Source: Pararhizobium sp. A13 (GTDB taxonomy: Bacteria > Pseudomonadota > Alphaproteobacteria > Rhizobiales > Rhizobiaceae). From it: a stretch of DNA of 64,000 nt. Shown piece after piece: positions 1-64,000 of this stretch (position 1 is the first letter of the stretch; each line of letters begins with the position of its first letter). The stretch covers positions 1,178,001 to 1,242,000 of the forward strand of contig NZ_CP149511.1 in NCBI RefSeq assembly GCF_040126305.1, read 5' to 3'. The position numbers and the translations under genes are program-made. The notes under the pieces are model-generated. The model was not told the origin of the DNA. It was given only the letters and a program-made list of their open reading frames with translations, and searched no databases.

Positions 1-1
1 G

Positions 2-649
2 GCGCCGAAGAAGAAAACCTATGAACTGGGCGTCATTCTTCATTTGTCGGAACTAGCGGACCGTGAACATGATGCGCACCCAAGAGCCGATTCGAGGCGT
101 CACGATATTGCCACCGAGGATCGCCACGCGATCAAGTTGATCAATACCGTGACTCCAGTTTCGATCGCTGGTCTAAGAGAGCGTCTAGACGAAATTCTAG
201 CTTGTAAACGCATTGTCTCCACAAGCCTGCATGGAATGGTATTCGCGGAATCCTACGGTATCCCCTGCCTCTATTTCTCGCCGAGAGCGCAAACATCAGG
301 GCTCGGGCGCATCGATCTGATGAGCGAAGAAGGGCTGGATCTGCGATTTGTCGATCTCTATCGCGGTTTAGGCCAGAATCATCTCCATGTCTGGTACCAG
401 CCGCGCACCGAAGAAACGAATTGGGATGCTCTGATCCGGACCATCGACGAGGTCTGGGAGCCTAAATATCTCTCCGAAGATCCGCTCATCGAATCGTTTC
501 CGCTTCCTTTGTCCATGCTGGAAAAAGGTGCGACCGGCAGCGCATTCGATCATCCGTTAATTCGTTCCGTTCCGACGAAAAGAGAAGCGGAGCTGGTCGT
601 GCGTGCCAGGAACGGCCTGCTTTCACGCATTTTTCGGCGGGCACGATAG
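2..649 (+). CDS. Polysaccharide pyruvyl transferase-family protein, 5' end outside window
   Basis: The reading frame is already open at base 2 and has no start in the window, so about 215 C-terminal residues are visible. It begins APKKKTYELGVILHLSEL, which aligns with internal segments of the paralogues at 653-1711 and 9516-10640 (KEFELGVIVHISELDEA and KKWKLGVIVHLSELTDR), so the start is upstream. The block IVSTSLHGMVFAESYGIPC is the family signature. Members transfer pyruvyl ketals or related groups to capsular or exopolysaccharide sugars in the cytoplasm. It lies 3 bp upstream of the next paralogue, so the two are co-transcribed. The exact acceptor sugar cannot be read from sequence. Confidence 0.85.
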   Translation, partial: APKKKTYELGVILHLSELADREHDAHPRADSRRHDIATEDRHAIKLINTVTPVSIAGLRERLDEILACKRIVSTSLHGMVFAESYGIPCLYFSPRAQTSGLGRIDLMSEEGLDLRFVDLYRGLGQNHLHVWYQPRTEETNWDALIRTIDEVWEPKYLSEDPLIESFPLPLSMLEKGATGSAFDHPLIRSVPTKREAELVVRARNGLLSRIFRRAR

Positions 650-652
650 AGG

Positions 653-1711
653 ATGGTGGTTTCGGTGGGTCTGGGTGCTGCAAGACGGCTGTTTCGCCGC
701 AAGATCACGTGGCCCGCGGCGGGCGTTCTTTCGAAGGACAACGAAACAAAGAGCGAGCGGATCCGTCTCTCCTGGGTCTGGACCACCGGTCAGCATCCCG
801 ATGCAAACCTCGGCGATGCGCTCAGTGCGGTGATGGTATCGGCCATTTCGGGATTGAAGATAGAGCCTGCCGCTTTCAATCACGACAACGAGAGAATGAC
901 GGCGGTCGGAACCATCGGCCATGCCCAGTATGGGGCCAAGGTCCACGTCTGGGGCACCGGCTTCGATTTGAAGCGAGGACCGACGGGCGCCATCGGCGAG
1001 TATAGGGTCCCCGACAACACGCAACTCGTAGTCCATGCGGTCCGGGGGAAGCAGACGGCGGCCGGATTGCGGAAGCTCGGCGTGGAAGTTCCCGACATTT
1101 TTGGCGATCCGGTCTGGTTTCTGCCACGTGTGTTTCCGTTTGCCGGTCTCAAGAAGGAATTCGAACTGGGCGTGATCGTCCACATTTCCGAACTGGACGA
1201 GGCTACGGCGCGTGCATCCGTGCGCAAGAGCCTCCAACGCTACAGGATTCCACCGGAACTTTCCCAAAACATCAAGATAATCAACACATACACCGGCGCT
1301 GATATCGCTGGAATGCGCGACAAGATTCAGGAAATCGTCTCCTGCCGGCGTATTCTTTCCACCAGTCTTCACGGTTTGGTCATTGCTGAGACGTACAACA
1401 TCCCCTGCGCGTGGTTTTCAACCAATCATGGCGCGTCCGGGTTTTTGCCCATCGACGGATCGCGGTCGATCGATCATCGCATGATCGATTTCTACGGTGG
1501 CGCCGATCGGGATTCGGTCTTGAGTTATCTTCACCCGCTTCATCAGGAAACGGATTGGGAAAAGGCAATGGCGTTCATCGACAATCATTGGCAGCCGCTG
1601 AGCTACACGGGAGAAGCGCTGTTCAATGCGTTCCCTCTGCCTCGCGCGGTTCAGTTCAAGAACAAGGTATGGCGGTGCTCACCAGAGGTGTTGCAAGGAA
1701 ACCGCTATTGA
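653..1711 (+). CDS. Polysaccharide pyruvyl transferase-family protein
   Basis: This 352-residue protein is a full-length paralogue of the truncated upstream protein. Visible signatures are NLGDALSAVMVSAISG near residue 55, VGTIGHAQYG near 84, WGTGFD near 100, FGDPVWFLP near 155 and ILSTSLHGLVIAETYNIPC near 235-253. This is the split Rossmann-like arrangement of the family. The ATG at 653 is supported by alignment of its first 15 residues with the third copy (both have a hydrophobic-Phe pair at residues 13-14). No signal peptide is seen, so a cytoplasmic role in decorating a surface polysaccharide is inferred. The following 166 bp before the export gene hold no gene and could carry a promoter. 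Confidence 0.85.
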   Translation: MVVSVGLGAARRLFRRKITWPAAGVLSKDNETKSERIRLSWVWTTGQHPDANLGDALSAVMVSAISGLKIEPAAFNHDNERMTAVGTIGHAQYGAKVHVWGTGFDLKRGPTGAIGEYRVPDNTQLVVHAVRGKQTAAGLRKLGVEVPDIFGDPVWFLPRVFPFAGLKKEFELGVIVHISELDEATARASVRKSLQRYRIPPELSQNIKIINTYTGADIAGMRDKIQEIVSCRRILSTSLHGLVIAETYNIPCAWFSTNHGASGFLPIDGSRSIDHRMIDFYGGADRDSVLSYLHPLHQETDWEKAMAFIDNHWQPLSYTGEALFNAFPLPRAVQFKNKVWRCSPEVLQGNRY

Positions 1712-1877
1712 TCACAATGACATACGGTGTCGCGTCGCTTTTGACTCAAAACTGTTGTTTTCTTGAGCTGCGGCCTTGATGTCATTGTTTACGCGCTGGT
1801 GTTGATATATCCAATGCGGCACCGGAATTTGATGATGAAAATGGGCTTGCCAGCAAGTCAGGCGATACAGGGTTCAT

Positions 1878-3035
1878 ATGCAGTTTTTGGATAAATTCGC
1901 CAAACTTTCATTGGCTGCGGTTTGTGTTGCCATGTCGTCGTGCACGATGCCGAGCTCAGGCCCCAGCGCAAACAAGATCCAGGCTGAAGCCAAAGACCAA
2001 TACGCGCCCTACACGCTCATCAACGTGACCCCCAGTGTCGTCTCTACTCTGGCCCAGGGCTTTGACCGGCAGCTCGCGGCATCGTTTGGAAATACCAAGA
2101 AACGCAGCTCCGCACTGATCGGCGTCGGCGACACGGTCATTATTTCCATCTGGGAAGCATCGCCAGACGGCTTGTTTTCAAGTTCTGGCCGCGGCGGCGG
2201 AACCCAGATACCCGAGCAGCCGGTTTCGGAAGCTGGCACGATCTCCGTTCCTTATGCCGGCGTCATAAAGGCTGCAAACCGGACGCCGGAACAGGTTAAG
2301 GAATCGATCGAGCAGGCGCTCGTGCGGATGGCGGTTCAGCCTCAAGTTCTTGTCAGTGTCGTCAAGAACGTGTCCAACACGGTCACGGTGACGGGCGAAG
2401 TGGCAAGTAGCGGGCGAATTCCGCTTTCCCCGCGTGGTGAAAAACTGCTCGACGTTATTGCGATGGCCGGTGGGCCCCGTATCGAATCCCATCAGCTTTC
2501 TGCCCAGATCACGCGTGGCCGCCGCACCGAGACCATTCCGATGGAGCGCTTGATTTCCGATCCGAATGAAAACATTTACGTTCAGCCGGATGATGTCATC
2601 GCGCTCATCCGTCAGCCGAGGAGCTTCACCGTTTTTGGCGCGTCGATCGCCAATGCATCGATCCAGTTCGACGAATCCCAGCTTTATCTGAACCAGGCGC
2701 TGGCGAAAGTCGGCGGCCTGAACGACGAGCGTGCAAATGCGAAGGGCATCTTCATTTATCGGACGGAATCGACGGACTTGCTGCGTCAGCTCATGCCCGA
2801 GAAGAATTTCTCCACCTATGGGCCAACCGCAAATGTCATTTACCAGGTCGATCTGACCGATCCGAGTGGCTTCTTCCTGTTGAAGAGTTTCAATCTGCGC
2901 AATCGTGACCTCATCTACATAGCAAACTCGTCCCTTGCCGAGGTTCGCAAGTTTGCAACACTTGTCAGCTCGACTGCGGCGCCGATTGCTCAGGCTGCGT
3001 CTGTTTCGAATACGCTGACTGATTTGAACAATTAG
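1878..3035 (+). CDS. Capsule/polysaccharide export outer-membrane lipoprotein (Wza/KpsD type)
   Basis: The protein has 385 residues. The N-terminus has a lipoprotein signal peptide with a lipobox-like end (AMSSC, Cys22). A poly-export domain follows (IGVGDTVIISIWEASPDG near residue 75; ISVPYAGVIKAANRTPEQV near 120), then SLBB-type ligand-binding repeats (VTVTGEVASSGRIPLSP near 170; FTVFGASIANASIQFDES near 250). Proteins of this family form the outer-membrane channel for capsular or group 1-type polysaccharides. With the KpsE-like and KpsM-like genes just downstream it forms an export module resembling the rhizobial rkp K-antigen system. The start ATG is preceded by a weak ACAGGG Shine-Dalgarno. 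Confidence 0.93.
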   Translation: MQFLDKFAKLSLAAVCVAMSSCTMPSSGPSANKIQAEAKDQYAPYTLINVTPSVVSTLAQGFDRQLAASFGNTKKRSSALIGVGDTVIISIWEASPDGLFSSSGRGGGTQIPEQPVSEAGTISVPYAGVIKAANRTPEQVKESIEQALVRMAVQPQVLVSVVKNVSNTVTVTGEVASSGRIPLSPRGEKLLDVIAMAGGPRIESHQLSAQITRGRRTETIPMERLISDPNENIYVQPDDVIALIRQPRSFTVFGASIANASIQFDESQLYLNQALAKVGGLNDERANAKGIFIYRTESTDLLRQLMPEKNFSTYGPTANVIYQVDLTDPSGFFLLKSFNLRNRDLIYIANSSLAEVRKFATLVSSTAAPIAQAASVSNTLTDLNN

Positions 3036-3197
3036 CGCTTGAGAGACGGATCTGTCTCAAAGCTGCCAACTTGCTAAGCTTAATGCGCCATCGGTAAACG
3101 TCGCTGGCGCCTTTGATCCGCCGCGCTTTTCCCAATGGTGGAACTGTGTTATGAGGCTCCCTTGCGGCGGGGATTGCGCCTAGTTTAGGAGACGACG

Positions 3198-4502
3198 TTG
3201 AAGGACACGAACCGGTCGGCGACGCGCGAAAAATCACAGGCTCGCTCGGATGAGACAGGCGCATTGGTGTTGCGGCTCGACGAAGTCAGGCCTGTCCGTC
3301 AGCAGCCGGCGACTGCACCCGCGATTGTTCCCAAGCCGTTTCCTCGCAAAACGACAGTTATATATCGGTCCGCGCGGGTTACGGATATGGTTGCCAAAGC
3401 GAGAGGCGGCCTTTCTGGTGCATCGATATCTTTTTTCCTGATGGTCGTCGTGCCAACGATCATCGGTGCCCTTTACTTCGCCTTCGTCGCGTCTCCGCAG
3501 TATATGTCCGAATTCCGCTTCTCCGTTCGGCCAACGGATGGCGCCTATCTATCTTCCTCCTCCTCCTCCGTCGCGGCAGATACGGCCGTTGCCATGTCCA
3601 ACAGCTATATTGTCGCCGATTACGCGCTTAGCCGGGATGCGGTCGAGGCGCTGGAGAAGAGTGTCGGTTTGCGCCGGATCTATTCGATGGATGGCATCGA
3701 TGGGTGGTCGCGTCTTCCTGAAGACGTCTCGCTCGAGCGTCTGGTGGATTACTGGCGCAAGCGGATTTCGACGAGCTACGATATCATGACGGGTATCAAC
3801 ACGATCGAGGTCACGGCGTTTTCACCGCAGGATGCACTCAAAGTAACTACCGCCCTGCAGGCTCTATGCGAAAAGCTCGTCAACGACATTTCCGAAAAGG
3901 CGCGCCAGAGTCAGATGGCTTTCGCCAAAAATGAGCTGGACCGCGCCGAGGCGCGTCTCAAGGAGGTTCGTCAGCACGAAATGGAACTGCGCTCCGGCCA
4001 GAAGAGTATTGACGTGCGCAAGGACGCCGAAGGCAAGATGCTTCTGAACAACAAGCTGCGGGGCGATTTATCGGCACTGGAAGCGCAATATTCCGCGCTT
4101 TCGAGCGATATGGATCCGACGTCTCCGCGGCTTACCGTCCTCAAGAATCAGATTGCCGCTGCAAAAGAACAGATTGAAATTTTGCAATCGCAGGTCACCG
4201 ACGCCGATGCATCGAAGCCCGGCACATTGGACGACGCGCAACGTGTCACGAAATACGATCAGTTGCAGACGGATGTCGAGATCACGACAAAACTCTATGA
4301 GTCCTCTCTGACGAACTATGAAAATGCCCGTATGCGGGCCAGCAACAACCAGACCTACCTCGCCACCTATGTTCAGCCAGGATTGCCCCAGATTGCGTCC
4401 TACCCCCGCACCTTCATCGACACGCTCCTGGTATTCCTGTCCGCGTTCGGCGCGTGGGTGGTGTTGACGCTGATCTATTACAGCATCCGTGACCATGCTT
4501 GA
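3198..4502 (+). CDS. Capsule export inner-membrane protein, KpsE/RkpR type
   Basis: The protein has 434 residues and starts at TTG behind TAGGAGACGACG, a clear Shine-Dalgarno. A hydrophobic segment lies near residues 75-97 and a second close to the C-terminus (about 405-428). The long periplasmic region between them has predicted coiled coil (AKNELDRAEARLKEVRQHE; KNQIAAAKEQIEILQSQV). This is the polysaccharide co-polymerase/KpsE architecture, which in family members bridges the inner-membrane ABC transporter and the outer-membrane channel. A run of serines (YLSSSSSSVAAD) follows the first periplasmic strand. It sits between the Wza-like and KpsM-like genes, as in capsule operons. Confidence 0.9.
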   Translation: MKDTNRSATREKSQARSDETGALVLRLDEVRPVRQQPATAPAIVPKPFPRKTTVIYRSARVTDMVAKARGGLSGASISFFLMVVVPTIIGALYFAFVASPQYMSEFRFSVRPTDGAYLSSSSSSVAADTAVAMSNSYIVADYALSRDAVEALEKSVGLRRIYSMDGIDGWSRLPEDVSLERLVDYWRKRISTSYDIMTGINTIEVTAFSPQDALKVTTALQALCEKLVNDISEKARQSQMAFAKNELDRAEARLKEVRQHEMELRSGQKSIDVRKDAEGKMLLNNKLRGDLSALEAQYSALSSDMDPTSPRLTVLKNQIAAAKEQIEILQSQVTDADASKPGTLDDAQRVTKYDQLQTDVEITTKLYESSLTNYENARMRASNNQTYLATYVQPGLPQIASYPRTFIDTLLVFLSAFGAWVVLTLIYYSIRDHA

Positions 4503-4532
4503 TAAGTTTAGTCAGCTGGAGCCTATCTTTCG

Positions 4533-5318
4533 ATGAATGTATTGGCGCTCGGCTTGTCCCGGCAAATGAGAATCGTAAGCGCGCTTACGATACGCGAAAT
4601 CAGACTGCGCAACAGCAAGCACGCATTCATGCAGTTGTTTGATCTGCTAGAGGCGCTTTTTTTTATCGTCGGACACTGGATCATTTTCACATATCTTCAT
4701 CGAAGCCTACTTATCGGCGATAGCCTGCTGTTGTTTATAGCCACAGGCATTTTTCCCATTCTCTTCTTTCGGACTATTAGTATTAAAGCAGCATCTGCGC
4801 TTGAGGCATCCAAAGCAGTTACAAGTATCCCGTTCATTGAGGCGCTCGACTATTCAATCGCGCGCAGTTTCGTGGAATTTTTATCGTTTACGCTCGCCTT
4901 TCTTACTTTCTTCGCAATGATTGCCGTTTTAGGCCTTTCACGTTATGCGATACCCTATAATCCGGTTGCGATAGTGCAGTTTCTAGTAATGCTTACGTTG
5001 TTGGCCTTTGGTGTTGGTCTCATCAATTCATTCCTGACCTACCTGATTCCACTCTGGAAATTTTGCTGGTCGATTTTTGCACGTACTCAGATATTTTTCA
5101 GCGGGGTGTTTTTCATTCCTGAATACATGCCGCCGGCGGTCAAGGACATTCTGGCTTACAACCCGATCATGCATTTCGTCGCGCTGTTCCGAACAGCGTT
5201 CTTTCCCACTTATCCTACCCATTTGATGTCGATGAATTACATGCTTGGCTGGACGTTCGCAGTGCTAATGCTGGGTCTGGCGTTCGAACGAGCTCTGAGA
5301 AATCACAGGGCCCACTAA
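4533..5318 (+). CDS. ABC-2 type polysaccharide export permease, KpsM/RkpT type
   Basis: The 261-residue protein is predicted to have six membrane helices and carries the family's N-terminal amphipathic ALTIREIRLRNSKHAF and C-terminal YNPIMHFVALFRTAFFP motifs. Family members are the membrane half of the ABC exporter that moves lipid-linked capsule across the inner membrane. Its ATPase partner (KpsT type) normally lies next to it but is absent here: the next gene is convergent. The coding sequence uses visibly more T- and A-ending codons (TTT, TTA, ATA) than its neighbours, which may signal separate ancestry. Confidence 0.9.
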   Translation: MNVLALGLSRQMRIVSALTIREIRLRNSKHAFMQLFDLLEALFFIVGHWIIFTYLHRSLLIGDSLLLFIATGIFPILFFRTISIKAASALEASKAVTSIPFIEALDYSIARSFVEFLSFTLAFLTFFAMIAVLGLSRYAIPYNPVAIVQFLVMLTLLAFGVGLINSFLTYLIPLWKFCWSIFARTQIFFSGVFFIPEYMPPAVKDILAYNPIMHFVALFRTAFFPTYPTHLMSMNYMLGWTFAVLMLGLAFERALRNHRAH

Positions 5319-5449
5319 AGCCGTTCCGGCGAATCTCCGCGGATTAATTGAGCTTTCGTCCATTAATGGCGAATTCCGAGTAACGTGCCACGACGAGTTC
5401 GGCCCACGCGGTGATGGCGCTGCGGGCATTGGCCTTCGCCTCGACCGGT

Positions 5450-6844
5450 TCAATGGCGAACAGCCGCTTTGACCACAAACCTTTTCAGCGCCGAAATGTT
5501 GCCGAGGACATAGCCTCTCGTGCCAGCCGCGACGAACTTATCCTGGATCGAATAATTCACACCCTGCTGAAGTTCCGATCTTACGCACGCAAGGCCACCT
5601 GTGCCAGGATCAAGAAAATTGCGCTTGAAGACATTATCCCGGCACGCATAGCCCGTCGCGTCGTCTCCTATGTCGATGCAAGCCCGAGCATCCCGCCCAG
5701 CTCGAATGCCGAAGCAGTAGTTATGCTCAATGACGTTGCCATGCACGTCGCCTCCATTAGAGGTGCCCCTCAAGGTGAGGTGATAGCGTTTAACATCTTC
5801 CCCGCGATTGTGATGAACATGATTTCGAGAGGCGCCGTGAATGATCTTCACCACAGCGTCAACATCGATGCCGTGGTTGTTTGATATCTCGTTGTCGCAA
5901 CCAAAGCAGTCTACCAGCTCACCGATGTTTTCTCCGTAGGTGTCATGTATATGATGCCCGACACTCACCATATTCAGGATGCTGACGCCATCTGTCTGCC
6001 AACCGAGCGCGGCGAGAAGCGTCGCGCCTTTTTTGAGATTCAGGATGTGGTTCCAGCCAATCTCGATGCCAGAGGAGCGTTGGTTGTTGACATCGCCGTC
6101 ATCGATGGAAATCCCGGTAGACTGAGACGTCTGCTTGTCGCCGCCATATGCGGCGTCAGAATACCAGTCGCGAATGGTGTTCCGTAGGATTTTGGAGTTT
6201 CCCGTGATTTTATCGCCGTAGATGCCGGTGCCGACAGCGAAATCGTAGATCTCCAGGTCCGTCACCTGAAAGTTGATCACGTTGCGAGCGCCGACGATGA
6301 CGGTGCGGCGATCCTCTGGTCCACCTCCGTCAACCTGAAAGCCGCTGATACGAATGCCATCCAGCGGTGCGAACGACCCGCTCTGCTCGCCCTGGCATAG
6401 GATAATACAGCCCGTCGCGCCAAGTTCGCTGGCACGCGTGTTGTTGGTGAAATACGCCATATCCGGGAGGAAGACGTTCGACTTGTCTCCATCGAGGACA
6501 AATCCGCCATCTTCGATAAGCAGTTGACGATTGAACCTATAGCGGCGCCAGCCATCCAGCCACAGACGGGTATTGCCTTGGTTGGCAGCCTTCTGGAAAG
6601 CGGCCCAATCGATTTCATCGGTCAACGCTTGTGCGTGCGGATAAACGACTTGAGCCGCGGGTAGCGTCGGGAAGAACTCCGAAAGCGGGTGACTCGCGCC
6701 GTCACCGATTGCGCCGTACGCCTGTGGACTTTCAAATTGACGCGCTGAGGCTGATGCAGCAAAGGCCACACGGATACCTCCGACCCGGCTACCTTCAAGT
6801 ACGGCGGCAACCAACCCCGCCCTGAGAAAAGTCCGACGTTTCAT
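5450..6844 (-). CDS. Tat-exported right-handed beta-helix (pectate lyase-like) protein
   Basis: The 464-residue protein begins MKRRTFLRAGLVAAVLEG, a twin-arginine signal peptide. The body is rich in short Asn/Gly turn repeats (RNVINFQVTDLEIYDFAVG, NSKILRNTIRDWYSDAAYGG, NEISNNHGIDVDAVVKI, GNVIEHNYCFGI) typical of parallel beta-helix proteins acting on or binding polysaccharide. It is convergent to the capsule permease and diverges from the glycosyltransferase, which suggests a polysaccharide lyase, hydrolase or epimerase for the same polymer; the activity is not determinable from sequence. AGGAG lies 6 bases before the ATG, and a hexanucleotide tandem repeat sits immediately upstream of it. 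Confidence 0.75.
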   Translation of the reverse strand: MKRRTFLRAGLVAAVLEGSRVGGIRVAFAASASARQFESPQAYGAIGDGASHPLSEFFPTLPAAQVVYPHAQALTDEIDWAAFQKAANQGNTRLWLDGWRRYRFNRQLLIEDGGFVLDGDKSNVFLPDMAYFTNNTRASELGATGCIILCQGEQSGSFAPLDGIRISGFQVDGGGPEDRRTVIVGARNVINFQVTDLEIYDFAVGTGIYGDKITGNSKILRNTIRDWYSDAAYGGDKQTSQSTGISIDDGDVNNQRSSGIEIGWNHILNLKKGATLLAALGWQTDGVSILNMVSVGHHIHDTYGENIGELVDCFGCDNEISNNHGIDVDAVVKIIHGASRNHVHHNRGEDVKRYHLTLRGTSNGGDVHGNVIEHNYCFGIRAGRDARACIDIGDDATGYACRDNVFKRNFLDPGTGGLACVRSELQQGVNYSIQDKFVAAGTRGYVLGNISALKRFVVKAAVRH

Positions 6845-6854
6845 AGGAACTCCT

Positions 6855-6886
6855 GTCGCTATCGCTATCGCTATCGCTATCGCTAT
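6855..6886. repeat. Hexanucleotide tandem repeat in the leader of the beta-helix gene
   Basis: About five copies of ATCGCT (plus-strand reading; AGCGAT in the transcript sense) run uninterrupted from 6856 to 6886, the first copy being GTCGCT. The tract begins only a few bases upstream of the AGGAG Shine-Dalgarno and about 12 bases from the ATG of the minus-strand gene. Copy number changes would alter leader length or promoter spacing without changing the protein. Confidence 0.85.
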
Positions 6887-7401
6887 TCGAAACCACAGGA
6901 ATTTGATGGCACTTGCAAGGCGCTATCCACGATTTCTCGTTCCCAGCTTGTTCCTTTCTCTCCTGCTCCTGCCTGTAGGATTGCCAGACTGGCCTAGCTT
7001 CCATGGTCTGTTTTCCTATCATCCGGCATAGAATGTCTACTCTACGCTGACAAACCATATAGATGGACTACGCGGACGTGTCATCCACCTCCGTCCCTCG
7101 AGCAACGCACGCACCGGATTGCACTGTTGGCTGACAAGATGGGGATGTGCCTGTTTGGCGCATACCTGCGCACGACATGCGCTGTCCAGCCAGCCGTCAT
7201 GCTCTCTGACGCGGTTCTGCAGCATTCCCGGCGACAGCATTAAGGTTGCTTCCAAAATGGCAATCGCATAGATAGCGGGTCGTATCGTCTTCTGCCGGCA
7301 CTGACGGTTCCGTCATCTGAGAACTAAAAACGAACAACCTCGCTCGGCCGGTCTCCGCACATTCAGGCCGACAAAGCAAACAGCAAGTGGATCTACGTTT
7401 C
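6887..7401. other. Intergenic region between divergent beta-helix and glycosyltransferase genes
   Basis: No convincing gene was found in these 515 bases; the reading frames present are short and unlike any recognised family. The region must hold the divergent promoters of both flanking genes. I could not assign specific boxes with confidence. Confidence 0.5.
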
Positions 7402-8733
7402 ATGCCTAAAGCTCGTGTCATGGTCGATGGCTACAATCTCGCTTTGGAGAAGGGCACGGGGATTGCCACCTACGCCCGAAACCTGAGTGCACAGCTGTCG
7501 GCGCTGGGGCATCAGGTGGACTTGATGTATGGAATACGGTCATCAGCCGGCAAAAACGAACTCCTTGCGGAGGTGAGCTTCTTTGACCCGTCTGTCAAAC
7601 CGATGAAGACGAAAGAAATTGTCAAGCGCCTGATAACATCACCATTTGGGGTCACCGCCAATCGTGTCCCGATCACTGGCAAGGTCATCGCGCGGAACAC
7701 ACCCGGCGGCCTTCCTGCGCATGACCGAATTTTCAATTCACGTAATCTGTACACGGTCTCCCGCTGGCATTTTCGGACCTATGGTCAATTTCTGAACGTC
7801 GAATATCCCGGCAGCGCCGATATCGCCCACTGGACCTATCCACTGGCGGTCACACTCAAGAATGCAGCCAATCTTTATACCATCCATGATCTCGTTCCGC
7901 TGCGGCTGCCTTACGCAACGCTCGACAACAAGAGGGAGTTTTTGAAGAAGGTTCGGCGCATCAGCGAAAAAGCCGATCACATCGTTACGGTTTCGGAGGC
8001 GTCCAAGCGGGATATCGTCGAACTTCTGGGCGTTGATGAAAGCCGCGTAACGAATACCTATCAAGCCGTCAATCTACCGAGCCGTATTCTGAACCGGAAC
8101 GCGGACGAGGTCCGCGAAGAGGTGTCGTCGATCTTCGGTCTCGAACATAAGCAGTATTTTCTCTTCTTCGGCGCGATCGAGCCGAAGAAGAATGTTGGCC
8201 GAATTATCGAAGCCTATCTCGCCAGCCAGAGCCGGCTTCCGCTGGTGATCGTCGGTCAGCTGGTCTGGAAAAACGCCAATGAGCTCCGTCTTCTCGGCGT
8301 TCCGCAGGACTTGGGGAAATCGACGCGCCAGCAACCGTTCATGGATCCGACGATCAGCCATGTCTCGAAGACCTCTTCGGTCATTCGACTGGAATATTTG
8401 CCCCTCAATCTGCTGACGTCATTGATCCGATGTGCCAGGGCAGTTGTGTTTCCTTCCCTGTACGAAGGGTTCGGCTTGCCGATCCTCGAGGCGATGCAGC
8501 TGGGCACAGCGGTGATCACCGGCAGTGAAGGCGCAAATCCGGAAGTTGCCGGCGACAGCGCATTGATCGTTGATCCGTACAATGTTAACTCGATCACGCA
8601 AGCGATCAAAGACATAGAGCATGACGACGGATTGATGGAGCACTATCAGACGGTGGGTCAAGAGCGCGCTAAGCTGTTTTCTCCAGAGAAGTACGCCGAG
8701 CGGCTTCAGGATCTCTACGCCAAGTTCAAGTGA
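7402..8733 (+). CDS. Glycosyltransferase, GT4-type (GT-B fold)
   Basis: This protein has about 443 residues from the ATG at 7402; a GTG at 7387 would add five residues. It starts MPKARVMVDGYNLALEKGTGIATYARNL, a typical GT4 N-terminus that binds the acceptor. The C-terminal donor domain shows YFLFFGAIEPKKNVGRIIEAY near residue 255 and FPSLYEGFGLPILEAMQLGT near 350, the EX7E-type nucleotide-sugar site. It would act in the cytoplasm to build the capsule repeat unit. Donor and linkage are unknown. Its stop is close to the next gene, so the two are probably co-transcribed. Confidence 0.92.
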   Translation: MPKARVMVDGYNLALEKGTGIATYARNLSAQLSALGHQVDLMYGIRSSAGKNELLAEVSFFDPSVKPMKTKEIVKRLITSPFGVTANRVPITGKVIARNTPGGLPAHDRIFNSRNLYTVSRWHFRTYGQFLNVEYPGSADIAHWTYPLAVTLKNAANLYTIHDLVPLRLPYATLDNKREFLKKVRRISEKADHIVTVSEASKRDIVELLGVDESRVTNTYQAVNLPSRILNRNADEVREEVSSIFGLEHKQYFLFFGAIEPKKNVGRIIEAYLASQSRLPLVIVGQLVWKNANELRLLGVPQDLGKSTRQQPFMDPTISHVSKTSSVIRLEYLPLNLLTSLIRCARAVVFPSLYEGFGLPILEAMQLGTAVITGSEGANPEVAGDSALIVDPYNVNSITQAIKDIEHDDGLMEHYQTVGQERAKLFSPEKYAERLQDLYAKFK

Positions 8734-8786
8734 TACGTTTTGGGGATCGCACGGCGCACTCTCGTAATGAAGAAATCAAACCACCG

Positions 8787-9461
8787 ATGACCGACCAGAA
8801 ACCTTCACTGAATGATCTGCTCGCAAGAGCGAATGATGCAGCGCAGACGATGGCCGATCAAAAGGCAGCAGCACTTCTTCTCGAAGTTTGTTCCGCAGCG
8901 TCCGCCTTAATTGCAAAACAGGACGAAATCCGGAAAGAGGCATTTCGGGACGGTATTCGGGGAGCCGCCAAGGTGATCCGGAACCGGCAAGCCGCACCCG
9001 GTTCAGCGCTCTCCGAGCTGTTCACGGGCGAAGGGACCAATCCAGATGTCTTCGCGGACGAATTGTCTGGGATAGCCAGCACTAATGCCGTCACGGTCAA
9101 CGACCTGCGCAAACTTCGACAGAAAATAAACACCGCGCCTGAGGGTAATGACGACATCGATAACGATATCAGGCGCGTCTATTACTCGGTGATGAGCGAT
9201 CGTAATCCGACATCCGCCGATATTCTGCCGCCGGGCTCTCCGTCGCGCTCGCTCGACGTCGCCACATTCGTCATCGAAAAGATCCTGCGTGAGGGCTGGT
9301 GGACGTTGGGCAATAGCGGCGTTAATGCAAATGACAAACCAGTCGGGAAAGTCGGCCTTACGCCAACGCAAAGCTCCAAACCCCAGACGGCCGCGACGAC
9401 GCCTTTGACACTGCTTTCCGCGCTTGTGCTGACGTTGATTGAAAGCAGCAAATCGCGCTGA
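8787..9461 (+). CDS. Hypothetical protein in capsule cluster
   Basis: I do not recognise this protein. From the ATG at 8787 it has 224 residues starting MTDQKPSLNDLLARAND; an in-frame GTG at 8730 overlaps the glycosyltransferase stop and would add 19 residues. It is mostly helical and polar, with one hydrophobic patch near the C-terminus (LTLLSALVLTLIES). No signal peptide or catalytic motif is evident. Its tight spacing behind the glycosyltransferase suggests a role in the same polysaccharide pathway. Confidence 0.6.
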   Translation: MTDQKPSLNDLLARANDAAQTMADQKAAALLLEVCSAASALIAKQDEIRKEAFRDGIRGAAKVIRNRQAAPGSALSELFTGEGTNPDVFADELSGIASTNAVTVNDLRKLRQKINTAPEGNDDIDNDIRRVYYSVMSDRNPTSADILPPGSPSRSLDVATFVIEKILREGWWTLGNSGVNANDKPVGKVGLTPTQSSKPQTAATTPLTLLSALVLTLIESSKSR

Positions 9462-9515
9462 AGCCACCGTTGCAACATGCTGAAAAGCGTTTTCGAGAGC
9501 GGGCTTTCGAATTCT

Positions 9516-10640
9516 CTACGCGCGCAGTTTGTCCATGCGCTTCAACTCGTTGACGTCATGCTGCAGAACCAGATTTTGCAGGATCGGGTGATCCCAGATC
9601 GTTCGGCCGGCCGGCGACGTTAACGGAGCAAGATCGAGCGGAAAGGCATCGAGAAGTGCCTGCGCATTGAAGGTCTTCGGCACCCAGGCGCTATCGATCC
9701 CAGCCATCAGGTCACCCCAATCGGTCACATTGTTGCGGTCCTGAGCGTAAACCGGCAATTCCGTCATTCCCAGTCCTCGGTAAAGGTCGATGACACGCAG
9801 ATCGAGATCGCAGTTGGCGTCGAGGTTCCGGACATGAAGCCCCTGCTTCGGACCGTGCAGCGGAAAATGCAGGCACGGAATACCGTAACTTTCGGCAAAG
9901 ACCATGCCATGAAGGCTCGTAGACACGATCCGATCGCAGGACAAAATCTCATCGATCTTGTCTTTGATCGACGTCATGCTGATCGGCGTCACCGTATTGA
10001 TCAGGTGGATGTGATCCTTCAGGCTCTCTGGGATCGAATAGCGCTGGAGTTCGGACTTGACGTGCGTCTCGGGATTGCGATCCGTCAATTCGGACAGATG
10101 GACGATAACGCCCAACTTCCATTTCTTGACCGGCGCCGGCGCATAGAAACGCGGCAGCAACCACACCGGATCGCCATAGACACCGACAGATCCCTCCGGC
10201 CTGCCCGTCAGCAGATGCTCCGACACCGGGCCGCGTGTTGCGGTCACCGTAAAACCTTTTTCTCCGGCGCCGCTGAAGCTTTGCCAGTCGTTGCGCGGTG
10301 CGGATGGATTTTTCCACATCGACGCGCCCGTCCCCCAGAACCATACTTCTCCACCGGCAAATCCATGGCCGATCGTCCCGACGCATGCCATGCGCAGTGA
10401 ATTCGATTTTGAGGGGACGCGCTCGATATCGCGGCCCGACAGAAGTGCCACCATAACAGCGCTGAGAGCATCGCCGATGTTGAGATAGTCCATGTTGGAT
10501 GTGGAGCCGGCCCAGGACAGGGGAACCTTACCATGACGGCGCACATATTCGGCCAGCGCGTTTGATTTTCCGCCTGCTGCATGTGCTCTTAACGCCTTAA
10601 AGATCGACTTCACTGAGCTTCTCCTGAGATGCTGCCTCAT
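9516..10640 (-). CDS. Polysaccharide pyruvyl transferase-family protein, third paralogue
   Basis: The protein has 374 residues from the ATG at 10640. A longer frame opens at 10745, but the shorter start aligns residue for residue with the N-terminus of the 653-1711 paralogue. Signatures are YLNIGDALSAVMVALLSG near 45, VGTIGHGFAGGEVWFWGTG near 80, YGDPVWLLP and IVSTSLHGMVFAESYGIPC near 255. Similarity is greatest to the truncated copy at 2-649 (VSTSLHGMVFAESYGIPCL is shared). It is encoded on the opposite strand from the other two copies, downstream of the GSCFA gene. The acceptor sugar is unknown. Confidence 0.87.
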   Translation of the reverse strand: MRQHLRRSSVKSIFKALRAHAAGGKSNALAEYVRRHGKVPLSWAGSTSNMDYLNIGDALSAVMVALLSGRDIERVPSKSNSLRMACVGTIGHGFAGGEVWFWGTGASMWKNPSAPRNDWQSFSGAGEKGFTVTATRGPVSEHLLTGRPEGSVGVYGDPVWLLPRFYAPAPVKKWKLGVIVHLSELTDRNPETHVKSELQRYSIPESLKDHIHLINTVTPISMTSIKDKIDEILSCDRIVSTSLHGMVFAESYGIPCLHFPLHGPKQGLHVRNLDANCDLDLRVIDLYRGLGMTELPVYAQDRNNVTDWGDLMAGIDSAWVPKTFNAQALLDAFPLDLAPLTSPAGRTIWDHPILQNLVLQHDVNELKRMDKLRA

Positions 10641-10784
10641 ACCCGCTTCGTACGAGCCCTTTCGCTTTTCTGCAAGACAGTCGAATGCCATCAAGAACCT
10701 GATGAGCGGTTTTGACGCCGTCTGAGGGGCGCGGCGACTCCACAAGGAGGCCCTTGTGCTGGCACCGGTCTGAACTTGACCTAG

Positions 10785-12047
10785 TTACGGCACGGCAACG
10801 GCCAAAATCGTCCAATCAAAGACGAGAGCCAAGGCCCCCTGCAGTGCCAGAAGGCCCACAGCGATCCTCGCTGTTACCGTCGCCACTATGCCGCCTTTAG
10901 ATCGAACCTGGTCCTTCCGCTCCGCTATCTTCAGTTGTCGCTCAGCCGCCCTAGAATTGATCCTCTCCTGTATTCGGACCTGACGGCGCTTTTCACGCTT
11001 CTCCTCCGACCTAAGGCGGCGTATCTCTGAGTACGTCAGTCCCTCGCTTTCGTGACCGTTCATTCCAATCTTCAGATCCTCCTCCGTGGCGGATCTGAAG
11101 GTCTCCGCTAGTTGCTCCGAGGTCAGCCCGGGATTACAGAAAAATGTCTCAAACATCTGCATGTTGAAGCGTAGGACATGGGGATGAATGTGACGACGGT
11201 CTACTGTCCACTGGTTGTTGAACAGCCGGGTAACCGCCTCGTAACTCGGCATGTAGTGGAGGCACTCGTCTTTATCATTGTTTCTCAGGAACTCGTCCAA
11301 GGCTCCTCGGATTATAGCCTTGGATACCGCATCGGCGGTGAGACACGAAACAGGCCGAAAGGTCGCGGTAAGGGGGATAGGTGAGACTGAGAAGAGGATG
11401 TGGGCATCCGGGCGGAACTTGCGGATTATGCTGCGGATAGCTTCCAGATTGGCGAGGGTCTCTGCATGGGTTGCCACTCTAAACTTGTGGCGGCTCGGGT
11501 CATACTTGTCCTTTGGAACAGCCCTCCAGAAGACTTCCCCAGACACCTCATCGTACCATATCTCAGAGAGTCCCAGAGTGATGACGAAGAGGCCCGCGCT
11601 GTCCAGCAGCGCCTTGGTGTCCAGCCTGACGCTCTCCTCGTAGCCGAACTCCTGAGCTTTATACCCGTGCCAGAGGTCTCCCTCGGGGGCTTTATTCAGC
11701 CACGCCCATTCGAACTGCTGGAGGATCGCCGAGGTGTTCACGATCCCATCACCCATTCGAGTGATGTAAGCGCGGTTATCCTTCTTGGTGAGAACGTTGT
11801 AGCCTCGACTGTGCAGGTAGTTGCTGATGTTGGCGGCAAAACAAGACCCGAAGGCCACAATTGGCGTGTCTTTGGTGACGAACTTCGACGATGGCTCCCA
11901 GCCCTTCATCAGGTAGTCAGAAAGGAAGTTTGGCTGCGAAAATGAGTCGTTGGTGGGATGAAAATTCGTGCTCTCCCCCCTGAAGAAGGTACCAGATGCC
12001 TTCTTAACCTCACCATCCTGAACATATTCGAATAACGACAAGACCAT
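10785..12047 (-). CDS. GSCFA-domain protein
   Basis: The 420-residue protein carries VAFGSCFAANISNYLHSRGY near residue 65, the motif that names the GSCFA family, an SGNH-hydrolase-like fold often found with surface-polysaccharide genes. FVITLGLSEIWYDEVSGE, FSVSPIPLTATF and HYMPSYEAVTR follow. A basic coiled stretch (RRLRSEEKREKRRQVRIQER) leads to a C-terminal hydrophobic helix, suggesting membrane anchoring with the enzyme domain in the cytoplasm. Activity is unproven in the family; esterase or acyl transfer on glycans is a reasonable inference. Codon use is less GC-biased than in the neighbours. Confidence 0.85.
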   Translation of the reverse strand: MVLSLFEYVQDGEVKKASGTFFRGESTNFHPTNDSFSQPNFLSDYLMKGWEPSSKFVTKDTPIVAFGSCFAANISNYLHSRGYNVLTKKDNRAYITRMGDGIVNTSAILQQFEWAWLNKAPEGDLWHGYKAQEFGYEESVRLDTKALLDSAGLFVITLGLSEIWYDEVSGEVFWRAVPKDKYDPSRHKFRVATHAETLANLEAIRSIIRKFRPDAHILFSVSPIPLTATFRPVSCLTADAVSKAIIRGALDEFLRNNDKDECLHYMPSYEAVTRLFNNQWTVDRRHIHPHVLRFNMQMFETFFCNPGLTSEQLAETFRSATEEDLKIGMNGHESEGLTYSEIRRLRSEEKREKRRQVRIQERINSRAAERQLKIAERKDQVRSKGGIVATVTARIAVGLLALQGALALVFDWTILAVAVP

Positions 12048-12344
12048 ATCTCCGGTTGCGCCAGCACATTATTCACCGAAGCGGCATAGTCAATGGAGAA
12101 ACAATACGAAACGATCCGTGACACACAGATACGTGGATGAAGAGGAGGATGCTTTGTACGACAGCGTTCCCTACCGGAGACGACCAGTCAGGAATGCACC
12201 CGCTCAAGTATATGAGCCACAGCTTCTGCGGCGCCAATGAGAATTAAGCGAATGATCACGCTGATCGCCCGATAGTGGGTGACCCGCCGTCGGTCATGAC
12301 GCCTAGGGAAGTGAGCGCTTTGTTACCGAAGTGATGTGCGCTGC

Positions 12345-13358
12345 TTATGCAACGCCGGCGCGGAGCAGGTCGTGGACGTTCAATATGCCGCTCGGGACCC
12401 CAAGGTCATCGATCAAAAACAGGACAGTGACCTTCTGCGCCTGCATGAATTCCATCGCTGCACTTGCCAGAACGCTGCCCTGGATGACCCGCGGATTGTG
12501 AGACATGACCGCGTCGACCGTTTCGAGCAGCAGATCACGCGACATGTGGCGGCGCAAATCTCCGTCTGTGATGACGCCGACCAATTTTCCAGCTTCGTCG
12601 GTGATACCAACGACACCGAAGCCCTTGGACGACATCTGGATGACCGCGTCGCCCATGGGACTGCCGAGCGGCAGGAGGGGGATCGCCTCACCCGCGTGCG
12701 CAAGCTCCTGCACCAGAAGCAGCTGCGAGCCCAGTTTGCCGCCCGGATGAAACGTCTTGAAGTCCTGGGCCGAAAAGCCGCGACGCTCGAGAAGCGCGAT
12801 TGCCAGCGCATCGCCGACGGCAAGTTGCAGCATAGCCGATGTCGTCGGCGCCAACCCGTGCGGGCAGGCTTCCTGCACCTTCGGCAGGGTGATGGCGACG
12901 CTGGAATTGCGCGCCAGCAGGCTCTCGCAATTGGATGTCACCGAAATAATTGGAACGTTGAACCGCTTGGCATAGGTCAGCATGTTGCCAAGCTCGACGG
13001 TCTCGCCCGACCAGGAAAGGAGAATGAGCAGGTCTTCCGACGTGATCATGCCGAGATCACCGTGGCTCGCCTCCGTCGGATGCACGAAATAAGCCGAGGT
13101 TCCGGTAGAAGCCATGGTCGCGGCGATCTTGCGGCCGATATGCCCGCTTTTCCCGACCCCGGAAACAACGACGCGGCCGTTGCGGCGGGCGATCAATTCA
13201 ACGGCATCGACGAGACTGCGCGACAGGGCCTGGTCGGCAGTGAAGTGGGCGGCAAGCGCATTGATACCATCGACGGCTGTGGCAATGGAACGTCCGATCG
13301 ATTCGGCGACAGCGCGTTCCTTCGGGGTATTCACGTCAACTTGCCTGAGACCCATCAT
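12345..13358 (-). CDS. kdsD: Arabinose-5-phosphate isomerase, KpsF/KdsD type
   Basis: The protein has 337 residues. An N-terminal SIS sugar-isomerase domain (VVVSGVGKSGHIGRKIAATM near residue 63; PTEASHGDLGMI near 94; LLILLSWSGETVELGNM near 110) is followed by two CBS domains (GDAVIQMSSKGFGVVGI; VMSHNPRVIQGS). Length and order match KdsD/KpsF enzymes, which convert ribulose-5-phosphate to arabinose-5-phosphate, the first step to CMP-Kdo. A copy beside capsule genes usually serves capsule rather than lipid A Kdo supply, suggesting Kdo or a related sugar in this polymer. The ATG follows GGAGCGTTA. Confidence 0.93.
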   Translation of the reverse strand: MMGLRQVDVNTPKERAVAESIGRSIATAVDGINALAAHFTADQALSRSLVDAVELIARRNGRVVVSGVGKSGHIGRKIAATMASTGTSAYFVHPTEASHGDLGMITSEDLLILLSWSGETVELGNMLTYAKRFNVPIISVTSNCESLLARNSSVAITLPKVQEACPHGLAPTTSAMLQLAVGDALAIALLERRGFSAQDFKTFHPGGKLGSQLLLVQELAHAGEAIPLLPLGSPMGDAVIQMSSKGFGVVGITDEAGKLVGVITDGDLRRHMSRDLLLETVDAVMSHNPRVIQGSVLASAAMEFMQAQKVTVLFLIDDLGVPSGILNVHDLLRAGVA

Positions 13359-13658
13359 TAACGCTCCACGACCAAAAAGTAAGCATCGATTATATCGAGA
13401 GCGCTCTCAGATCAAACCAAATGGTCGAGATTTCGAAGAATTCGTGGAAAATCCTCGCGTCTTGTCCTGGGCTCCTTTGATTACTCCGGGGTAGTGGCCT
13501 CTGCGCGGCGGGCACGTGTGCTGTCACGCCTGTTCGGCCTCGTTGAAAACAGCTCTTGCGGCTACAGCGAATGACGCAATCGCGGGATTCGGCGCCGCGT
13601 TTCCTTAAAGCATAGCCATTCACCTTGCTTGCCAAGGCGTTCGCCTAGACTAGACTAG
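13359..13658. other. Intergenic region between kdsD and the IS701 insertion
   Basis: No supported gene was seen. The 12-base palindrome GAGAGCGCTCTC lies near 13397, about 40 bases upstream of the kdsD start, and could be part of its control region. The stretch ends in overlapping CTAGA repeats (CTAGACTAGACTAG), the last of which is the IS target site. Confidence 0.4.
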
Positions 13659-13673
13659 CACTACTTTGGCAGA
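13659..13673 (+). repeat. Left terminal inverted repeat of the IS701-family element
   Basis: CACTACTTTGGCAGA pairs with the right end over 14 of 15 bases. It is preceded directly by the CTAG target duplication. Confidence 0.88.
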
Positions 13674-13781
13674 ATGTATTTTGGCGTTCTGAACCGGATT
13701 CGGCAGTGCGGACATCGTTGTGGGGCTGACGCTGATAAGAGGGTGTTTATGACCGCGCGTCGGATGGCTGGCAGTGTCGGT

Positions 13782-15008
13782 TTAGGCGGGCCGTGCCTCT
13801 TGGTTTTTTTCCCGCTTGGCCTTGTTTAGGCGCTGATGCTGCAGGAAGGCATAAGCGATCATTGTCATCAGTGCGTGTCGATGCAGACCTTGCCATGATC
13901 GGCCTTCAAAGTGATCGAGGCCAAGTTCTTCTTTCATTTGTTGATGCGCCTGCTCGCAGACCCATCGGGCTTTGATGGCAGCCGCCAGCTGCTTGAATGT
14001 CGCCTCGGCTGGGAGGTTGGACAGATAGTATTTGCGTTCATCGTTTGAGCGCCACTCGCCAACCAGCCAGGCTTCCTCGCCCGGCATATGCTGCTGTCCT
14101 TTGTCGAGGATACGTTGCGGATTGCCATCGGCAATTCGAACACGCAGGGCAGCAAAGCGCGCGGTCAAGCGACCTTTGGTGCCACGACGCCAGCTGAGCG
14201 TCTTCCATGTCGATGCCGCCAGCATCGTTTCGGCTGCCGTCGACAGCGTATCGGGGATTGAATGCTTGCGCGGTCGTCCATGACCAGCAACAGGAAAGAT
14301 CAATGCGACATCATGGGGATAGACCTTTTGATGTTTGGGAACCCCGACAGCCCAGGTCAGGCCGCGTGCGCTCAATCCCTGGCGAAACGCCGCCGATAGA
14401 CCGTAGCCTGCGTCAGCCAGCACAGTGCCAAACCGCATGCCTGTTGCGATCAGCCGATCAATCTCTTCGAGCGCAATCTCAGGCTTGGTGCGCGGTTTGC
14501 GCATCGGCTCGGGAACGCCAGCTCTTGCCATTCGATCCTTGTCACTGGTCCAACTCTCGGGCAGGAACAGCCGCAAGCCCACCGGGACGGGAACCTCGTC
14601 GCGTGCCAACGTCAAGGACACCAGTGTCTGGCAATTGGCGCGCTTGCCAAGCATCGACGCGTATTGCGGCGCGACCCCAACGGAATGGTCGCCCTTCTTC
14701 GGCAGGCCTGTGTCGTCGATCACCAGAAAGGCATCCGAAGCCCCGACGGTCCTGTCGGCCTGCACGGCCAATTCCGTCTCAAGGGGACCGGCATCCCAAA
14801 TGCCATCCGAGATGAAATGATGCAGGCGGTCGTAGCGATCGGGCGCAAAGCGTTCGGCCATCGGCTCGATGCTCTTGCGATCACCCGGACCGATGAGCCC
14901 CGAAATGTAGACCGGACACATCTGCCGCCGCTTCTTGTGACCAAGCTTCTCAACGAACGGCTTCAGCCATTCCGTCAGTGCAACATCCTGCTCTGCCATC
15001 CTTCGCAC
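13782..15008 (-). CDS. IS701-family transposase
   Basis: The transposase has 408 residues, the usual size. The N-terminus (LTEWLKPFVEKLGHKKRRQM, then YISGLIGPGDRKSIEPMAE) and the DDE-domain blocks LVIDDTGLPKKGDHSVGVA (first Asp near residue 97) and TVLADAGYGLSAAFRQGL are characteristic. The C-terminal block RWVCEQAHQQMKEELGLDHFEGR holds the acidic residue. The frame is uninterrupted and lies wholly inside the terminal repeats. An internal ATG four codons in is an alternative start. Confidence 0.93.
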   Translation of the reverse strand: MRRMAEQDVALTEWLKPFVEKLGHKKRRQMCPVYISGLIGPGDRKSIEPMAERFAPDRYDRLHHFISDGIWDAGPLETELAVQADRTVGASDAFLVIDDTGLPKKGDHSVGVAPQYASMLGKRANCQTLVSLTLARDEVPVPVGLRLFLPESWTSDKDRMARAGVPEPMRKPRTKPEIALEEIDRLIATGMRFGTVLADAGYGLSAAFRQGLSARGLTWAVGVPKHQKVYPHDVALIFPVAGHGRPRKHSIPDTLSTAAETMLAASTWKTLSWRRGTKGRLTARFAALRVRIADGNPQRILDKGQQHMPGEEAWLVGEWRSNDERKYYLSNLPAEATFKQLAAAIKARWVCEQAHQQMKEELGLDHFEGRSWQGLHRHALMTMIAYAFLQHQRLNKAKREKNQEARPA

Positions 15009-15056
15009 CCCTGTTGAAGTGCCAAAGATGGCCGATCATCGTTAACCGAGGATTAA

Positions 15057-15071
15057 TCTGCCAAAGTAGTT
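15057..15071 (-). repeat. Right terminal inverted repeat of the IS701-family element
   Basis: TCTGCCAAAGTAGTT is the complement of the left end apart from the last base, and is followed directly by CTAG. Confidence 0.88.
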
Positions 15072-15104
15072 CTAGGTCCTGTTGACAAATTGACGTTCAC
15101 TTTA

Positions 15105-15722
15105 TCAATTCTGTGCTCGTTGAATGAGGCTTTGTAGCTCGGAGTACGCTTGCCAGGATGGGCCGCCGTTGGCCAAAGCCATCTTTGCAAAGCGAACAGC
15201 TTCATCGGCCTTATTGGCGACCAGTCTCATGTGTGCCAGGGCGCGGAACAGACGCGCCTCCGAAGTCCTAAGGTCTGCTGCGTAGCCATGAGGTATGGAA
15301 CTGTCCGGTGCGATTTCGCGCAGCTCGTTGTCGGATGAGGTAAACCGCTCAAAGAAGCTCCTTCCCACCTTCTGGTACATTCGAGCCGCCTCGTCTACTG
15401 CGCGATCCAGCGTTGTCTGATCAGAATAGTCCCACCAGTGATCAACTCCCTCATCTGATAGTCTCCGGCCGAACTCGCAGGAACTCTCCACAATTTTCTT
15501 GGGGTCTGTGATGGCACCCGTAACGCTCGGAACCGCAATAGGCTGCACTCCCAGATTGACTGCAAACCTCCCACCAAAAACGCTGCCTTGAACATTGACC
15601 ACGCAGATCATATCGCCAACAGTCGCCCGAAAAATTCTTCCCGAGCCTTTGAAGCCATCCCTCCGGAGAACTGGCGCAAAATGGTTTCTGATACTGGCTT
15701 CCAAAGACAACGCCTTTTCCAA
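15105..15722 (-). CDS. Hypothetical protein, DUF4304-like
   Basis: The protein has 205 residues and starts at TTG behind GGGGAGTGCAC. The N-terminal part (IRNHFAPVLRRDGFKGSGRIF then FAVNLGVQP) resembles DUF4304 proteins, small cytoplasmic proteins of unknown function often found near immunity or toxin genes. The C-terminal third (EARLFRALAHMRLVANKADE) reads as one helical TPR-like hairpin. It starts just beyond a decayed IS5-type copy, and the IS701 insertion lies 33 bases after its stop, so its surroundings have been rearranged. Confidence 0.65.
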   Translation of the reverse strand: MEKALSLEASIRNHFAPVLRRDGFKGSGRIFRATVGDMICVVNVQGSVFGGRFAVNLGVQPIAVPSVTGAITDPKKIVESSCEFGRRLSDEGVDHWWDYSDQTTLDRAVDEAARMYQKVGRSFFERFTSSDNELREIAPDSSIPHGYAADLRTSEARLFRALAHMRLVANKADEAVRFAKMALANGGPSWQAYSELQSLIQRAQN

Positions 15723-15821
15723 AGTGCACTCCCCGGTTTGGTCCGCTTCGAGCAGTATTGCAGCTGTGAAAGATTCACAACTCAGCTGAAAAATGATTCA
15801 AGGTTGCTTTTAGGAGCAGTC

Positions 15822-16535
15822 ATGATCCGGTCATTGATGTCAGATGAGGAATGGGCCTTTTTTCAGCCATTTGTTTCTCGACAAGGCGCTGGACGACGGC
15901 CCCGCGATCATCGTCTAGTCTTAGACGGTATCTTCTGGATCGCTCGCACAGGAGCGCAATGGCGCGATTTGCCGGTGGGACTTGCTGCTAGAAACACTAA
16001 ATGATGCCACAGGTGTGGGCGAGACGGTCCAGATGGTCGATTCCACGATTGTCCGGGCGCACCACTGCGCCGCTGGCGCAAAAGGAGGAGTCAAAATCAG
16101 GGTTTGGGACGGTCGAGAGGCGGTTACTCGACCAAGATTCACCTACGCACAAATGCCTGCGGATTACCGATTTGCGCCGAGCTGACTGGTGGCGAAACGT
16201 CTGACTACATTGGGTTCGACATGGTAATGGCGGCTGGTGGACCTGCCGCCAAAGTCATCATCGCCGATAGAGGCTATGACTCGGATAAGATTAGGTGAAA
16301 TATGGACGCCAAACGAATTGCGACTGTCATTCCTATGCGGAAAAGCCGGAAGGTCACCATTAACGTTGATGGCTACATTTATGCGATGCGCAATCGTATT
16401 GAACGGTGCTTCAACAAGTTGAAGAACTTTCGTCGGCTCGCTACGCGTTATGACAAGACCAGAGACAGCTACCTCGCATTTGTCCAGCTCGCCGCTATTC
16501 GCCTTTGGCTCAGGGAGTTTCCGATACTGCACTAG
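15822..16535 (+). pseudogene. Decayed IS5-family transposase
   Basis: The N-terminal part MIRSLMSDEEWAFFQPFV...WIARTGAQWRDLPVG is followed by an internal deletion. Homology resumes as LNDATGVGETVQMVDSTIVR in a second frame, then GGYSTKIHLRTNACGLPI in a third, with an in-frame stop after RGYDSDKIR and a final block RNRIERCFNKLKNFRRLATR near 16390-16450. A full IS5-type transposase would need all of these in one or two frames, so the copy is inactive. I could not identify its terminal repeats. Its last 26 bases overlap the 3' end of the minus-strand gene beyond. Confidence 0.88.
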
Positions 16536-17007
16536 GCTGAAGCACCTTCGCCAGCGGGCCATCCTTGACGGCGAGGCGTGACCAACCCGGTGCTATCCCT
16601 TGTCGTAGTATTGCGAAAAGTTGTCCTCGCACCGAAAGGTGCGCCTCAATCGGCGGATTGGCACGTTGCTTCCAGTGGATGGAAACTTCACAGGCGCTAC
16701 TTATTGGCTCGAAGATGATATCGCTTACATATTCTGCCGGGTTTGAGAACGGCAACTTCGAAGGATCGCCCCAATCTGTTGTCTTAGGAGCGGGACCGCG
16801 ATTATATAACCATACGTCGCTTACGATCACCTTTGCGGCATCCATCAGATATGCATAGGCCTTGTGGCCGTCATCTTCGATAATGACCGAGAAACCTGTG
16901 CTTTCATCCAAAAGCTGCACCCAAACGTCGTCCCGTATTTCCAACCTGCTTCTCCGAATGCGTTTCTCGGCTTCCGCAAATACCTCCACGGAAAGCCTAT
17001 TTGTCAA
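16510..17007 (-). CDS. Hypothetical protein, C-terminus altered by IS remnant
   Basis: The 165-residue protein is not recognised. It is soluble and mixed alpha/beta with no signal peptide (MTNRLSVEVFAEAEKRIRR; AYAYLMDAAKVIVSDVWLYN). The TTG at 17007 has a weak ribosome site; GTG at 16986 is an alternative start. Its last eight or so codons are antisense to the end of the IS5-type transposase relic, so the original C-terminus was probably lost when that element inserted. Any annotation of its tail should be treated as artefactual. Confidence 0.55.
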   Translation of the reverse strand: MTNRLSVEVFAEAEKRIRRSRLEIRDDVWVQLLDESTGFSVIIEDDGHKAYAYLMDAAKVIVSDVWLYNRGPAPKTTDWGDPSKLPFSNPAEYVSDIIFEPISSACEVSIHWKQRANPPIEAHLSVRGQLFAILRQGIAPGWSRLAVKDGPLAKVLQPSAVSETP

Positions 17008-17016
17008 CAGAACCTA

Positions 17017-17955
17017 CTAGGCTGTTGTGGCCAGCCCGTTGGTGGTGCTTTCAGGTGCGTTGAACGCCACGACCATTTGCTCCGCAGCCCTGCGGACCCC
17101 TTCGCTCAGCGATCGGGCCTTTTGCCAGAAGACGACATAATGGTATACCGCCCCGGGCTCGAACAGGCGAAACTCCAAACCAAAATGGTTATATTCCCGC
17201 GCAACGATTTCGTTCGTGATGGATATTCCGACGCCGGCCGCGACGAACCCGGCATCGTGCCCGTTCGCATCATACTCGACAGCAATGTCAGGTTTGACCC
17301 CCATGTATCGGAGAGCATTGACGTTCATCTGGTGGGCGGAGAACTGCGGCTCGATATCGATGAGGGCTTCTCCAAGAAGGTCCTCCGGTGTTATAATCTG
17401 CTTCGACAGGAACCTGTGATCCGGCGGAAACAGACAAACATTTCTGGCCATGCCAACCGGCGTCCATTCGAAGATCCGGTCGTCCAATGGCAATCGAGAG
17501 ATACCAAGGTCGGCCCGGCCGGTGAGGACGTGATCTGCAACCTCGGAATAACTACCGGATTTCAGCTGTATCGAACACGCTGGATAGATCTCGCGAATTG
17601 TCTTGACGGCACGAGGAACAACGCCCAGCGAGAATATGCCTGGCGCGGCAATGCCGATGACGTGCGAGTCGTTCCCCTTGAGGGCGGCGATGGATTTTTC
17701 TACCCGATCCAGTCCTACAAACACCGCATCGACGATCCGCAACAACTCCCAGGCCTTTTCGGTTGGGATCAGGCGGCTGTTGTCCCGCCGGAACAGCGTG
17801 AATTCGATTGCCGCCTCGAGTTGCTTGATATTCTGACTGATCGCGGGTTGGCTCACGCGCAACGCACGCGCAGCAAGCCGCATGGACCCAGAGCGCACAA
17901 CCTCACGTAACATCTGCAGCTGACGCAGCTTGAGGCCCGAGCCATCACTGTCCAC
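17017..17955 (-). CDS. LysR-family transcriptional regulator of the amino acid ABC locus
   Basis: The regulator has 312 residues from the GTG at 17955, chosen because AAGGAGG lies seven bases upstream; an ATG at 18060 would add 35 low-complexity residues. The N-terminal winged helix reads LKLRQLQMLREVVRSGSMRL then ALRVSQPAISQNIKQLE. The rest is a periplasmic-binding-fold effector domain. It resembles the regulators of opine and arginine-type transporters (OccR/NocR type). It diverges from a polar amino acid transporter across 249 bases, so it likely controls that operon in response to the imported compound. Confidence 0.88.
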   Translation of the reverse strand: MDSDGSGLKLRQLQMLREVVRSGSMRLAARALRVSQPAISQNIKQLEAAIEFTLFRRDNSRLIPTEKAWELLRIVDAVFVGLDRVEKSIAALKGNDSHVIGIAAPGIFSLGVVPRAVKTIREIYPACSIQLKSGSYSEVADHVLTGRADLGISRLPLDDRIFEWTPVGMARNVCLFPPDHRFLSKQIITPEDLLGEALIDIEPQFSAHQMNVNALRYMGVKPDIAVEYDANGHDAGFVAAGVGISITNEIVAREYNHFGLEFRLFEPGAVYHYVVFWQKARSLSEGVRRAAEQMVVAFNAPESTTNGLATTA

Positions 17956-18090
17956 GTGAAAACCTCCTTGCTGGCTGCTCTTCAACAAACGCCGTCGGAC
18001 GCTGCACGATAAGCTGCGCTTATCAGAATCTTTTTCCATCTTATAAATTGACGGCGCCATTGCAACGTATATTTTCTAAATAACAGATGA

Positions 18091-18105
18091 ATAACTACCG
18101 ATTAT
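18091..18105. promoter_or_regulatory. Candidate LysR operator (T-N11-A dyad)
   Basis: ATAACTACCGATTAT is a dyad (ATAA/TTAT) containing the T-N11-A core expected for LysR regulators. It lies in the divergent region, about 100 bases before the permease start and 135 before the regulator start. Confidence 0.4.
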
Positions 18106-18204
18106 CGACGATTTGATTTGCATCCTATGGTTATATATTTGCAATGACGACCTATTTGGTTAGATTTTACTCGAAATAGAAACACAAATACATGAGGGGT
18201 AAAC

Positions 18205-18882
18205 TTGAGCGCGCTTTTTGATCAATTTCTCTACGGCCTCCTGAACACGGTTTCTGTTTTTTTCTTGAGCGGCATCCTGGGAACGGTCCTGGGATTGTTG
18301 ACGGCAATTGTAAACGCATCCGAAAAAGGCATCGGATCGCGTGTCGGCCGTGGCTACACCAGCCTGGTTCGAGGTATCCCAGAGTTGCTGATTATCCTGG
18401 TATTCTATTTCGGCGGCACCGCCGCCATAAGCGCCGTTGTCGGAAGTTATGTTGAAATCGATGCGCTTGCCGCAGGCGTCATCGCCCTAACAATCGTGTT
18501 TGGGGGCTATTCGGCTGAAGTCTTTCGCGGGGCAATCAACGCAATCCCGGCAGGCCAGACAGAGGCCGCGGGGTCCTTGGGTTTATCGCCCTGGCAGGTC
18601 TGGACTCTCGTCATCATCCCACAGATGATCCCTACCGCCCTTCCGGGTTACGCTAACCTTTGCATATCCTTGATCAAGGACACGTCGCTGATCTCTGTCG
18701 TCGGGCTCACCGACGTCATGCGTGTCGCCTACGTCGGTGCCGGATCACTACGCGCTCCCCTTCCATTTTACCTCGCAGCGTCGGCCATCTATCTCGCCCT
18801 CACGAGCCTTTGCCTTCTCTCTTTTGCCCTCATGGAGCGGCGGTTTTCTAGCCAGTATGCAACGGGGGGCGCGGAGTCATGA
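18205..18882 (+). CDS. Polar amino acid ABC transporter permease (HisQ/OccQ type)
   Basis: The 225-residue protein has five predicted membrane helices and the EAA loop EAAGSLGLSPWQVWTLVIIP near residue 120, which docks the ATPase. TTG is the start, behind GAGGGGTAAAC. The N-terminus FLYGLLNTVSVFFLSGILG is typical of the HisQM family. It overlaps the second permease by four bases. Import of a basic amino acid or opine-like solute is suggested by the regulator type but not proven. Confidence 0.9.
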   Translation: MSALFDQFLYGLLNTVSVFFLSGILGTVLGLLTAIVNASEKGIGSRVGRGYTSLVRGIPELLIILVFYFGGTAAISAVVGSYVEIDALAAGVIALTIVFGGYSAEVFRGAINAIPAGQTEAAGSLGLSPWQVWTLVIIPQMIPTALPGYANLCISLIKDTSLISVVGLTDVMRVAYVGAGSLRAPLPFYLAASAIYLALTSLCLLSFALMERRFSSQYATGGAES

Positions 18883-19661
18883 ACCTCGCTGTCATCTACG
18901 AGGCGCTGGCGACGCTTCCCTCTGGCCTGGCTCTCACCTTCACCCTGACAGCCGCATCGCTCATTGCCGGGTTTTCGCTATCGGTACCGCTGGCAATCCT
19001 GCGTGTGTCAAGAAGAAAGTGGCTGTCCTTTCCGGTGCTTGCCTATACGTATGCCTTTCGCGGCACGCCGCTGCTGGTCCAGCTTTTCCTTGTCTACTAC
19101 GGCGCCGGACAAATATCGTTTGTTCGGCACGGCGTTCTTTGGCCTCTGATGCGTGAACCATTCTGGTGCGCGCTGCTCGCCTTCACGTTAAACAGCACCG
19201 CCCATGCGACGGAGGTCTTTCGGGGTGGAATTCAGGCCGTACCACGCGGGCAGATCGAGGCTGCAAAGGCTCTTGGTCTGACCCGGCTTCAGACTTTCCG
19301 ACTGATCACATTTCCACTGATGATGCGGATCACACTGCCCGCTTATACGAATGAAGTCATTGGCATGCTGAAGGCAAGCTCGCTCGCAAGCACGATCACC
19401 TTGCTCGAGATCACCGGTTTGGCGCGAAAACTGGTTTCGGCAACCTTCGCCCCATACGAAGTATTCCTCGTAGCTGGCGCGCTTTACGTCGGTCTCACAT
19501 TCGTTGTCGCGACGCTCTCGGGCGCGCTTGAACGACACTGGAACGTCGCGAATTACGCATCTGGCACTCAGGTGCGCGGCCGTGACGCCGATATCACGGT
19601 TCCCAAGCGCCTACAGGACGGACGATTGCGCATGACGAACTCTCAATCCATCAATCAATAA
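18879..19661 (+). CDS. Polar amino acid ABC transporter permease (HisM/OccM type)
   Basis: The 260-residue permease starts at an ATG overlapping the previous stop (ATGA). Membrane helices flank the EAA loop QIEAAKALGLTRLQTFRLI near residue 130; YAFRGTPLLVQLFLVYYG near 65 is the conserved family block. It would pair with the preceding permease as a heterodimeric channel. The C-terminal tail of about 25 residues is longer and more polar than usual. Confidence 0.9.
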   Translation: MNLAVIYEALATLPSGLALTFTLTAASLIAGFSLSVPLAILRVSRRKWLSFPVLAYTYAFRGTPLLVQLFLVYYGAGQISFVRHGVLWPLMREPFWCALLAFTLNSTAHATEVFRGGIQAVPRGQIEAAKALGLTRLQTFRLITFPLMMRITLPAYTNEVIGMLKASSLASTITLLEITGLARKLVSATFAPYEVFLVAGALYVGLTFVVATLSGALERHWNVANYASGTQVRGRDADITVPKRLQDGRLRMTNSQSINQ

Positions 19662-19672
19662 AGGGAACTGAC

Positions 19673-20521
19673 ATGAGAAAATCAGTCGCGATTTCTGCAA
19701 TCCTCTATCTTTCGCTCGGCATCACAAGTCTTACTGCCGCAGAAAGAAAATCACTCACCATTGCATCGGAAGGAGCATCGCCGCCGTGGAACGCGATCGG
19801 ATCCTCGGGTGAGCTTACCGGTTTCGACATAGATGTCGGAAAAGAGCTTTGCCGACGGATGTCACTGGACTGCGAATTCGTGCCGCAAGACTGGGATGGT
19901 ATCATCCCTGCCCTGACGGTTGGAAAATTCGATGCAATCATGTCGGGAATGGCGATAACAGAGAGGCGGAAGAAATCGATCGCTTTCTCGCAGCCCTATG
20001 CCGGCGGTTTCAATCAACTCGTGGTGCGCAAAGATCTCAACCTTCCGCCAACTGACACATCGCAGAAACTGGACCTTACTGAGATTGACGCCGGAAAGAA
20101 GCAGACCCTGGACCAGTTGAAAGCAGCTCTCAGTGGAAAGACTTTTGGCGTTCTGCGGTCCTCCAACTCCGAGGTTGTTCTCAACGCGTTGTTCGGCTCA
20201 GTTGCGACGGTCAGAGGCTATGATTCCCAAGACAATTTGCATCTCGACCTTAGCGCAGAACGGATCGACGGTGGTCTTGCGGACTATTTCACCTGGAAAA
20301 CATTCCTGGACAGCGAGGACGGCGATATTGCCGCGTTCTATGGTCCGCAACTCTCCGGGGGAGCGTGGGGACCGGGCGTAGGCGTGGGCACACGCCTAGG
20401 GGATCCCGATCTTGTTGCCGCATTCGATGCCGCTATTGCGGCAGCCAGAGCCGACGGAACGCTCAAGCGGCTGAGCGTTCAATGGTTTGGTATCGACGTC
20501 TCCCCGTCATCATTCCGGTGA
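19673..20521 (+). CDS. Periplasmic amino acid-binding protein
   Basis: The 282-residue protein has a cleavable signal peptide (MRKSVAISAILYLSLGITSLTAA). The family-3 solute-binding signature GSSGELTGFDIDVGKELCRR follows near residue 43, then FVPQDWDGIIPALTVGKFDAI and GMAITERRKKSIAFSQPY. It delivers substrate to the two upstream permeases. An insertion near residues 120-150 (TDTSQKLDLTEIDAGKKQ) is longer than in HisJ-type proteins. No ATPase gene follows, so the transporter must borrow one. Confidence 0.9.
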   Translation: MRKSVAISAILYLSLGITSLTAAERKSLTIASEGASPPWNAIGSSGELTGFDIDVGKELCRRMSLDCEFVPQDWDGIIPALTVGKFDAIMSGMAITERRKKSIAFSQPYAGGFNQLVVRKDLNLPPTDTSQKLDLTEIDAGKKQTLDQLKAALSGKTFGVLRSSNSEVVLNALFGSVATVRGYDSQDNLHLDLSAERIDGGLADYFTWKTFLDSEDGDIAAFYGPQLSGGAWGPGVGVGTRLGDPDLVAAFDAAIAAARADGTLKRLSVQWFGIDVSPSSFR

Positions 20522-20593
20522 CCGCTGACCTTCGCTAACAGTATGCCGTGAAATACCATCCGGCATTTCACTTTCAAGCTTACGGGATCTAAA

Positions 20594-21877
20594 ATGGGTT
20601 CTTCGTTTACGGTAGCCGTGACTGGCCAATCGCTCATCCGCCACGACCTTCGCGCTGTCGTCGATCCCCGGTTCTTGGCCGTTATCGACATCATCAAGGC
20701 GGCCGAAGTCTCCATCACAAACTTTGAGATGACAGTCTATGGCCGACACGGCGGCTGGCCGATGAAGGGTTCTTATTTTGGCTGTGCCCCGCCCGAGGTC
20801 ATGGCAGCGCTGAAGTTCATCGGTTTCAATACCGTGGCCCTTGCAAATAATCATGCCTTCGACCTCGGTCCATCCGGGGTCCTGTCGACCCTGGAAGAGG
20901 CAAGCGCGAATGAATTTCTTCATGCCGGGATAGGAATAGACAGACAGCACGCCGGCAGGGTGATCGACAAAACATTCCCCGGCAACAACATCGGATTGAT
21001 CGCTATGGATGCCGGACCCGGGCTTTCTATCATGTATGCAGACGATTCAGGAAAGGGACGCCCTGCACGACCGGGCGTCAATCAACTCAAAGTTTCACGA
21101 CTGTTTGAAGTCGAGCCGCCGGTCTTCAACTTCCTGAGAGATTTGCAGGAGAACTTTCAAAGCAGCTATCTTGAGCGTGCAAACTACGCTCAGCCAGAAG
21201 ATCCGCCAAATGTTGCCGGGGCCAAGGAAATCGACTTCTATGGAACGATTTTCCGGCGGTCCGACCGAAATTTACGGCGCATCCTAGTCGATCCGCGCAG
21301 TGCACTGACCCAGCTCGCAGAAATCAGGAGGTCGGCCGCGCGAGGCACCTTTGTGATCGCTTATCTTCACCATCACCATTGGGAGCCGGACTGGCGCATT
21401 GTCCCAACCTGGGTCCAGGAATTTGCCCGTTTGTGTATCGATGCTGGTGCTCGGATGTTCGTCAGCCACGGAGCACCTGTTCTTCAAGCGATCGAGATTT
21501 ACAGAAAAGCCCCGATCTTTTATGGTCTGGGCAATTTCCTCTTCCATGCAGAAAATGATGAAGAGGAGTGGAGTCCGCGAGAAGTTTGGGAAAGCGTCAT
21601 CGCCTCGTGTGTGTTTGATAGGGACGGCGCGCTACGAAGTATTGACCTTCACCCGATCGTCATTGGAGGAACGGAGGCGCTTAACGATCGGCAAAAAACG
21701 CGCCTCCCCTTTCCCATTCTGGTTCACGGCGCAACAGCTCAAGACATTTTGGTTGGGCTTGCTGATCGTTGCCGGATGTTCCAAACGCATCTCACTCGTG
21801 ATGGAAACCTTGGCCAAATCAATGTTGCGGACATGGAAGAAAGAGGATGGTCTGGGTCCTCCGAGTCACCTTGCTAA
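20594..21877 (+). CDS. CapA-family protein (metallophosphatase-like)
   Basis: The 427-residue protein shows CapA-family blocks: VAVTGQSLIRHDL at the N-terminus, NFEMTVYG, GFNTVALANNHAFDLGPSG near residue 78, IAYLHHHHWEPDW near 255, MFVSHGAPVLQAIEIY and FYGLGNFLFHAE. The Asn/His residues match the calcineurin-like metal site. CapA proteins act in poly-gamma-glutamate metabolism, but this one has no signal peptide and no CapB/C neighbours. Its place behind an amino acid uptake operon suggests processing of an amino-acid-derived substrate; that is inference. Confidence 0.82.
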   Translation: MGSSFTVAVTGQSLIRHDLRAVVDPRFLAVIDIIKAAEVSITNFEMTVYGRHGGWPMKGSYFGCAPPEVMAALKFIGFNTVALANNHAFDLGPSGVLSTLEEASANEFLHAGIGIDRQHAGRVIDKTFPGNNIGLIAMDAGPGLSIMYADDSGKGRPARPGVNQLKVSRLFEVEPPVFNFLRDLQENFQSSYLERANYAQPEDPPNVAGAKEIDFYGTIFRRSDRNLRRILVDPRSALTQLAEIRRSAARGTFVIAYLHHHHWEPDWRIVPTWVQEFARLCIDAGARMFVSHGAPVLQAIEIYRKAPIFYGLGNFLFHAENDEEEWSPREVWESVIASCVFDRDGALRSIDLHPIVIGGTEALNDRQKTRLPFPILVHGATAQDILVGLADRCRMFQTHLTRDGNLGQINVADMEERGWSGSSESPC

Positions 21878-21889
21878 CCTAGGGTCAGG

Positions 21890-22500
21890 ACCTATTAATT
21901 TCGTTTGAAATGTGATTCAGAGTCTCCATTGAAGGAGGTCCTGATGGGTGATTTGTTCCTGCTAAGCGAGCGCCAAATGGCTCGAATATCTCCGCATTTT
22001 CCGCTTTCTCATGGGGTTGCGCGGATGGACGACCGGCGCGTCGTCAGTGGCATCGTCTATGTGATCCGCAATGGTCTGCACTGGAAGGATGCACCTTCGC
22101 ACTATGGGCCACATAAGACGCTCTAAAACCGCTTCATTCGCTGGAGCCGGCTCGGCGTGTTCGACAGGATTTTCGCCGCTTTGGCCGGGGAAGGCCCCCA
22201 GCCTGAGCGCATCATGATCGACGCAACACATCTGAAGGCCCACCGCACCGCGGCAGGCCTTCTAAAAAAGGGGATGTTCCCCGTCGTATCGGGCGAACCA
22301 AGGGCGGACTGAACTCGAAGCTCCATGCCGTCTGCGATGATCACGGCCGGCCGATCATCATGCTGCTCTCTGAAGGCCAGATCAGCGACCACAAGGGCGC
22401 CCGGATCGTGCTCAACGCATTGCCCAAAGCAGATTGCCTCATTGCAGCTACGACAGCACCTGGTCCGCCAAGAGCTTCTCGCCACGGGAATCGAGACTAG
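21890..22500 (+). pseudogene. Decayed IS5-family element, right end missing
   Basis: The left end resembles IS5/IS427-type termini (GGGTCAGGACCTATTAAT near 21892), 13 bases after the CapA stop. The transposase begins at 21944 (MGDLFLLSERQMARISPHFP) and meets a TAA where Tyr is expected after GPHKTL. Homology continues through MIDATHLKAHRTAAGLLKKG. An A6G run there (CTAAAAAAGG) matches the programmed frameshift site used by this IS group. Downstream blocks (LHAVCDDHGRPIIMLLSEGQ; RQELLATGIET) fall in different frames and homology stops near 22500. The element is inactive. Confidence 0.85.
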
Positions 22501-22997
22501 CTGCCCACTTCACCTGGAACACGCAGTTGCTCTTCCAGCTCTTCCTCGGCGATCGAGTTCACAAGGGCTATGACCCGGCTGCGAACGCGCTGCGGCAACT
22601 GAAGAACATTCTCAATCAACCGACGGCCTTCCGCGGTTGAGATGTAGGCGATGCGCTCATCAATGTTGCTGACCACGGGCCCCGCATTTTCGCCCTCCGG
22701 TTCTGGAAGGCCCTCAAACAGCTTGGCCACGGGCATTTTCAGGCAACTCGCGACTTCATAGAGCATGGAGGCGCTGACCCGGTTCTTGCCGTTTTCGTAT
22801 TTCTGGACCTGTTGAAAGCTGACGCCGATCCCGGCTGCGAGATCACTTTGCGACACATTGGTTTGGATCCTGCGGATGCGGATCTGCTGACCGACATGCC
22901 TATCTACAGGGTGTTTTAGATTATCTATTTCGCGTGTTTGACGCGACATGGCGGACTTTTGCGGCCTGAACTGAGCTTTTGGTCCTCGACGATCCAT
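22497..22997 (-). CDS. XRE-family transcriptional regulator
   Basis: The likely start is the ATG at 22997, behind GGAGGAAGGCAGGAG; the frame extends to 23021 and another ATG lies at 22949. The product has about 166 residues. The helix-turn-helix (QQIRIRRIQTNVSQSDLAAG then GVSFQQVQKYENGKNRVSAS) is of the type common in Rhizobiales, and the C-terminal half is helical (IAEEELEEQLRVP). The gene ends at the edge of the IS5-type relic. It diverges from a small second XRE gene. Confidence 0.82.
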   Translation of the reverse strand: MDRRGPKAQFRPQKSAMSRQTREIDNLKHPVDRHVGQQIRIRRIQTNVSQSDLAAGIGVSFQQVQKYENGKNRVSASMLYEVASCLKMPVAKLFEGLPEPEGENAGPVVSNIDERIAYISTAEGRRLIENVLQLPQRVRSRVIALVNSIAEEELEEQLRVPGEVGS

Positions 22998-23084
22998 CTC
23001 CTGCCTTCCTCCAGTTCTCACTTCTTGAGCATCACAGCACCTGCGGCTTCTTAGCTACAAAGCTCTATGCTATGCCCTATTGTA

Positions 23085-23109
23085 GAGTATACTCCGTAGC
23101 TAAATACTC
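23085..23109. promoter_or_regulatory. Candidate controller-protein operator (C-box-like)
   Basis: GAGTATACTC is a perfect 10-base palindrome followed by CGTAG and an imperfect second half-site pair, CTAAATACTC. Two adjacent dyads of this size upstream of a small XRE protein match the layout of restriction-modification controller operators. The box lies 23 bases before the ATG of the small regulator. Confidence 0.45.
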
Positions 23110-23132
23110 ATCAAGCCGCTGTTCTCTCGACT

Positions 23133-23339
23133 ATGGAAATTCGAGAGGTGTTTGCGCGAAATTTGAAAGCTATGCGGGAGGCTAGAGGCTTCTCGCAGGA
23201 GGAACTCGCTCATCGAGCTGGGATTGACCGCACGTATGTCAGTTCATTGGAGCGATGCGTTTACAACGCAAGCATTGACGTAGTGGACCGCCTTGCCCGG
23301 GCTCTTGACAGGGAAGCAGCGGAACTACTCAAGCGCTAA
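23133..23339 (+). CDS. Small XRE-family regulator (restriction controller-like)
   Basis: The protein has 68 residues and is almost entirely a helix-turn-helix domain: EVFARNLKAMREARGFSQEE, then LAHRAGIDRTYVSSLERCVY and DVVDRLARALDREAAEL. Size and sequence resemble C proteins that time restriction-modification expression, but no restriction or methyltransferase gene of that kind lies nearby. It may be an orphan survivor. The ATG follows closely on a double palindrome that could be its own operator. Confidence 0.8.
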   Translation: MEIREVFARNLKAMREARGFSQEELAHRAGIDRTYVSSLERCVYNASIDVVDRLARALDREAAELLKR

Positions 23340-23377
23340 CCGTAGCGGGTAAGTGAGGATCTTTTCTGAGGGGCGTA

Positions 23378-23458
23378 TACGAGCAAAAGCAACGTGCCCG
23401 GTTCTTCGAGGAGCGCAAATGGTTCGGCAGCCGAAGAAATTTCCGCACGAGATTTGTC
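23378..23458 (-). pseudogene. Relic of a second copy of the downstream unknown protein
   Basis: The translated stretch EISSAAEPFALLEEPGTLLL matches VISAAAEPFSLIEEAGISAL near the C-terminus of the protein encoded at 23560-24963. No further homology or start signal was found. It reads as the remains of a tandem duplicate or of a homologue from elsewhere. Confidence 0.5.
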
Positions 23459-23559
23459 ACAAGATTCAATGACTTCACTGTGAGGGTAGACTGCAGCGTC
23501 GAGGGTTAATCGACGACAGGCTCGGCCCGCCATACTGGAGAACGAAGCTCAGCGTGAAA

Positions 23560-24963
23560 TCAAGATAAGGCCCAATAGGCAGACGCTGGACTTGCTTTGC
23601 CTGACGCAAAGGCTTCTGCTAACCCAGCCCACAGTGGATCCTGCGTAAAGCCCGATAATGGGCCACAAGCCTCTTCCAGATTTAACCCACCATAGTCATC
23701 GAGCAGTGCGGAAATCCCAGCCTCCTCGATCAATGAGAACGGTTCGGCCGCCGCAGAGATGACCCGATGCCCCCATGCACCTGGCCTGACGTCCCGGGAA
23801 AGCGTCACCAAAAGCGAGCGATCCGCCCCATTCTTCCGCAGCGCATTGCAGACGGCATATCGCATCAACGGATAATAAACCACATGGCGACTTCCCCCGA
23901 GAACGCGTACGCCGGGCAACATGGACGTTACGATGAACATCAGTAGGAGATTCGGCACGATCGTGCGGCTTCGCAAGGCGTCAACAAGACTCGTTGCCGA
24001 AAACGGGATTACCAATTTTGCTTGCGTCGAAGCCCGAAGAAACGCGCCGTCCAACCAAAGAGGAAACAGCTTGCCGTCGTCACAGCCCCAAAAGAAGTGC
24101 GTTGAATTTTTCAGCCATCCGCGCCAAGCGGTCCCGGCCAACTGGTCGATTGAGGCGAGCACCTCCGACGCGAGCGTTCTGTCCTCGATCAGGCGTAGGC
24201 GCAACCAGGATTGCTCATCGCAAAGATGAGCAATGACGAGATCGGCGACGTCGTCATCGTCAAGCTGAAGAAAATCCGCGCACCCTTTGAAATAGTGATC
24301 CCAAAGGCAGCGGTTCGCATTCTTGATCGCTTCAGCAGCCGACGGAAAGTCCGAACTGGGCAGAATGCGCATGAGACGTACAATGGCCTCGGGCGCGTGG
24401 CCAGGCAGATCGGCATTTTGCAGACGAAACCCATAGCGATCGTTCTTGGCAAGAATGCTGTATGGGATCATCTTACGGCGCGAAAGGCCAAAGACGTTGA
24501 TCGCCTGCCCATCAAGATTCAGCCACGCAGGCCCCTTACGGCCGCGCTCGACAAACTTAACAGTCGAACAAGCATAAGAAATGTAAGATTGCCTTCTGTG
24601 AGCGTTCAGGCCCATCAAGCTGAAAAGGTGGGTATAAAATGCGTCAGGTTCGATCAGCAGATGAAGGTGAGGACCGGTCTGCATGACCGGAAAGGCCATG
24701 ATTTCAGTTTCAAACCGTGAAACCTGCGGCTCGGCAAAACCCCTAAGGCGCGCAGCCCGTCCAATCCAAGAACGGAGTAAGGACATCGCGTGATGACGTA
24801 TGGTGCAGTCCGGACTCAATGGAGCCACATCAAACGCTGCCTTTGCATAATCGCGGACCGGAGTCTGCTGATACGAGCGTGCCCAAGGGAATAACTCGAA
24901 CATAAGCGCGAGGATATCTCCTTTGGAAACCGCGTCCCCCTCGGATAGTGGCTGCTGGTTCAT
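23560..24963 (-). CDS. Unrecognised protein coupled to an MFS transporter
   Basis: The protein has 467 residues from the ATG at 24963, which overlaps the MFS stop (ATGA); a longer frame exists but runs inside the MFS gene. I do not recognise the family. Visible features are MQTGPHLHLLIEPDAFYTHL near residue 93, a conserved-looking YISYACSTVKFVERGRKGP near 127, a hydrophobic stretch IVPNLLLMFIVTSMLPGVRV near 340, and an AAAEPFSLIEEAG block repeated in a relic downstream. There is no signal peptide. Coupling to an exporter-like MFS protein suggests a biosynthetic or modifying enzyme whose product is transported. Confidence 0.65.
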   Translation of the reverse strand: MNQQPLSEGDAVSKGDILALMFELFPWARSYQQTPVRDYAKAAFDVAPLSPDCTIRHHAMSLLRSWIGRAARLRGFAEPQVSRFETEIMAFPVMQTGPHLHLLIEPDAFYTHLFSLMGLNAHRRQSYISYACSTVKFVERGRKGPAWLNLDGQAINVFGLSRRKMIPYSILAKNDRYGFRLQNADLPGHAPEAIVRLMRILPSSDFPSAAEAIKNANRCLWDHYFKGCADFLQLDDDDVADLVIAHLCDEQSWLRLRLIEDRTLASEVLASIDQLAGTAWRGWLKNSTHFFWGCDDGKLFPLWLDGAFLRASTQAKLVIPFSATSLVDALRSRTIVPNLLLMFIVTSMLPGVRVLGGSRHVVYYPLMRYAVCNALRKNGADRSLLVTLSRDVRPGAWGHRVISAAAEPFSLIEEAGISALLDDYGGLNLEEACGPLSGFTQDPLWAGLAEAFASGKASPASAYWALS

Positions 24964-26192
24964 GTTGAAATGGGCCGATCCACCACCGGCGCTCCTCTTT
25001 TCAACGTCAAGAGAATGATTGCGAGAGCGACGGCAAGCATGAGGAGGCCGAAGAACCCGAAAACGGCCGAAGGCCGGACCGCATTCCCCAGAAGCGTAAT
25101 GAGACCATATACGAAAAGCCCGACGGCCACACACACGGTGTGTATTTGGCTACGAGCGCGGCCCAATTCACGATTGGGGACCACATGTTGCACCTCGGCA
25201 TCGATCAAAACCCGCGCGACGTTGTAGCTTACGCCCAAGATCGTCATCTGCACCAGCGCGAGGATGATATTCGGGAGGAACAAAAAGCCGGCGAGGACAA
25301 TCCCTGACAGGCATAAATGGACTGCGATACCGAGCCCCTTCCCGCATGCGCTGTAAATCGCGAGAAGGACGCAGCCCGCAATCGACCCTGCGGCCCATGC
25401 CGCCTCGAGGTAACCAAATTGTAGCGCAGTGCCGTTCAGTTCTTGGAGGACAAAGGCCGACCCCAGAACGCTGACGAGCATGCCCATCGCGTATATTAAC
25501 GCGTAACAGAGGGCGCTCATTCTCAGCGGTCCAAGCGGCAGAATGGCAGGCAGGGCGCGTCCTTGCTGAAGACAGTCGCCATGCACCGCGGGGGTGGCGA
25601 ACGCCCGAGGCACTTGAAAAGTGTACAGCGCCAACATTCCCGAGAGGGAAAGTGCAAAGCAAGCCAACGCAAAAAGGAAGCAGTGTTCTCGGGTCGTCAT
25701 GCTGAGGAGCAACCCCGCGGCGAGTGCTGCAAGCAGATTGCCGAACTGCATACCGATATATAAGAGCGAGTTGAACGCGATCAGATGGCTACGCTCCGTA
25801 AGCGAGGGAACGAGGGCCTGTAGGGAGGTGAGATATGTTCTATCCAGAACCGCGTAGAGAACCCACGATATAAAGAGGATACCCAGCGGATCGGCGTAAT
25901 GGAGCCCCAAGCTGCTGGCTGCCATCAGCACGAGGCGCAAAAAATCGCAGGCTATACAAATGATCTTCCGGTCGAACCGGTCAACCAACGCGCCGCCAAG
26001 ATTCGTTGTGAGAAGTTCTGCCATACTTCCAAGCCCTAGAAGTATGGCGACGGCGCTTGGGCCATGACTGGAGTCCGCGGCTATCCAAGCGGCGACTACG
26101 AAGTAAGCATTGCGGCCAGCGGCGCCTGAGGTAACGCAGAGAAAAAAAAGCTGGCGTTCGGAGCTTCGTCGAGCAATAGCGGCATACGTCAT
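24960..26192 (-). CDS. Major facilitator superfamily transporter
   Basis: The 410-residue protein has about 11-12 predicted membrane helices. The loop between helices 2 and 3 reads LGGALVDRFDRKIICIACDF (residues about 65-85), the MFS motif A. It resembles the MFS exporters (EntS-like subgroup) that accompany secondary-metabolite genes. The unknown gene downstream starts inside its stop codon, so the two proteins are made together. The substrate is unknown. Confidence 0.88.
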   Translation of the reverse strand: MTYAAIARRSSERQLFFLCVTSGAAGRNAYFVVAAWIAADSSHGPSAVAILLGLGSMAELLTTNLGGALVDRFDRKIICIACDFLRLVLMAASSLGLHYADPLGILFISWVLYAVLDRTYLTSLQALVPSLTERSHLIAFNSLLYIGMQFGNLLAALAAGLLLSMTTREHCFLFALACFALSLSGMLALYTFQVPRAFATPAVHGDCLQQGRALPAILPLGPLRMSALCYALIYAMGMLVSVLGSAFVLQELNGTALQFGYLEAAWAAGSIAGCVLLAIYSACGKGLGIAVHLCLSGIVLAGFLFLPNIILALVQMTILGVSYNVARVLIDAEVQHVVPNRELGRARSQIHTVCVAVGLFVYGLITLLGNAVRPSAVFGFFGLLMLAVALAIILLTLKRGAPVVDRPIST

Positions 26193-26316
26193 GAAATCAG
26201 GTCCATTAGTTGCCTCAAGTGATATCGAGCGGTACCAAACGCCGCCTGCGTTAGATTAGCGCTCGCCTAATGGACTCGGCTTTCACAATCTTGCTGTTGT
26301 TTGAGACAAAGGCGAC

Positions 26317-27195
26317 CTATTCCCTCCATGCCTTTCGATATGCGATCGGGGGAACGCCAAGTTGGCGATTGAAACTTGTGGACATATGGCTAGCACTTGA
26401 ATAGCCGCAAGCCAGCGCGATTTCCGTTATTGAAATGTCGGTCGTCCGGAGTAAATCGCTTACGCGCTGAAGCCTGCTGCGGTTGAGGTAGGCGTGGGGG
26501 GAGTGGCCGGTAGATTGCTTGAACGCACGGCAAAAATGGAAAAGACTGAGACCAGCATCCTCGGAAAGCTCCGTAAGAGTGATCGCCTGATCGGTCGAGA
26601 GGTTGATCTTATCCACGATGCGCTTAAGCACCGTCGGCGCCAGCCCTCCCTTTGAGATCTTGTGTGTGATGTTCGACCGGCGCAACAACTGTGCGAACAT
26701 CGCCGAGACATGGCTTTCAACCATCAGCCCGCTTGCCGGGTCATCCTGCTTAAGTTCGGAAGCGATCTTACGCGCGGCGAACTGGATTGATAGATCCTTG
26801 AAGCCGAGATCAGGCCGCAGTGGCCCAGCCCTTGGCATTTTTTCAAACAGACTGTGAACAAAGTCTCTCTCGACCGAGATCAGAAGAAAAGACGCAGTCT
26901 GATCGCCCTCATCCCATCCGCTCCAGGTGCACCCCGGCGGAATATAGGAAAGCGATCCTTCTGGCCGCTGAATGAAGCCGACGCGCCTGCCATCAAGATA
27001 GCTCTCACCAATCCTGGCAACGCCCTTGATATTGAGAAAGATCGAATGCTGGTCGACGGCCACCTGTGTTTCTTGCCGCTTAAGATCTGCCCGGCGAAAG
27101 AGGTCCGCGCGCACATTGTTCCATGTTGCGTGGTTGTGAAGGACAAGGTGACCGTCCGAATATCTCATCAGGTTCGATGAAGGGGGGCTCAACAT
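26317..27195 (-). CDS. AraC-family transcriptional regulator
   Basis: The 292-residue protein has an N-terminal cupin-like effector domain (SIFLNIKGVARIGESYLDG; GSLSYIPPGCTWSGWDEGD). The C-terminal pair of helix-turn-helices reads ITLTELSEDAGLSLFHFCRA near residue 205 and ISITEIALACGYSSASHMST near 255. It is encoded upstream of the MFS/unknown pair on the same strand and diverges from the methyltransferase, so it may control either unit. No operator could be assigned. Confidence 0.9.
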   Translation of the reverse strand: MLSPPSSNLMRYSDGHLVLHNHATWNNVRADLFRRADLKRQETQVAVDQHSIFLNIKGVARIGESYLDGRRVGFIQRPEGSLSYIPPGCTWSGWDEGDQTASFLLISVERDFVHSLFEKMPRAGPLRPDLGFKDLSIQFAARKIASELKQDDPASGLMVESHVSAMFAQLLRRSNITHKISKGGLAPTVLKRIVDKINLSTDQAITLTELSEDAGLSLFHFCRAFKQSTGHSPHAYLNRSRLQRVSDLLRTTDISITEIALACGYSSASHMSTSFNRQLGVPPIAYRKAWRE

Positions 27196-27462
27196 GTGGC
27201 GACTGCTCTTTCAGATCGAAACCGACCATACCATGCGTGCGATAACCAGAAGTTGCCAATTACGTCAGCGTTAACTGTCGGTAGCGATATTGTAGCAATT
27301 TTGTGAAAGTGCAGCAAAAGCGTGAATGCGCGCGGCTGATGCGTTCGCCTAGTTGTGTCGGTGCGTCATTGCTCAAAGGCTGCGCGCCCAGTTCGCTGCG
27401 GGGCCCGCGTCAACTTCAACCCAATATCCGCAATGATGCATGTGAGAAGGATTGAACTTCAC

Positions 27463-28449
27463 ATGCAAGATTTTTCCAGCTTCATCGAGGAATGCGAGCG
27501 CGGGCCTCGCCTGAACGAACTTAGCGATTTCTTTTCTGCAACGGCTGCTGGACAGTCCGGGGTGCCCCTTCGTCGACCGCGTCTCGACCGACGCCTGTTG
27601 CCGAAGGACGGTACCCTTGTCCAATTTGCCGCCGTTCACGACGTACGGCAAGGTCCTTTTGATCAGCACTACCTCAGCAGCATTCCGTATCGGCTTGAAG
27701 AAGAGTGCCGTATCGGATGCGCCGTCATAAAATATGCTCGAAAGAAGAGAACAACCCTGAAGCTCTATTCGCTCGGAACAGCTGAGGGCACCATGGCTCG
27801 AACCATCTCCGAAATCGGCGGCGGAAAAATCCAAACGCTCTCCTGCAGTCCTAACGTCGAGAACCTACGGAGCTTCTACGCTTATGGCGTCCCTCCCCAT
27901 GCCAACTTCTTCCATGGACCATTTCACCATCTTACTCCTGAACGCATCCAGAGCAGCGAAGATCTCAAAAAATTCGCGGATGGGTTCGACATCATCTTGG
28001 AAGACACGACTTTTCAAATGTACTCGTCCAATCGCCACGACCAGATCCGGTTTGTCTCGCAGCACCTCAAGAAGGACGGATTGTTCTTGTTCGTCGAAAA
28101 ATTCAAGCATGAGGATGAGACTGAGTATCGCCGCCGAGAAAACCAGAAGGACTACGGGTTTAAAACACGCTTTTTCAGCAGTGACGACATCAAGGCGAAG
28201 GAAGATGTGGTCTTGACGCAAATGGACAAAAACGAGGTCACGTTGCGCGAAATCGCGAAAACGATGCGCGCCTTCTTTGATCATTGCGTGGTGACGTGGA
28301 ACAGCGGAAACTTCTACACCCTTGTTGCCAGCAATAGCGCTGAGAATGTCGATCGTTTTTTGGCCATGTTGCCCGCCCCGGCCATACCAGACGAGTACGT
28401 CTACGGACACATTCCGTACCGACTTATTCCAACGCTGGAGCTTGGATGA
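27463..28449 (+). CDS. Class I SAM-dependent methyltransferase-like protein
   Basis: The ATG at 27463 is preferred (GAAGGA about ten bases upstream), giving 328 residues; an upstream frame opens at 27355. The Rossmann SAM-binding segment reads LKLYSLGTAEGTMARTISEI, followed by IQTLSCSPNVENLRSFYAYG, FDIILEDTTFQMYSSN and LKKDGLFLFVEKF. The acceptor is unknown. Its stop overlaps the start of a PLP-enzyme fragment, suggesting that the two once belonged to one small-molecule pathway. Confidence 0.75.
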   Translation: MQDFSSFIEECERGPRLNELSDFFSATAAGQSGVPLRRPRLDRRLLPKDGTLVQFAAVHDVRQGPFDQHYLSSIPYRLEEECRIGCAVIKYARKKRTTLKLYSLGTAEGTMARTISEIGGGKIQTLSCSPNVENLRSFYAYGVPPHANFFHGPFHHLTPERIQSSEDLKKFADGFDIILEDTTFQMYSSNRHDQIRFVSQHLKKDGLFLFVEKFKHEDETEYRRRENQKDYGFKTRFFSSDDIKAKEDVVLTQMDKNEVTLREIAKTMRAFFDHCVVTWNSGNFYTLVASNSAENVDRFLAMLPAPAIPDEYVYGHIPYRLIPTLELG

Positions 28450-28780
28450 TTGGAGGAAATCAGACTAATGAACTCGCCAGACGGCAGGAGACGTTGAGGC
28501 GAAACCTGACACTCCTTGACTGGCTGATTCCGACACAGGACATGGCAAGCGACCTGCCGATCCGAACCATACGGTTGGGCGACGAGCTGCTTTCCGTCGC
28601 TGCAGCAAGGCAACTGCTGCAGCTCGGATTCTACACATCGGCAATTTTCTTTCCGACCGTCTCCCGGGGCGAAGCGGGCTTGCGAATCTGCCTGACTGCC
28701 TCACATACCGAGCCGCAGATCAAGGCCTCTGCGTTGCAATCGACGGGATCAGGGAAGAGATCCGCCAAGCCGGCGCATGA
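28446..28780 (+). pseudogene. C-terminal fragment of an alpha-oxoamine synthase-type PLP enzyme
   Basis: The fragment LPIRTIRLGDELLSVAAARQ and FYTSAIFFPTVSRGEAGLRI then CLTASHTEPQI is the C-terminal end of an AONS/KBL-type aminotransferase fold. The PLP-binding lysine domain is missing. After EPQIK the open frame slips: the true tail continues in another frame as GLCVAIDGIREEIRQAGA with a stop at 28778-28780, so there is a one-base frameshift as well. The original frame runs on to 28847. An ATG overlapping the methyltransferase stop may still allow translation. Confidence 0.75.
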
Positions 28781-28843
28781 GCGAATGCGGCCTCCGAAAA
28801 GCAGAGTGTCGAGGAGCGGCTCAAAGTCCACCAAGGTGATCCG

Positions 28844-29143
28844 ATGAACGATTGTCCCGGCGAGAACCTGTTTTTGCTAACGGCGCATCACGCGAACATC
28901 GTAGCGTCGGTGAGAACCCTGAGGCAGGATGTCGCCAACGGCGCCAGGGATTGCGGAAAGCTCGGGCAGGTGGTGGCCGAAGAGGAGTTGGTCCGAAACA
29001 AAATAATCCATTGGCGACCGTCCTCTGCCCGCGAGGCACAGGTCAAGCTGATTTATCTCGTCTATTTCCTGGCCAGTACGAAGGGCTCTTTTGACACAGC
29101 CACGATCGCGAAAATCCAAGAATCCGTCGACCACCTCCGGTAA
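28844..29143 (+). CDS. Small hypothetical protein
   Basis: The 99-residue protein is helical and polar and not recognised (ENLFLLTAHHANIVASVRTL; AREAQVKLIYLVYFLASTKG). Its ATG overlaps the stop of the frameshifted upstream frame. There is no signal peptide. It ends 22 bases from the convergent XRE gene of the secretion-associated operon. It could be coding, but support is only an open frame and spacing. Confidence 0.45.
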   Translation: MNDCPGENLFLLTAHHANIVASVRTLRQDVANGARDCGKLGQVVAEEELVRNKIIHWRPSSAREAQVKLIYLVYFLASTKGSFDTATIAKIQESVDHLR

Positions 29144-29164
29144 CATGGCGGCATGGCAGACAGC

Positions 29165-29644
29165 TCACGTCTTGGGTGTCGTGGTCCCATTCTGAAGAAC
29201 GGAAACTGTCTCGAGAAGTGTGACGATCGATGACATCGTGTCATTTGGAAGGTCTTCCAGCAACTTCATCATTCGAAAGCGGGTGTCGGCTTCCTTCTCG
29301 GTCGCGCCCCATAAATGGGGGGCTGCCGAAAAGAGCATGGTAAGCGGTGAGACGCCCAATACCTCGCTTAGATGGATCAGCCTGCTGACATGCATCTTCG
29401 ATGAATTGCGTTCGTACCGGCCATAGACCTGCTCGCTCAGGCCAACGAGCGTTGCAAGCTCAGCCCTGCTAAGATTCTTGGCCTGGCGACAGTTCCTGAG
29501 TGCCTCACCGACCTTGTTATCGAGCTCAGCGAACGCGGAGATACCGTCAAATCCCTCCCGTCGGTAGACAGGCTTTTCATTTTCAGGATCCGATGTCTTC
29601 ACCAGTCCCAAGTCCGCGATGTGACTTTCCAATTTTGTCGTCAT
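29165..29644 (-). CDS. XRE-family regulator at the end of the SNase-like operon
   Basis: The 159-residue protein has a central helix-turn-helix (VGEALRNCRQAKNLSRAELA then LVGLSEQVYGRYERNSSKMH, residues about 45-85). The C-terminal helical region is of unknown role. It is the last gene of the minus-strand operon that diverges from virB1, so it is a candidate regulator of the secretion system and its accessory genes. The dyad at 32300-32320 would be a plausible target. Confidence 0.85.
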   Translation of the reverse strand: MTTKLESHIADLGLVKTSDPENEKPVYRREGFDGISAFAELDNKVGEALRNCRQAKNLSRAELATLVGLSEQVYGRYERNSSKMHVSRLIHLSEVLGVSPLTMLFSAAPHLWGATEKEADTRFRMMKLLEDLPNDTMSSIVTLLETVSVLQNGTTTPKT

Positions 29645-29722
29645 ATCCCACTAACCCAATCCGCAAGGCGCGAGTCATACATTACGATGCGGCCGAATGG
29701 CTATGCACTTCGTTGGGGGTGG

Positions 29723-30349
29723 TCAATTGAAGTGATGCTCCAGATTTGACCCCGGTGGAACTTGAACACGCCGTCGGATTTCTCGTTTTAGCCGGGGTCG
29801 CTTTTGCAGATTAAACCAGAACCGATCTGACCGATCTGTCGCCCCGTCCTTGATATCGAAATAATAGGGATCGCTGCGCCTGGGTCGCTGCTTAAATTCC
29901 GTGAATACGCACCATTCATTTCTGGAGAAGACCCGCGTAACGCCGTCGGCGGTCGTCTCGGTGCGGCTGCGGCTTGAGAATCCGGAAGAGCTGTGTCCGC
30001 CTTTGCAGGTCGTCACTGCGCGCGTGCACTGCGATTGTTCACGCGAAAATCCCTGACCCCGCACGTCGCCGCCGGTGGTTGGTGCCCAACCCGCCGGGCA
30101 ATCCGCATATTTCTCATAACCTGGTTTGCCGGCGCCACCTTTGGGGCAGGTTGGCCAGGAAAATCCAGGCCCCTTCATCGCGGAAATCAATTTCTCCATC
30201 GGAGGATGGCATGCCGGAACGCTGTGCCAGGATGGATTGGAGGAAGCCGCGCAAAGGAGGACTTCGCAGCCCCATTCATTGGCTTTGGAAGGAGACATCA
30301 GAAAACTGGCGACTGTGACTGAGAGCATCGATGCGAGCAGGTTTTTCAT
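29723..30349 (-). CDS. Secreted cysteine-rich protein of the T4SS accessory operon
   Basis: The 208-residue protein has a signal peptide (MKNLLASMLSVTVASFLMSPSKA) and a ribosome site GGAGAGAGG. The mature part has eight cysteines (WGCEVLLC, VPACHPP, WPTCPKG, YADCPAG, SQCTRAVTTCKGG, EWCVF), enough for four disulfides, and a basic C-terminus (KRPRLKREIRRRVQV). No enzyme motif was recognised. It follows three SNase-like genes and precedes an XRE regulator, so a periplasmic or surface role with the adjacent VirB system is inferred. Confidence 0.72.
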   Translation of the reverse strand: MKNLLASMLSVTVASFLMSPSKANEWGCEVLLCAASSNPSWHSVPACHPPMEKLISAMKGPGFSWPTCPKGGAGKPGYEKYADCPAGWAPTTGGDVRGQGFSREQSQCTRAVTTCKGGHSSSGFSSRSRTETTADGVTRVFSRNEWCVFTEFKQRPRRSDPYYFDIKDGATDRSDRFWFNLQKRPRLKREIRRRVQVPPGSNLEHHFN

Positions 30350-30378
30350 AGGCCTCTCTCCCTACAGGCGACGAACGA

Positions 30379-31050
30379 TTATCGGTCGCGACGTGACGGC
30401 TGGCGTCGCGCGTCCGTGAACGGCGGTGAAATCTCGCTGCTGCGCTCAGAAAGAAGGTTGAGATCCGCGAGCGGCCGGCGACCCGCCGTCTTGTCGATTG
30501 CCTTTTGACGCCACTCGGCCATGTCGAGTACATAGGTCGCCCACATCCCATATCGGGCGGCGACGGCATGGTGTTGTGCGTCAAGGTATCCACCGTTGCG
30601 CGAAACGGGCGCGATCAGTCTCGCCCATCCGACGCGCAGCATTTCGTGAGCGATATCCCGACCGCTTGCCTTGCAGACGCCGCTCGCCACATCAGAAACG
30701 TCTCGAACGGCAAGGCTACAGCTGACGACGCGACTGCCCACGGTGCGCTTCAACCAAGCCTTCGCCAGGGCGCCGCATGGCACGGGGACAAGAGAACTAT
30801 TCCTGGCTTGGGCCGCCCTTGGATCAAAAGCCCATTGCGGCAGATCACAGCTGTCGATTTCTCTCAACCGTACAAGCATTCGGTGGTTGGCAAACCAAAG
30901 CGTTCGTCCGTCGATCACAACCACTTGCCCCGATACCGTACCTCGGCGGACAACCACCTGCTTTTCCGACGAACCACCGATCACGTCGGCCGCCCTGCCC
31001 TCGCCGGAAGCGATCAAAACTGAGAGAGCGAAAATCACCGTCCGGATCAT
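30379..31050 (-). CDS. Secreted SNase-like (thermonuclease-fold) protein
   Basis: The 223-residue protein has a short signal peptide ending near ASGEGRAA. The SNase fold is visible as VSGQVVVIDGRTLWFANHRM, LVRLREIDSCDLPQ and GRDIAHEMLRVGWARLI with YGMWATY at the end. The first catalytic Asp of the IDGDT motif is Arg here and the Glu after the IDxP segment is lost, so nuclease activity is doubtful. Four cysteines lie at positions comparable to those in the two upstream paralogues. Its start overlaps the previous stop by four bases. Confidence 0.8.
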   Translation of the reverse strand: MIRTVIFALSVLIASGEGRAADVIGGSSEKQVVVRRGTVSGQVVVIDGRTLWFANHRMLVRLREIDSCDLPQWAFDPRAAQARNSSLVPVPCGALAKAWLKRTVGSRVVSCSLAVRDVSDVASGVCKASGRDIAHEMLRVGWARLIAPVSRNGGYLDAQHHAVAARYGMWATYVLDMAEWRQKAIDKTAGRRPLADLNLLSERSSEISPPFTDARRQPSRRDR

Positions 31051-31586
31051 GGTGCCCTCTTTGCGTTCTTCGCCGCATGACTGAGGAAAACTGCCGGATG
31101 CTGGACGTCCGTGAACCGCCAGAGCCCTCTGCGCCTCTCGCGTGCTACCTGCTCTGCGACAGCATAGGGAGCATGGACCGGCAGTCCGTCGGCTCTCAGG
31201 GTTGCGAAACCGTAACCCTCCGTGATCATCATCATTGCGAGGTCAAGTCGCTCGTTCCCGACCGCGGCGTAGCATATGACGAAGGTTAGATCGTCCTGTT
31301 CGGCCACCGGAGCACAGACGGGTTCTGTGTCCTTGATGAAGGCAGCCAGAACTGCGATCGACGCTTCGCCGCAATCGCGTCTGGTTCCTGACCGGTCAGT
31401 GTAGGAGGTGCCTCGCAAACAAGACTGGAGCCCATAGAGCCGAATGCGTTTTCCCCCGGTAACGACGGTGTCTCCCGTTTCGAACACAGCGCCTTGCGAG
31501 AGCTCGAAATAACCCGCGGGCGCAGCATGGACTGGGGTCACGGAAAGGGTGGCCGCAATCGCGCTCTTGATCAGGAATGGCTTCAT
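31047..31586 (-). CDS. Secreted SNase-like protein, second paralogue
   Basis: The ATG at 31586 overlaps the upstream stop (ATGA), giving 179 residues beginning with a signal peptide (MKPFLIKSAIAATLSVTPVHA). SNase-like blocks are VVTGGKRIRLYGLQSC, RLDLAMMMITEGYGFA and RERRRGLWRFTDVQHPA. The catalytic acidic residues are not conserved. Four cysteines match the pattern of its neighbours (LQSC, RRDC, PVC, VIC). It is translationally coupled on both sides, implying a fixed ratio of the three proteins. Confidence 0.78.
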   Translation of the reverse strand: MKPFLIKSAIAATLSVTPVHAAPAGYFELSQGAVFETGDTVVTGGKRIRLYGLQSCLRGTSYTDRSGTRRDCGEASIAVLAAFIKDTEPVCAPVAEQDDLTFVICYAAVGNERLDLAMMMITEGYGFATLRADGLPVHAPYAVAEQVARERRRGLWRFTDVQHPAVFLSHAAKNAKRAP

Positions 31587-32215
31587 TGCGCCACCACCCT
31601 CGGATCGGCCCACATGCCAAATCCGCCCCGGCCGATTCTCTCTGCGTCTTCAAGATCCGGCCGCATCAGAGTACCGTCCTGCTTTCTTGACAGTCGAAGG
31701 GCTCCAAGCGAAACCAGTTGTTCCTCAAAGTTATCAACCGTGTCCAGGGTGCCCGGATAATTGTAGTATCCGAAGCAGGTGGCATCCTGCAGAGGCGCAT
31801 TTCGCTCGGTCAGGAACGCGCGGCAAAAGATGACTTTGGCAGCTTTCAGCATGATATCCAGCTGCTCGCGCGCATAGTCACCACAGCCACCTGCGAAACC
31901 CTCCTTCTGGTTGACCATTTCGCCCCGGCAGGGCTCAAGCCCATACAGGTGCAGACCAACTTCGGCATCGACCGCGATATCCACGGGCGACTTGGCGCGA
32001 AATCCGCTCGGCGAGGCGAACCCCATTCGATCCACGATCTTTCCTGCGGGATCATAGTATTCGACCACCAGAACCACCTTTCCGGGGGCGGCCAGCGATT
32101 TCACATAGGCACGATCGACTGCCCCGCCGGCCCATGCCTGGGCGGCCAGGAAAATGGCTGGCCCTGCGAGGATTGCTCGTTTGCGGATAATTCGCGTTAC
32201 CGATTGCGTCAACAT
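31583..32215 (-). CDS. Secreted SNase-like protein, first gene of the accessory operon
   Basis: The ATG at 32215 gives 210 residues with a signal peptide (RKRAILAGPAIFLAAQAWA); the frame opens earlier, at 32329. The fold is more diverged than in the other two: HLYGLEPCRGEMVNQKEGFA, GCGDYAREQLDIMLKAAKV, ATCFGYYNYPGTLDT and ERIGRGGFGMWADPR. The four-cysteine pattern (EPC, GGC, IFC, ATC) is retained. It heads a five-gene minus-strand operon divergent from virB1. Nuclease function is unlikely. Confidence 0.7.
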   Translation of the reverse strand: MLTQSVTRIIRKRAILAGPAIFLAAQAWAGGAVDRAYVKSLAAPGKVVLVVEYYDPAGKIVDRMGFASPSGFRAKSPVDIAVDAEVGLHLYGLEPCRGEMVNQKEGFAGGCGDYAREQLDIMLKAAKVIFCRAFLTERNAPLQDATCFGYYNYPGTLDTVDNFEEQLVSLGALRLSRKQDGTLMRPDLEDAERIGRGGFGMWADPRVVAQ

Positions 32216-32299
32216 GGATACATCCAGTGGGTGTAATTTTTCGCTTTGCGACTCAACATTTTCATTGTAGATATGAACATATTCGGTAACGACTGAAAA

Positions 32300-32320
32300 G
32301 GGAAATTGCAACAGTTTCCC
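32300..32320. promoter_or_regulatory. 21-bp dyad between the virB and SNase-like operons
   Basis: GGGAAA and TTTCCC arms are separated by nine bases, inside which TG and CA also pair in symmetry. The element lies 60 bases before the virB1 start and 85 before the first SNase-like gene, a good position for a shared operator. Confidence 0.5.
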
Positions 32321-32379
32321 AAAACTCAACGGCCTTTGAGCACGAGACCGAACAGCAACGGAAAATGTGAGGACGAACC

Positions 32380-33264
32380 TTGAGATTGAAACGGATCAGC
32401 ATTTTGGCCGCCCTGCCCGTTCTCGTATTTCCTTTCGAGGATGCATATTCATTTGATAATAAGCGCTTTTCCAGCGGGACATTACGACCTTTCGATACAC
32501 CAGCACTGATCGTTGACAGGCGCTCATCGAGACCAGCCGAAGGTTTTGTGCTCGAACCTTCCGGGACTCTTGTCAAAATCCAGCATGCCCAAGGCATGAA
32601 CAAATCTTGGTCATATGCGCGCCCAACGGCCGCTCTCGAGACCGCGAGGGAGCCATCGCGGGATGAAATCAACTCGTCCAAAAATATGAACACGTCATAT
32701 TCATACATGGCTAAACGTCCGAGCCTTGCGACCGAATGCGGCGCCTCTCCCATGAAACCGGGGGAGATCGAAGATCTTGTCGGTGTTACGGCTAAAGCCT
32801 ATGGCGTCGATCCCGAATTTGCCAAGGCGATCGCGTGGGCGGAAAGCCGGTTCGATCAGACCCGCAATAGCCCGGAGGGTGCACGCGGGCCAATGCAACT
32901 CATGCCCGACACCGCGTTCAGTCTCGGTGTGCGAGACCTGTGCGATCCGGCATCCAATATTGACGGCGGGGTCCGTCACCTCAAAGCCCTCATCGACGAA
33001 TTCAAGAACCCGCTGGTCGCGGCCGCGGCCTACAACGCCGGCAGAAGGGCCGTCTATGACAATGGCGGCATCCCGCCCTACGGCGAAACCATCCGCTACG
33101 TGGCCTCAGTCATCAATCGCGAACTCGGTCTGCAGATACGGCGCCAAGAGCGCGACACGCGCGATGCGATATCCGCACATGAACCATCCATTCCCGACCG
33201 GAAGGCCAGCGGCGTAATCGGCGGACGAGGCATCCGGTTCGTCAACGGTGTCATGCACTTCTGA
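32380..33264 (+). CDS. virB1: VirB1-type lytic transglycosylase
   Basis: The 294-residue protein starts at TTG behind GTGAGGACG and has a signal peptide (MRLKRISILAALPVLVFPFE). The C-terminal SLT domain reads VDPEFAKAIAWAESRFDQTR near residue 145 (catalytic Glu in WAESRFD), then GARGPMQLMPDTAFSLGV and LVAAAAYNAGRRAV. It opens peptidoglycan for assembly of the secretion channel. The N-terminal half is a low-complexity linker with a duplicated MNKSWSYARP / MNTSYSYMAKRP motif. Confidence 0.92.
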   Translation: MRLKRISILAALPVLVFPFEDAYSFDNKRFSSGTLRPFDTPALIVDRRSSRPAEGFVLEPSGTLVKIQHAQGMNKSWSYARPTAALETAREPSRDEINSSKNMNTSYSYMAKRPSLATECGASPMKPGEIEDLVGVTAKAYGVDPEFAKAIAWAESRFDQTRNSPEGARGPMQLMPDTAFSLGVRDLCDPASNIDGGVRHLKALIDEFKNPLVAAAAYNAGRRAVYDNGGIPPYGETIRYVASVINRELGLQIRRQERDTRDAISAHEPSIPDRKASGVIGGRGIRFVNGVMHF

Positions 33265-33280
33265 ACCAGAGGAGACGGAA

Positions 33281-33619
33281 ATGAAGCTCATCCTATCGCA
33301 AAGACAAAAGAACGCAGTGCGTTTCGCTACGATCCTGTCGGCGCTTGCGGCATCGCAGCTTATCGCCGCGGACATCGCGATGGCGCAGGCTACCAATCAG
33401 GCTTTCGCGCCACTCCAGACGGTGGTTCAGGCGGTTGTTGATTTTATCACCGGTCCGTTCGGTCGCTTGGTCGCCATCATCGCCGTCATCGGCCTTGGGT
33501 TCCTGGCGTTTGCCGGCCGTCTGAGCTGGTTCACGGCAGGAGCAGTTGTCCTTGGCATCGGGCTTGTGTTCGGCGCGCCGGCCATTGTCGACCAGCTGAT
33601 GTCGACCGTCGGGAATTGA
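33281..33619 (+). CDS. virB2: VirB2 major pilin
   Basis: The ATG at 33281 follows GAGGAGACGGAA and gives 112 residues. A long signal peptide ends near IAMAQA. Two hydrophobic helices (GRLVAIIAVIGLGFLAFAGR; TAGAVVLGIGLVFGAPAIV) follow, the standard VirB2 layout. It would form the pilus. Position between virB1 and virB3 confirms identity. Confidence 0.93.
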   Translation: MKLILSQRQKNAVRFATILSALAASQLIAADIAMAQATNQAFAPLQTVVQAVVDFITGPFGRLVAIIAVIGLGFLAFAGRLSWFTAGAVVLGIGLVFGAPAIVDQLMSTVGN

Positions 33620-33622
33620 GCC

Positions 33623-33922
33623 ATGGCCGAGTTCGAAGACGACAAGCCGGCCCTCACGCCGTTGATCATCGGTCTCACGCGTTCGCCCACACTGTGGGGT
33701 GTTCCCTATATGGCGATTGTCGTGGTCATCGGGCTTACGATCATCGCCTGGCTCGCGACCAACACCGTATGGGCGCTGCTGACCGCGCCGGTTGCCTACC
33801 TCATTCTCTTCACGCTTTGCACGTGGGACAGCCGCATTCTCGATGTGCTGCAGGTCGCAGTGCGCATGACGCCGAAGACGCCCAACAAGCCGTTCTGGGG
33901 CGCCAACTCCTACGGACCGTGA
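33623..33922 (+). CDS. virB3: VirB3 inner-membrane protein
   Basis: The 99-residue protein has a short cytoplasmic N-terminus, the LTRSPTLWGVPYMA family block near residue 19, and two predicted membrane helices, matching VirB3 in size and position. It lies three bases after virB2 and five before virB4. Confidence 0.93.
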   Translation: MAEFEDDKPALTPLIIGLTRSPTLWGVPYMAIVVVIGLTIIAWLATNTVWALLTAPVAYLILFTLCTWDSRILDVLQVAVRMTPKTPNKPFWGANSYGP

Positions 33923-33927
33923 CGGCC

Positions 33928-36342
33928 ATGCTGAAACTCATCCGCGAAGAGCTTGGCTTCGGAGCCATCGCCGGTCGGGAAAAGCCGATGTCGAAGCATA
34001 TCCCCTATCTGCGGCATGTCGCCGACACGGTGGTCAAACTCGAGAGCGGCGCTCTCCTCTCCGTCATTCGCCTGAACGGCCTGTTTTTTCAGACAGAGGA
34101 TCAGGCTGAACTGAACATGCGGTCCGTCGTCCAGAATACGATGATCCGGGCGCTCGGCTCCAGCCGCTTCTCGCTGTGGTCCACCGTGATTCGCCGACAG
34201 GTCGAAGGTGATCTCGCAGGCTCATTCGAGGATCCGTTCTGTGATCTGCTCAATCGCCGCTACATGGCGCAGCTCAGCGAAAAGCGCATGTTCACCAATG
34301 AACTCTACCTGAGTGTGTTGCGCACCGGAATGCGAGGGGCGCTTGCGGCCGGCGACAAGGCGCGTCGCCTCATAACCAGAGCAGGATCGCACGAAGCGGC
34401 CGAGGATCAGTTGCGGGAATCCGTCAGCGAGCTCGAAGAGCTTGTCGGCAATATCTGCCGCGATTTGCAAAAGTACGGGGCTCGTCCGCTTGGCATCACC
34501 TACCGCAACGAAGAGCCCTATTCCGAGCCCAGCGAATTCTTCGATGCCCTGGTGAGCTGCGGCATTCCCCGACAGATGCGCCTGCCCCGCATGAGTATTG
34601 CATATTATGTCGGGAGCTCGCGCTTGCACTTCTCCAGGCGCACCCTGCAGGTGCAGGGACCGACAAAAGCGGACGACCGTTTCGGTGCCATGCTGTCGAT
34701 CAAGGAGTATCCGCCCTTTACGGGTCCAGGCATGCTCGACGGGCTCTTGCAGGTCAACCATGAATTCATTCTGACGCAGTCCTTCACGATTGCCGATAAG
34801 CCGATCGCTCAGGAGCGGATCTCACGCCTGAAGCGGCAAATCGCGGCGTCCGACGAAGCCGGCAGTGACGTCGAGAACGATATCGATTTCGCCCTCAACA
34901 GCCTGATGAACCAGGAGGCGGTGTTCGGCCTCCATCACATGACCCTGCTTTGCCTGTCGCGCGATCTGGATGGCGTCAACAAGGCTGTCTCGGATCTCGG
35001 CGCCGGCCTGACAGACATGAATGTCAATTGGCTGCGGGAAGACCTCAATCTCGAGGCAGCGTTCTGGGCGCAACTGCCCGGCAATCATGCCTACATCGCC
35101 CGGAAGGCTCTCCTCTCCAGCTCCAATTTTGCCGGTCTTTCCTCGATGCACAACTTCGCCGCCGGTCAAACCGACGACACCCATTGGGGCACGCCGATCA
35201 CCATCCTGGAGACGACCAGCCAGACGCCCTATTGGTTCAATTTCCATCGAAGGGACATCGGCCATTTTCTGGTGACCGGCCCGACCGGCTCCGGCAAGAC
35301 CGTCGCTCTCGCCTTCCTGCTTGCTCAGGCCTTCCGGGTTCAGCCCACGCCCAAGGCTGTCTTCTTCGACAAGGACCGAGGCGGTGAGACGTTCGTTCGC
35401 GCCATGAATGGCGCTTACGAGGTTCTGACTCCTGGAACGCCCACGGGTTTTAATCCGCTTCAGCTGGAAAATGCCGGGCCAAACCGGGAGTTCCTCTTGC
35501 GCTTGCTGAAGGCGATGCTTCGCCGTGGCGATGGCCGCGACTTCGATCAGGAAGAAGAGGACATTCTTGAGCGTGCTTTGCTGCGGCTCATGCAGGAGCC
35601 CGCGGCCCAGCGAAACCTTGCGAACCTCGCAGGGCTCTTGATCGGCCGGTCGCGGGCTGGCCCGAACGACCTGAATGCGCGCCTGCGGCCGTGGATCGAC
35701 GGAGAAAAGGCCTGGCTCTTCAACGCTCCGCACGATGTCCTCACCCTTTCGGACCGCAGGGTGTTCGGTTTTGACATGACCAACATTCTCGACAACGAAG
35801 AGCTCAGAACGCCGGCCTTGATGTACATCTTCCACCGTCTCGACGAGCTTCTCGATGGTTCGCCGGTGATGATCTTCATGGACGAAGGCTGGCGCCTTTT
35901 GCGAGATCCAACCTTCAGTGATTTCATCGTCGACAAGATGAAGACGATCCGAAAACTGAATGGGATCGTCGGGTTCGGCACCCAGTCGGCGGCCGATATC
36001 GCGCGCGCCCCCGCATCCCACACGCTGATCGAGCAATCATCGACCAACATCCATTTTCCCAATCCGCGCGCCGACGAGGAAAGTTACATCCGGCGCCTTG
36101 GGCTGACGGTGAAGGAATTCAACTTCGTCCGGACCACGCCGCCCGAGAAGCGCACGTTTCTCATCAAGCATGGCAACGACAGCGTCATTGCCAGGCTCGA
36201 CCTCAGCACAATGCCGGACATGATCAAAGTGTTGTCCGGCCGCAAGGAGACCATCGAGGAATGCGCGCGGCTAAGGCACGAACTGGGTGATGCGCCGTCT
36301 GCCTGGCTCCCGCAATTTTGCGGTTGGGAGGCCTGGCCATGA
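33928..36342 (+). CDS. virB4: VirB4 secretion ATPase
   Basis: The 804-residue protein starts at the ATG at 33928 (MLKLIREELGFGAIAGREKP); an open frame running further upstream is antecedent noise. Walker A (GPTGSGKTVA) is at residues 451-460 and the Walker B block MIFMDEGWRLLRD near 655. TQSAADIARAP follows in the conserved position. It energises pilus biogenesis and substrate transfer at the inner membrane. Its stop overlaps the next start. Confidence 0.96.
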   Translation: MLKLIREELGFGAIAGREKPMSKHIPYLRHVADTVVKLESGALLSVIRLNGLFFQTEDQAELNMRSVVQNTMIRALGSSRFSLWSTVIRRQVEGDLAGSFEDPFCDLLNRRYMAQLSEKRMFTNELYLSVLRTGMRGALAAGDKARRLITRAGSHEAAEDQLRESVSELEELVGNICRDLQKYGARPLGITYRNEEPYSEPSEFFDALVSCGIPRQMRLPRMSIAYYVGSSRLHFSRRTLQVQGPTKADDRFGAMLSIKEYPPFTGPGMLDGLLQVNHEFILTQSFTIADKPIAQERISRLKRQIAASDEAGSDVENDIDFALNSLMNQEAVFGLHHMTLLCLSRDLDGVNKAVSDLGAGLTDMNVNWLREDLNLEAAFWAQLPGNHAYIARKALLSSSNFAGLSSMHNFAAGQTDDTHWGTPITILETTSQTPYWFNFHRRDIGHFLVTGPTGSGKTVALAFLLAQAFRVQPTPKAVFFDKDRGGETFVRAMNGAYEVLTPGTPTGFNPLQLENAGPNREFLLRLLKAMLRRGDGRDFDQEEEDILERALLRLMQEPAAQRNLANLAGLLIGRSRAGPNDLNARLRPWIDGEKAWLFNAPHDVLTLSDRRVFGFDMTNILDNEELRTPALMYIFHRLDELLDGSPVMIFMDEGWRLLRDPTFSDFIVDKMKTIRKLNGIVGFGTQSAADIARAPASHTLIEQSSTNIHFPNPRADEESYIRRLGLTVKEFNFVRTTPPEKRTFLIKHGNDSVIARLDLSTMPDMIKVLSGRKETIEECARLRHELGDAPSAWLPQFCGWEAWP

Positions 36343-37421
36343 AACGGCTTGCTCTCCCGCTTTTCGTGGTTGCCGCGGTCGATTTGCCGCCTTCAGCCAG
36401 GGCCGATGTCCCCGTGATCGACAAGACGATCCTCAGCCAAGACACAGTGCGCGACGGGACGGCGAGCGCGATCGAAGACACCGACAAAGACCGCCACACG
36501 ATCAATACCTCGGTTACCTGCTCGATGTATCGCCCTTCGCGTCGAAACGATCCGGTTGGTGCCGCCGAGCAAAACTCGGAGATCTCCGGGCTGGTGCGCC
36601 GTGTCGCACGCGAAGAGGGCGTCGACGAAAACGAGTTCCTCGCGCTCGTCTATCAGGAAAGTCGGTTCAACCCTTGCGCCAAATCCGGCGCTGGCGCGAC
36701 CGGACTTGCGCAATTGATGCCGGGTACCGCAGACGATCTTGGCGTTAACGAGAACAACATCGAGGACAATCTGCGAGGCGGCGCCCATTTCTACAAGCGG
36801 CAGCTGTGGCGCTATAACGGGAACGTCGCGCTGGCGCTTGCCGCCTATAACTCCGGTCCCGGCAACGTCAACAAATACGGTGGGATTCCCCCATTCAAGG
36901 AGACCCAAGGCTACGTCCGCAGCATCACCCAGGACTGGTTGCCGGCCTTCGGCGGCTCGGAAAAGTCGGGCATTCCACTGAACTACGGTGGTGGCGAAAC
37001 AGCTTACACAGGCATGCGGGACTCCACCCTGAATGCCATGGGTACCACGGCTGCGACGTCGGAGAGCTTGGCCAATGTGGGAAGTTGGTACCAACAGTTG
37101 GCGGGTCTGCAGACCGGGACCATCCAGGACAGCTGGGACCATAACTCCACCGCGCGCAACGCCAATCTGGAAATGATGAACAACGTCATCAAACTTAGCA
37201 CTGCGATGGCCGATCTGATCAATTCCCGCAACGCCGTTGCGGCTTCCGATCTCTCAAGTTCGTCGCAATCCACGCAGCGCGGCGGCGACGAAGACAAGTC
37301 GGGCGATACGACGGGTCTCTGCGACGCGCAACAAAAACTGGCGTGGGATCCCGTGAAGCAGGCCTGCGTCGAACAACGCGAAGGTGACGCCGACGTTCAG
37401 CTGTTGCTGCAACCCCAATAG
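36339..37421 (+). CDS. Second lytic transglycosylase with VirB5-like ends
   Basis: The ATG at 36339 overlaps the virB4 stop and gives 360 residues with a signal peptide. After cleavage it begins ADVPVIDKTILSQDTV, closely like the mature start of the VirB5-like product downstream (ADVPVIDRQNYEIAKQ). An SLT domain follows (LALVYQESRFNPCAKSGAGA near residue 100; GLAQLMPGTADDLGV; VALALAAYNSGPGNVNKYGG). The C-terminal helical region (ARNANLEMMNNVIKLSTAMA) again resembles VirB5. It occupies the slot between virB4 and virB5. An operon with two transglycosylases is unusual. Confidence 0.88.
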   Translation: MKRLALPLFVVAAVDLPPSARADVPVIDKTILSQDTVRDGTASAIEDTDKDRHTINTSVTCSMYRPSRRNDPVGAAEQNSEISGLVRRVAREEGVDENEFLALVYQESRFNPCAKSGAGATGLAQLMPGTADDLGVNENNIEDNLRGGAHFYKRQLWRYNGNVALALAAYNSGPGNVNKYGGIPPFKETQGYVRSITQDWLPAFGGSEKSGIPLNYGGGETAYTGMRDSTLNAMGTTAATSESLANVGSWYQQLAGLQTGTIQDSWDHNSTARNANLEMMNNVIKLSTAMADLINSRNAVAASDLSSSSQSTQRGGDEDKSGDTTGLCDAQQKLAWDPVKQACVEQREGDADVQLLLQPQ

Positions 37422-37434
37422 AGGAGAGCCGATC

Positions 37435-38136
37435 ATGAAGCTTGCGACGATAACTGCTGCATTTGTCTTGTTGCCGCTTGGCCTCGCCCTTGCCGATGTG
37501 CCGGTCATCGACAGACAAAATTACGAGATCGCCAAACAGACGGCGGACACAACCGACCGGATCCTCGACACCAACAAGAATATCCTGACCACGGTCAAGG
37601 ATACGCTGAAGGCCGTCACCGGCGATCGGGGCAGCACTGCCGAGCCATTGCAAAACCTTGCAATCGGCCAGGGCTTCAGCGTCTCGTCCATGCCATCCCT
37701 CGATAGCCTGATCAAAGGCGGCGTCCCGGATTTCGGCAATATGAGTGGTGATGTTTCGAAAGTCGCCACAGCCTTCATCAACGGCCTGCAGTTGGTGAAA
37801 TCTCTTTCCGGCACCGAGAACAGCAATTTCTCCGGCGATAAATCCTACGAGCAGTTGGTCAATACCGTGCTTGGCGTTTCAGCCCTGATCAACGGGTCGC
37901 AAACGGCAACGGAAGCGCGGCGCAGTGCCTTTGAGGCGGCTGGACAACAGATCGGCAAGGCCGAGGATATCAAGGGTTCGATCGACCAGAATACCCAGCT
38001 GCAGGTCCAGTCGGGCCTCACCCTCAATGAAATGATCGGGGTGATGAATGGCGCCGTGACATCGCTGCAGGCGGAGAACCAGCGCCGCCTGACCGACATT
38101 TCGAACAGCAAAAAAGCCCTCACCTATGGAAATTGA
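37435..38136 (+). CDS. virB5: VirB5-like minor pilin component
   Basis: The ATG at 37435 follows AGAGGAGAGCCGATC and gives 233 residues. It has a signal peptide (MKLATITAAFVLLPLGLALA) and then a helical mature protein (AKQTADTTDRILDTNKNILT; VQSGLTLNEMIGVMNGAVTS), as in VirB5/TraC pilus-tip proteins. Position before virB7/virB6 supports the call. Confidence 0.88.
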   Translation: MKLATITAAFVLLPLGLALADVPVIDRQNYEIAKQTADTTDRILDTNKNILTTVKDTLKAVTGDRGSTAEPLQNLAIGQGFSVSSMPSLDSLIKGGVPDFGNMSGDVSKVATAFINGLQLVKSLSGTENSNFSGDKSYEQLVNTVLGVSALINGSQTATEARRSAFEAAGQQIGKAEDIKGSIDQNTQLQVQSGLTLNEMIGVMNGAVTSLQAENQRRLTDISNSKKALTYGN

Positions 38137-38140
38137 CCTG

Positions 38141-38341
38141 ATGCGGCCGCTTGTTTGCTTGAGTGCCATCCTTGCCATGGCAGCTCTATCGGGGTGCGGA
38201 ACCGTCAAGGAAAAAACCGCCCCATGCAAGCGGCCGGCTGAGCTCAGTTCCTATGCGCAAGATCCGCGCCAGACCTGCGGGGCGATGCGCGCGATCAACG
38301 ATCCGGCCGCCGCGTTCGCAGCCATTGGAATGGAACAATAG
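38141..38341 (+). CDS. virB7: VirB7-like lipoprotein
   Basis: The small protein has 66 residues from the ATG at 38141 (71 from 38126, which overlaps virB5). The lipobox LSGC follows a short signal peptide (MRPLVCLSAILAMAALSGC). Two further cysteines (APCKRP; QTCGAM) could pair with each other or with VirB9. Position before virB6 and size support VirB7 or the related EexN-like group; sequence alone does not separate them. Confidence 0.72.
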   Translation: MRPLVCLSAILAMAALSGCGTVKEKTAPCKRPAELSSYAQDPRQTCGAMRAINDPAAAFAAIGMEQ

Positions 38342-38344
38342 GCA

Positions 38345-39364
38345 ATGGAAGACTTTCTCGGCGACCTGCTGCAGCGTATCGAGGATTCCGGGACGACGTT
38401 TTCGGAAAAGGCGTACACGGTCGTCGGCCAGGAAATCATGCCGCTGCTGCAAATCATGCTGGTGGCCTATGTCGCGTATTATGGTCTTCAGCTGTTTCTG
38501 GGCACCGCCCGGATCGGCGTTTCCGAAATTATCGGGCGCATCGTCCGGATGATGATCATTCTGGCGCTCGTCAGTTCCTGGGCGAACTTCAACAATCTGT
38601 TCTACCACTGGATCAACGACACGCCCGAGGACGTCGGTCGTGCGATCCTGGCCGCGTCCGGTACCGGCATCACCGAGCCAACCAACGGATTGTCGCAGAT
38701 CTGGAGGACCGCCAATCAGGCCGCTTCCGCCTTTGCAGAGCAATCCGGCTATTTTTCCGTCCTGCCCAGCATGATCGGGGTACTGATCATGGTCGGGGCC
38801 GGCGTGTTTATTGCCGTCGCACTGGCGATCCTCATTCTGGCGAAAGTGATGCTGTGGGTGTTGATCGGGACAGCGCCGATTTTCATCGCCTGCATGCTGT
38901 TTGAGAAAACCCGGGGATACGGGGTCGGCTGGTTCAATCAGGTCCTGACCTACGCGCTGATCCCGTTGTTCATCTATGTCGTCGCCTCCTTTCTGATCGC
39001 CGCCATGGACCCCGAGCTCTCCCAGATCGATGCGGCGAGCGGCGCCAGGACGCTGACGCTCGCCGACATTGCCGGGTTCCTGCTTCTCTGCGCGGCTGGC
39101 GCATTCGTCATGTTCTACATCCAGTCGATCGGACAGGGTATCGCTGGCGGCATTGCCGCTGGCGTCGGATCAGTCGGGACCAGTATGGCGAAAAAGGTGG
39201 GCATCAAGGCGCCCATGGCCGCTGGCCTCGGAGCCAACTCTGCGGGCCGAGCGGCTTACAGAGCCGGCCGTTCCTTGCGCGATCGATACCGCGGCGATGG
39301 CGACAACTCTGGCACCAAGGCCGCGATGCAAACAAAAATAACGCAGCACAGCACACCGGCCTGA
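38345..39364 (+). CDS. virB6: VirB6 polytopic inner-membrane protein
   Basis: The 339-residue protein has at least five predicted membrane helices. EIIGRIVRMMIILALVSSWA near residue 60 and LAKVMLWVLIGTAPIFIACM near 165 are conserved in the TrbL/VirB6 family. The C-terminus is a Gly/Ala-rich soluble tail. It starts three bases after the lipoprotein stop. Confidence 0.92.
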   Translation: MEDFLGDLLQRIEDSGTTFSEKAYTVVGQEIMPLLQIMLVAYVAYYGLQLFLGTARIGVSEIIGRIVRMMIILALVSSWANFNNLFYHWINDTPEDVGRAILAASGTGITEPTNGLSQIWRTANQAASAFAEQSGYFSVLPSMIGVLIMVGAGVFIAVALAILILAKVMLWVLIGTAPIFIACMLFEKTRGYGVGWFNQVLTYALIPLFIYVVASFLIAAMDPELSQIDAASGARTLTLADIAGFLLLCAAGAFVMFYIQSIGQGIAGGIAAGVGSVGTSMAKKVGIKAPMAAGLGANSAGRAAYRAGRSLRDRYRGDGDNSGTKAAMQTKITQHSTPA

Positions 39365-39400
39365 GCGGCCAGATCAATCCTCTGAAGGGCATGAGGGCAA

Positions 39401-40093
39401 ATGGCGGGTACGAATGACGAACGTCTACGCACTTACTATCAAAGCGGTGATATCTGGGAACAGGAGATCGTCAAGAAAGCAAAGCGCTCGCGAACACTCG
39501 CCTGGTTAGTCACGAGCATCTTTGGCGCCATTACCCTCGTCAGTCTGGCCACGCTCGCCATGCTCGTTCCCTTGAAAAGCTTCGAGCCCTATATCGTCGA
39601 AGTCGACAGGAATACCGGCTATGTCGAGGTGAAGACCGGCCTGACGCGACCGACAAACCTTACCGAGCAGCAGGCGGTGACCCAGGCTAATATCGTCCGC
39701 TACATCCGGTCGCGCGAAGGCTACGACCCCTATGCCATCGAGCAGAACTTCGGCATCGCCGCGCTTCTATCGACAGGAAATGCCGCTCGCGAGCTCCAGG
39801 ACCTGTATAGCGCTGCCAACGCCCGGAATCCCGCCAGAGTCTACGGCAGGAGCAAACGGGTCACGACCGAGATCGCTTCGGTCACCTTTCCGAACGCCAG
39901 CACCGGCATCGTGCGCTTTGCGACCGTCGAACAATCGGAAACGGAGTCCATTCCCCGTCATTGGATCGCTGTTGTCCGATATCGCTATACCGACACGCCG
40001 GCGACAAATGAGTGGCGCTTCGAGAACCCCCTTGGTTTCCAGGTCTACGATTACCGCCGTGACCAGGAAACGGTCACCGAGGGGAACCGCTGA
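39401..40093 (+). CDS. virB8: VirB8 assembly factor
   Basis: The 230-residue bitopic protein has a cytoplasmic N-terminus, one membrane helix (residues about 34-56, including SIFGAITLVSLATLAMLVPL), and a periplasmic NTF2-like domain containing ARVYGRSKRVTTEIASV and HWIAVVRYRYTDTPATNEWR. It nucleates core complex assembly in the family. Its stop overlaps the virB9 start. Confidence 0.95.
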   Translation: MAGTNDERLRTYYQSGDIWEQEIVKKAKRSRTLAWLVTSIFGAITLVSLATLAMLVPLKSFEPYIVEVDRNTGYVEVKTGLTRPTNLTEQQAVTQANIVRYIRSREGYDPYAIEQNFGIAALLSTGNAARELQDLYSAANARNPARVYGRSKRVTTEIASVTFPNASTGIVRFATVEQSETESIPRHWIAVVRYRYTDTPATNEWRFENPLGFQVYDYRRDQETVTEGNR

Positions 40094-40902
40094 TGATGCG
40101 GCTTCGTTTCCTTGCTGGCATGATGACAATCGCCTCGCTTCCCACCGCCTTCGCAGCCCAGACCCCGGCCTCCGGTCGCCTCGATCCGCGCGTCACGAGC
40201 GTCGTCTATCAGCCGAACAACGTTGTTCGCGTGTTTGCCACCTATGGCATCTCGACGATGATCATCTTCGACGAGGACGAGAAATTCGAGACTGTTGCCT
40301 TGGGTGATACCGATAGCTGGGACGTTGTTCCGACCGACAAGGGCAACATCCTCTTCGTCAAACCCAAGGCGAAAAACGTCACGACCAATATGAATGTCGT
40401 CACCACCAAGCGCATCTACTACCTTGAGCTCAACGACTATGCGCCCGAAGACGGCAAAAACGTCTTCGGCATCCGCTTCGTCTACCCCGAGAAGGATCTC
40501 AATGCCTCCTTGCGAAAGGAGGCAGAAGCGCGCGCGGCCAATCCGAACATCTCGGAAATCGACAAGGCCAACGTCAATATCGACTACTCGTTTTCCGGTG
40601 ACAGCAAACTGAAGCCGCTGATGGTTTTCGACGACGGGAAAAAGACCTTCTTCAAATTCGGCGCCCGCGTGCCGGCGATCTTCGCCGTCAATGCCGACTT
40701 CACGGAGACGCTTCGAAACTTCCGGCGTGAAGGCGACTACCTCGTCATCGACGGCACTGCGACCCAATACACACTGCGCGATGGCGATCAATGGACCTGC
40801 ATCTTCAATCTGAGGAAGCCGGACTTCGGCGCCCCCGACCCCGATATCATGGCACCAGTCCCAGATGGAAAAGCGACGACACGCCGTAGGAGTGGAAACT
40901 GA
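40093..40902 (+). CDS. virB9: VirB9 outer-membrane-complex protein
   Basis: The 269-residue protein has a signal peptide ending near LPTAFA. The N-terminal domain reads RLDPRVTSVVYQPNNVVRVF; the C-terminal domain shows VNIDYSFSGDSKLKPLMVFD and TFFKFGARVPAIFAVN. With VirB7 and VirB10 it forms the core complex. It shares one base with the following gene. Confidence 0.95.
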   Translation: MMRLRFLAGMMTIASLPTAFAAQTPASGRLDPRVTSVVYQPNNVVRVFATYGISTMIIFDEDEKFETVALGDTDSWDVVPTDKGNILFVKPKAKNVTTNMNVVTTKRIYYLELNDYAPEDGKNVFGIRFVYPEKDLNASLRKEAEARAANPNISEIDKANVNIDYSFSGDSKLKPLMVFDDGKKTFFKFGARVPAIFAVNADFTETLRNFRREGDYLVIDGTATQYTLRDGDQWTCIFNLRKPDFGAPDPDIMAPVPDGKATTRRRSGN

Positions 40903-42152
40903 TGCAGCGGTCTCCCGAACTCGAAGCAATGCTGGCCGGCGACGAGACGGCAGTGAAGGACAAGCGAGCGCGGCGAAAGCAGTTCCTCGGAAGTGCAGCA
41001 CTTGTCCTCGGCGGCGCGGCACTCGCCTATATCGTCGTCTTCGCGCCCGAAAAGCGCCTGCCAGAAAGTGTCAAGGGCGACGAGGAGTTCGCAACCACGA
41101 CCTTCCGGCCGCCCTCATTTCTGCGTGATGATCAGAAGCAGCCGGAAAAAGAACCCGATCCCATCATCAAGTTGCCGGATCCTCCCCCCGAGGAGAAAGA
41201 GGAGGAACCATCGGACACGACTGAGTTCAACGTTCCGCCTCCGCCTGGTATCGTTGAGGTTGAGGGCGAAACGCCGGTCCAGCCTGTGGAAGTAGAAGAA
41301 TTTCCGAAGCGTTTCCTGTCAAAGCAGGTCGTGGTGGACACCGCAGATGCCGACAATGGACAAGGACCCCTCACGTCTGGCAACGACGAAGGCAGGCCGA
41401 CCGTCGCTGGCGAGGATCGCAACAGCAAGTTCCTCGCGACCGCATCGGCAATTGGTGACCGATCGGCAAAAGCGCGGCAAATCGGGCGCCTGGATGCGAT
41501 GATCCCCGAGGGAACTTTGATCCCTGGCCTGCTCGAGACCGCGATCAACAGTGATCTACCAGGCCAGATTCGAGCCATCGTCTCACAGGATGTCTATTCC
41601 TTCGATGGACGTCGAGTGCTGATCCCAACCGGCACACGGCTCATCGGCGAGTATCAGTCAGAGGTCACCCGTGGTCAGAAACGCATCTTTGTCATCTGGA
41701 CCCGTCTTCTTCGCGACGACGGCGTGTCGGTCAGGCTGAACAGCATCGGCACCGATAGCCTTGGTCGCTCCGGGTTGACCGGCCTCGTCGACAACAAGTG
41801 GCGTGAGCGTTTCGGATCGGCGATCCTCTTGTCGATTGTCGGCGCCGGATCAAGCTATCTGACCGGCTATGGCAGCGGCCAATTTAGTAGCAGCGGGGAC
41901 GGCGAATCCAATTCCGATCGCGCCGCTGAGCTTGCCCGCGAGACGATCGCCCAGACCTTCTCCGACATGGCCAATCAGGCGCTCGCAGAAAACCTCAAGA
42001 TTTCGCCGACGATCCGCGTTCACCAGGGCGAGCGCATCTTCGTCTACGTCCGCCAGGACCTCGATTTCTCCGCCATGTATCCGGACCCGGTCGAGAACGC
42101 CTTGAAGGAGATCAAGCATGAGCGAGGCCTTCGCCAAAATCAAAGCCGCTGA
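40902..42152 (+). CDS. virB10: VirB10 core-complex protein
   Basis: The 416-residue protein has one membrane helix (residues about 28-47), a proline/glutamate-rich periplasmic linker (KLPDPPPEEKEEEPSD), and the C-terminal TrbI-like beta-barrel domain (IPEGTLIPGLLETAINSDLP near residue 205; GTRLIGEYQSEVTRGQKRIF; INPTIRVHQGER-type block as KISPTIRVHQGERIFVYVRQ). Its 3' end overlaps virB11 by 35 bases. Confidence 0.95.
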   Translation: MQRSPELEAMLAGDETAVKDKRARRKQFLGSAALVLGGAALAYIVVFAPEKRLPESVKGDEEFATTTFRPPSFLRDDQKQPEKEPDPIIKLPDPPPEEKEEEPSDTTEFNVPPPPGIVEVEGETPVQPVEVEEFPKRFLSKQVVVDTADADNGQGPLTSGNDEGRPTVAGEDRNSKFLATASAIGDRSAKARQIGRLDAMIPEGTLIPGLLETAINSDLPGQIRAIVSQDVYSFDGRRVLIPTGTRLIGEYQSEVTRGQKRIFVIWTRLLRDDGVSVRLNSIGTDSLGRSGLTGLVDNKWRERFGSAILLSIVGAGSSYLTGYGSGQFSSSGDGESNSDRAAELARETIAQTFSDMANQALAENLKISPTIRVHQGERIFVYVRQDLDFSAMYPDPVENALKEIKHERGLRQNQSR

Positions 42153-43146
42153 GAACAGCCCCTACTATTTCCTGGAACGGGCTTTGGATCCGCTGCGCGC
42201 ATTCCTGGCCGATCCCACCGTCGTCGAGATTTCGGTCAATCGGCCGGGCCATGTCTACATTGAGCGGCTTGGCGCGGAGGTGATGGAACATCATCATATC
42301 CCAGTGCTCACCGCGGCAGAGATCGAGAATATCGGCGAGCGCGTCGCCGGCGCGACGCACCAGTTCATCAGCCGCATCAATCCCATCCTGAGTGCTGCAC
42401 TTCCGACAGGCGAGCGCATCCAGATCGTGCTCCCGCCCGCAGCCGTCGATGGCGGCGCCATCTCGATCCGCAAACAGGTCACCAGCAACTTCACCCTTGA
42501 GGAATATCGCGACAACGGCTCGCTGGAAAAGGTGTCGGTCGCCGTTGGCGGTCTGAGCGAGGTCGAACGTGACCTGATCGAGCTCCTGCGCGCGGAGCGC
42601 ATCTACGACTTCATTCATGCTGCAATTCGCAAACGGGTTTCGATCCTGATCAGTGGCGGCACCTCGACTGGCAAGACGACGTTCCTGAACGCTTGCCTGA
42701 AGTCCATCGACCTATTCGAGCGCATCCTGACACTCGAAGATACGCGTGAGCTATTTCCACCGCAGAAGAATGCCGTCCATCTCCTGGCGTCGCGGGGCGA
42801 TCAAGGCACGGCACACGTCAGCATCCAGTCATTGCTCGAGGCGTCTCTGCGTATGCGGCCTGACCGGCTGTTCGTCGGTGAAATCAGGGGCGCGGAGGCT
42901 TTTGCCTTTCTGCGCGCAATCAATACCGGTCACCCCGGAAGCATGTCCACAGTCCACGCGGACACGCCGCTTGGTGCCTACGAACAGCTGGCGATGATGA
43001 TGCAGCAAGCGGGAATGTCGTCCGGTTACTCCAAGCAGGATCTGATGTCCTACATCCAGATGGTCATTCCGGTCGTGATCCAGCTTCGTCGCGACGGTGG
43101 CTGCCGCGGTGTATCGGAGATTTACTTTGCCAGGCATGCGGCATGA
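42118..43146 (+). CDS. virB11: VirB11 traffic ATPase
   Basis: The 342-residue hexameric ATPase has Walker A GGTSTGKTT at residues 180-188, an Asp box near LTLEDTRELF, Walker B SLRMRPDRLFVGEIRGAEAF, and the His box NTGHPGSMSTVHADTP. It switches the channel between pilus assembly and substrate transfer. The start lies inside virB10, and its stop overlaps the coupling protein start, so translation is coupled. Confidence 0.97.
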   Translation: MSEAFAKIKAAENSPYYFLERALDPLRAFLADPTVVEISVNRPGHVYIERLGAEVMEHHHIPVLTAAEIENIGERVAGATHQFISRINPILSAALPTGERIQIVLPPAAVDGGAISIRKQVTSNFTLEEYRDNGSLEKVSVAVGGLSEVERDLIELLRAERIYDFIHAAIRKRVSILISGGTSTGKTTFLNACLKSIDLFERILTLEDTRELFPPQKNAVHLLASRGDQGTAHVSIQSLLEASLRMRPDRLFVGEIRGAEAFAFLRAINTGHPGSMSTVHADTPLGAYEQLAMMMQQAGMSSGYSKQDLMSYIQMVIPVVIQLRRDGGCRGVSEIYFARHAA

Positions 43147-45173
43147 ACAGGACCTATCTGGCGGCCTATCTGCTCTTTTGTTGCCTCATCGCGGTTGCGG
43201 TGTGGGTGCTGAGCTACGCTGTCATCCTGCAGCTCGTCTACGAGGATGGTCGAGTGCTTCAGTTGACGGTGACCGCAAATCCGTTCACGCCTTTCCAACA
43301 GCTCATGCGCTATTCCGACAATCGGCCTCTGCAGATCGCGGCCGTTGGTGCACTATTGCCGGCAATGATGATGGCGAGCGCTGCAGCCGCCTTTGGTCTT
43401 CAGAGACCCTCCAACCCGCTCGGCGACGCCGCGTTCCAGGACGTCGCCTCGATCCGGCGGGGGAGGTGGTTTCGAAAAGATGGACATATATTGGGACGGC
43501 TCGGCCGCAAGATTCTACGACGGCGGGACGATCGGCATCATCTCGTCATCGGCCCGACGCGCTCTGGAAAGGGCGTTTGCTATGTCATCCCCAACGCACT
43601 GACCTTTCCGGGATCCATGATCGTCACTGATCTCAAGGGCGAGATCTTCCAGCATACGGCTGGCTATAGAAAGTCGAATGGCCATCAGGTCTTTCTGTTC
43701 TCGCCGGGCGCGAAGAAGACGCATCGATGGAACCCGCTTGACTTTGTCCGGCAAGATCGCGGAAGCCGCACGATCGATATCCAGAATATGGCGAGCATCC
43801 TCATTCCCGAGACCATCGGCTCGGAAAACGCGGTGTGGCAAGGGACTGCGCAACAGGTCATCGCCGGTGTCATCAGCTACGTGCTGGAAAGCACCCGCTA
43901 CAAGAACCGGCGCAATCTTGGCGAGGTCAACAGCATCTTGAATGCAGGCGTCGATTTGCAGGGGCTGATGAAGTTGATCAAGGAGAAGGAACCCGACCTT
44001 TCCAGATTCACGACCGACAGCTTCAACGCCTATATCGCCCTGAACGAGCGAGCCGCGCGATCAGCACTCCTGGATATCCAGAAGGCGATGCAGCCGTTTC
44101 GCAATGAGCGGGTGATTGCGGCAACCAACGTGACCGACATCGACCTTGCATCGATGCGCCGTAGGCCGGTGTCGATCTACCTTGCCCCGAATATCAGCGA
44201 CGTCACCCTCTTGCGGCCGCTCCTCACCCTGTTCGTACAGCAGAGCATGGATCTGCTTACGCGTGAATTTGATCCGGGCGCCCTGCCCGCCTATTTCCTC
44301 CTCGACGAGTTTCGGCAGCTGAAGAAAATGGACGAGATCATGAACAAGCTGCCCTACGTGGCCGGCTACAACATCAAAATAGCCTTCGTCATTCAGGATC
44401 TCAAAAACCTCGACGAGATCTATGGTGAGACATCACGCCATTCCTTGCTCGGCAATTGCGGTTTGCAGCTTATTCTTGGTGCCAACGACCAGGCCACGGC
44501 CGAGTATGCCTCCCGCGCGCTTGGCAAGAAAACCATCCGGTACAAATCCGAATCCCGCACGCTGGAACGGATGGGCCTTCCGCGTCGAACAAAAGTCGAG
44601 CAAATTCGCGAACGTGACCTGATGATGCCACAGGAAGTGCGACAGATGCCGGAGGATCGCATGATTCTTCTGGTCGAAGGTCAGCGGCCGATATTCGCAG
44701 GCAAGCTCAGATATCATGAAGTCGGCCCGTTTAAGATGGCGGCACAAGTATCCCTCGAAAACAAGCCCGTCGTTCCAGAGACGGAATTTGTTCCCTCGCT
44801 TCCAGTGCCGGCAACCGAAGCGGAGTACGGTGGCTCTCCACGTTCGATCGGGACCGACGTAACACCGATCACGACAGCGACCAGTGCCGATATTGTGCCT
44901 TTAATGATCGCCAGGAGTTTGCCCGTGAGCTCTCGCGTTCGGAAATTTCCCGGCAGCGACGGCAATGCCGCAGCGGAAGGCGGCCGCGAGGAAGCAGCAC
45001 TTTACCGCAGCACGGGGGTAGAGGCCCAGTTAAAACCGACCGCAGAGCGTTTGCGTGAAGTGGTCGAATCGACGTTGGCTCAAGCCCCAGGTCTTTCAGC
45101 GCGCGACCGCCGGAGTATTGCTGAAATTCTCAACCAAACAGTTCCGGACCCGGTTGAAATAGGTCTTGCATAG
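43143..45173 (+). CDS. virD4: VirD4/TraG-type coupling protein
   Basis: The 676-residue protein has two N-terminal membrane helices, Walker A GPTRSGKGV at residues 137-145, Walker B AYFLLDEFRQLKKMDEI, and TraG-family blocks (GSMIVTDLKGEIFQHTAGY; KNLDEIYGETSRHSLLGNC). It recruits substrates to the channel. The C-terminal 130 residues are variable and may bind a cognate relaxase or effector. No relaxase gene lies in the window, so the substrate class is open. Confidence 0.96.
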   Translation: MNRTYLAAYLLFCCLIAVAVWVLSYAVILQLVYEDGRVLQLTVTANPFTPFQQLMRYSDNRPLQIAAVGALLPAMMMASAAAAFGLQRPSNPLGDAAFQDVASIRRGRWFRKDGHILGRLGRKILRRRDDRHHLVIGPTRSGKGVCYVIPNALTFPGSMIVTDLKGEIFQHTAGYRKSNGHQVFLFSPGAKKTHRWNPLDFVRQDRGSRTIDIQNMASILIPETIGSENAVWQGTAQQVIAGVISYVLESTRYKNRRNLGEVNSILNAGVDLQGLMKLIKEKEPDLSRFTTDSFNAYIALNERAARSALLDIQKAMQPFRNERVIAATNVTDIDLASMRRRPVSIYLAPNISDVTLLRPLLTLFVQQSMDLLTREFDPGALPAYFLLDEFRQLKKMDEIMNKLPYVAGYNIKIAFVIQDLKNLDEIYGETSRHSLLGNCGLQLILGANDQATAEYASRALGKKTIRYKSESRTLERMGLPRRTKVEQIRERDLMMPQEVRQMPEDRMILLVEGQRPIFAGKLRYHEVGPFKMAAQVSLENKPVVPETEFVPSLPVPATEAEYGGSPRSIGTDVTPITTATSADIVPLMIARSLPVSSRVRKFPGSDGNAAAEGGREEAALYRSTGVEAQLKPTAERLREVVESTLAQAPGLSARDRRSIAEILNQTVPDPVEIGLA

Positions 45174-45425
45174 CGGTTCTCGCAGCCGAGTCCACCAAGG
45201 CAGTTTAGAAATGAGGGCAATCAAACCGCGTTGGGAAGTGCTATAAATCTTCTCGACCGTTTCAAATCTCGGCCCCAAATGCGCCCAGGAGTTGCAGGCG
45301 GACGGAGTCTCCTTCGCGCCCATTGCGGACATCGCGGGCATCGCAGGATTCCCTATCGCCAGCGCTGAGAAGGTCACGATTGCAAGCGACGCGGCAAGAT
45401 GATGCGAAACTGAATTTTCGATCAT
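45096..45425 (-). CDS. Small putative secreted protein, overlapping virD4 antisense
   Basis: The 109-residue frame starts at an ATG overlapping the stop of the VWA gene (ATGA). It has a signal-like N-terminus (HHLAASLAIVTFSALAIGNP). The last 25 codons are antisense to the virD4 3' end. No homologue is recognised. Coupling supports it, but the overlap and the unusual tail argue for caution. Confidence 0.4.
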   Translation of the reverse strand: MIENSVSHHLAASLAIVTFSALAIGNPAMPAMSAMGAKETPSACNSWAHLGPRFETVEKIYSTSQRGLIALISKLPWWTRLREPLCKTYFNRVRNCLVENFSNTPAVAR

Positions 45426-46345
45426 CCTCGTATTACACGGCTCAATGTGTCTATGACGGTTATACCCAGATCACCAACGTCTTTGACGATAACTGAGTTG
45501 CTGTAGAACTGAGACGCAGCAAATCCGATTCCGACTCCCACCAGCTCAATTGCACCCTCTTGCTGAGTTCGGGCAATAACCTCACTCAAATGCCGATTCA
45601 GAAAGTCCCGATCGTTGGCGAGAAGGGTTGAGTCATCCGCGGGTACGCCGTCTGAGAGGACCAGTATAATCCGCTTGCCCGCAGAGGTTTCCATCTGACG
45701 GGAAATGGCCCACTCGATCGCCTCGCCGTCAATATTTTCCTTCAAGAGGTCTCGACGAAGCATCGGCTTAAGTAACTCGGTTTTAACGGGTCGGCCCGGT
45801 AATTTCGCAGATTTGTAGATGATGTGAAGTGTATCTGCGAGTCTGCCCGGAGCTGCTGGCCTATTTTGCCGTTCCCAAAGTTCACGGGACTTTCCCCCCT
45901 TCCAGCCAACTGTTGTGAAACCTAGAACTTCATACTGGACACCCAATAAGCTGAGGAAATCCATCGTGACATCACATGTCGCAGCGGTGAGTAAAATGCT
46001 TTGACCGGCCATTGATCCGGAGTGATCAACAAGAATGGTGACGAGGGTATTCTCAAGTGCTTCTGGGGATTTCTCGGCTCGGATTTCGCACGACGCCTCT
46101 AGGCCTGCAATATGCGCCTTTATTCTCCACTTTTGCAGCGCGTTCTCAAACGTGTGCCACGCTTCAAAGTAGTCATTTTTCTTGTTGGCTGGCAAGCGGC
46201 CGAGAATCGAGTCGAGCTCGTAAGAATGCACAACAACGTCAAATTCTCGGGTGAAGACGTGATATCCTAGATTATTTTGTTCGACCTTCTTTGTTTCCTG
46301 TCCCGAGATAAAAAATCCGCTTAGCTTCTTAAAAAAATACGACAT
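45422..46345 (-). CDS. Stand-alone CobT-type VWA protein
   Basis: The 307-residue protein matches the C-terminal von Willebrand A domain of cobaltochelatase CobT: TILVDHSGSMAGQSILLTAA with the MIDAS motif at residues 107-111, EVLGFTTVGWKGGKSRELWE, RLADTLHIIYKSA, LLKENIDGEAIEWA and RIILVLSDGVPADDSTL. True CobT is about twice as long and works with CobN and CobS. Here neither is nearby and the N-terminal region is short. A role as a metal-dependent adaptor in a mobile-element system is inferred, not cobalamin synthesis. Confidence 0.82.
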   Translation of the reverse strand: MSYFFKKLSGFFISGQETKKVEQNNLGYHVFTREFDVVVHSYELDSILGRLPANKKNDYFEAWHTFENALQKWRIKAHIAGLEASCEIRAEKSPEALENTLVTILVDHSGSMAGQSILLTAATCDVTMDFLSLLGVQYEVLGFTTVGWKGGKSRELWERQNRPAAPGRLADTLHIIYKSAKLPGRPVKTELLKPMLRRDLLKENIDGEAIEWAISRQMETSAGKRIILVLSDGVPADDSTLLANDRDFLNRHLSEVIARTQQEGAIELVGVGIGFAASQFYSNSVIVKDVGDLGITVIDTLSRVIRG

Positions 46346-46542
46346 GAACTGCTCAAGGTTTTGCGGGCCGCTTGTTTTCGGGCGACAGATTTATAGACAG
46401 ATGGATTGTATGAATACCAAAGCTATCAGGCAATGTCCGCTTCGGGCACCCCGAAAGCAGACGCGCGCAGCCTCCGAGGTGGCCGCGGCTGGATCGTGTG
46501 GAAAGCGCTCACACTCACTGAATTCGCTTTCACAGCACACCC

Positions 46543-46899
46543 TCAACGAAATCTACTGTTCTCTATTCGTATTCGGACATTCTCGGGTGTTATATCAAAT
46601 CCAGTCGCCCGTTTGCCGGACCAGTTGATGCCAACATAAAGCCCATCTCTTTCTAGTCCGGAGAGCCAACGATCCACGAATTCTGGAAGCTCGAGGCGGC
46701 AGGTTCGGAAGCCGCTATATGCAAAGACATTGTCTATGACTTTTTGGGCCTTGCTTTCCAGAGACCAAAACGGCATTGCCGTCTGGCCATCTAAATTCGT
46801 CGATGTAGGGAACCCCTTACCATCTTGAATCGACCAAACACTTCCGTGTGCGATGACCTCGCTAAAAAATCTCTCGGCTTGTGCAGCTGCGGTGCTCAT
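46543..46899 (-). CDS. DUF2750-family protein
   Basis: From the ATG at 46899 the protein has 118 residues; an upstream ATG at 46941 is possible. It shows the family run GSVWSIQDGKGFPTSTNLDG, MPFWSLESKAQKVIDN, LPEFVDRWLSGLERDGLYVG and NWSGKRATGFDITP. The function of the family is unknown. It lies upstream of the VWA gene on the same strand, separated by 197 bases. Confidence 0.8.
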   Translation of the reverse strand: MSTAAAQAERFFSEVIAHGSVWSIQDGKGFPTSTNLDGQTAMPFWSLESKAQKVIDNVFAYSGFRTCRLELPEFVDRWLSGLERDGLYVGINWSGKRATGFDITPENVRIRIENSRFR

Positions 46900-47289
46900 A
46901 TCCCCATCAAAGCATTTCAGGCAAAGGTCCACAATGGGCAAAAAGCCGTCTCACCGAGATCGCATTCGCGATGGCATGGATGCTTCAATCGATCCTCGCC
47001 GCCGCTGACGACGCCAGGCCTCGTCTTGCGATTTCGTCTGCGGGCGAAACCTACCGATCCCGTCATCCGACGATCCAGTCCAGCGCCATGGCTGCACGGC
47101 AACCGCTGCGTGCCTCGAGGTGAAGCTGCAGTCTTGCCGCTGCCCCGGGTCGGCGTCCGCGGTGGCGTTGTCAGCGGCCGGCCCAAGTAAAAGGGCAGCA
47201 TATATTCGCATTTGCTAATGGAACTTTTGGCATCGGCTCCGCTTCTATAATTATTCACGGAAGGAGCGAATTAATGGGCCGACCCAAGA
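46900..47289. other. Stretch without a supported gene
   Basis: Several overlapping open frames exist on both strands, but none resembles a known family or has a credible ribosome site. The stretch separates the DUF2750 gene from the copper-storage relic and is probably degraded coding sequence. AAGGAG lies near 47262 upstream of the relic. Confidence 0.4.
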
Positions 47290-47427
47290 ATGCAGCAATG
47301 CATCGACGAGTGCCTCAGCTGCAAATCCGTCTGTCCCTCGACCCGATGCACAGCGGACTGCAAGCGCGTGGCCGACATGAGCGTTTGTGTCGAGGCTTGC
47401 CGCAGATGCACGGAAGGCTGTCGCCAG
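47290..47427 (+). pseudogene. Relic of a four-helix copper-storage protein (DUF326/Csp)
   Basis: The frame starts MQQCIDECLSCKSVC, the first helix of cysteine-rich Csp proteins, and then joins ADCKRVADMSVCVEACRRCT and EGCRQ, their last helix. The roughly 55 middle residues holding most copper-binding cysteines are missing. The frame runs on into unrelated sequence. An internal deletion is the simplest explanation. Confidence 0.65.
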
Positions 47428-47437
47428 CGTTGGACGG

Positions 47438-48664
47438 ATGGGTATCGATATAAGTACGGCTGTCAGAGGCCTGCGATGGCTGGCGATCACGATGGTCTGC
47501 TGCAGCTGTGCTGCCTGTACGACCACGCAAGCGCCGAACAGCAAAGGATATATTTCCGAAAAGGTATACGGCGTGAAGGCGGGTCCGCGGGTCGCCTACG
47601 GCAAGAAAATTCCCAAGGGCCGTGGCCGCTATATGGTCGGCAAGCCCTATGTGGTGAAAGGCAAGCGCTATTATCCGAAGGAAGAGCCGAACTACGACAA
47701 GAAGGGCGTCGCTTCCTGGTACGGCTCGGCGTTTCGCGGGCGCCTGACCGCAAACGGCGAAATTTACGACCCGGATCACCTTTCTGCCGCGCATCCGACC
47801 CTTCCCCTGCCCAGCTATGTGCGGGTGACCAATCTTGAAAACGGTTCGTCGCTCATCGTGCGCGTCAACGATCGCGGTCCCTTTCATCACGGTCGCATCA
47901 TCGACGTTTCCAGCAAGGCAGCCGACATGCTGGACCTGAAGCACCGTGGCACGGGCGCCGTTCGGGTGCAGTATGTGGACCACGCCCGCTTGGCCGGACA
48001 CGATATGCCCTATCTCATGGCCTCCTACGTCAAGAAGAGTGATCGCTTCCCGGTCGTCAATCCGGAGCCTCAGATCGCAACCGGCGTGATGGTGGCCTAT
48101 CAGTCGCTGGGCGACCATTTGCGGAGCGACGGTCAGTCTCTGTGGTCGACGCAGACGAACTTTGCCGGCAATACGCCAAGCGCCTCCTACCAGACAGGGA
48201 CCAGCGCCGCGGCCGCGTTCCAGACATTCGAGCAATTCGTGATGTTGCCTGAGATCGGCCACATAACCTTTGAGCGGCCGTCCGAATACGCCCTGGCCAA
48301 CGGCCTGGGCGGCGATGCAGATGTCAAATATTGCTTGGACGAGAATATTGATGACGGTGTGCGCGGCATGTGCGAGGTTCAAGTTCTCCCCCTGCCGGGT
48401 GTCAATCGCAATAAGCGTCTGACCGGCGTGATCTCCATAAGGCGGCGCCGGTCTTGCCGAAGGGGCCACCGCTGGCGCGGGACACAATCATTCTTCCCTA
48501 GAGTCCACAAAGCGCCTACGCTCATGACCGACCTTCACTGTGTGCCCTGTCATGAGCCGACGGGTACGGTCAAACTCACTTTCACCCGATCCATCGCCAC
48601 GAACGTCTGGAAGCGTTTGACGTTGTCGTTGCCGAAGAACAGGCGCCGCGTAAGCGCTTCGTAG
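47438..48664 (+). CDS. rlpA: RlpA-family septal lytic transglycosylase/lipoprotein, C-terminus frameshifted
   Basis: From the ATG at 47438 (after TTGGACGG) it has 408 residues. A lipoprotein signal ends CSCAACTTTQ. The double-psi beta-barrel reads GVASWYGSAFRGRLTANGEI (near residue 90), LIVRVNDRGPFHHGRIIDVS and AADMLDLKHRGTGAVRVQY. After GVISI near 48440 the frame becomes Arg-rich and implausible; one base over, it reads AAPVLPKGPPLARDTIILP with a stop at 48501. A frameshift near the end is therefore likely, and the last 55 or so codons are artefactual. Confidence 0.82.
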   Translation: MGIDISTAVRGLRWLAITMVCCSCAACTTTQAPNSKGYISEKVYGVKAGPRVAYGKKIPKGRGRYMVGKPYVVKGKRYYPKEEPNYDKKGVASWYGSAFRGRLTANGEIYDPDHLSAAHPTLPLPSYVRVTNLENGSSLIVRVNDRGPFHHGRIIDVSSKAADMLDLKHRGTGAVRVQYVDHARLAGHDMPYLMASYVKKSDRFPVVNPEPQIATGVMVAYQSLGDHLRSDGQSLWSTQTNFAGNTPSASYQTGTSAAAAFQTFEQFVMLPEIGHITFERPSEYALANGLGGDADVKYCLDENIDDGVRGMCEVQVLPLPGVNRNKRLTGVISIRRRRSCRRGHRWRGTQSFFPRVHKAPTLMTDLHCVPCHEPTGTVKLTFTRSIATNVWKRLTLSLPKNRRRVSAS

Positions 48665-48810
48665 TCTGCCATCGTCGGCACGACAATCACAAGAACGATG
48701 TCAGCCTCTCCAGTCACCTATTGGCATTGCTGGTTTTCAAGCGCGGAGGCGAACGCTCGCTTGGCTTCCCGCATCTGCAGGCTCGTCGAATACCAGAACC
48801 TCTGGCATAT
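48550..48810 (-). pseudogene. Lrp/AsnC-family regulator relic
   Basis: Read on the minus strand, MREAKRAFASALENQQCQ is followed by a TAG and then VTGEADIVLVIVVPTMADYE, ALTRRLFFGNDNVKRFQTFV and AMDRVKVSLTVPVGS, then a stop. This is the ligand-binding C-terminal domain of an Lrp/AsnC regulator. TAG replaces the expected Tyr codon and the DNA-binding domain is gone. Confidence 0.75.
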
Positions 48811-48831
48811 GGCCTATGTTTGGCATTGTCA

Positions 48832-50022
48832 TTACGCTCTCATATGCTCTGAGGCCGAGGTTGCATCGAAACCGGGGGCCGGCAACTGGAACAGAATTTC
48901 GCGAAATCGCTCCAGGGCGACACTGATGCAACCCAAAAGTCCTGCCTGACTGCCAAGAGTGCTGAGGGCGCAGGCGGGAGGAGCCGGCATGCACCGGGCA
49001 AGATGATATTCGACGCGATCGATCAACTCCCAACGCGCGCCGACGCTGCCGCCGAAAATAACGGTTTGCGGATCGAGTACCGCCGCGACGGCGACAATTG
49101 CCGCGGCGATGACACGCGACACCTCGTCGATGACAATGGAGGCGGCAGGATCGGAAGCGCGGTCGAATATGGCACGCACCGTCAATCCTGGCTCACCGCC
49201 AAGACCTTCGTAGCGAGCCTTTATCGCAATGCTGCCAACTGAGGATTCGAGAGCTCCGGCTTTGAAAATGCGGGAATCGAATGGGTCGGCACCCACAGGC
49301 AATGTCGAGATTTCGCCGGCTGCGCCGTGAGCGCCGCGAACAACGCGACCCTCGTTGACAATGCCCATGCCGACCCCCGTGCCCAGTGCGATGAACACGT
49401 AATTATCGATGCTCTTGCCGTGCCCCAGCCTTTGTTCGCCTTTGGCCGCGAGATTGACATCGTTGTCGATGAAGACAGGGAAGCCCAGCCTTTCGTAGAG
49501 AAGGCTCTCGACAGGAATATCCGTGAGGCCTGGAATATTGGGCACCATGTGCAGACGGCGGGTCGCAGGATGAACGGCGCCGGGGATGCCGACAACTCCG
49601 CCTTTGACTTTTTCCGCATGAATACCCGATCGTTGCAGGAGTTCAGCGTGGATACGCGTGATCTGATCGACAAGGTGCATACCGCCGCGCGCGTCCGTTG
49701 GTTCGCAGCTTTCCTCAAGCACCGACCCGGACAAATCGGCAAGCGCCGCATGGACCTTGGTCCCGCCAACATCGACGCCCAGAAATAGAGCCTTTCTCGG
49801 ATTGGGCTCATAATTCATGGCGCTACGACCGATCGCGCCTTGTGTTTTTCCGCTCTGTTGGACCCATCCTTCATGTTCGAGAGTGCCGACTATCTCCGAC
49901 ATCGCCTGTTTTGAAATACCGGTGAGGCGAGCCAGTTCGGCTCTCGATACAGGCGCACGCTCGAACACCGCCCGCAAGACCGTGCGTGATGTAAGCTGGC
50001 GGGTAAGCGAGGTATCCATCAT
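48832..50022 (-). CDS. ROK-family transcriptional regulator
   Basis: The 396-residue protein has an N-terminal winged helix (RAVFERAPVSRAELARLTGI then SKQAMSEIVGTLEHEGWV) and a ROK sugar-kinase-like domain (FLGVDVGGTKVHAALADLSG at about residue 80; GVVGIPGAVHPATRRL; FIDNDVNLAAKGEQRLGHG; ALGTGVGMGIV). The zinc-binding CxCGCxGC cluster of many ROK proteins is absent. It diverges from a secreted GH16 glycanase across 213 bases and probably represses it until a sugar ligand binds. Confidence 0.9.
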   Translation of the reverse strand: MMDTSLTRQLTSRTVLRAVFERAPVSRAELARLTGISKQAMSEIVGTLEHEGWVQQSGKTQGAIGRSAMNYEPNPRKALFLGVDVGGTKVHAALADLSGSVLEESCEPTDARGGMHLVDQITRIHAELLQRSGIHAEKVKGGVVGIPGAVHPATRRLHMVPNIPGLTDIPVESLLYERLGFPVFIDNDVNLAAKGEQRLGHGKSIDNYVFIALGTGVGMGIVNEGRVVRGAHGAAGEISTLPVGADPFDSRIFKAGALESSVGSIAIKARYEGLGGEPGLTVRAIFDRASDPAASIVIDEVSRVIAAAIVAVAAVLDPQTVIFGGSVGARWELIDRVEYHLARCMPAPPACALSTLGSQAGLLGCISVALERFREILFQLPAPGFDATSASEHMRA

Positions 50023-50034
50023 TTTTTCGCCTAA

Positions 50035-50055
50035 TTAGTAAACTTTCCGAACTAA
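50035..50055. promoter_or_regulatory. Candidate ROK operator
   Basis: TTAGT and ACTAA arms are separated by 11 bases just upstream of the regulator start. The spacing fits a dimeric winged-helix protein and suggests autoregulation. It is about 180 bases from the GH16 gene. Confidence 0.35.
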
Positions 50056-50235
50056 TATGCAGATTCTTCTTTCGTTGCAATCCAGAACGTCCCAGTTGCG
50101 GCATGATTCGTGCTTGTATTCGCCTTTAGTCGTACAGCTCCCTTATGCTTAGTATGATTGCTTTACAAATTTAAAAATTAGCTCGACAAAGCGCCGGTCA
50201 ACTCCGGGCGGAAGCCGGAACTAACGGAGAATCTT

Positions 50236-51078
50236 ATGACTTTGAAAATGAAGCGTGTTCTCAAGCTTGCAGGATTACTGCCGGCGCTCACCGTCGCAGC
50301 ATCGGTCGCGCAGGCCCAAGAGGCAGCAAGCGCAAAATCACCCACCGGCTATAAGCTGGTATGGTCGGACGATTTCAATAAACCGGGTTTGCCGGACAGC
50401 AAGAAGTGGGTCTACGATACCGAAGCCAACAAGACCGGCTGGTACAACAACGAAAAGCAATATTATGCAGTTCGCCGCCTTGAGAATTCGAAGCTTGAAA
50501 ACGGAAAGCTGACGATCACCGCGCGCAAGGAAAAACTGACTTCCGCGCCGGATTACGGTGGACAGAACTACACTTCAGCGAGACTGATTACCCGTGGCAA
50601 GGCCAGTTGGACCTATGGGTATTTCGAAATAAAGGCCCGCTTACCTTGCGGCAAAGGCACTTGGCCAGCATTCTGGATGCTTGGCCCCGAAGAAATCCCG
50701 TGGCCCGACAATGGCGAAATCGACATCATGGAGCAGGTCGGAAAAGCACCGTCAAAGATAACCGGTACGATCCACACGGCCTCGACCGCGGGCACGTTCG
50801 GTGATGGCGGCGAGACGACCATTCGAGACGCTTGCAAGAAATTCCATGTCTACCAGACGACCTGGACGCCGGAAAAAATCACCATCGGCGTCGATGGCAA
50901 AGTGTTCCACACATACGAGAACGATGGCAAGGGCAAGGCCAGCTGGCCCTTCGACACGCCGCATTACCTTCTCGTCAATCTGGCCATCGGGGGCGATATG
51001 GCAGGCAAGGTCGATGACCGGATATTCCCTGTCAGTCTGGACATCGACTACATCAAGGTCTATCAGCGCGAAAAATAA
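50236..51078 (+). CDS. Secreted glycoside hydrolase family 16 endoglycanase
   Basis: The 280-residue protein has a signal peptide (VLKLAGLLPALTVAASVAQA). The GH16 catalytic motif GEIDIMEQVG has its acids at E161, D163 and E166; GYFEIKARLPCGKGTWPAFW precedes it. It would cut beta-1,3 or beta-1,3-1,4 glucans, or succinoglycan-type exopolysaccharide as ExoK and ExsH do. The absence of other domains matches ExoK. A strong terminator follows. Whether it targets self or plant glucan cannot be decided from sequence. Confidence 0.92.
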   Translation: MTLKMKRVLKLAGLLPALTVAASVAQAQEAASAKSPTGYKLVWSDDFNKPGLPDSKKWVYDTEANKTGWYNNEKQYYAVRRLENSKLENGKLTITARKEKLTSAPDYGGQNYTSARLITRGKASWTYGYFEIKARLPCGKGTWPAFWMLGPEEIPWPDNGEIDIMEQVGKAPSKITGTIHTASTAGTFGDGGETTIRDACKKFHVYQTTWTPEKITIGVDGKVFHTYENDGKGKASWPFDTPHYLLVNLAIGGDMAGKVDDRIFPVSLDIDYIKVYQREK

Positions 51079-51087
51079 CCCTGAAAT

Positions 51088-51116
51088 GGCCGTGCCGAGG
51101 GGGCGCGGCCGTTTTT
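51088..51116 (+). terminator. Rho-independent terminator of the GH16 gene
   Basis: Nine-base arms GGCCGTGCC and GGCGCGGCC (one G-U pair) enclose GAGGG and are followed by G and five T. It lies nine bases after the stop. Confidence 0.88.
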
Positions 51117-51304
51117 ATGGCAGCTCCGACCAAGAGCGCGCAACAAGTCAAAAAACTCTTGAGCACGCCTCCGTGATTTGGACCCGATCCGCGAACGCCC
51201 ATACAAGGCCCGCGGCAAAAACGGTCGCACCGGAGCCGGACAGATGTCAGCACCCGACTACACGCCACGCATCCAAAAATTGTCGTGCTTTCAACGGGGG
51301 CGTC

Positions 51305-51565
51305 GACAAACAGGCGGACCAGAGAATGCCTCTCGAATTCGGGCCGAGTGCTCGGCTTCCGCAGCTTCCGAAAGATTATCAGCGTCGAAATAGACAATAT
51401 CGATGTCATTGATGCCATGAGTGGCGGAAAGCCAAAAGCGTGATTCCAAACCGTTTGGGCAATAGCACCAGCCACCAGCCAGGAATCAGGAAGAGCAATT
51501 TGATCCCAATTGCTGAGGATCGAAGAGAGAAGTGGGCTCTCGGAGACGATAGATTGCAATTCCAT
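51305..51565 (-). pseudogene. Frameshifted nucleotidyltransferase-family gene
   Basis: The minus-strand frame starts MELQSIVSESPLLSSILSNW and DQIALPDSWLVAGAIAQTVW, the N-terminus of a small nucleotidyltransferase family. After AFGFPP it slips one frame and continues HGINDIDIVYFDADNLSEAA and EHSARIREAFSG, which holds the metal-binding Asp residues, then breaks again. Further minus-strand sequence contains SGSGATVFAAGLVWAFADRV, reminiscent of a PfkB kinase end, but that is uncertain. Confidence 0.75.
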
Positions 51566-51669
51566 GTGCAGGTCTTCGCTCACTAAATCTTCCTACCAAC
51601 TAGGGACAGCAACCTACAACGCCTGCAATATCGCCAATGGTTTCGGCGCAATCGAAGATGCATCACGTG

Positions 51670-51705
51670 CAAAAGAAGGCGGCATCCTTCCAGATGCCGC
51701 CTTCT
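51670..51705 (-). terminator. Rho-independent terminator after the Atu4866-family gene
   Basis: A perfect 12-base stem (AGAAGGCGGCAT / ATGCCGCCTTCT) with an 8-base loop is followed on the minus strand by TTTT. It lies about 30 bases after the stop of the minus-strand gene. Confidence 0.88.
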
Positions 51706-51736
51706 GATCAGGATGAGTCCTGACTGCGTCTTGTTC

Positions 51737-51991
51737 CTACCCCCTGCGATAGAGAACCATTCCAGCATGATGCAGGACGTCATCGATAAAATCGCCGTCT
51801 GCTGTGAAACCGGTATCGTCCCAATACTCGACATGATTTCCGGAGACCTCGTATCGTCCTTGATAGGCGCTTTCGCGCGAGCCGCGTGCTTCATCGTAAC
51901 GTCCGCTTGGGAGCAACTCGTGCCGGATGCGACCGTCTGCCGTCTGCCACATGCCAACATAAGGGTGGGACGACGTGGCATGGACGGTCAT
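51737..51991 (-). CDS. Atu4866-domain protein
   Basis: From the ATG at 51991, overlapping the upstream stop (ATGA), it has 84 residues. It shows HPYVGMWQTADGRIRHELLP, GRYDEARGSRESAYQGRYEV and GNHVEYWDDTGFTADGDFID, the whole of the small beta-rich domain described from Agrobacterium. Function is unknown; the fold is lipocalin-like. Coupled translation with the NTF2-like protein implies a joint role. Confidence 0.88.
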   Translation of the reverse strand: MTVHATSSHPYVGMWQTADGRIRHELLPSGRYDEARGSRESAYQGRYEVSGNHVEYWDDTGFTADGDFIDDVLHHAGMVLYRRG

Positions 51992-52554
51992 TGTGCCGTC
52001 CCCATCTTGCCCAGGAACCGCTGGATGCTCTCGGGCTTGACGATCCATGCATAGTTCAGCTCATGACGGATTTTCCATTTGCCGCCAGTGCATTCCCAGC
52101 CGAGCTGCGAGCGACCGTCGAACGCGATGACCTTGTCGTCAAGACGATCGATACGACCGACGAAACCAAGCGTCGTTGAAGCGACGGTATCCCCCACGAT
52201 TGCATCGTGACCATCGGTCAAGCCGTGGTGGACCGACCGCGCGGCGTTTTGCAGCGCTTCCCAGTTTGCGCCGTAGCGGGCGGAATCGCGAAAGAGCTGT
52301 GTGTCGCCGGGTGCGAAATTGTCGTAAAAGACCCCATTGGAGTTTTCCAGGTCGTAGTACCTGCTCAGCTTTTGAGAGAACACGAAATTAGGGTCGCCTT
52401 CGTGGCGTTCCCAGCCTTTCATGATCCAGTCTGCATGAAGTGCGAGGGGAGCATCGGCGCCCTCCCGGGGACATGAGCTATCCTGTGCAGCAACAGGTCC
52501 GGCGCAAGCGCCAATAGCCATAGCAGCGGCGATTATGATTTTCCCGTGTGTCAT
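51988..52554 (-). CDS. Secreted NTF2/SnoaL-like protein
   Basis: The 188-residue protein has a signal peptide (IIIAAAMAIGACAGPVAAQD). The mature part resembles an NTF2-fold domain (HADWIMKGWERHEGDPNFVF; VFYDNFAPGDTQLFRDSARY; RIDRLDDKVIAFDGRSQLGW), with a conserved Trp-rich C-terminus. It is the first gene of a two-gene operon divergent from a LysR regulator that probably controls it. Confidence 0.78.
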   Translation of the reverse strand: MTHGKIIIAAAMAIGACAGPVAAQDSSCPREGADAPLALHADWIMKGWERHEGDPNFVFSQKLSRYYDLENSNGVFYDNFAPGDTQLFRDSARYGANWEALQNAARSVHHGLTDGHDAIVGDTVASTTLGFVGRIDRLDDKVIAFDGRSQLGWECTGGKWKIRHELNYAWIVKPESIQRFLGKMGTAQ

Positions 52555-52667
52555 TGGACTACCTTCCTTTGATGACCAAGTTTCTTGTCTGTCGTGCCGC
52601 CAAGTCAGGTTCGTCGAGGCACGAGGAATAGGTAGACAAATTTGATTGTCGCTTGTATCTCCTTTCG

Positions 52668-52686
52668 GCTAACGTGATTGGTTAGC
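52668..52686. promoter_or_regulatory. Inverted repeat between LysR gene and NTF2-like operon
   Basis: GCTAAC and GTTAGC are perfect six-base arms separated by seven bases, 11 bases before the LysR start. This is a likely autoregulatory site for the LysR protein. Confidence 0.5.
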
Positions 52687-52697
52687 AAAATTCGACA

Positions 52698-53606
52698 ATG
52701 ACAATCGACTTAAACCTTCTGCCTGTCTTTCTCGCCGTAGCCGAAGAGGGGAATTTCAGGGCAGCCGCTGATCGCCTCGGCGTCACCCGCTCTGCCGTAA
52801 GCCAGGGAATCAGACGGCTGGAGGACATTTGCGGCATCGCGCTCGTCAGCCGCACTACTCGCAGCGTGCGTCTAACCGAGGCCGGGAACCGGTTTCGCGA
52901 AGCACTTTCTCAGCCAATGGCAGATGTAAAATCCGCATTCGAGGAGGTGGCAGGTGACGTCAGTCCTCGTGGGTTGCTGCGGATCGCAGTAACTTCGATT
53001 GCGGAACAGTTTCTCTCCGGTCCCCTGATCGCCTCCTTTGCTGAGGCCCATCCAGGTATTACCATCGACGTAACGGTTACCGACGACATGTTCGACATCG
53101 TTGCTGCCGGCTTCGATGCGGGGGTACGGCTGGGCGAAGTGATTGAGCAGGATATGGTGGCGATCCCGCTGACGAGAGAAGAGAGAGAAGTAGTGGTTGC
53201 TGCGCCAGAGTATTTCGAGCTCCACGGGACCCCGCGGCATCCTCGGGAATTGGTGCATCATCGTTGCATCGGATGGCGCCCATCGCCTAGCGCGGCTCCG
53301 CACCGGTGGGAGTTCGAGCAGGACGGCATAGCGTTCGACGTAGCCGTCGAGCCCCAAATTACGACGAACGACTTGCGTCTGATGATCCGGACAGCGCTCG
53401 CTGGCGGGGGCATCACATTTGCACTGGAAGAGACATTTCGCCCCTATATTGATCGCGGCGAGCTGATCACGGCACTGGACGACTACCTGCCACCTTTTCC
53501 TGGATTCTTTCTATATTTTCCAAACCGACGGAACATGGCGCCCAAACTGCGCGCGCTCATTCACCATGTTCGCGCGTACAGGCGGGCATCTTTTGCGATT
53601 GGATAG
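52698..53606 (+). CDS. LysR-family transcriptional regulator
   Basis: The 302-residue protein has the helix-turn-helix LAVAEEGNFRAAADRLGVTR then SAVSQGIRRLEDICGIALVS, and an effector domain of the CrgA/DsdC-like group (GLLRIAVTSIAEQFLSGPLI; GFDAGVRLGEVIEQDMVAIP). It diverges from the secreted NTF2-like/Atu4866 operon, its probable target. It is convergent with the ABC transporter operon that follows. Confidence 0.92.
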   Translation: MTIDLNLLPVFLAVAEEGNFRAAADRLGVTRSAVSQGIRRLEDICGIALVSRTTRSVRLTEAGNRFREALSQPMADVKSAFEEVAGDVSPRGLLRIAVTSIAEQFLSGPLIASFAEAHPGITIDVTVTDDMFDIVAAGFDAGVRLGEVIEQDMVAIPLTREEREVVVAAPEYFELHGTPRHPRELVHHRCIGWRPSPSAAPHRWEFEQDGIAFDVAVEPQITTNDLRLMIRTALAGGGITFALEETFRPYIDRGELITALDDYLPPFPGFFLYFPNRRNMAPKLRALIHHVRAYRRASFAIG

Positions 53607-53694
53607 CAAAGGAAGCGCACGACTTTCGCGGATCAATCCCCACGTCGCGGGTCAAGCAGCGACCAGCGAACCCCAGTCGTTGGCCCTCCCGGAC

Positions 53695-54438
53695 TCAATG
53701 CTTAAGGATCTGACTGAGAAAAAGCTTCGTCCGATCATGCTGCGGATTGGTGAAGAACGCCTCCGGATTCCCCTCCTCGACGATCTGACCGGAATTCATG
53801 AAGATCACTCGGTCGGCGACCGCTCGCGCAAAGCCCATCTCGTGCGTGACGCAGACCATCGTTATGCCGTCGCGCGCAAGGCTGGTCATGGTGTCAAGAA
53901 CCTCCGAGACCATTTCCGGATCGAGCGCCGAGGTCGGCTCGTCGAACAGCATGACGGCCGGCTCCATGCAGAGACTGCGGGCAATGGCAACACGTTGCTG
54001 CTGGCCACCGGAAAGCTGGATCGGGTATTTGTTGGCCTGTTCGGGGATGCGGACTCGCTCCAGGAAGCGTAACGCCGTTTTCTTCGCTTCCACGGCCGAC
54101 ACGCCCTTGATCCACATCGGCCCGACCATGCAGTTCATCAGAACCGTCATGTGCGGAAACAAATTGAAGTGCTGGAACACCATGCCAACGTTCTTGCGCA
54201 CCTCGGCGACGTTGCGCATCTTGTCGTGAAGTGTGATGCCGTTGACGGTGATCTCGCCCTGCTGATGCGCTTCGAGCCGGTTGAAGCAGCGGATGAGGGT
54301 CGACTTGCCAGAACCGGAAGGGCCGCAAACGACGATGCGCTCGCCCTTCCTGACCGTCAGGTTGATGTCTTTCAGCACCTGGAACGCGCCATACCATTTG
54401 GCGACGTCCTTCGCCTCGATGATCAAGTCCATGCTCAT
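53695..54438 (-). CDS. Polar amino acid ABC transporter ATPase
   Basis: The 247-residue ATPase has Walker [10 protein letters not shown] near residue 40, Q-loop [13 protein letters not shown], signature [15 protein letters not shown] and Walker [15 protein letters not shown]. It is the GlnQ/HisP type. The ATG overlaps the permease stop. It completes a SBP-permease-ATPase importer that ends the catabolic operon. Confidence 0.96.
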
Positions 54439-55409
54439 CTGACTTTACTCCTGGCGTAATGACGCTCGATACGGGACTGGATGAGTTCAAGGCAGATCGA
54501 CATGATCCAGTAGATGATCGCGGTCGAAATCAGCATTTCCATATGCTGGAAAGTCTTTTGGCCAAGCGTGCGGGCGAGAAACATCAGTTCCCAGACGCCG
54601 ATGACGGAAACCAACGAGCTGTCCTTCAACATGGAAATGAACTGGTTGCCGGTCGGCGGAATGATGACCGGCAGCGCCTGCGGCAGGATGATCCGGCGCA
54701 TGGTGATGCCGAAGCCGAAGCCGATCGACCGTGACGCCTCCCATTGGCCGCGATCGATGCTTTGGATGCCGGAGCGGAAGATCTCGGTCATGTAGGCGCC
54801 GTAGCACAGCGACAGCGCGAGGATGCCGGCGGGTACCGCGTCGATGACGAGGCCAAGCTGCGGCAAGCCAAGATAGATCAGATAGACCTGCATCAAAAGC
54901 GGCAGGCCGCGGAAGAAGGACGTATAGAAACTGGCGATGGCATAGGCGAAGCCGTTGGTCGACAGCTTGGCGACGGCGCCGAGAATGGCGATGACGGAAG
55001 CGATGACGATCGAGATTGCGGAGACATAAAGCGTTGTCACTGCGCCTTGCGTGATCAGGAAGGGCAGCTTTTCCCAGATGAATGGCAGGCTGAGATGGAA
55101 GGTCTCGAAGAAGGCGAGAAAGAGCATCAGCAGTTCGAACCAGACGATGGCGATCTGCACCTTGAGCGGCGCAAACCCGATCAGCACTACGTTCAGCGAA
55201 AAGATCACGGCGACGACGAAGGCGACGGCGAACCGGCCGTAGAGACCGCTTTGCAAGGGATCGCCGATGACCGGGCGCATCAGCTCGCCCATGCTCGTGC
55301 CGGTCAGGTTGAATGCAAGAAAGATCGCCAGAACGACGGCGAACATGGTGACGACGAACCACGGCTTGTGTACGAGAACTTCAGATTCGACTGTATCCGG
55401 GTAAAGCAT
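54435..55409 (-). CDS. Polar amino acid ABC transporter permease
   Basis: The 324-residue permease is about 90 residues longer than HisM. An N-terminal extension with about three hydrophobic segments ([20 protein letters not shown]) precedes the HisM-like domain, whose EAA-type loop reads [20 protein letters not shown] near residue 225. A single permease suggests a homodimer. It follows the binding-protein gene after a stable hairpin. AAGGACAAGAG precedes the ATG. Confidence 0.94.
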
Positions 55410-55430
55410 CTCTTGTCCTTCGGACGGTTT

Positions 55431-55454
55431 GGCGGCCCGTGTTTACGGACCGCC
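55431..55454 (-). promoter_or_regulatory. Stable hairpin between binding-protein and permease genes
   Basis: Ten-base arms (GGCGGTCCGT and ACGGGCCGCC on the minus strand, one G-U pair) enclose AAAC, with no U tract after it. Such hairpins stabilise upstream mRNA so that binding protein outnumbers the membrane parts. Confidence 0.6.
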
Positions 55455-55465
55455 TGAGAGGGTGG

Positions 55466-56299
55466 TTATTTCACGGCGGTGTAGTCGACGCCGTACCACT
55501 TGATCGAAAGTTTGCTCAGCGTGCCGTCGCTCTGCATGCCCTTCACCGCCTCGGCGATCTTGGCATCGAACTCTGCATCGCCATGCTCCGTCGCAACGGC
55601 CAGCGGTTCGTAGAATACGGGATCGCCGAGCTGCTTGATCGGGTATCCCGCCTTCTCCGCATCGATAATGCTCGGCAGCGACGAGACGACCGCATCGAGG
55701 CGGGTGCCGTCACCCAGGCGCAGGTCATCGAACGCCGTCGTCGAATTGCTGTAGGACTTCACGTCCTTCGGCTTGAATTCGTATTTGAAGGCTGGCGCAC
55801 CGGCAGCATCCAGCGTCAGGTCCTGTTTGGCATAGGCCTCGAAGGTGGAGGTCGCAGTCGTACCCACTGCCTTGTCGTTGAGATCCGCGAGCGTCGTCGC
55901 CTTGCTATCCTTGTGAACAGCGACGGCGGCAGGGGTGTAGTAGTAAACACCGGGGAAATCGAAGATCTCCGCCCGCTTTTTGGTCGGGGTCATGGAGCCG
56001 ACATGCATGTCCCAGCGGCCCGACCAGTTGCCGGCCGTGATGATATCCCAGCCGGGCGTGACGAATTCGACGCTGACGCCGAGGCGTTTGCCGATGTCCT
56101 TGGCGACATCGACGTCGAAACCATCGAGTTCGTTCTTGTCGTTCATGAAGGATTGCGGCGCCCAGTTGGCATCCGTCGCAACCTTCAGCGTCTTGGCCGC
56201 GAGCACCCGATCGAGGACTGCGCCGGCATTGGCCGGAAGCGCGGAAAACGTAAAGGCGAGTGAAGCTGCAAGCGCCGTCAGTTTGGTGAGATGTCTCAT
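55466..56299 (-). CDS. Periplasmic polar amino acid-binding protein
   Basis: The ATG at 56299 follows AAAGGGAACAG and gives 277 residues with a signal peptide (LTKLTALAASLAFTFSALPA). A longer upstream frame is not credible. Family-3 blocks: LKVATDANWAPQSFMNDKNE, LDGFDVDVAKDIGKRLGV and MHVGSMTPTKKRAEIFDFPG. It delivers a polar amino acid-like substrate, probably the compound degraded by the enzymes encoded upstream. Confidence 0.93.
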   Translation of the reverse strand: MRHLTKLTALAASLAFTFSALPANAGAVLDRVLAAKTLKVATDANWAPQSFMNDKNELDGFDVDVAKDIGKRLGVSVEFVTPGWDIITAGNWSGRWDMHVGSMTPTKKRAEIFDFPGVYYYTPAAVAVHKDSKATTLADLNDKAVGTTATSTFEAYAKQDLTLDAAGAPAFKYEFKPKDVKSYSNSTTAFDDLRLGDGTRLDAVVSSLPSIIDAEKAGYPIKQLGDPVFYEPLAVATEHGDAEFDAKIAEAVKGMQSDGTLSKLSIKWYGVDYTAVK

Positions 56300-56448
56300 G
56301 CTGTCTGTTCCCTTTGTTATTGATGAATTCCGCGGCTGAACCCTCCCGGTCTCGCCGCTATGGTCGCAATTTAGTACCCATTGAACTCGCCCGGTCTTCC
56401 GTTGAACCGCAGCAGGTTTGCGCTGCCTCTTGCTTGAAAAGGTGAAAG

Positions 56449-56838
56449 TCAAAGCTCGCCCTTCTCCCGCACCTCCGCGCGGACGCTGCCTGCTGCCCGG
56501 AACGCCTCCACGCCTGCGGGAATGCCGCAATAAACAGCGATCTGGACGAGTGCAGCGCGTAGTTCGTCATCTGTCAGGCCGTTGCGGATCGCGCCCCGGA
56601 AATGAATGCCAAACTCGTGCATGCGGTTGAGAGCCGCGAGCATTCCAAGGTTGAGAAGGCTGCGTTGCTTGAGATCGAGACCATCGTCGGTCCAGGCGGC
56701 ACCCCAACAATATTCGTTGAGAATATCCTGGAACGGCCGGGAAAAGTCGTCCGCGTTACTCAAGGCCCGATCGACATAGTCGTCACCGAGCACTTTGCGC
56801 CGCACGGCCTCGCCAGCTTGCTGAAGCGATTTATCCAT
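56449..56838 (-). CDS. Carboxymuconolactone decarboxylase-family protein
   Basis: The 129-residue protein has the PcaC-like layout (FQDILNEYCWGAAWTDDGLD; LNLGMLAALNRMHEFGIHFR; ALVQIAVYCGIPAGVEAF). The AhpD-type CxxC pair is absent. In the family it decarboxylates a lactone in protocatechuate breakdown, but here no other pca genes lie near, so a different acid or lactone is likely. Its start overlaps the hydrolase stop by eight bases. Confidence 0.9.
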   Translation of the reverse strand: MDKSLQQAGEAVRRKVLGDDYVDRALSNADDFSRPFQDILNEYCWGAAWTDDGLDLKQRSLLNLGMLAALNRMHEFGIHFRGAIRNGLTDDELRAALVQIAVYCGIPAGVEAFRAAGSVRAEVREKGEL

Positions 56839-57643
56839 GGCTCACCTTTTCTCCTGAAAGGAAATCCCCCATCAATAGTGCCACTGTCACCGGCGCTTCG
56901 ATGAGGATGGAGTGCCGCAGGCCGGGCAGGATCGCCAGCGTCGAGCCCGGGATGCGGTCACGCATGTAGGCTGCCATGCGCGGGTTCGAACCTGCATCCT
57001 CCTCGCCCGTCGCAATCAGCGTCGGGCAGCGGATCTGGTCGAGAAAGCCACCGAAATCCGTTTCCGCCAGAACACGATAGGCCGAGGCATAACAATCCGG
57101 ATCGTTCTCGGCATCCCGAGCACGCAGCCTCTCGATAATCTCCGGATTGCGCTCCTGAAACTCCTCCGTCAGCCAGCGCGACAGCGAGGCGTCGTGATGG
57201 GTGCCCGGATTTCCGATCCGCAGGGCTGCAAGGCGGGTCAGTACGCGTTCGCGCTCCTCCGGCGTGCGACCTGCGACAGTGGAGAGAAGGACCAGCTTTC
57301 TCAACCGGGCCTGATGCGTAAGCGTTAGCCGCTGGGCAATCAGCCCGCCAAGCGAGAACCCCGCCAGATTGAAGGTATCGAAACCTGCATGCGTGGCGAT
57401 CGCCAGCGTCTCATCGACGAAATCGTCGATTTCGTAACGCCCCTTAATCCGTGTCGAACGCCCATGACCGCGCAAGTCGAACGTCAGGACCGTGAAGCGA
57501 TCCTTGAGTTCCGCCACCACGCCACGCCACGCCTCGAGGCAGGAGCCGACACCATGGATGCAGACCAGCGGTTCCGCGCCGTCGCCATCGATGCGATAGT
57601 TGAGCGTCACGTCACCGACGGTATGATGCTGATGCTCCGTCAT
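56831..57643 (-). CDS. Alpha/beta hydrolase (PcaD/RutD-like)
   Basis: The 270-residue hydrolase has the oxyanion block CIHGVGSCLEAWRGV, nucleophile elbow LAGFSLGGLIAQRL (Ser near residue 98), and the acid and His in TLIATGEEDAGSNPRM and ILPGLRHSILIEAP. Likely reactions are enol-lactone, ester or carbamate hydrolysis. It begins three bases after the monooxygenase stop, so the two proteins are co-translated. Confidence 0.9.
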   Translation of the reverse strand: MTEHQHHTVGDVTLNYRIDGDGAEPLVCIHGVGSCLEAWRGVVAELKDRFTVLTFDLRGHGRSTRIKGRYEIDDFVDETLAIATHAGFDTFNLAGFSLGGLIAQRLTLTHQARLRKLVLLSTVAGRTPEERERVLTRLAALRIGNPGTHHDASLSRWLTEEFQERNPEIIERLRARDAENDPDCYASAYRVLAETDFGGFLDQIRCPTLIATGEEDAGSNPRMAAYMRDRIPGSTLAILPGLRHSILIEAPVTVALLMGDFLSGEKVSHG

Positions 57644-57645
57644 CC

Positions 57646-58725
57646 TCAGCGTCCCGAAGCCACCGCGCGCTGGCGGTCCTGGTCACGGGCGGCGAAGAAG
57701 GGCATGACTTCATCGACGAAAAGCCGCAGCGTCTTCTTCTGCAATTCGAACGGCAGGTTGAAGGTGAGGCCGAGGCAGTATTGATCGACGCCAGCCGCTT
57801 CATAGGCGAGCAGCTTCTCGGTCACCTCGTCAGGCGTCCCGAACATCAGGTTCTTGCGGATATTGTCCGGATTGTAGTTGTCCTTGCCTTTGACGCTTTC
57901 GAACGGCACGGCCTCGGGGAAGCCATCCTTGACCGCGCCGATGTTCTGCATGAGATTCTCGAAGGTCCGGCCATAGTCCATGCTGTGCTGGACGGCCAGC
58001 TGCCAGTCCTCTGGCTTGTCATAGACGCAGGTCCGGCGCTGCATCATGAAGCGCGGACGCGGAACCTCCGGATGGTCGGCCACTGCTTTTTCGAACTTGT
58101 CGGCGAGAACCTGGATTTCGGCCGCAGGCGCGGACAGCGGGGTGGACAGGATGTTGGCGCCGACGCTGATTGCCCAATCGAACGTGCCGGGATCGCGGGC
58201 CGCGACCCAGATCGGCGGATGCGGCTGCTGCAGCGGCTTTGGTACGGCGGTGGCGAGCGGAAACGTCCAGTGGTGTCCATCATGGGCGTAGTCGCCCTGC
58301 CACAGTTTCTTGACTGCCGGAACGAGTTCCTTCAGGTAGGCAACGCCCTCTTGCTGCGGCATGCCGCCTGCCATGCGGTCGAATTCGTATTGATAGGAGC
58401 CGCGAGCGATGCCGAATTCCAGTCGGCCATCCGTCAGGTGGTCACAAAGCGCTGCCTCACCGGCAAGCCGGATCGGGTTCCAATAGGGAGCAACCAGCGT
58501 CGAGGTGCCGAGCCGGATCTGTTGCGTGTGCTGCGCCAGCCAGGTCAGTGTCTGAAACGGGTTAGGCGAAATCGTGCACTCGATCGTGTGATGTTCGGCC
58601 GTCCACAGCGTTTCGAAACCACCCTCGTCGGCCATGCGGGCAAGCTCGAGGAGATTGCTTTTGACTTTGGACATTGGCGCGTTCGGCGAGAAACGTTCCA
58701 TGGTGAGTGAGACTGCAAATTTCAT
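57646..58725 (-). CDS. LLM-class flavin-dependent monooxygenase
   Basis: The ATG at 58725 follows GGGAGGAAATCCT and gives 359 residues. The luciferase-like TIM barrel shows ETLWTAEHHTIECTISPNPF near residue 40, QIRLGTSTLVAPYWNPIRLA and ARGSYQYEFDRMAGG near 110. Family members use reduced FMN and oxygen, supplied by a separate reductase encoded two genes upstream. The aldehyde dehydrogenase next door suggests an aldehyde product. Confidence 0.93.
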   Translation of the reverse strand: MKFAVSLTMERFSPNAPMSKVKSNLLELARMADEGGFETLWTAEHHTIECTISPNPFQTLTWLAQHTQQIRLGTSTLVAPYWNPIRLAGEAALCDHLTDGRLEFGIARGSYQYEFDRMAGGMPQQEGVAYLKELVPAVKKLWQGDYAHDGHHWTFPLATAVPKPLQQPHPPIWVAARDPGTFDWAISVGANILSTPLSAPAAEIQVLADKFEKAVADHPEVPRPRFMMQRRTCVYDKPEDWQLAVQHSMDYGRTFENLMQNIGAVKDGFPEAVPFESVKGKDNYNPDNIRKNLMFGTPDEVTEKLLAYEAAGVDQYCLGLTFNLPFELQKKTLRLFVDEVMPFFAARDQDRQRAVASGR

Positions 58726-58765
58726 AGGATTTCCTCCCTTGCGGGCCAACGTTTCTTGTGTCCGG

Positions 58766-60277
58766 TTACTTCAGGCGAATGATGAAGGGGTCCTGCATGG
58801 CGCCGGAATAATCGATGATGACGTTCTTCAGCCGTGAGAACTCGCGCATGACCTCGAAGCCGCCGCGCCGGCCGTAGCCGCTTTCCTTGAAACCGCCATT
58901 GGCGGACATGAAGGATGACGAGCGGTAGGTGTTGATCCATACCGTTCCAGCCTCGATCTGGTTTGCGAAGCGCAGCGCGCGGTCGATGTCCCTGGTCCAG
59001 ATACCGGAGGCAAGGCCATAGCGCGTGTCATTGGCGAGCTCGATCATCTGCTCTTCCGAAGAAAAGGGCATGACGCCGACAACCGGGCCAAACAGCTCGT
59101 CACGCATGAACGTCATGTCGTTCAGCGCATCGACCATGACGGTCGGCTCGAAATACCAACCGCGTCCGAGCTCGTCCGATTGCGGCCGCTTGCCGCCGGC
59201 CGCGACCCTCGCGCCTTCCATGACGCCGGAAGCGACATAGGCTTCGACTTTGGAGAGTTGATCGGACAGCGCCAGCGGACCGATATCGGTCTCGTCTGCA
59301 GTCGGATGACCAACCTTGATGTGCTGCGTGCGGGCAACGAGTGCTTCGACGAAGCGGTCGTAAACGCTTGCCTCGACGAAGCAGCGCGACCCGGCAACGC
59401 AGGTCTGCCCGGCCGCTGCGAAGACGCCGGCGACGACGCCGTTGACGGCATGTTCGATATCGACATCGGCAAAGACGACATGCGGAGACTTGCCGCCGAG
59501 CTCCATCGAGCAGGGCACGAGGTTGGCGGCTGCGTTGCCGGCAATCCGCCGGCCGGTAATTGTGCTGCCGGTGAATACGTATTTCGCGATACCCGGATGC
59601 CGGGTCAGCGCTTCGCCCGCACTTTTGCCGGCGCCGGTGACCACGTTGACGGCGCCGGCCGGAAAGCCGGCTTCGGCAATCAACTCGGCAAGCGCCAATG
59701 TCGATGCTGTCGCATGTTCGGACGGCTTGACGACGACGGTATTGCCAATCGCAAGGCAGGGCGCCAGCGTTCCGGTCAGAAGCATCAGCGGAGAGTTCCA
59801 CGGCGTGATCATACCGACGACGCCAATGGGTTCGCGCATGTTGAAGTTGAGCATGTCAAGCTTATTGACCGGGATCGTCTCGCCCTGCAGCTTGTCGGCC
59901 ATGCCCGCAAAATAATGGTAGGCATCCGGCATTGCGCGCATCTGCGCCCGCGTTTCCTTGAGAAGCTTGCCGTTGTCGCGCGTCTCGATATCGGCCAGTT
60001 CATCGGCATGTTCGAGCACAAGATCGGCCAGCCTGCGCACGAGGCGGCCACGATCGGTCTGCGTCATGCGCCGCCAGGCGGGATTGTGGAAGGTCGCCTG
60101 GGCAGACGAAACGGCCGCCTCTACATCATCCGCGTCGGCCTCGGCAAACTCGTACCAGCGTTCGCCTGTGGTCGGATCGAAGCTTTCGATGTAGCGGCCG
60201 TTCTTTGGTGCCACGAACTGGCCGCCGATGAACAATCCCTGACGTGAACCTTCGATGGATTTGACTGTCGTCTTCAT
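58766..60277 (-). CDS. Aldehyde dehydrogenase
   Basis: The 503-residue NAD(P)-dependent enzyme has catalytic Cys293 in AAGQTCVAGSR, Glu259 in MELGGKSPHVVF and Asn161 in TPWNSPLML. The closest layout is the betaine/hydroxymuconic semialdehyde group. AGGACAGCAG precedes the ATG. It probably oxidises the product of the flavin monooxygenase. Confidence 0.95.
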   Translation of the reverse strand: MKTTVKSIEGSRQGLFIGGQFVAPKNGRYIESFDPTTGERWYEFAEADADDVEAAVSSAQATFHNPAWRRMTQTDRGRLVRRLADLVLEHADELADIETRDNGKLLKETRAQMRAMPDAYHYFAGMADKLQGETIPVNKLDMLNFNMREPIGVVGMITPWNSPLMLLTGTLAPCLAIGNTVVVKPSEHATASTLALAELIAEAGFPAGAVNVVTGAGKSAGEALTRHPGIAKYVFTGSTITGRRIAGNAAANLVPCSMELGGKSPHVVFADVDIEHAVNGVVAGVFAAAGQTCVAGSRCFVEASVYDRFVEALVARTQHIKVGHPTADETDIGPLALSDQLSKVEAYVASGVMEGARVAAGGKRPQSDELGRGWYFEPTVMVDALNDMTFMRDELFGPVVGVMPFSSEEQMIELANDTRYGLASGIWTRDIDRALRFANQIEAGTVWINTYRSSSFMSANGGFKESGYGRRGGFEVMREFSRLKNVIIDYSGAMQDPFIIRLK

Positions 60278-60298
60278 GTCTGCTGTCCTGCTTTCGAA

Positions 60299-61282
60299 TT
60301 AATCCTGGGCGACCTGCATCCAGGCGCGGGCCTGCCCGTCGATCATTGCCACCCGGCCGCCGTCGCCCGTGTCCATGTAGATGCCGAAGCGCATTTCCTG
60401 CCGTTCACGCACATAGCGGCGCAGCATCGAGCGGAGTTCGTGGGTCGGGATCAGGTCGTAGGGCAAAGCGTCGATCGGGAAGAATTGCAGTCCGGCCGGC
60501 AATTCCGCACCGGCAGCATCGGCCGCAAGCCGGGCCCGATAAATAAGGTAACCCGGGTCGCTGTCGGCGACGTCAAAGACCGAGTAGAGAAACGTGTCTT
60601 CGGAGACGAGGCTCAGCGCATCGCCATCGTCGATCATCAAGCGGCTGTCAGCCTTGCGCCGTCTTGCCGTCGGCAGAACCCAGCCGCCCTTGCCATCGGA
60701 ACGCAGCAGCAGATTGTTTTCTGCCTCGATGAGGTAGCCTATGATCATGCCATGCGAGGCAAGCCAGCCGGCGGGAAGCGGATCTTTCACGCTGGCATAA
60801 CGACCGCGGCAGAAACCGAGCGGCGCCGAGGGGCTGGTTCCAAAGGCCTGGACCTGGCCGACGAGGATGACGTGATCGCCTGCATCGACACGGGTGTGAA
60901 CCGTGCAATCGAACCAGGTCAAGCTGTCGGTCAAGATTGGCGCACCGGTATGCACGCGGTCGTGATTGACCGACTGGAACTTGTCCGGCGATTTCGAAGC
61001 GAACGTTGCCGAGACGTCCACCTGGCCCTCATGCAGAAGGTTGACGGCAAAGGACGGAGCCGCTGTGAAGGCGGGGAAGCTGGAAGCGGACTTGCCGACG
61101 CAGACAAGCAGCAATGGCGGATCGAGCGATACGGAGGTGAAGGAATTGGCGGTCATACCACGCGGATTGCCATCCTCATCCAGAGTCGTGATCACGGTGA
61201 CCCCGGTCACGAACGTGCCAAAGGCGCGACGCAGTGCGATGGGGTCGATTGCCGTGTCCGCTCTTGCCGCTGTGTCCGCCAT
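60299..61282 (-). CDS. Flavin reductase with C-terminal extra domain
   Basis: The ATG at 61282 is preferred (GGCAGGACCG upstream), giving 327 residues; ATGs at 61294 and 61300 are alternatives. Residues about 10-165 are a flavin reductase-like domain (RRAFGTFVTGVTVITTLDED; RGMTANSFTSVSLDPPLLLV; LPAGWLASHG). The remaining 160 residues (ENNLLLRSDGKGGWVLPTAR; YDLIPTHELRSMLRRYVRER) resemble a Nudix-like sensor or binding domain. It would supply reduced FMN to the LLM monooxygenase. Confidence 0.88.
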   Translation of the reverse strand: MADTAARADTAIDPIALRRAFGTFVTGVTVITTLDEDGNPRGMTANSFTSVSLDPPLLLVCVGKSASSFPAFTAAPSFAVNLLHEGQVDVSATFASKSPDKFQSVNHDRVHTGAPILTDSLTWFDCTVHTRVDAGDHVILVGQVQAFGTSPSAPLGFCRGRYASVKDPLPAGWLASHGMIIGYLIEAENNLLLRSDGKGGWVLPTARRRKADSRLMIDDGDALSLVSEDTFLYSVFDVADSDPGYLIYRARLAADAAGAELPAGLQFFPIDALPYDLIPTHELRSMLRRYVRERQEMRFGIYMDTGDGGRVAMIDGQARAWMQVAQD

Positions 61283-61473
61283 CGGTCCTGCCATCCTCAT
61301 TCCGGTTCGATGAAGGAAGACTAGCGCCAAGGGTTCGGCCGTTCTTCCTCCTGTCCGCAGGAAGGGATGGGAATCTCCTGCTCTGATCCGAGGGATGCTG
61401 AAAACCGGCAGCGACATGCGTTTTCGAGGCGGCAGGAACGAGCCGCCTATCAATGACACTGGTGATGAATGGG

Positions 61474-63288
61474 TTAGTTTTTGGCGGAGCTGCGATTATC
61501 GATCACGGCGTGAAGCCGCAGGGCCAGTTCGACGGCAAATCGCTTTTCCGGCGTCTCCACATCGATGCCGAACAGTTCCTGGATGCGCGACAGGCGGTAT
61601 CGTAGCGTTGTCACATGCAGGCCCATCGTATCTGCGCAGGCCTGGCTTCGGCACCCTTCCTGCAGATAGGCCGACAGTGTTTCGAGATAGGGTGTGCCGT
61701 TTTCACGATCATGCTCAGCAACGGCACCGACGCTGTCATGGACAAAGCCTCTGATATCGCCGGCATCAGAAGCGGCGACCAACAACGGCAGCGGCCCGAA
61801 ATCCTGCCCCGACAGCGCGCCGGTGCGCCCGAACGAGCGACCGATGCGGATGGTACGACTGCACCGTTCCCAGGCTGCGGGATAGTCGGACAGTCCAGTG
61901 CAGCGATTGCCTGCGACCACGATCGGCTCCTCCTCGAAGGAGCGCCCGAGATCCTCGGCGATGCGGCGCATCACCTTGCCGATTTTTTCCTGCCGCTTGC
62001 TGGCGTCGAAGGGCACGAGACAGACAAGCCCGCCATCGGTGGCAATTACGCTTGCCGGTATCGACGCCTGCTGCAGTATCCGCGCCACGCTGTGCTCGAC
62101 ATCGATCGAGATCCCGCCAAGGCTTTTCGTACGCTCCGGAAAATCGACGACGATCATTTGTTGCGCAGTTCCGAAATTGATTCCGAGACGCTGCGCCCGC
62201 TGCAGCACGTCATTGGCATTGCGCCAGCGCTGCTCCACGACTTCGAAGAAGAGTTCCGTCTGCGTGCGGGTTTCGAACCGGAAGCGGATGAAGCTGCGCA
62301 TCATCTGGACGTTGAGCGCGAATTTGGCGCTATCGAGCATCAGCAAATCGAGATCACTGAATTCGCGCGACGTCGGAAAGACGATCAGTGCACCGACGAG
62401 CTGGGCATCGACATTCAGGGGTTCGATACGCGCCGAAATCGTGAACCGCCGCGTTCCGTCATCGAGAAACAGGCTCACCGTCTCGCTGCTGCCGCGATCG
62501 ATGGCATCACGCGCGGCGCGCATCAATGGCCGGCGAAGGGAAGTCGCTGCTGCCTCCTGCCACGCGGCATCCTCGAACTGACCCAGATTGGGAGAGCGGC
62601 CTGGGATCACCTGGTTGGTGGTGAAATCGATCACAACCAGGGGATTTGGCAGCAGGGCACCGACCATGCTCGACAGTGACGCAACCGAGCCATCGGCCAG
62701 CACGTGCTCCAGCAGCGAGGTATGCGCCTCCAAAGCTCTCTGCAGGCGATTGGAGGAGCGTTTCTCCGCTTCCAGCCGGTGCTGGCGTTCGACGGCAATT
62801 GCACCGAGATGGACGATCATGCCAAGGAAGGCGAGGTCGTCTTCGGAGACATCGGTGATCTGGCGTGCAATCACGCTGAGCACCATCGGCCGCCCTTCGC
62901 TATCGGCACAGTTCATCGGCATGACCAGAACAGTACGGTAGTCGCGCTCGAACGCCTCGCGCCGATACCCCGGAAACTCCTCGGATTCACGCGCATCGCG
63001 GATATAGACCGGCTCGTTGCGCTGCAGAGCAATCAGCGAAGGACTTGTCGCCAGTTCCCACTTGTCCGGCAGCTGGCGCTGGATGAGCGTGGGATCATGC
63101 CGCACGACGACATAGGCATAGCCATGCGCCGCATCGATCGCCATGATTGAGCCAAGTGCCCAATGCGCGTGGCGGCAGGCAGCGATGATGAGGTCGTGCA
63201 GAACAGCCGTGAGATCGCCGCCGCTGTTGATCTGGCTCGCGACGTCCCTCAAAGACAAGATCTGCGATTTCTGATCCACGCTGTGCAC
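61474..63288 (-). CDS. PucR-family transcriptional regulator with GAF domain
   Basis: The 604-residue protein has an N-terminal GAF-like domain (IAACRHAHWALGSIMAIDAA; NCADSEGRPMVLSVIARQIT). A central region follows, and a C-terminal PucR helix-turn-helix (LETLSAYLQEGCRSQACADT then MGLHVTTLRYRLSRIQELFG). PucR-type activators govern purine, amino acid or aromatic catabolism in response to the substrate. It is upstream of the operon and diverges from the DUF1185 gene, so it likely controls both. Confidence 0.9.
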   Translation of the reverse strand: MHSVDQKSQILSLRDVASQINSGGDLTAVLHDLIIAACRHAHWALGSIMAIDAAHGYAYVVVRHDPTLIQRQLPDKWELATSPSLIALQRNEPVYIRDARESEEFPGYRREAFERDYRTVLVMPMNCADSEGRPMVLSVIARQITDVSEDDLAFLGMIVHLGAIAVERQHRLEAEKRSSNRLQRALEAHTSLLEHVLADGSVASLSSMVGALLPNPLVVIDFTTNQVIPGRSPNLGQFEDAAWQEAAATSLRRPLMRAARDAIDRGSSETVSLFLDDGTRRFTISARIEPLNVDAQLVGALIVFPTSREFSDLDLLMLDSAKFALNVQMMRSFIRFRFETRTQTELFFEVVEQRWRNANDVLQRAQRLGINFGTAQQMIVVDFPERTKSLGGISIDVEHSVARILQQASIPASVIATDGGLVCLVPFDASKRQEKIGKVMRRIAEDLGRSFEEEPIVVAGNRCTGLSDYPAAWERCSRTIRIGRSFGRTGALSGQDFGPLPLLVAASDAGDIRGFVHDSVGAVAEHDRENGTPYLETLSAYLQEGCRSQACADTMGLHVTTLRYRLSRIQELFGIDVETPEKRFAVELALRLHAVIDNRSSAKN

Positions 63289-63447
63289 GCACTCCCTTGG
63301 GCAGCATCAAGTCTGCACCGGTTTCTCCCGCTTATTCTACCTCGCCTCCGAGCAGAATGCAGCCATCCTTTCCTCTGACAGACAGGAAGACTTTGAGGTT
63401 CGGTGCTCAGTAATTTCGCAAAAACCAGCAACCGGAAAGATCACGAC

Positions 63448-64000
63448 ATGGATATAGGCGTCAGGAAAATTGCCACGTTCGTTGAGGAGACCTTCATTGA
63501 AGGTGGCAGGGATGCCGAACGGCCGATCACCATGGTCGTCGTGGCGGCAATTCTCCGCAATCCCTGGGCGGGACAGGGTTTCGTCGAAAATCTGAAGCCC
63601 GAGATCCTGCGCGTGGCACCGGTGCTCGGGCAGGAACTGACACGCCGGTTGCTCGCCCTGATGCCGGCCGAAAAAGTCGAGGCCTTTGGCAAGACTGCGG
63701 CCGTCGGCGTCAATGGTGAAATCGAGCACGGGTCGGCCCTGATCCATACGCTGCGCTTCGGAAATGTGTTTCGCGACGCCGTTCACGGCACGTCCTATCT
63801 GGAATTCACCAACACGCGCTCGGCACCCGGCGCGCTCCTGTCCCTGCCGATGACGCACAAGACCAAGCCCGGCAAGCGTTCGCACTTCCTGACCGCAAAT
63901 TTCCAGATCGCCGACGCACCGGGGCCCGATGAGATCGTCATTGCGATCGGCACCTGCGATGGCGGCCGAGCCCATGCTCGCATCGCCGATCGTTTTCAGG
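63448..64000 (+). CDS. Amino acid synthesis (DUF1185) family protein, 3' end outside window
   Basis: The ATG follows CCGGAAAGATCACGAC, and 184 codons are open to the window end. The start MDIGVRKIATFVEETFIEGG and blocks PITMVVVAAILRNPWAGQGF, AVGVNGEIEHGSALIHTLRF and GAPG-type SAPGALLSLPMTHKTKPGKR identify the AA_synth/DUF1185 family, whose reaction is unproven. Divergence from the PucR gene links it to the catabolic cluster. Confidence 0.85.
   Translation, partial: MDIGVRKIATFVEETFIEGGRDAERPITMVVVAAILRNPWAGQGFVENLKPEILRVAPVLGQELTRRLLALMPAEKVEAFGKTAAVGVNGEIEHGSALIHTLRFGNVFRDAVHGTSYLEFTNTRSAPGALLSLPMTHKTKPGKRSHFLTANFQIADAPGPDEIVIAIGTCDGGRAHARIADRFQ

Follow-up and report, generated by a model that had tools for sequence, protein, structure and literature searches.

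Putative SNase-family pseudonucleases encoded beside a rhizobial VirB/VirD4 locus

Within the 64,000-nucleotide stretch of the Pararhizobium sp. A13 genome analyzed here (the window), three adjacent genes, designated A, B, and C (Table 1), encode SNase-like proteins that have lost most or all of the catalytic residues of the family, are conserved among relatives, and are genetically linked to a T4SS. With slightly more confidence than doubt, we interpret A–C as pseudonucleases, that is, exported, probably disulfide-bonded SNase domains that would no longer cut DNA and that would serve, together with the product of gene D, as periplasmic accessory subunits of a conjugative T4SS. The original prediction, that the set is periplasmic, stabilized by disulfides, incapable of nucleolysis, and linked to a T4SS, is supported overall. 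We know of no secretion or conjugation machine previously described as having a pseudonuclease component. Genes of the A–C type are mostly annotated publicly as thermonucleases, an annotation that misdirects readers. If the proteins are dead scaffolds, a wide group of rhizobial plasmids, including pSymA-like ones, holds an unrecognized conserved part of the transfer machine, and the set would be a clear example of how a family of secreted enzymes can become machine parts. Ordinary relatives with all catalytic residues are encoded in the same genome and are available for comparison.

The locus and its linkage to a T4SS

Both the A/B and the B/C junctions are ATGA overlaps, and gaps of 29 and 78 bp separate C from D and D from E, respectively. 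The coupling of A–C by such overlaps, as well as the presence downstream of a secreted protein with eight cysteines (D) and an XRE regulator (E), had been predicted and was borne out. Positions 31583, 31047, and 30379, originally taken as gene starts, are instead the low-coordinate ends of the minus-strand genes A, B, and C. Gene E is not a constant member of the operon; no XRE gene is listed directly behind the operon in the gene tables of L007–L011, which derive from PLSDB and are incomplete.

Table 1. Features of the A–E operon and the adjoining virB/virD4 genes (window coordinates).
Feature	Position	Strand	Description
Gene A	31583-32215	minus	210 aa, ATG start; predicted exported SNase-fold protein, 0/5 catalytic residues
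Gene B	31047-31586	minus	179 aa, ATG start; predicted exported SNase-like protein
Gene C	30379-31050	minus	223 aa, ATG start; predicted exported SNase-like protein, basic
Gene D	29723-30349	minus	predicted exported eight-cysteine protein
Gene E	29165-29644	minus	XRE/HTH_3 regulator (PF01381, 41.8 bits)
Divergent intergenic region, A to virB1	32216-32379	none	presumed shared regulatory region
virB1-like lytic transglycosylase (SLT)	32380-33264	+	Pfam match; TTG start
virB2 (TrbC/VirB2 pilin)	33281-33619	+	Pfam match
virB3	33623-33922	+	Pfam match
virB4 ATPase	33928-36342	+	Pfam match
Second SLT transglycosylase, within virB operon	36318-37421	+	
virB5-like	37384-38136	+	PF07996
Small lipoprotein-like ORF (virB7/eex position)	38126-38341	+	position only
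virB6	38345-39364	+	PF04610
virB8	39401-40093	+	Pfam match
virB9	40093-40902	+	by position and annotation of relatives
virB10 (TrbI)	40902-42152	+	Pfam match
virB11	42118-43146	+	Pfam match
virD4 coupling protein	43143-45173	+	Pfam match

A virB1–B11 and virD4 complement was identified through Pfam matches for VirB1, 2, 3, 4, 5, 6, 8, 10, 11, and VirD4, with VirB9 and the lipoprotein placed by position. The apparatus is apparently a rhizobial conjugative T4SS of the MPF_T group, type IVb, as C orthologues were found on the SM11 and RU11/001 plasmids, which are typed IVb in PMC13274422. No relaxase match (PF03432) above the cut-off was found in the genome, where matches were below the cut-off only, and the sole MobA_MobL match (PF03389) is on a different contig from the locus.

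The predicted tie to the T4SS was examined in a neighborhood survey of homologues, which gave strong linkage; homologues were not commonly found away from any T4SS. The set co-travels with such an apparatus across many related bacteria, suggesting that the machine has an accessory part not yet described. In the table of distances, whose coordinates were transcribed by hand, C matches below 200 bits are considered weak, and two partial matches (G105, the second piece of a split gene) were dropped. In one genome (G147), A–B–C is present with no virB gene matched within the 16 kb taken. The set is divisible: in G140 and G047, A adjoins virB1 but neither B nor C is nearby, A and C occur without B in G073, and C occurs alone in G170, which speaks against an obligate A–B–C complex.

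SNase fold, catalytic residues, and cysteines

When searched with the Pfam model PF00565 (cut-off of 21 bits), C scored 16.9 bits and B 13.6 bits, both below the cut-off, and A had no match; one C orthologue scored 27.3 bits. The best curated matches of B (1.1e-7) and C (1.4e-8) are the NCBIfam PRK06518 models NF005081–NF005083 ('hypothetical protein'), with scores about one tenth of the cut-offs (34.8 bits at best versus 283–424). L019, a single T4SS-linked SNase of another class, comes near the PRK06518 cut-off (247.6 versus 283 bits). An SNase (OB-type) fold was nonetheless assigned to all three proteins. For A, which sequence comparison alone links weakly to other SNases (probabilities of 33% and 11%), the assignment comes mainly from the predicted structure, and a profile comparison with B lends weaker support (E of 4e-4, probability of 33%). 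A has extra N-terminal strands ahead of the SNase core, and the C-terminal tail of C is conserved.

The original prediction held that A–C had lost most catalytic acids, with IDGDT changed to IDGRT in one, and alignment agreed. Of D21, R35, D40, E43, and R87, A keeps none; B keeps the equivalents of D21 and R35 (2/5), with D40 replaced by Q, E43 by L, and R87 lost, and carries a QxCLRG motif; and C keeps R35 and D40 (2/5), with D21 replaced by R (IDGRT), E43 by D, and R87 lost. For comparison, 30 PF00565 loci were fetched irrespective of gene neighborhood; three without an ORF by phmmer were removed, and three low-cysteine proteins (L028, L036, and L056, all with DGD[TS]) were omitted from the tree and residue table, reducing the set from 27 to 24. 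The full residue set was found in 24/24 of these ordinary proteins versus 0/51 T4SS-linked proteins, a selected sample that includes 12 A, 12 B, and 12 C proteins out of those found. The L023 fragment, with an in-frame stop, was left out. Intact catalytic residues thus did not emerge on proper alignment, and the losses in the window and in homologues strongly indicate that A–C would be non-nucleolytic.

The N-termini of A–D, and not that of E, contain a hydrophobic stretch and a plausible AxA-type cleavage site, as judged by a crude check rather than SignalP. This agrees with the earlier description of A–C as three consecutive signal-peptide proteins, and A–D are probably exported. As had also been predicted, each of A (96/111/131/147), B (56/72/91/105), and C (68/92/111/126) has exactly four cysteines, with 15, 13, and 14 residues, respectively, between the third and fourth. 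The four cysteines are kept in 120/120 homologues of both A (the best 120 of 293) and C (the best 120 of 564), the window's own included, so the pattern is beyond chance. Because the conserved cysteines occur in proteins that appear to be exported, disulfides are likely. The pattern is not peculiar to A–C. Among the 27 ordinary homologues, all with an intact DGD[TS] motif, 24 have exactly four core cysteines, and the third-to-fourth spacing is 14 residues in 24/24. Four cysteines therefore represent an ancestral trait of secreted SNases and are not a mark of the A–B–C set. Secreted alphaproteobacterial thermonucleases (PF00565; in this genome C1:3059790 and C1:3439975, for example) resemble A–C in SNase fold, export, and the second to fourth cysteines with their spacing, but keep the five catalytic residues, most or all of which A–C have lost. 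The first cysteine of A–C replaces the Pro of IDxPE, whereas in ordinary members it mostly follows IDxPE, and its move into the catalytic loop is the only derived cysteine feature of A–C.

Possible roles of the set

In the model that we favor, A–D would be expressed from the operon divergent from virB1, exported, and then oxidized in the periplasm. A–C would act there as binding scaffolds (C is strongly basic, with a median pI of 9.8 in 120 homologues, B is near-neutral, and A is mostly acidic) at the channel or pilus base, helping assembly or mating. A broader proposal, which we put forward tentatively and think somewhat likelier to fail than to hold, is that rhizobial conjugative T4SSs repeatedly kept dead SNases as working parts, in no fewer than four lineages (A, B, C, and single-gene forms), and that these with D form a periplasmic pseudonuclease assembly in contact with the DNA being transferred or with the base of the pilus.

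Alternatively, the dead SNases might bind, but not cut, the transferred strand, or else bind active SNases secreted by the donor or the recipient, and thereby shield DNA presumed to be exposed in the periplasm. The loss of cutting residues from a retained fold and the basic character of C suit such a guard or decoy, and PF00565 genes in 40/41 genomes searched, the window's own included, indicate that host SNases exist to counter; the mostly acidic A, with its entire active-site set lost, fits poorly, and we regard this role as unlikely. Residual cleavage of some nucleic acid or phosphodiester by B, C, or a complementary B–C pair is less probable still. Although B retains D21 and R35, and C proteins R35, D40, and often E43, only 1/24 aligned B and C proteins has both metal ligands, D21 and D40 (C_L060, without R35, E43, and R87), and R87 is absent from 51/51 T4SS-linked proteins. 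In SNase, moreover, the active site is formed within one domain.

About as improbable as residual cleavage is a role in entry exclusion, in which the set would block redundant mating in plasmid-carrying recipients or shield the envelope. The set is plasmid-borne, apparently exported, and divergent from virB1, but the usual exclusion/virB7 position is already taken by a separate small lipoprotein-like ORF. Exclusion factors also tend to vary fast, whereas B-like proteins, 35–39% identical to B, are kept in unlike T4SS classes. It is very unlikely that A–C are exported or injected effectors and not machine parts: linkage to virB/virD4 speaks for this reading, and T4SSb, another rhizobial class, transports effector proteins according to PMC13274422, but the Sec-type N-termini suit the periplasm better than VirD4 substrates, and this apparatus belongs to a conjugative class.

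Gene D and related transfer regions

D shares with TrbM/KikA/MpfK (R751 TrbM) a C-x3-LC...C motif near the N-terminus, and both are encoded at conjugation loci as exported proteins, by prediction in the case of D. The similarity to TrbM of IncP plasmids is weak and appears to be motif-level: hhalign gave an E of 3e-4 and a probability of 39% across 54 columns, some of them in the signal peptide. No Pfam TrbM match was found in 7/7 D rows of A1 or in seven further D-like proteins, and a TrbM family search of 142 genomes gave no match anywhere, with the controls equally silent.

Transfer regions of other rhizobial plasmids offer partial parallels. On pRleVF39b (type IVa), trcA-F are transfer-region genes of unknown function with importance for transfer, and the repressor TrbR is of the XRE type, according to PMC9601222, PMC8628070, and PMC7449395. 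According to PMC13055273, LPU83_pLPU83a_0136 is a putative thermonuclease gene downstream of traG, co-regulated with conjugation genes; it differs from A–C in being a single gene on a plasmid of group I-C. R. leguminosarum-type plasmids such as pRltCC275eB carry three thermonuclease-family genes, followed by two small genes and a D homologue and next by an XRE gene, adjoining virD4/virB. Their D and B partners are only 43% and 46% identical, respectively, to those of the window, and the gene order relative to virB is unlike the window's. In this triplet, T1 and T3 correspond to SN1/SN3 forms as seen in L020, and T3 has two cysteines.

Operon structure and linkage to VirB loci

Genes A, B and C, for SNase-fold proteins predicted to be exported, are coupled by ATGA overlaps at both the A/B and B/C junctions, as the original prediction had stated, and are followed by D, encoding an eight-cysteine protein that is also predicted to be exported, and the XRE regulator gene E. 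A virB1-like transglycosylase gene lies 164 bp from A on the opposite strand, followed on the plus strand by virB2–virB11 and then virD4; the window comes from contig C2 of a three-contig genome measuring 6.36 Mb. D continues for about 25 residues beyond the FNLQ/R end common to its relatives, as would follow from loss of its usual stop. A small gene resembling the small convergent ORF in size and orientation occupies the equivalent place in L006–L009 and L011, and L015 encodes a similar-looking counterpart. In many plasmids (L061, L062, L063, L065, L075) the operon has two extra genes absent from that of the window, x (a membrane protein) and z (a small anchored protein).

Features of the operon, its surroundings and related loci (window positions unless another record is named)
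Feature	Coordinates	Strand	Remark
A, 210 aa	31583-32215	-	ATG start
B, 179 aa	31047-31586	-	ATG start
C, 223 aa	30379-31050	-	ATG start
D	29723-30349	-	29 bp beyond C
Extended end of D	29723-29800		
E, XRE gene	29165-29644	-	78 bp beyond D
Small ORF	28844-29143		convergent to operon
Second transglycosylase gene	36318-37421	+	among virB genes
CobT-type VWA domain protein (PF11775)	45422-46345		adjoining virD4
Presumed GGDEF-like gene	L015 (G140) 3511-4536		between A and XRE gene, at place of B and C
Second VirB4 of the window's genome (G000)	C1:1256707-1259031		37% identical
MobA_MobL relaxase (G000)	C1:1281667-1282365		

A tblastn search of PLSDB with C gave hits in 115 plasmid records, most often from Sinorhizobium, Rhizobium and Agrobacterium. 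In all six regions opened, B, C and either A or an A-like stretch adjoin virB1 and are divergent from it (A is interrupted in L006). Linkage was surveyed in 297 genomes of the family as location within 20 kb of a VirB4 match, using thresholds of at least 200 bits for strong C and at least 100 bits for B. The proposed tie to the T4SS held in this survey, as 41 of 45 A loci, 38 of 43 strong C loci and 48 of 56 B loci were near VirB4, and these homologues are not commonly found away from a T4SS. Weak C-profile matches, mostly ordinary SNases (PF00565 proteins with the catalytic residues), were this close in 8 of 83 cases; six of the eight match SNases linked to T4SSs of other classes, and the other two lie 18–19 kb from a IVb-type virB4. 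Among the A and C misses, the contigs concerned in G252 and G030 measure 3.4 kb, that of G086 stops 0.8 kb beyond A and VirB4 opens another contig, and in G074 virB1–virB4 is cut by a contig end; G147 is a true exception. Further B loci without a nearby VirB4 are in G194, G140 (C92), G252 (C831) and G245. In the reverse direction, a member of the set was near 39 of the 41 VirB4s of at least 1200 bits, the remaining two belonging to the split-contig genomes G252 and G086. Partial sets also occur beside the T4SS, consisting of A only (G140, G047), A and C (G073) or C (G170).

Catalytic residues and cysteines

Across 75 proteins aligned with structure-based numbering, each of the 24 ordinary homologues has all of D21, R35, D40, E43 and R87. 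R87 is kept in none of the 51 T4SS-linked proteins, which retain none (15 proteins), one (7), two (21) or three (8) of the five catalytic residues. The loss of catalytic acids read from the original sequence is thus borne out, and alignment revealed an intact site in 0/51. Loss of these residues ruins the S. aureus nuclease. The losses were compared in 12 rows for each gene. A has lost D21, R35, D40 and R87 in all 12, with E at the E43 position in one. B keeps R35 and an acidic residue at the D21 position (10 D, 2 E), with D40 replaced by Q and E43 by L throughout. C keeps D40 in all rows and R35 in ten, with E or D at the E43 position and R in place of D21 in 11 each; the twelfth row (L060) reads SGDT and is without R35, E43 and R87. 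Of the best 120 of 564 C homologues, 115 have R at the D21 position and none has D there; 118 retain D40, 106 retain R35, and 116 have an acidic residue (E or D) at the E43 position.

The predicted four-cysteine pattern is invariant in the best 120 of 293 A homologues and the best 120 of 564 C homologues (120/120 each), but it is not peculiar to the set: of 27 ordinary homologues, 24 have exactly four core cysteines, and each of these has 14 residues separating the third from the fourth. The third and fourth columns are common to all 75 aligned proteins, and the second to all except three SN3/T3 proteins. The first cysteine comes after the IDxPE motif in 22/24 ordinary proteins and replaces its Pro in 48/51 T4SS-linked proteins. 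Two ordinary proteins (L037 and L040) have the first cysteine at the Pro position and keep all five catalytic residues, so this shift may be older than the loss of activity, or it may have occurred on two occasions; both proteins are possible intermediates.

Relatives and class of the apparatus

VirB4s of other T4SS classes (35–52% identical) also have related dead SNases beside them, namely an SNase triplet with D (L020, L021), A-like and B-like SNases (L024), B with D (L025) or single SNases with D (L018, L019, L022). Similarly, in R. leguminosarum-type plasmids an SNase triplet, two small genes, D and an XRE gene adjoin virD4/virB. SNase-set searches gave a nearby match for only 4 of 34 VirB4s of 380–600 bits and for none of 17 weaker ones. 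A tree built from 72 proteins recovers A (99/98), B (98/92) and C (100/100) each as one group. The B-like proteins belonging to other classes fall with B, and ordinary SNases make up one group with modest support (90/78). D-like proteins were matched in 455 and 509 plasmid records by two different queries (E 1e-3), including Sphingobium, where D lies directly before virB1 and the stretch shown is without an annotated SNase.

In PMC13274422, the Mpf of S. meliloti pSmeLPU88a is typed as IVb and called conjugatively functional, and that of pSymA-like plasmids of SM11, RU11/001 and others is also typed as IVb. Since the PLSDB search placed C orthologues on plasmids of SM11 and RU11/001, we infer class IVb for the T4SS of the window. 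For the type IVa plasmid pRleVF39b, PMC9601222 and PMC8628070 report that six genes, trcA-F, are important in transfer, and they describe a repressor, TrbR, which is XRE-type according to PMC7449395. By analogy with the layout of pRltCC275eB, some of these trc genes could plausibly be SNases, which we offer as a lead only. The second VirB4 and the relaxase on contig C1 of the window's own genome probably represent another transfer system.

Proposed accessory role

A–C are cysteine-bearing OB-folds of unlike charge (median pI of homologues 9.8 for C and 5.9 for A), predicted to be exported and non-cutting and kept beside virB1. These properties are more in keeping with accessory work in the periplasm during conjugation than with catalysis; the mechanism, drawn from genetic linkage, would have these domains act as periplasmic accessories. 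Accessory modules of conjugative T4SSs are already known, and the novelty would lie in a conserved pseudonuclease set serving as one, of which we know no other case. The literature searched contained no description of A–C-type genes as dead SNases or T4SS parts; in databases, the usual name is hypothetical protein for A and thermonuclease family protein for B and C, with succinoglycan biosynthesis protein exoi on some B records.

Each of two plasmids, W02 (66.7 kb) and W04 (255 kb), has just two copies of AGGGCTAGAA, which face each other as mirror images, one ahead of A and the other ahead of virB1 (L009, L011); this suggests joint control of A and virB1 there. Both copies lie elsewhere in W01, W03 has the A-side copy only, and the window has no exact copy. 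The reverse reading of AGGGCTAGAA is found a single time in three of the four records, so that placement, not number, is telling.
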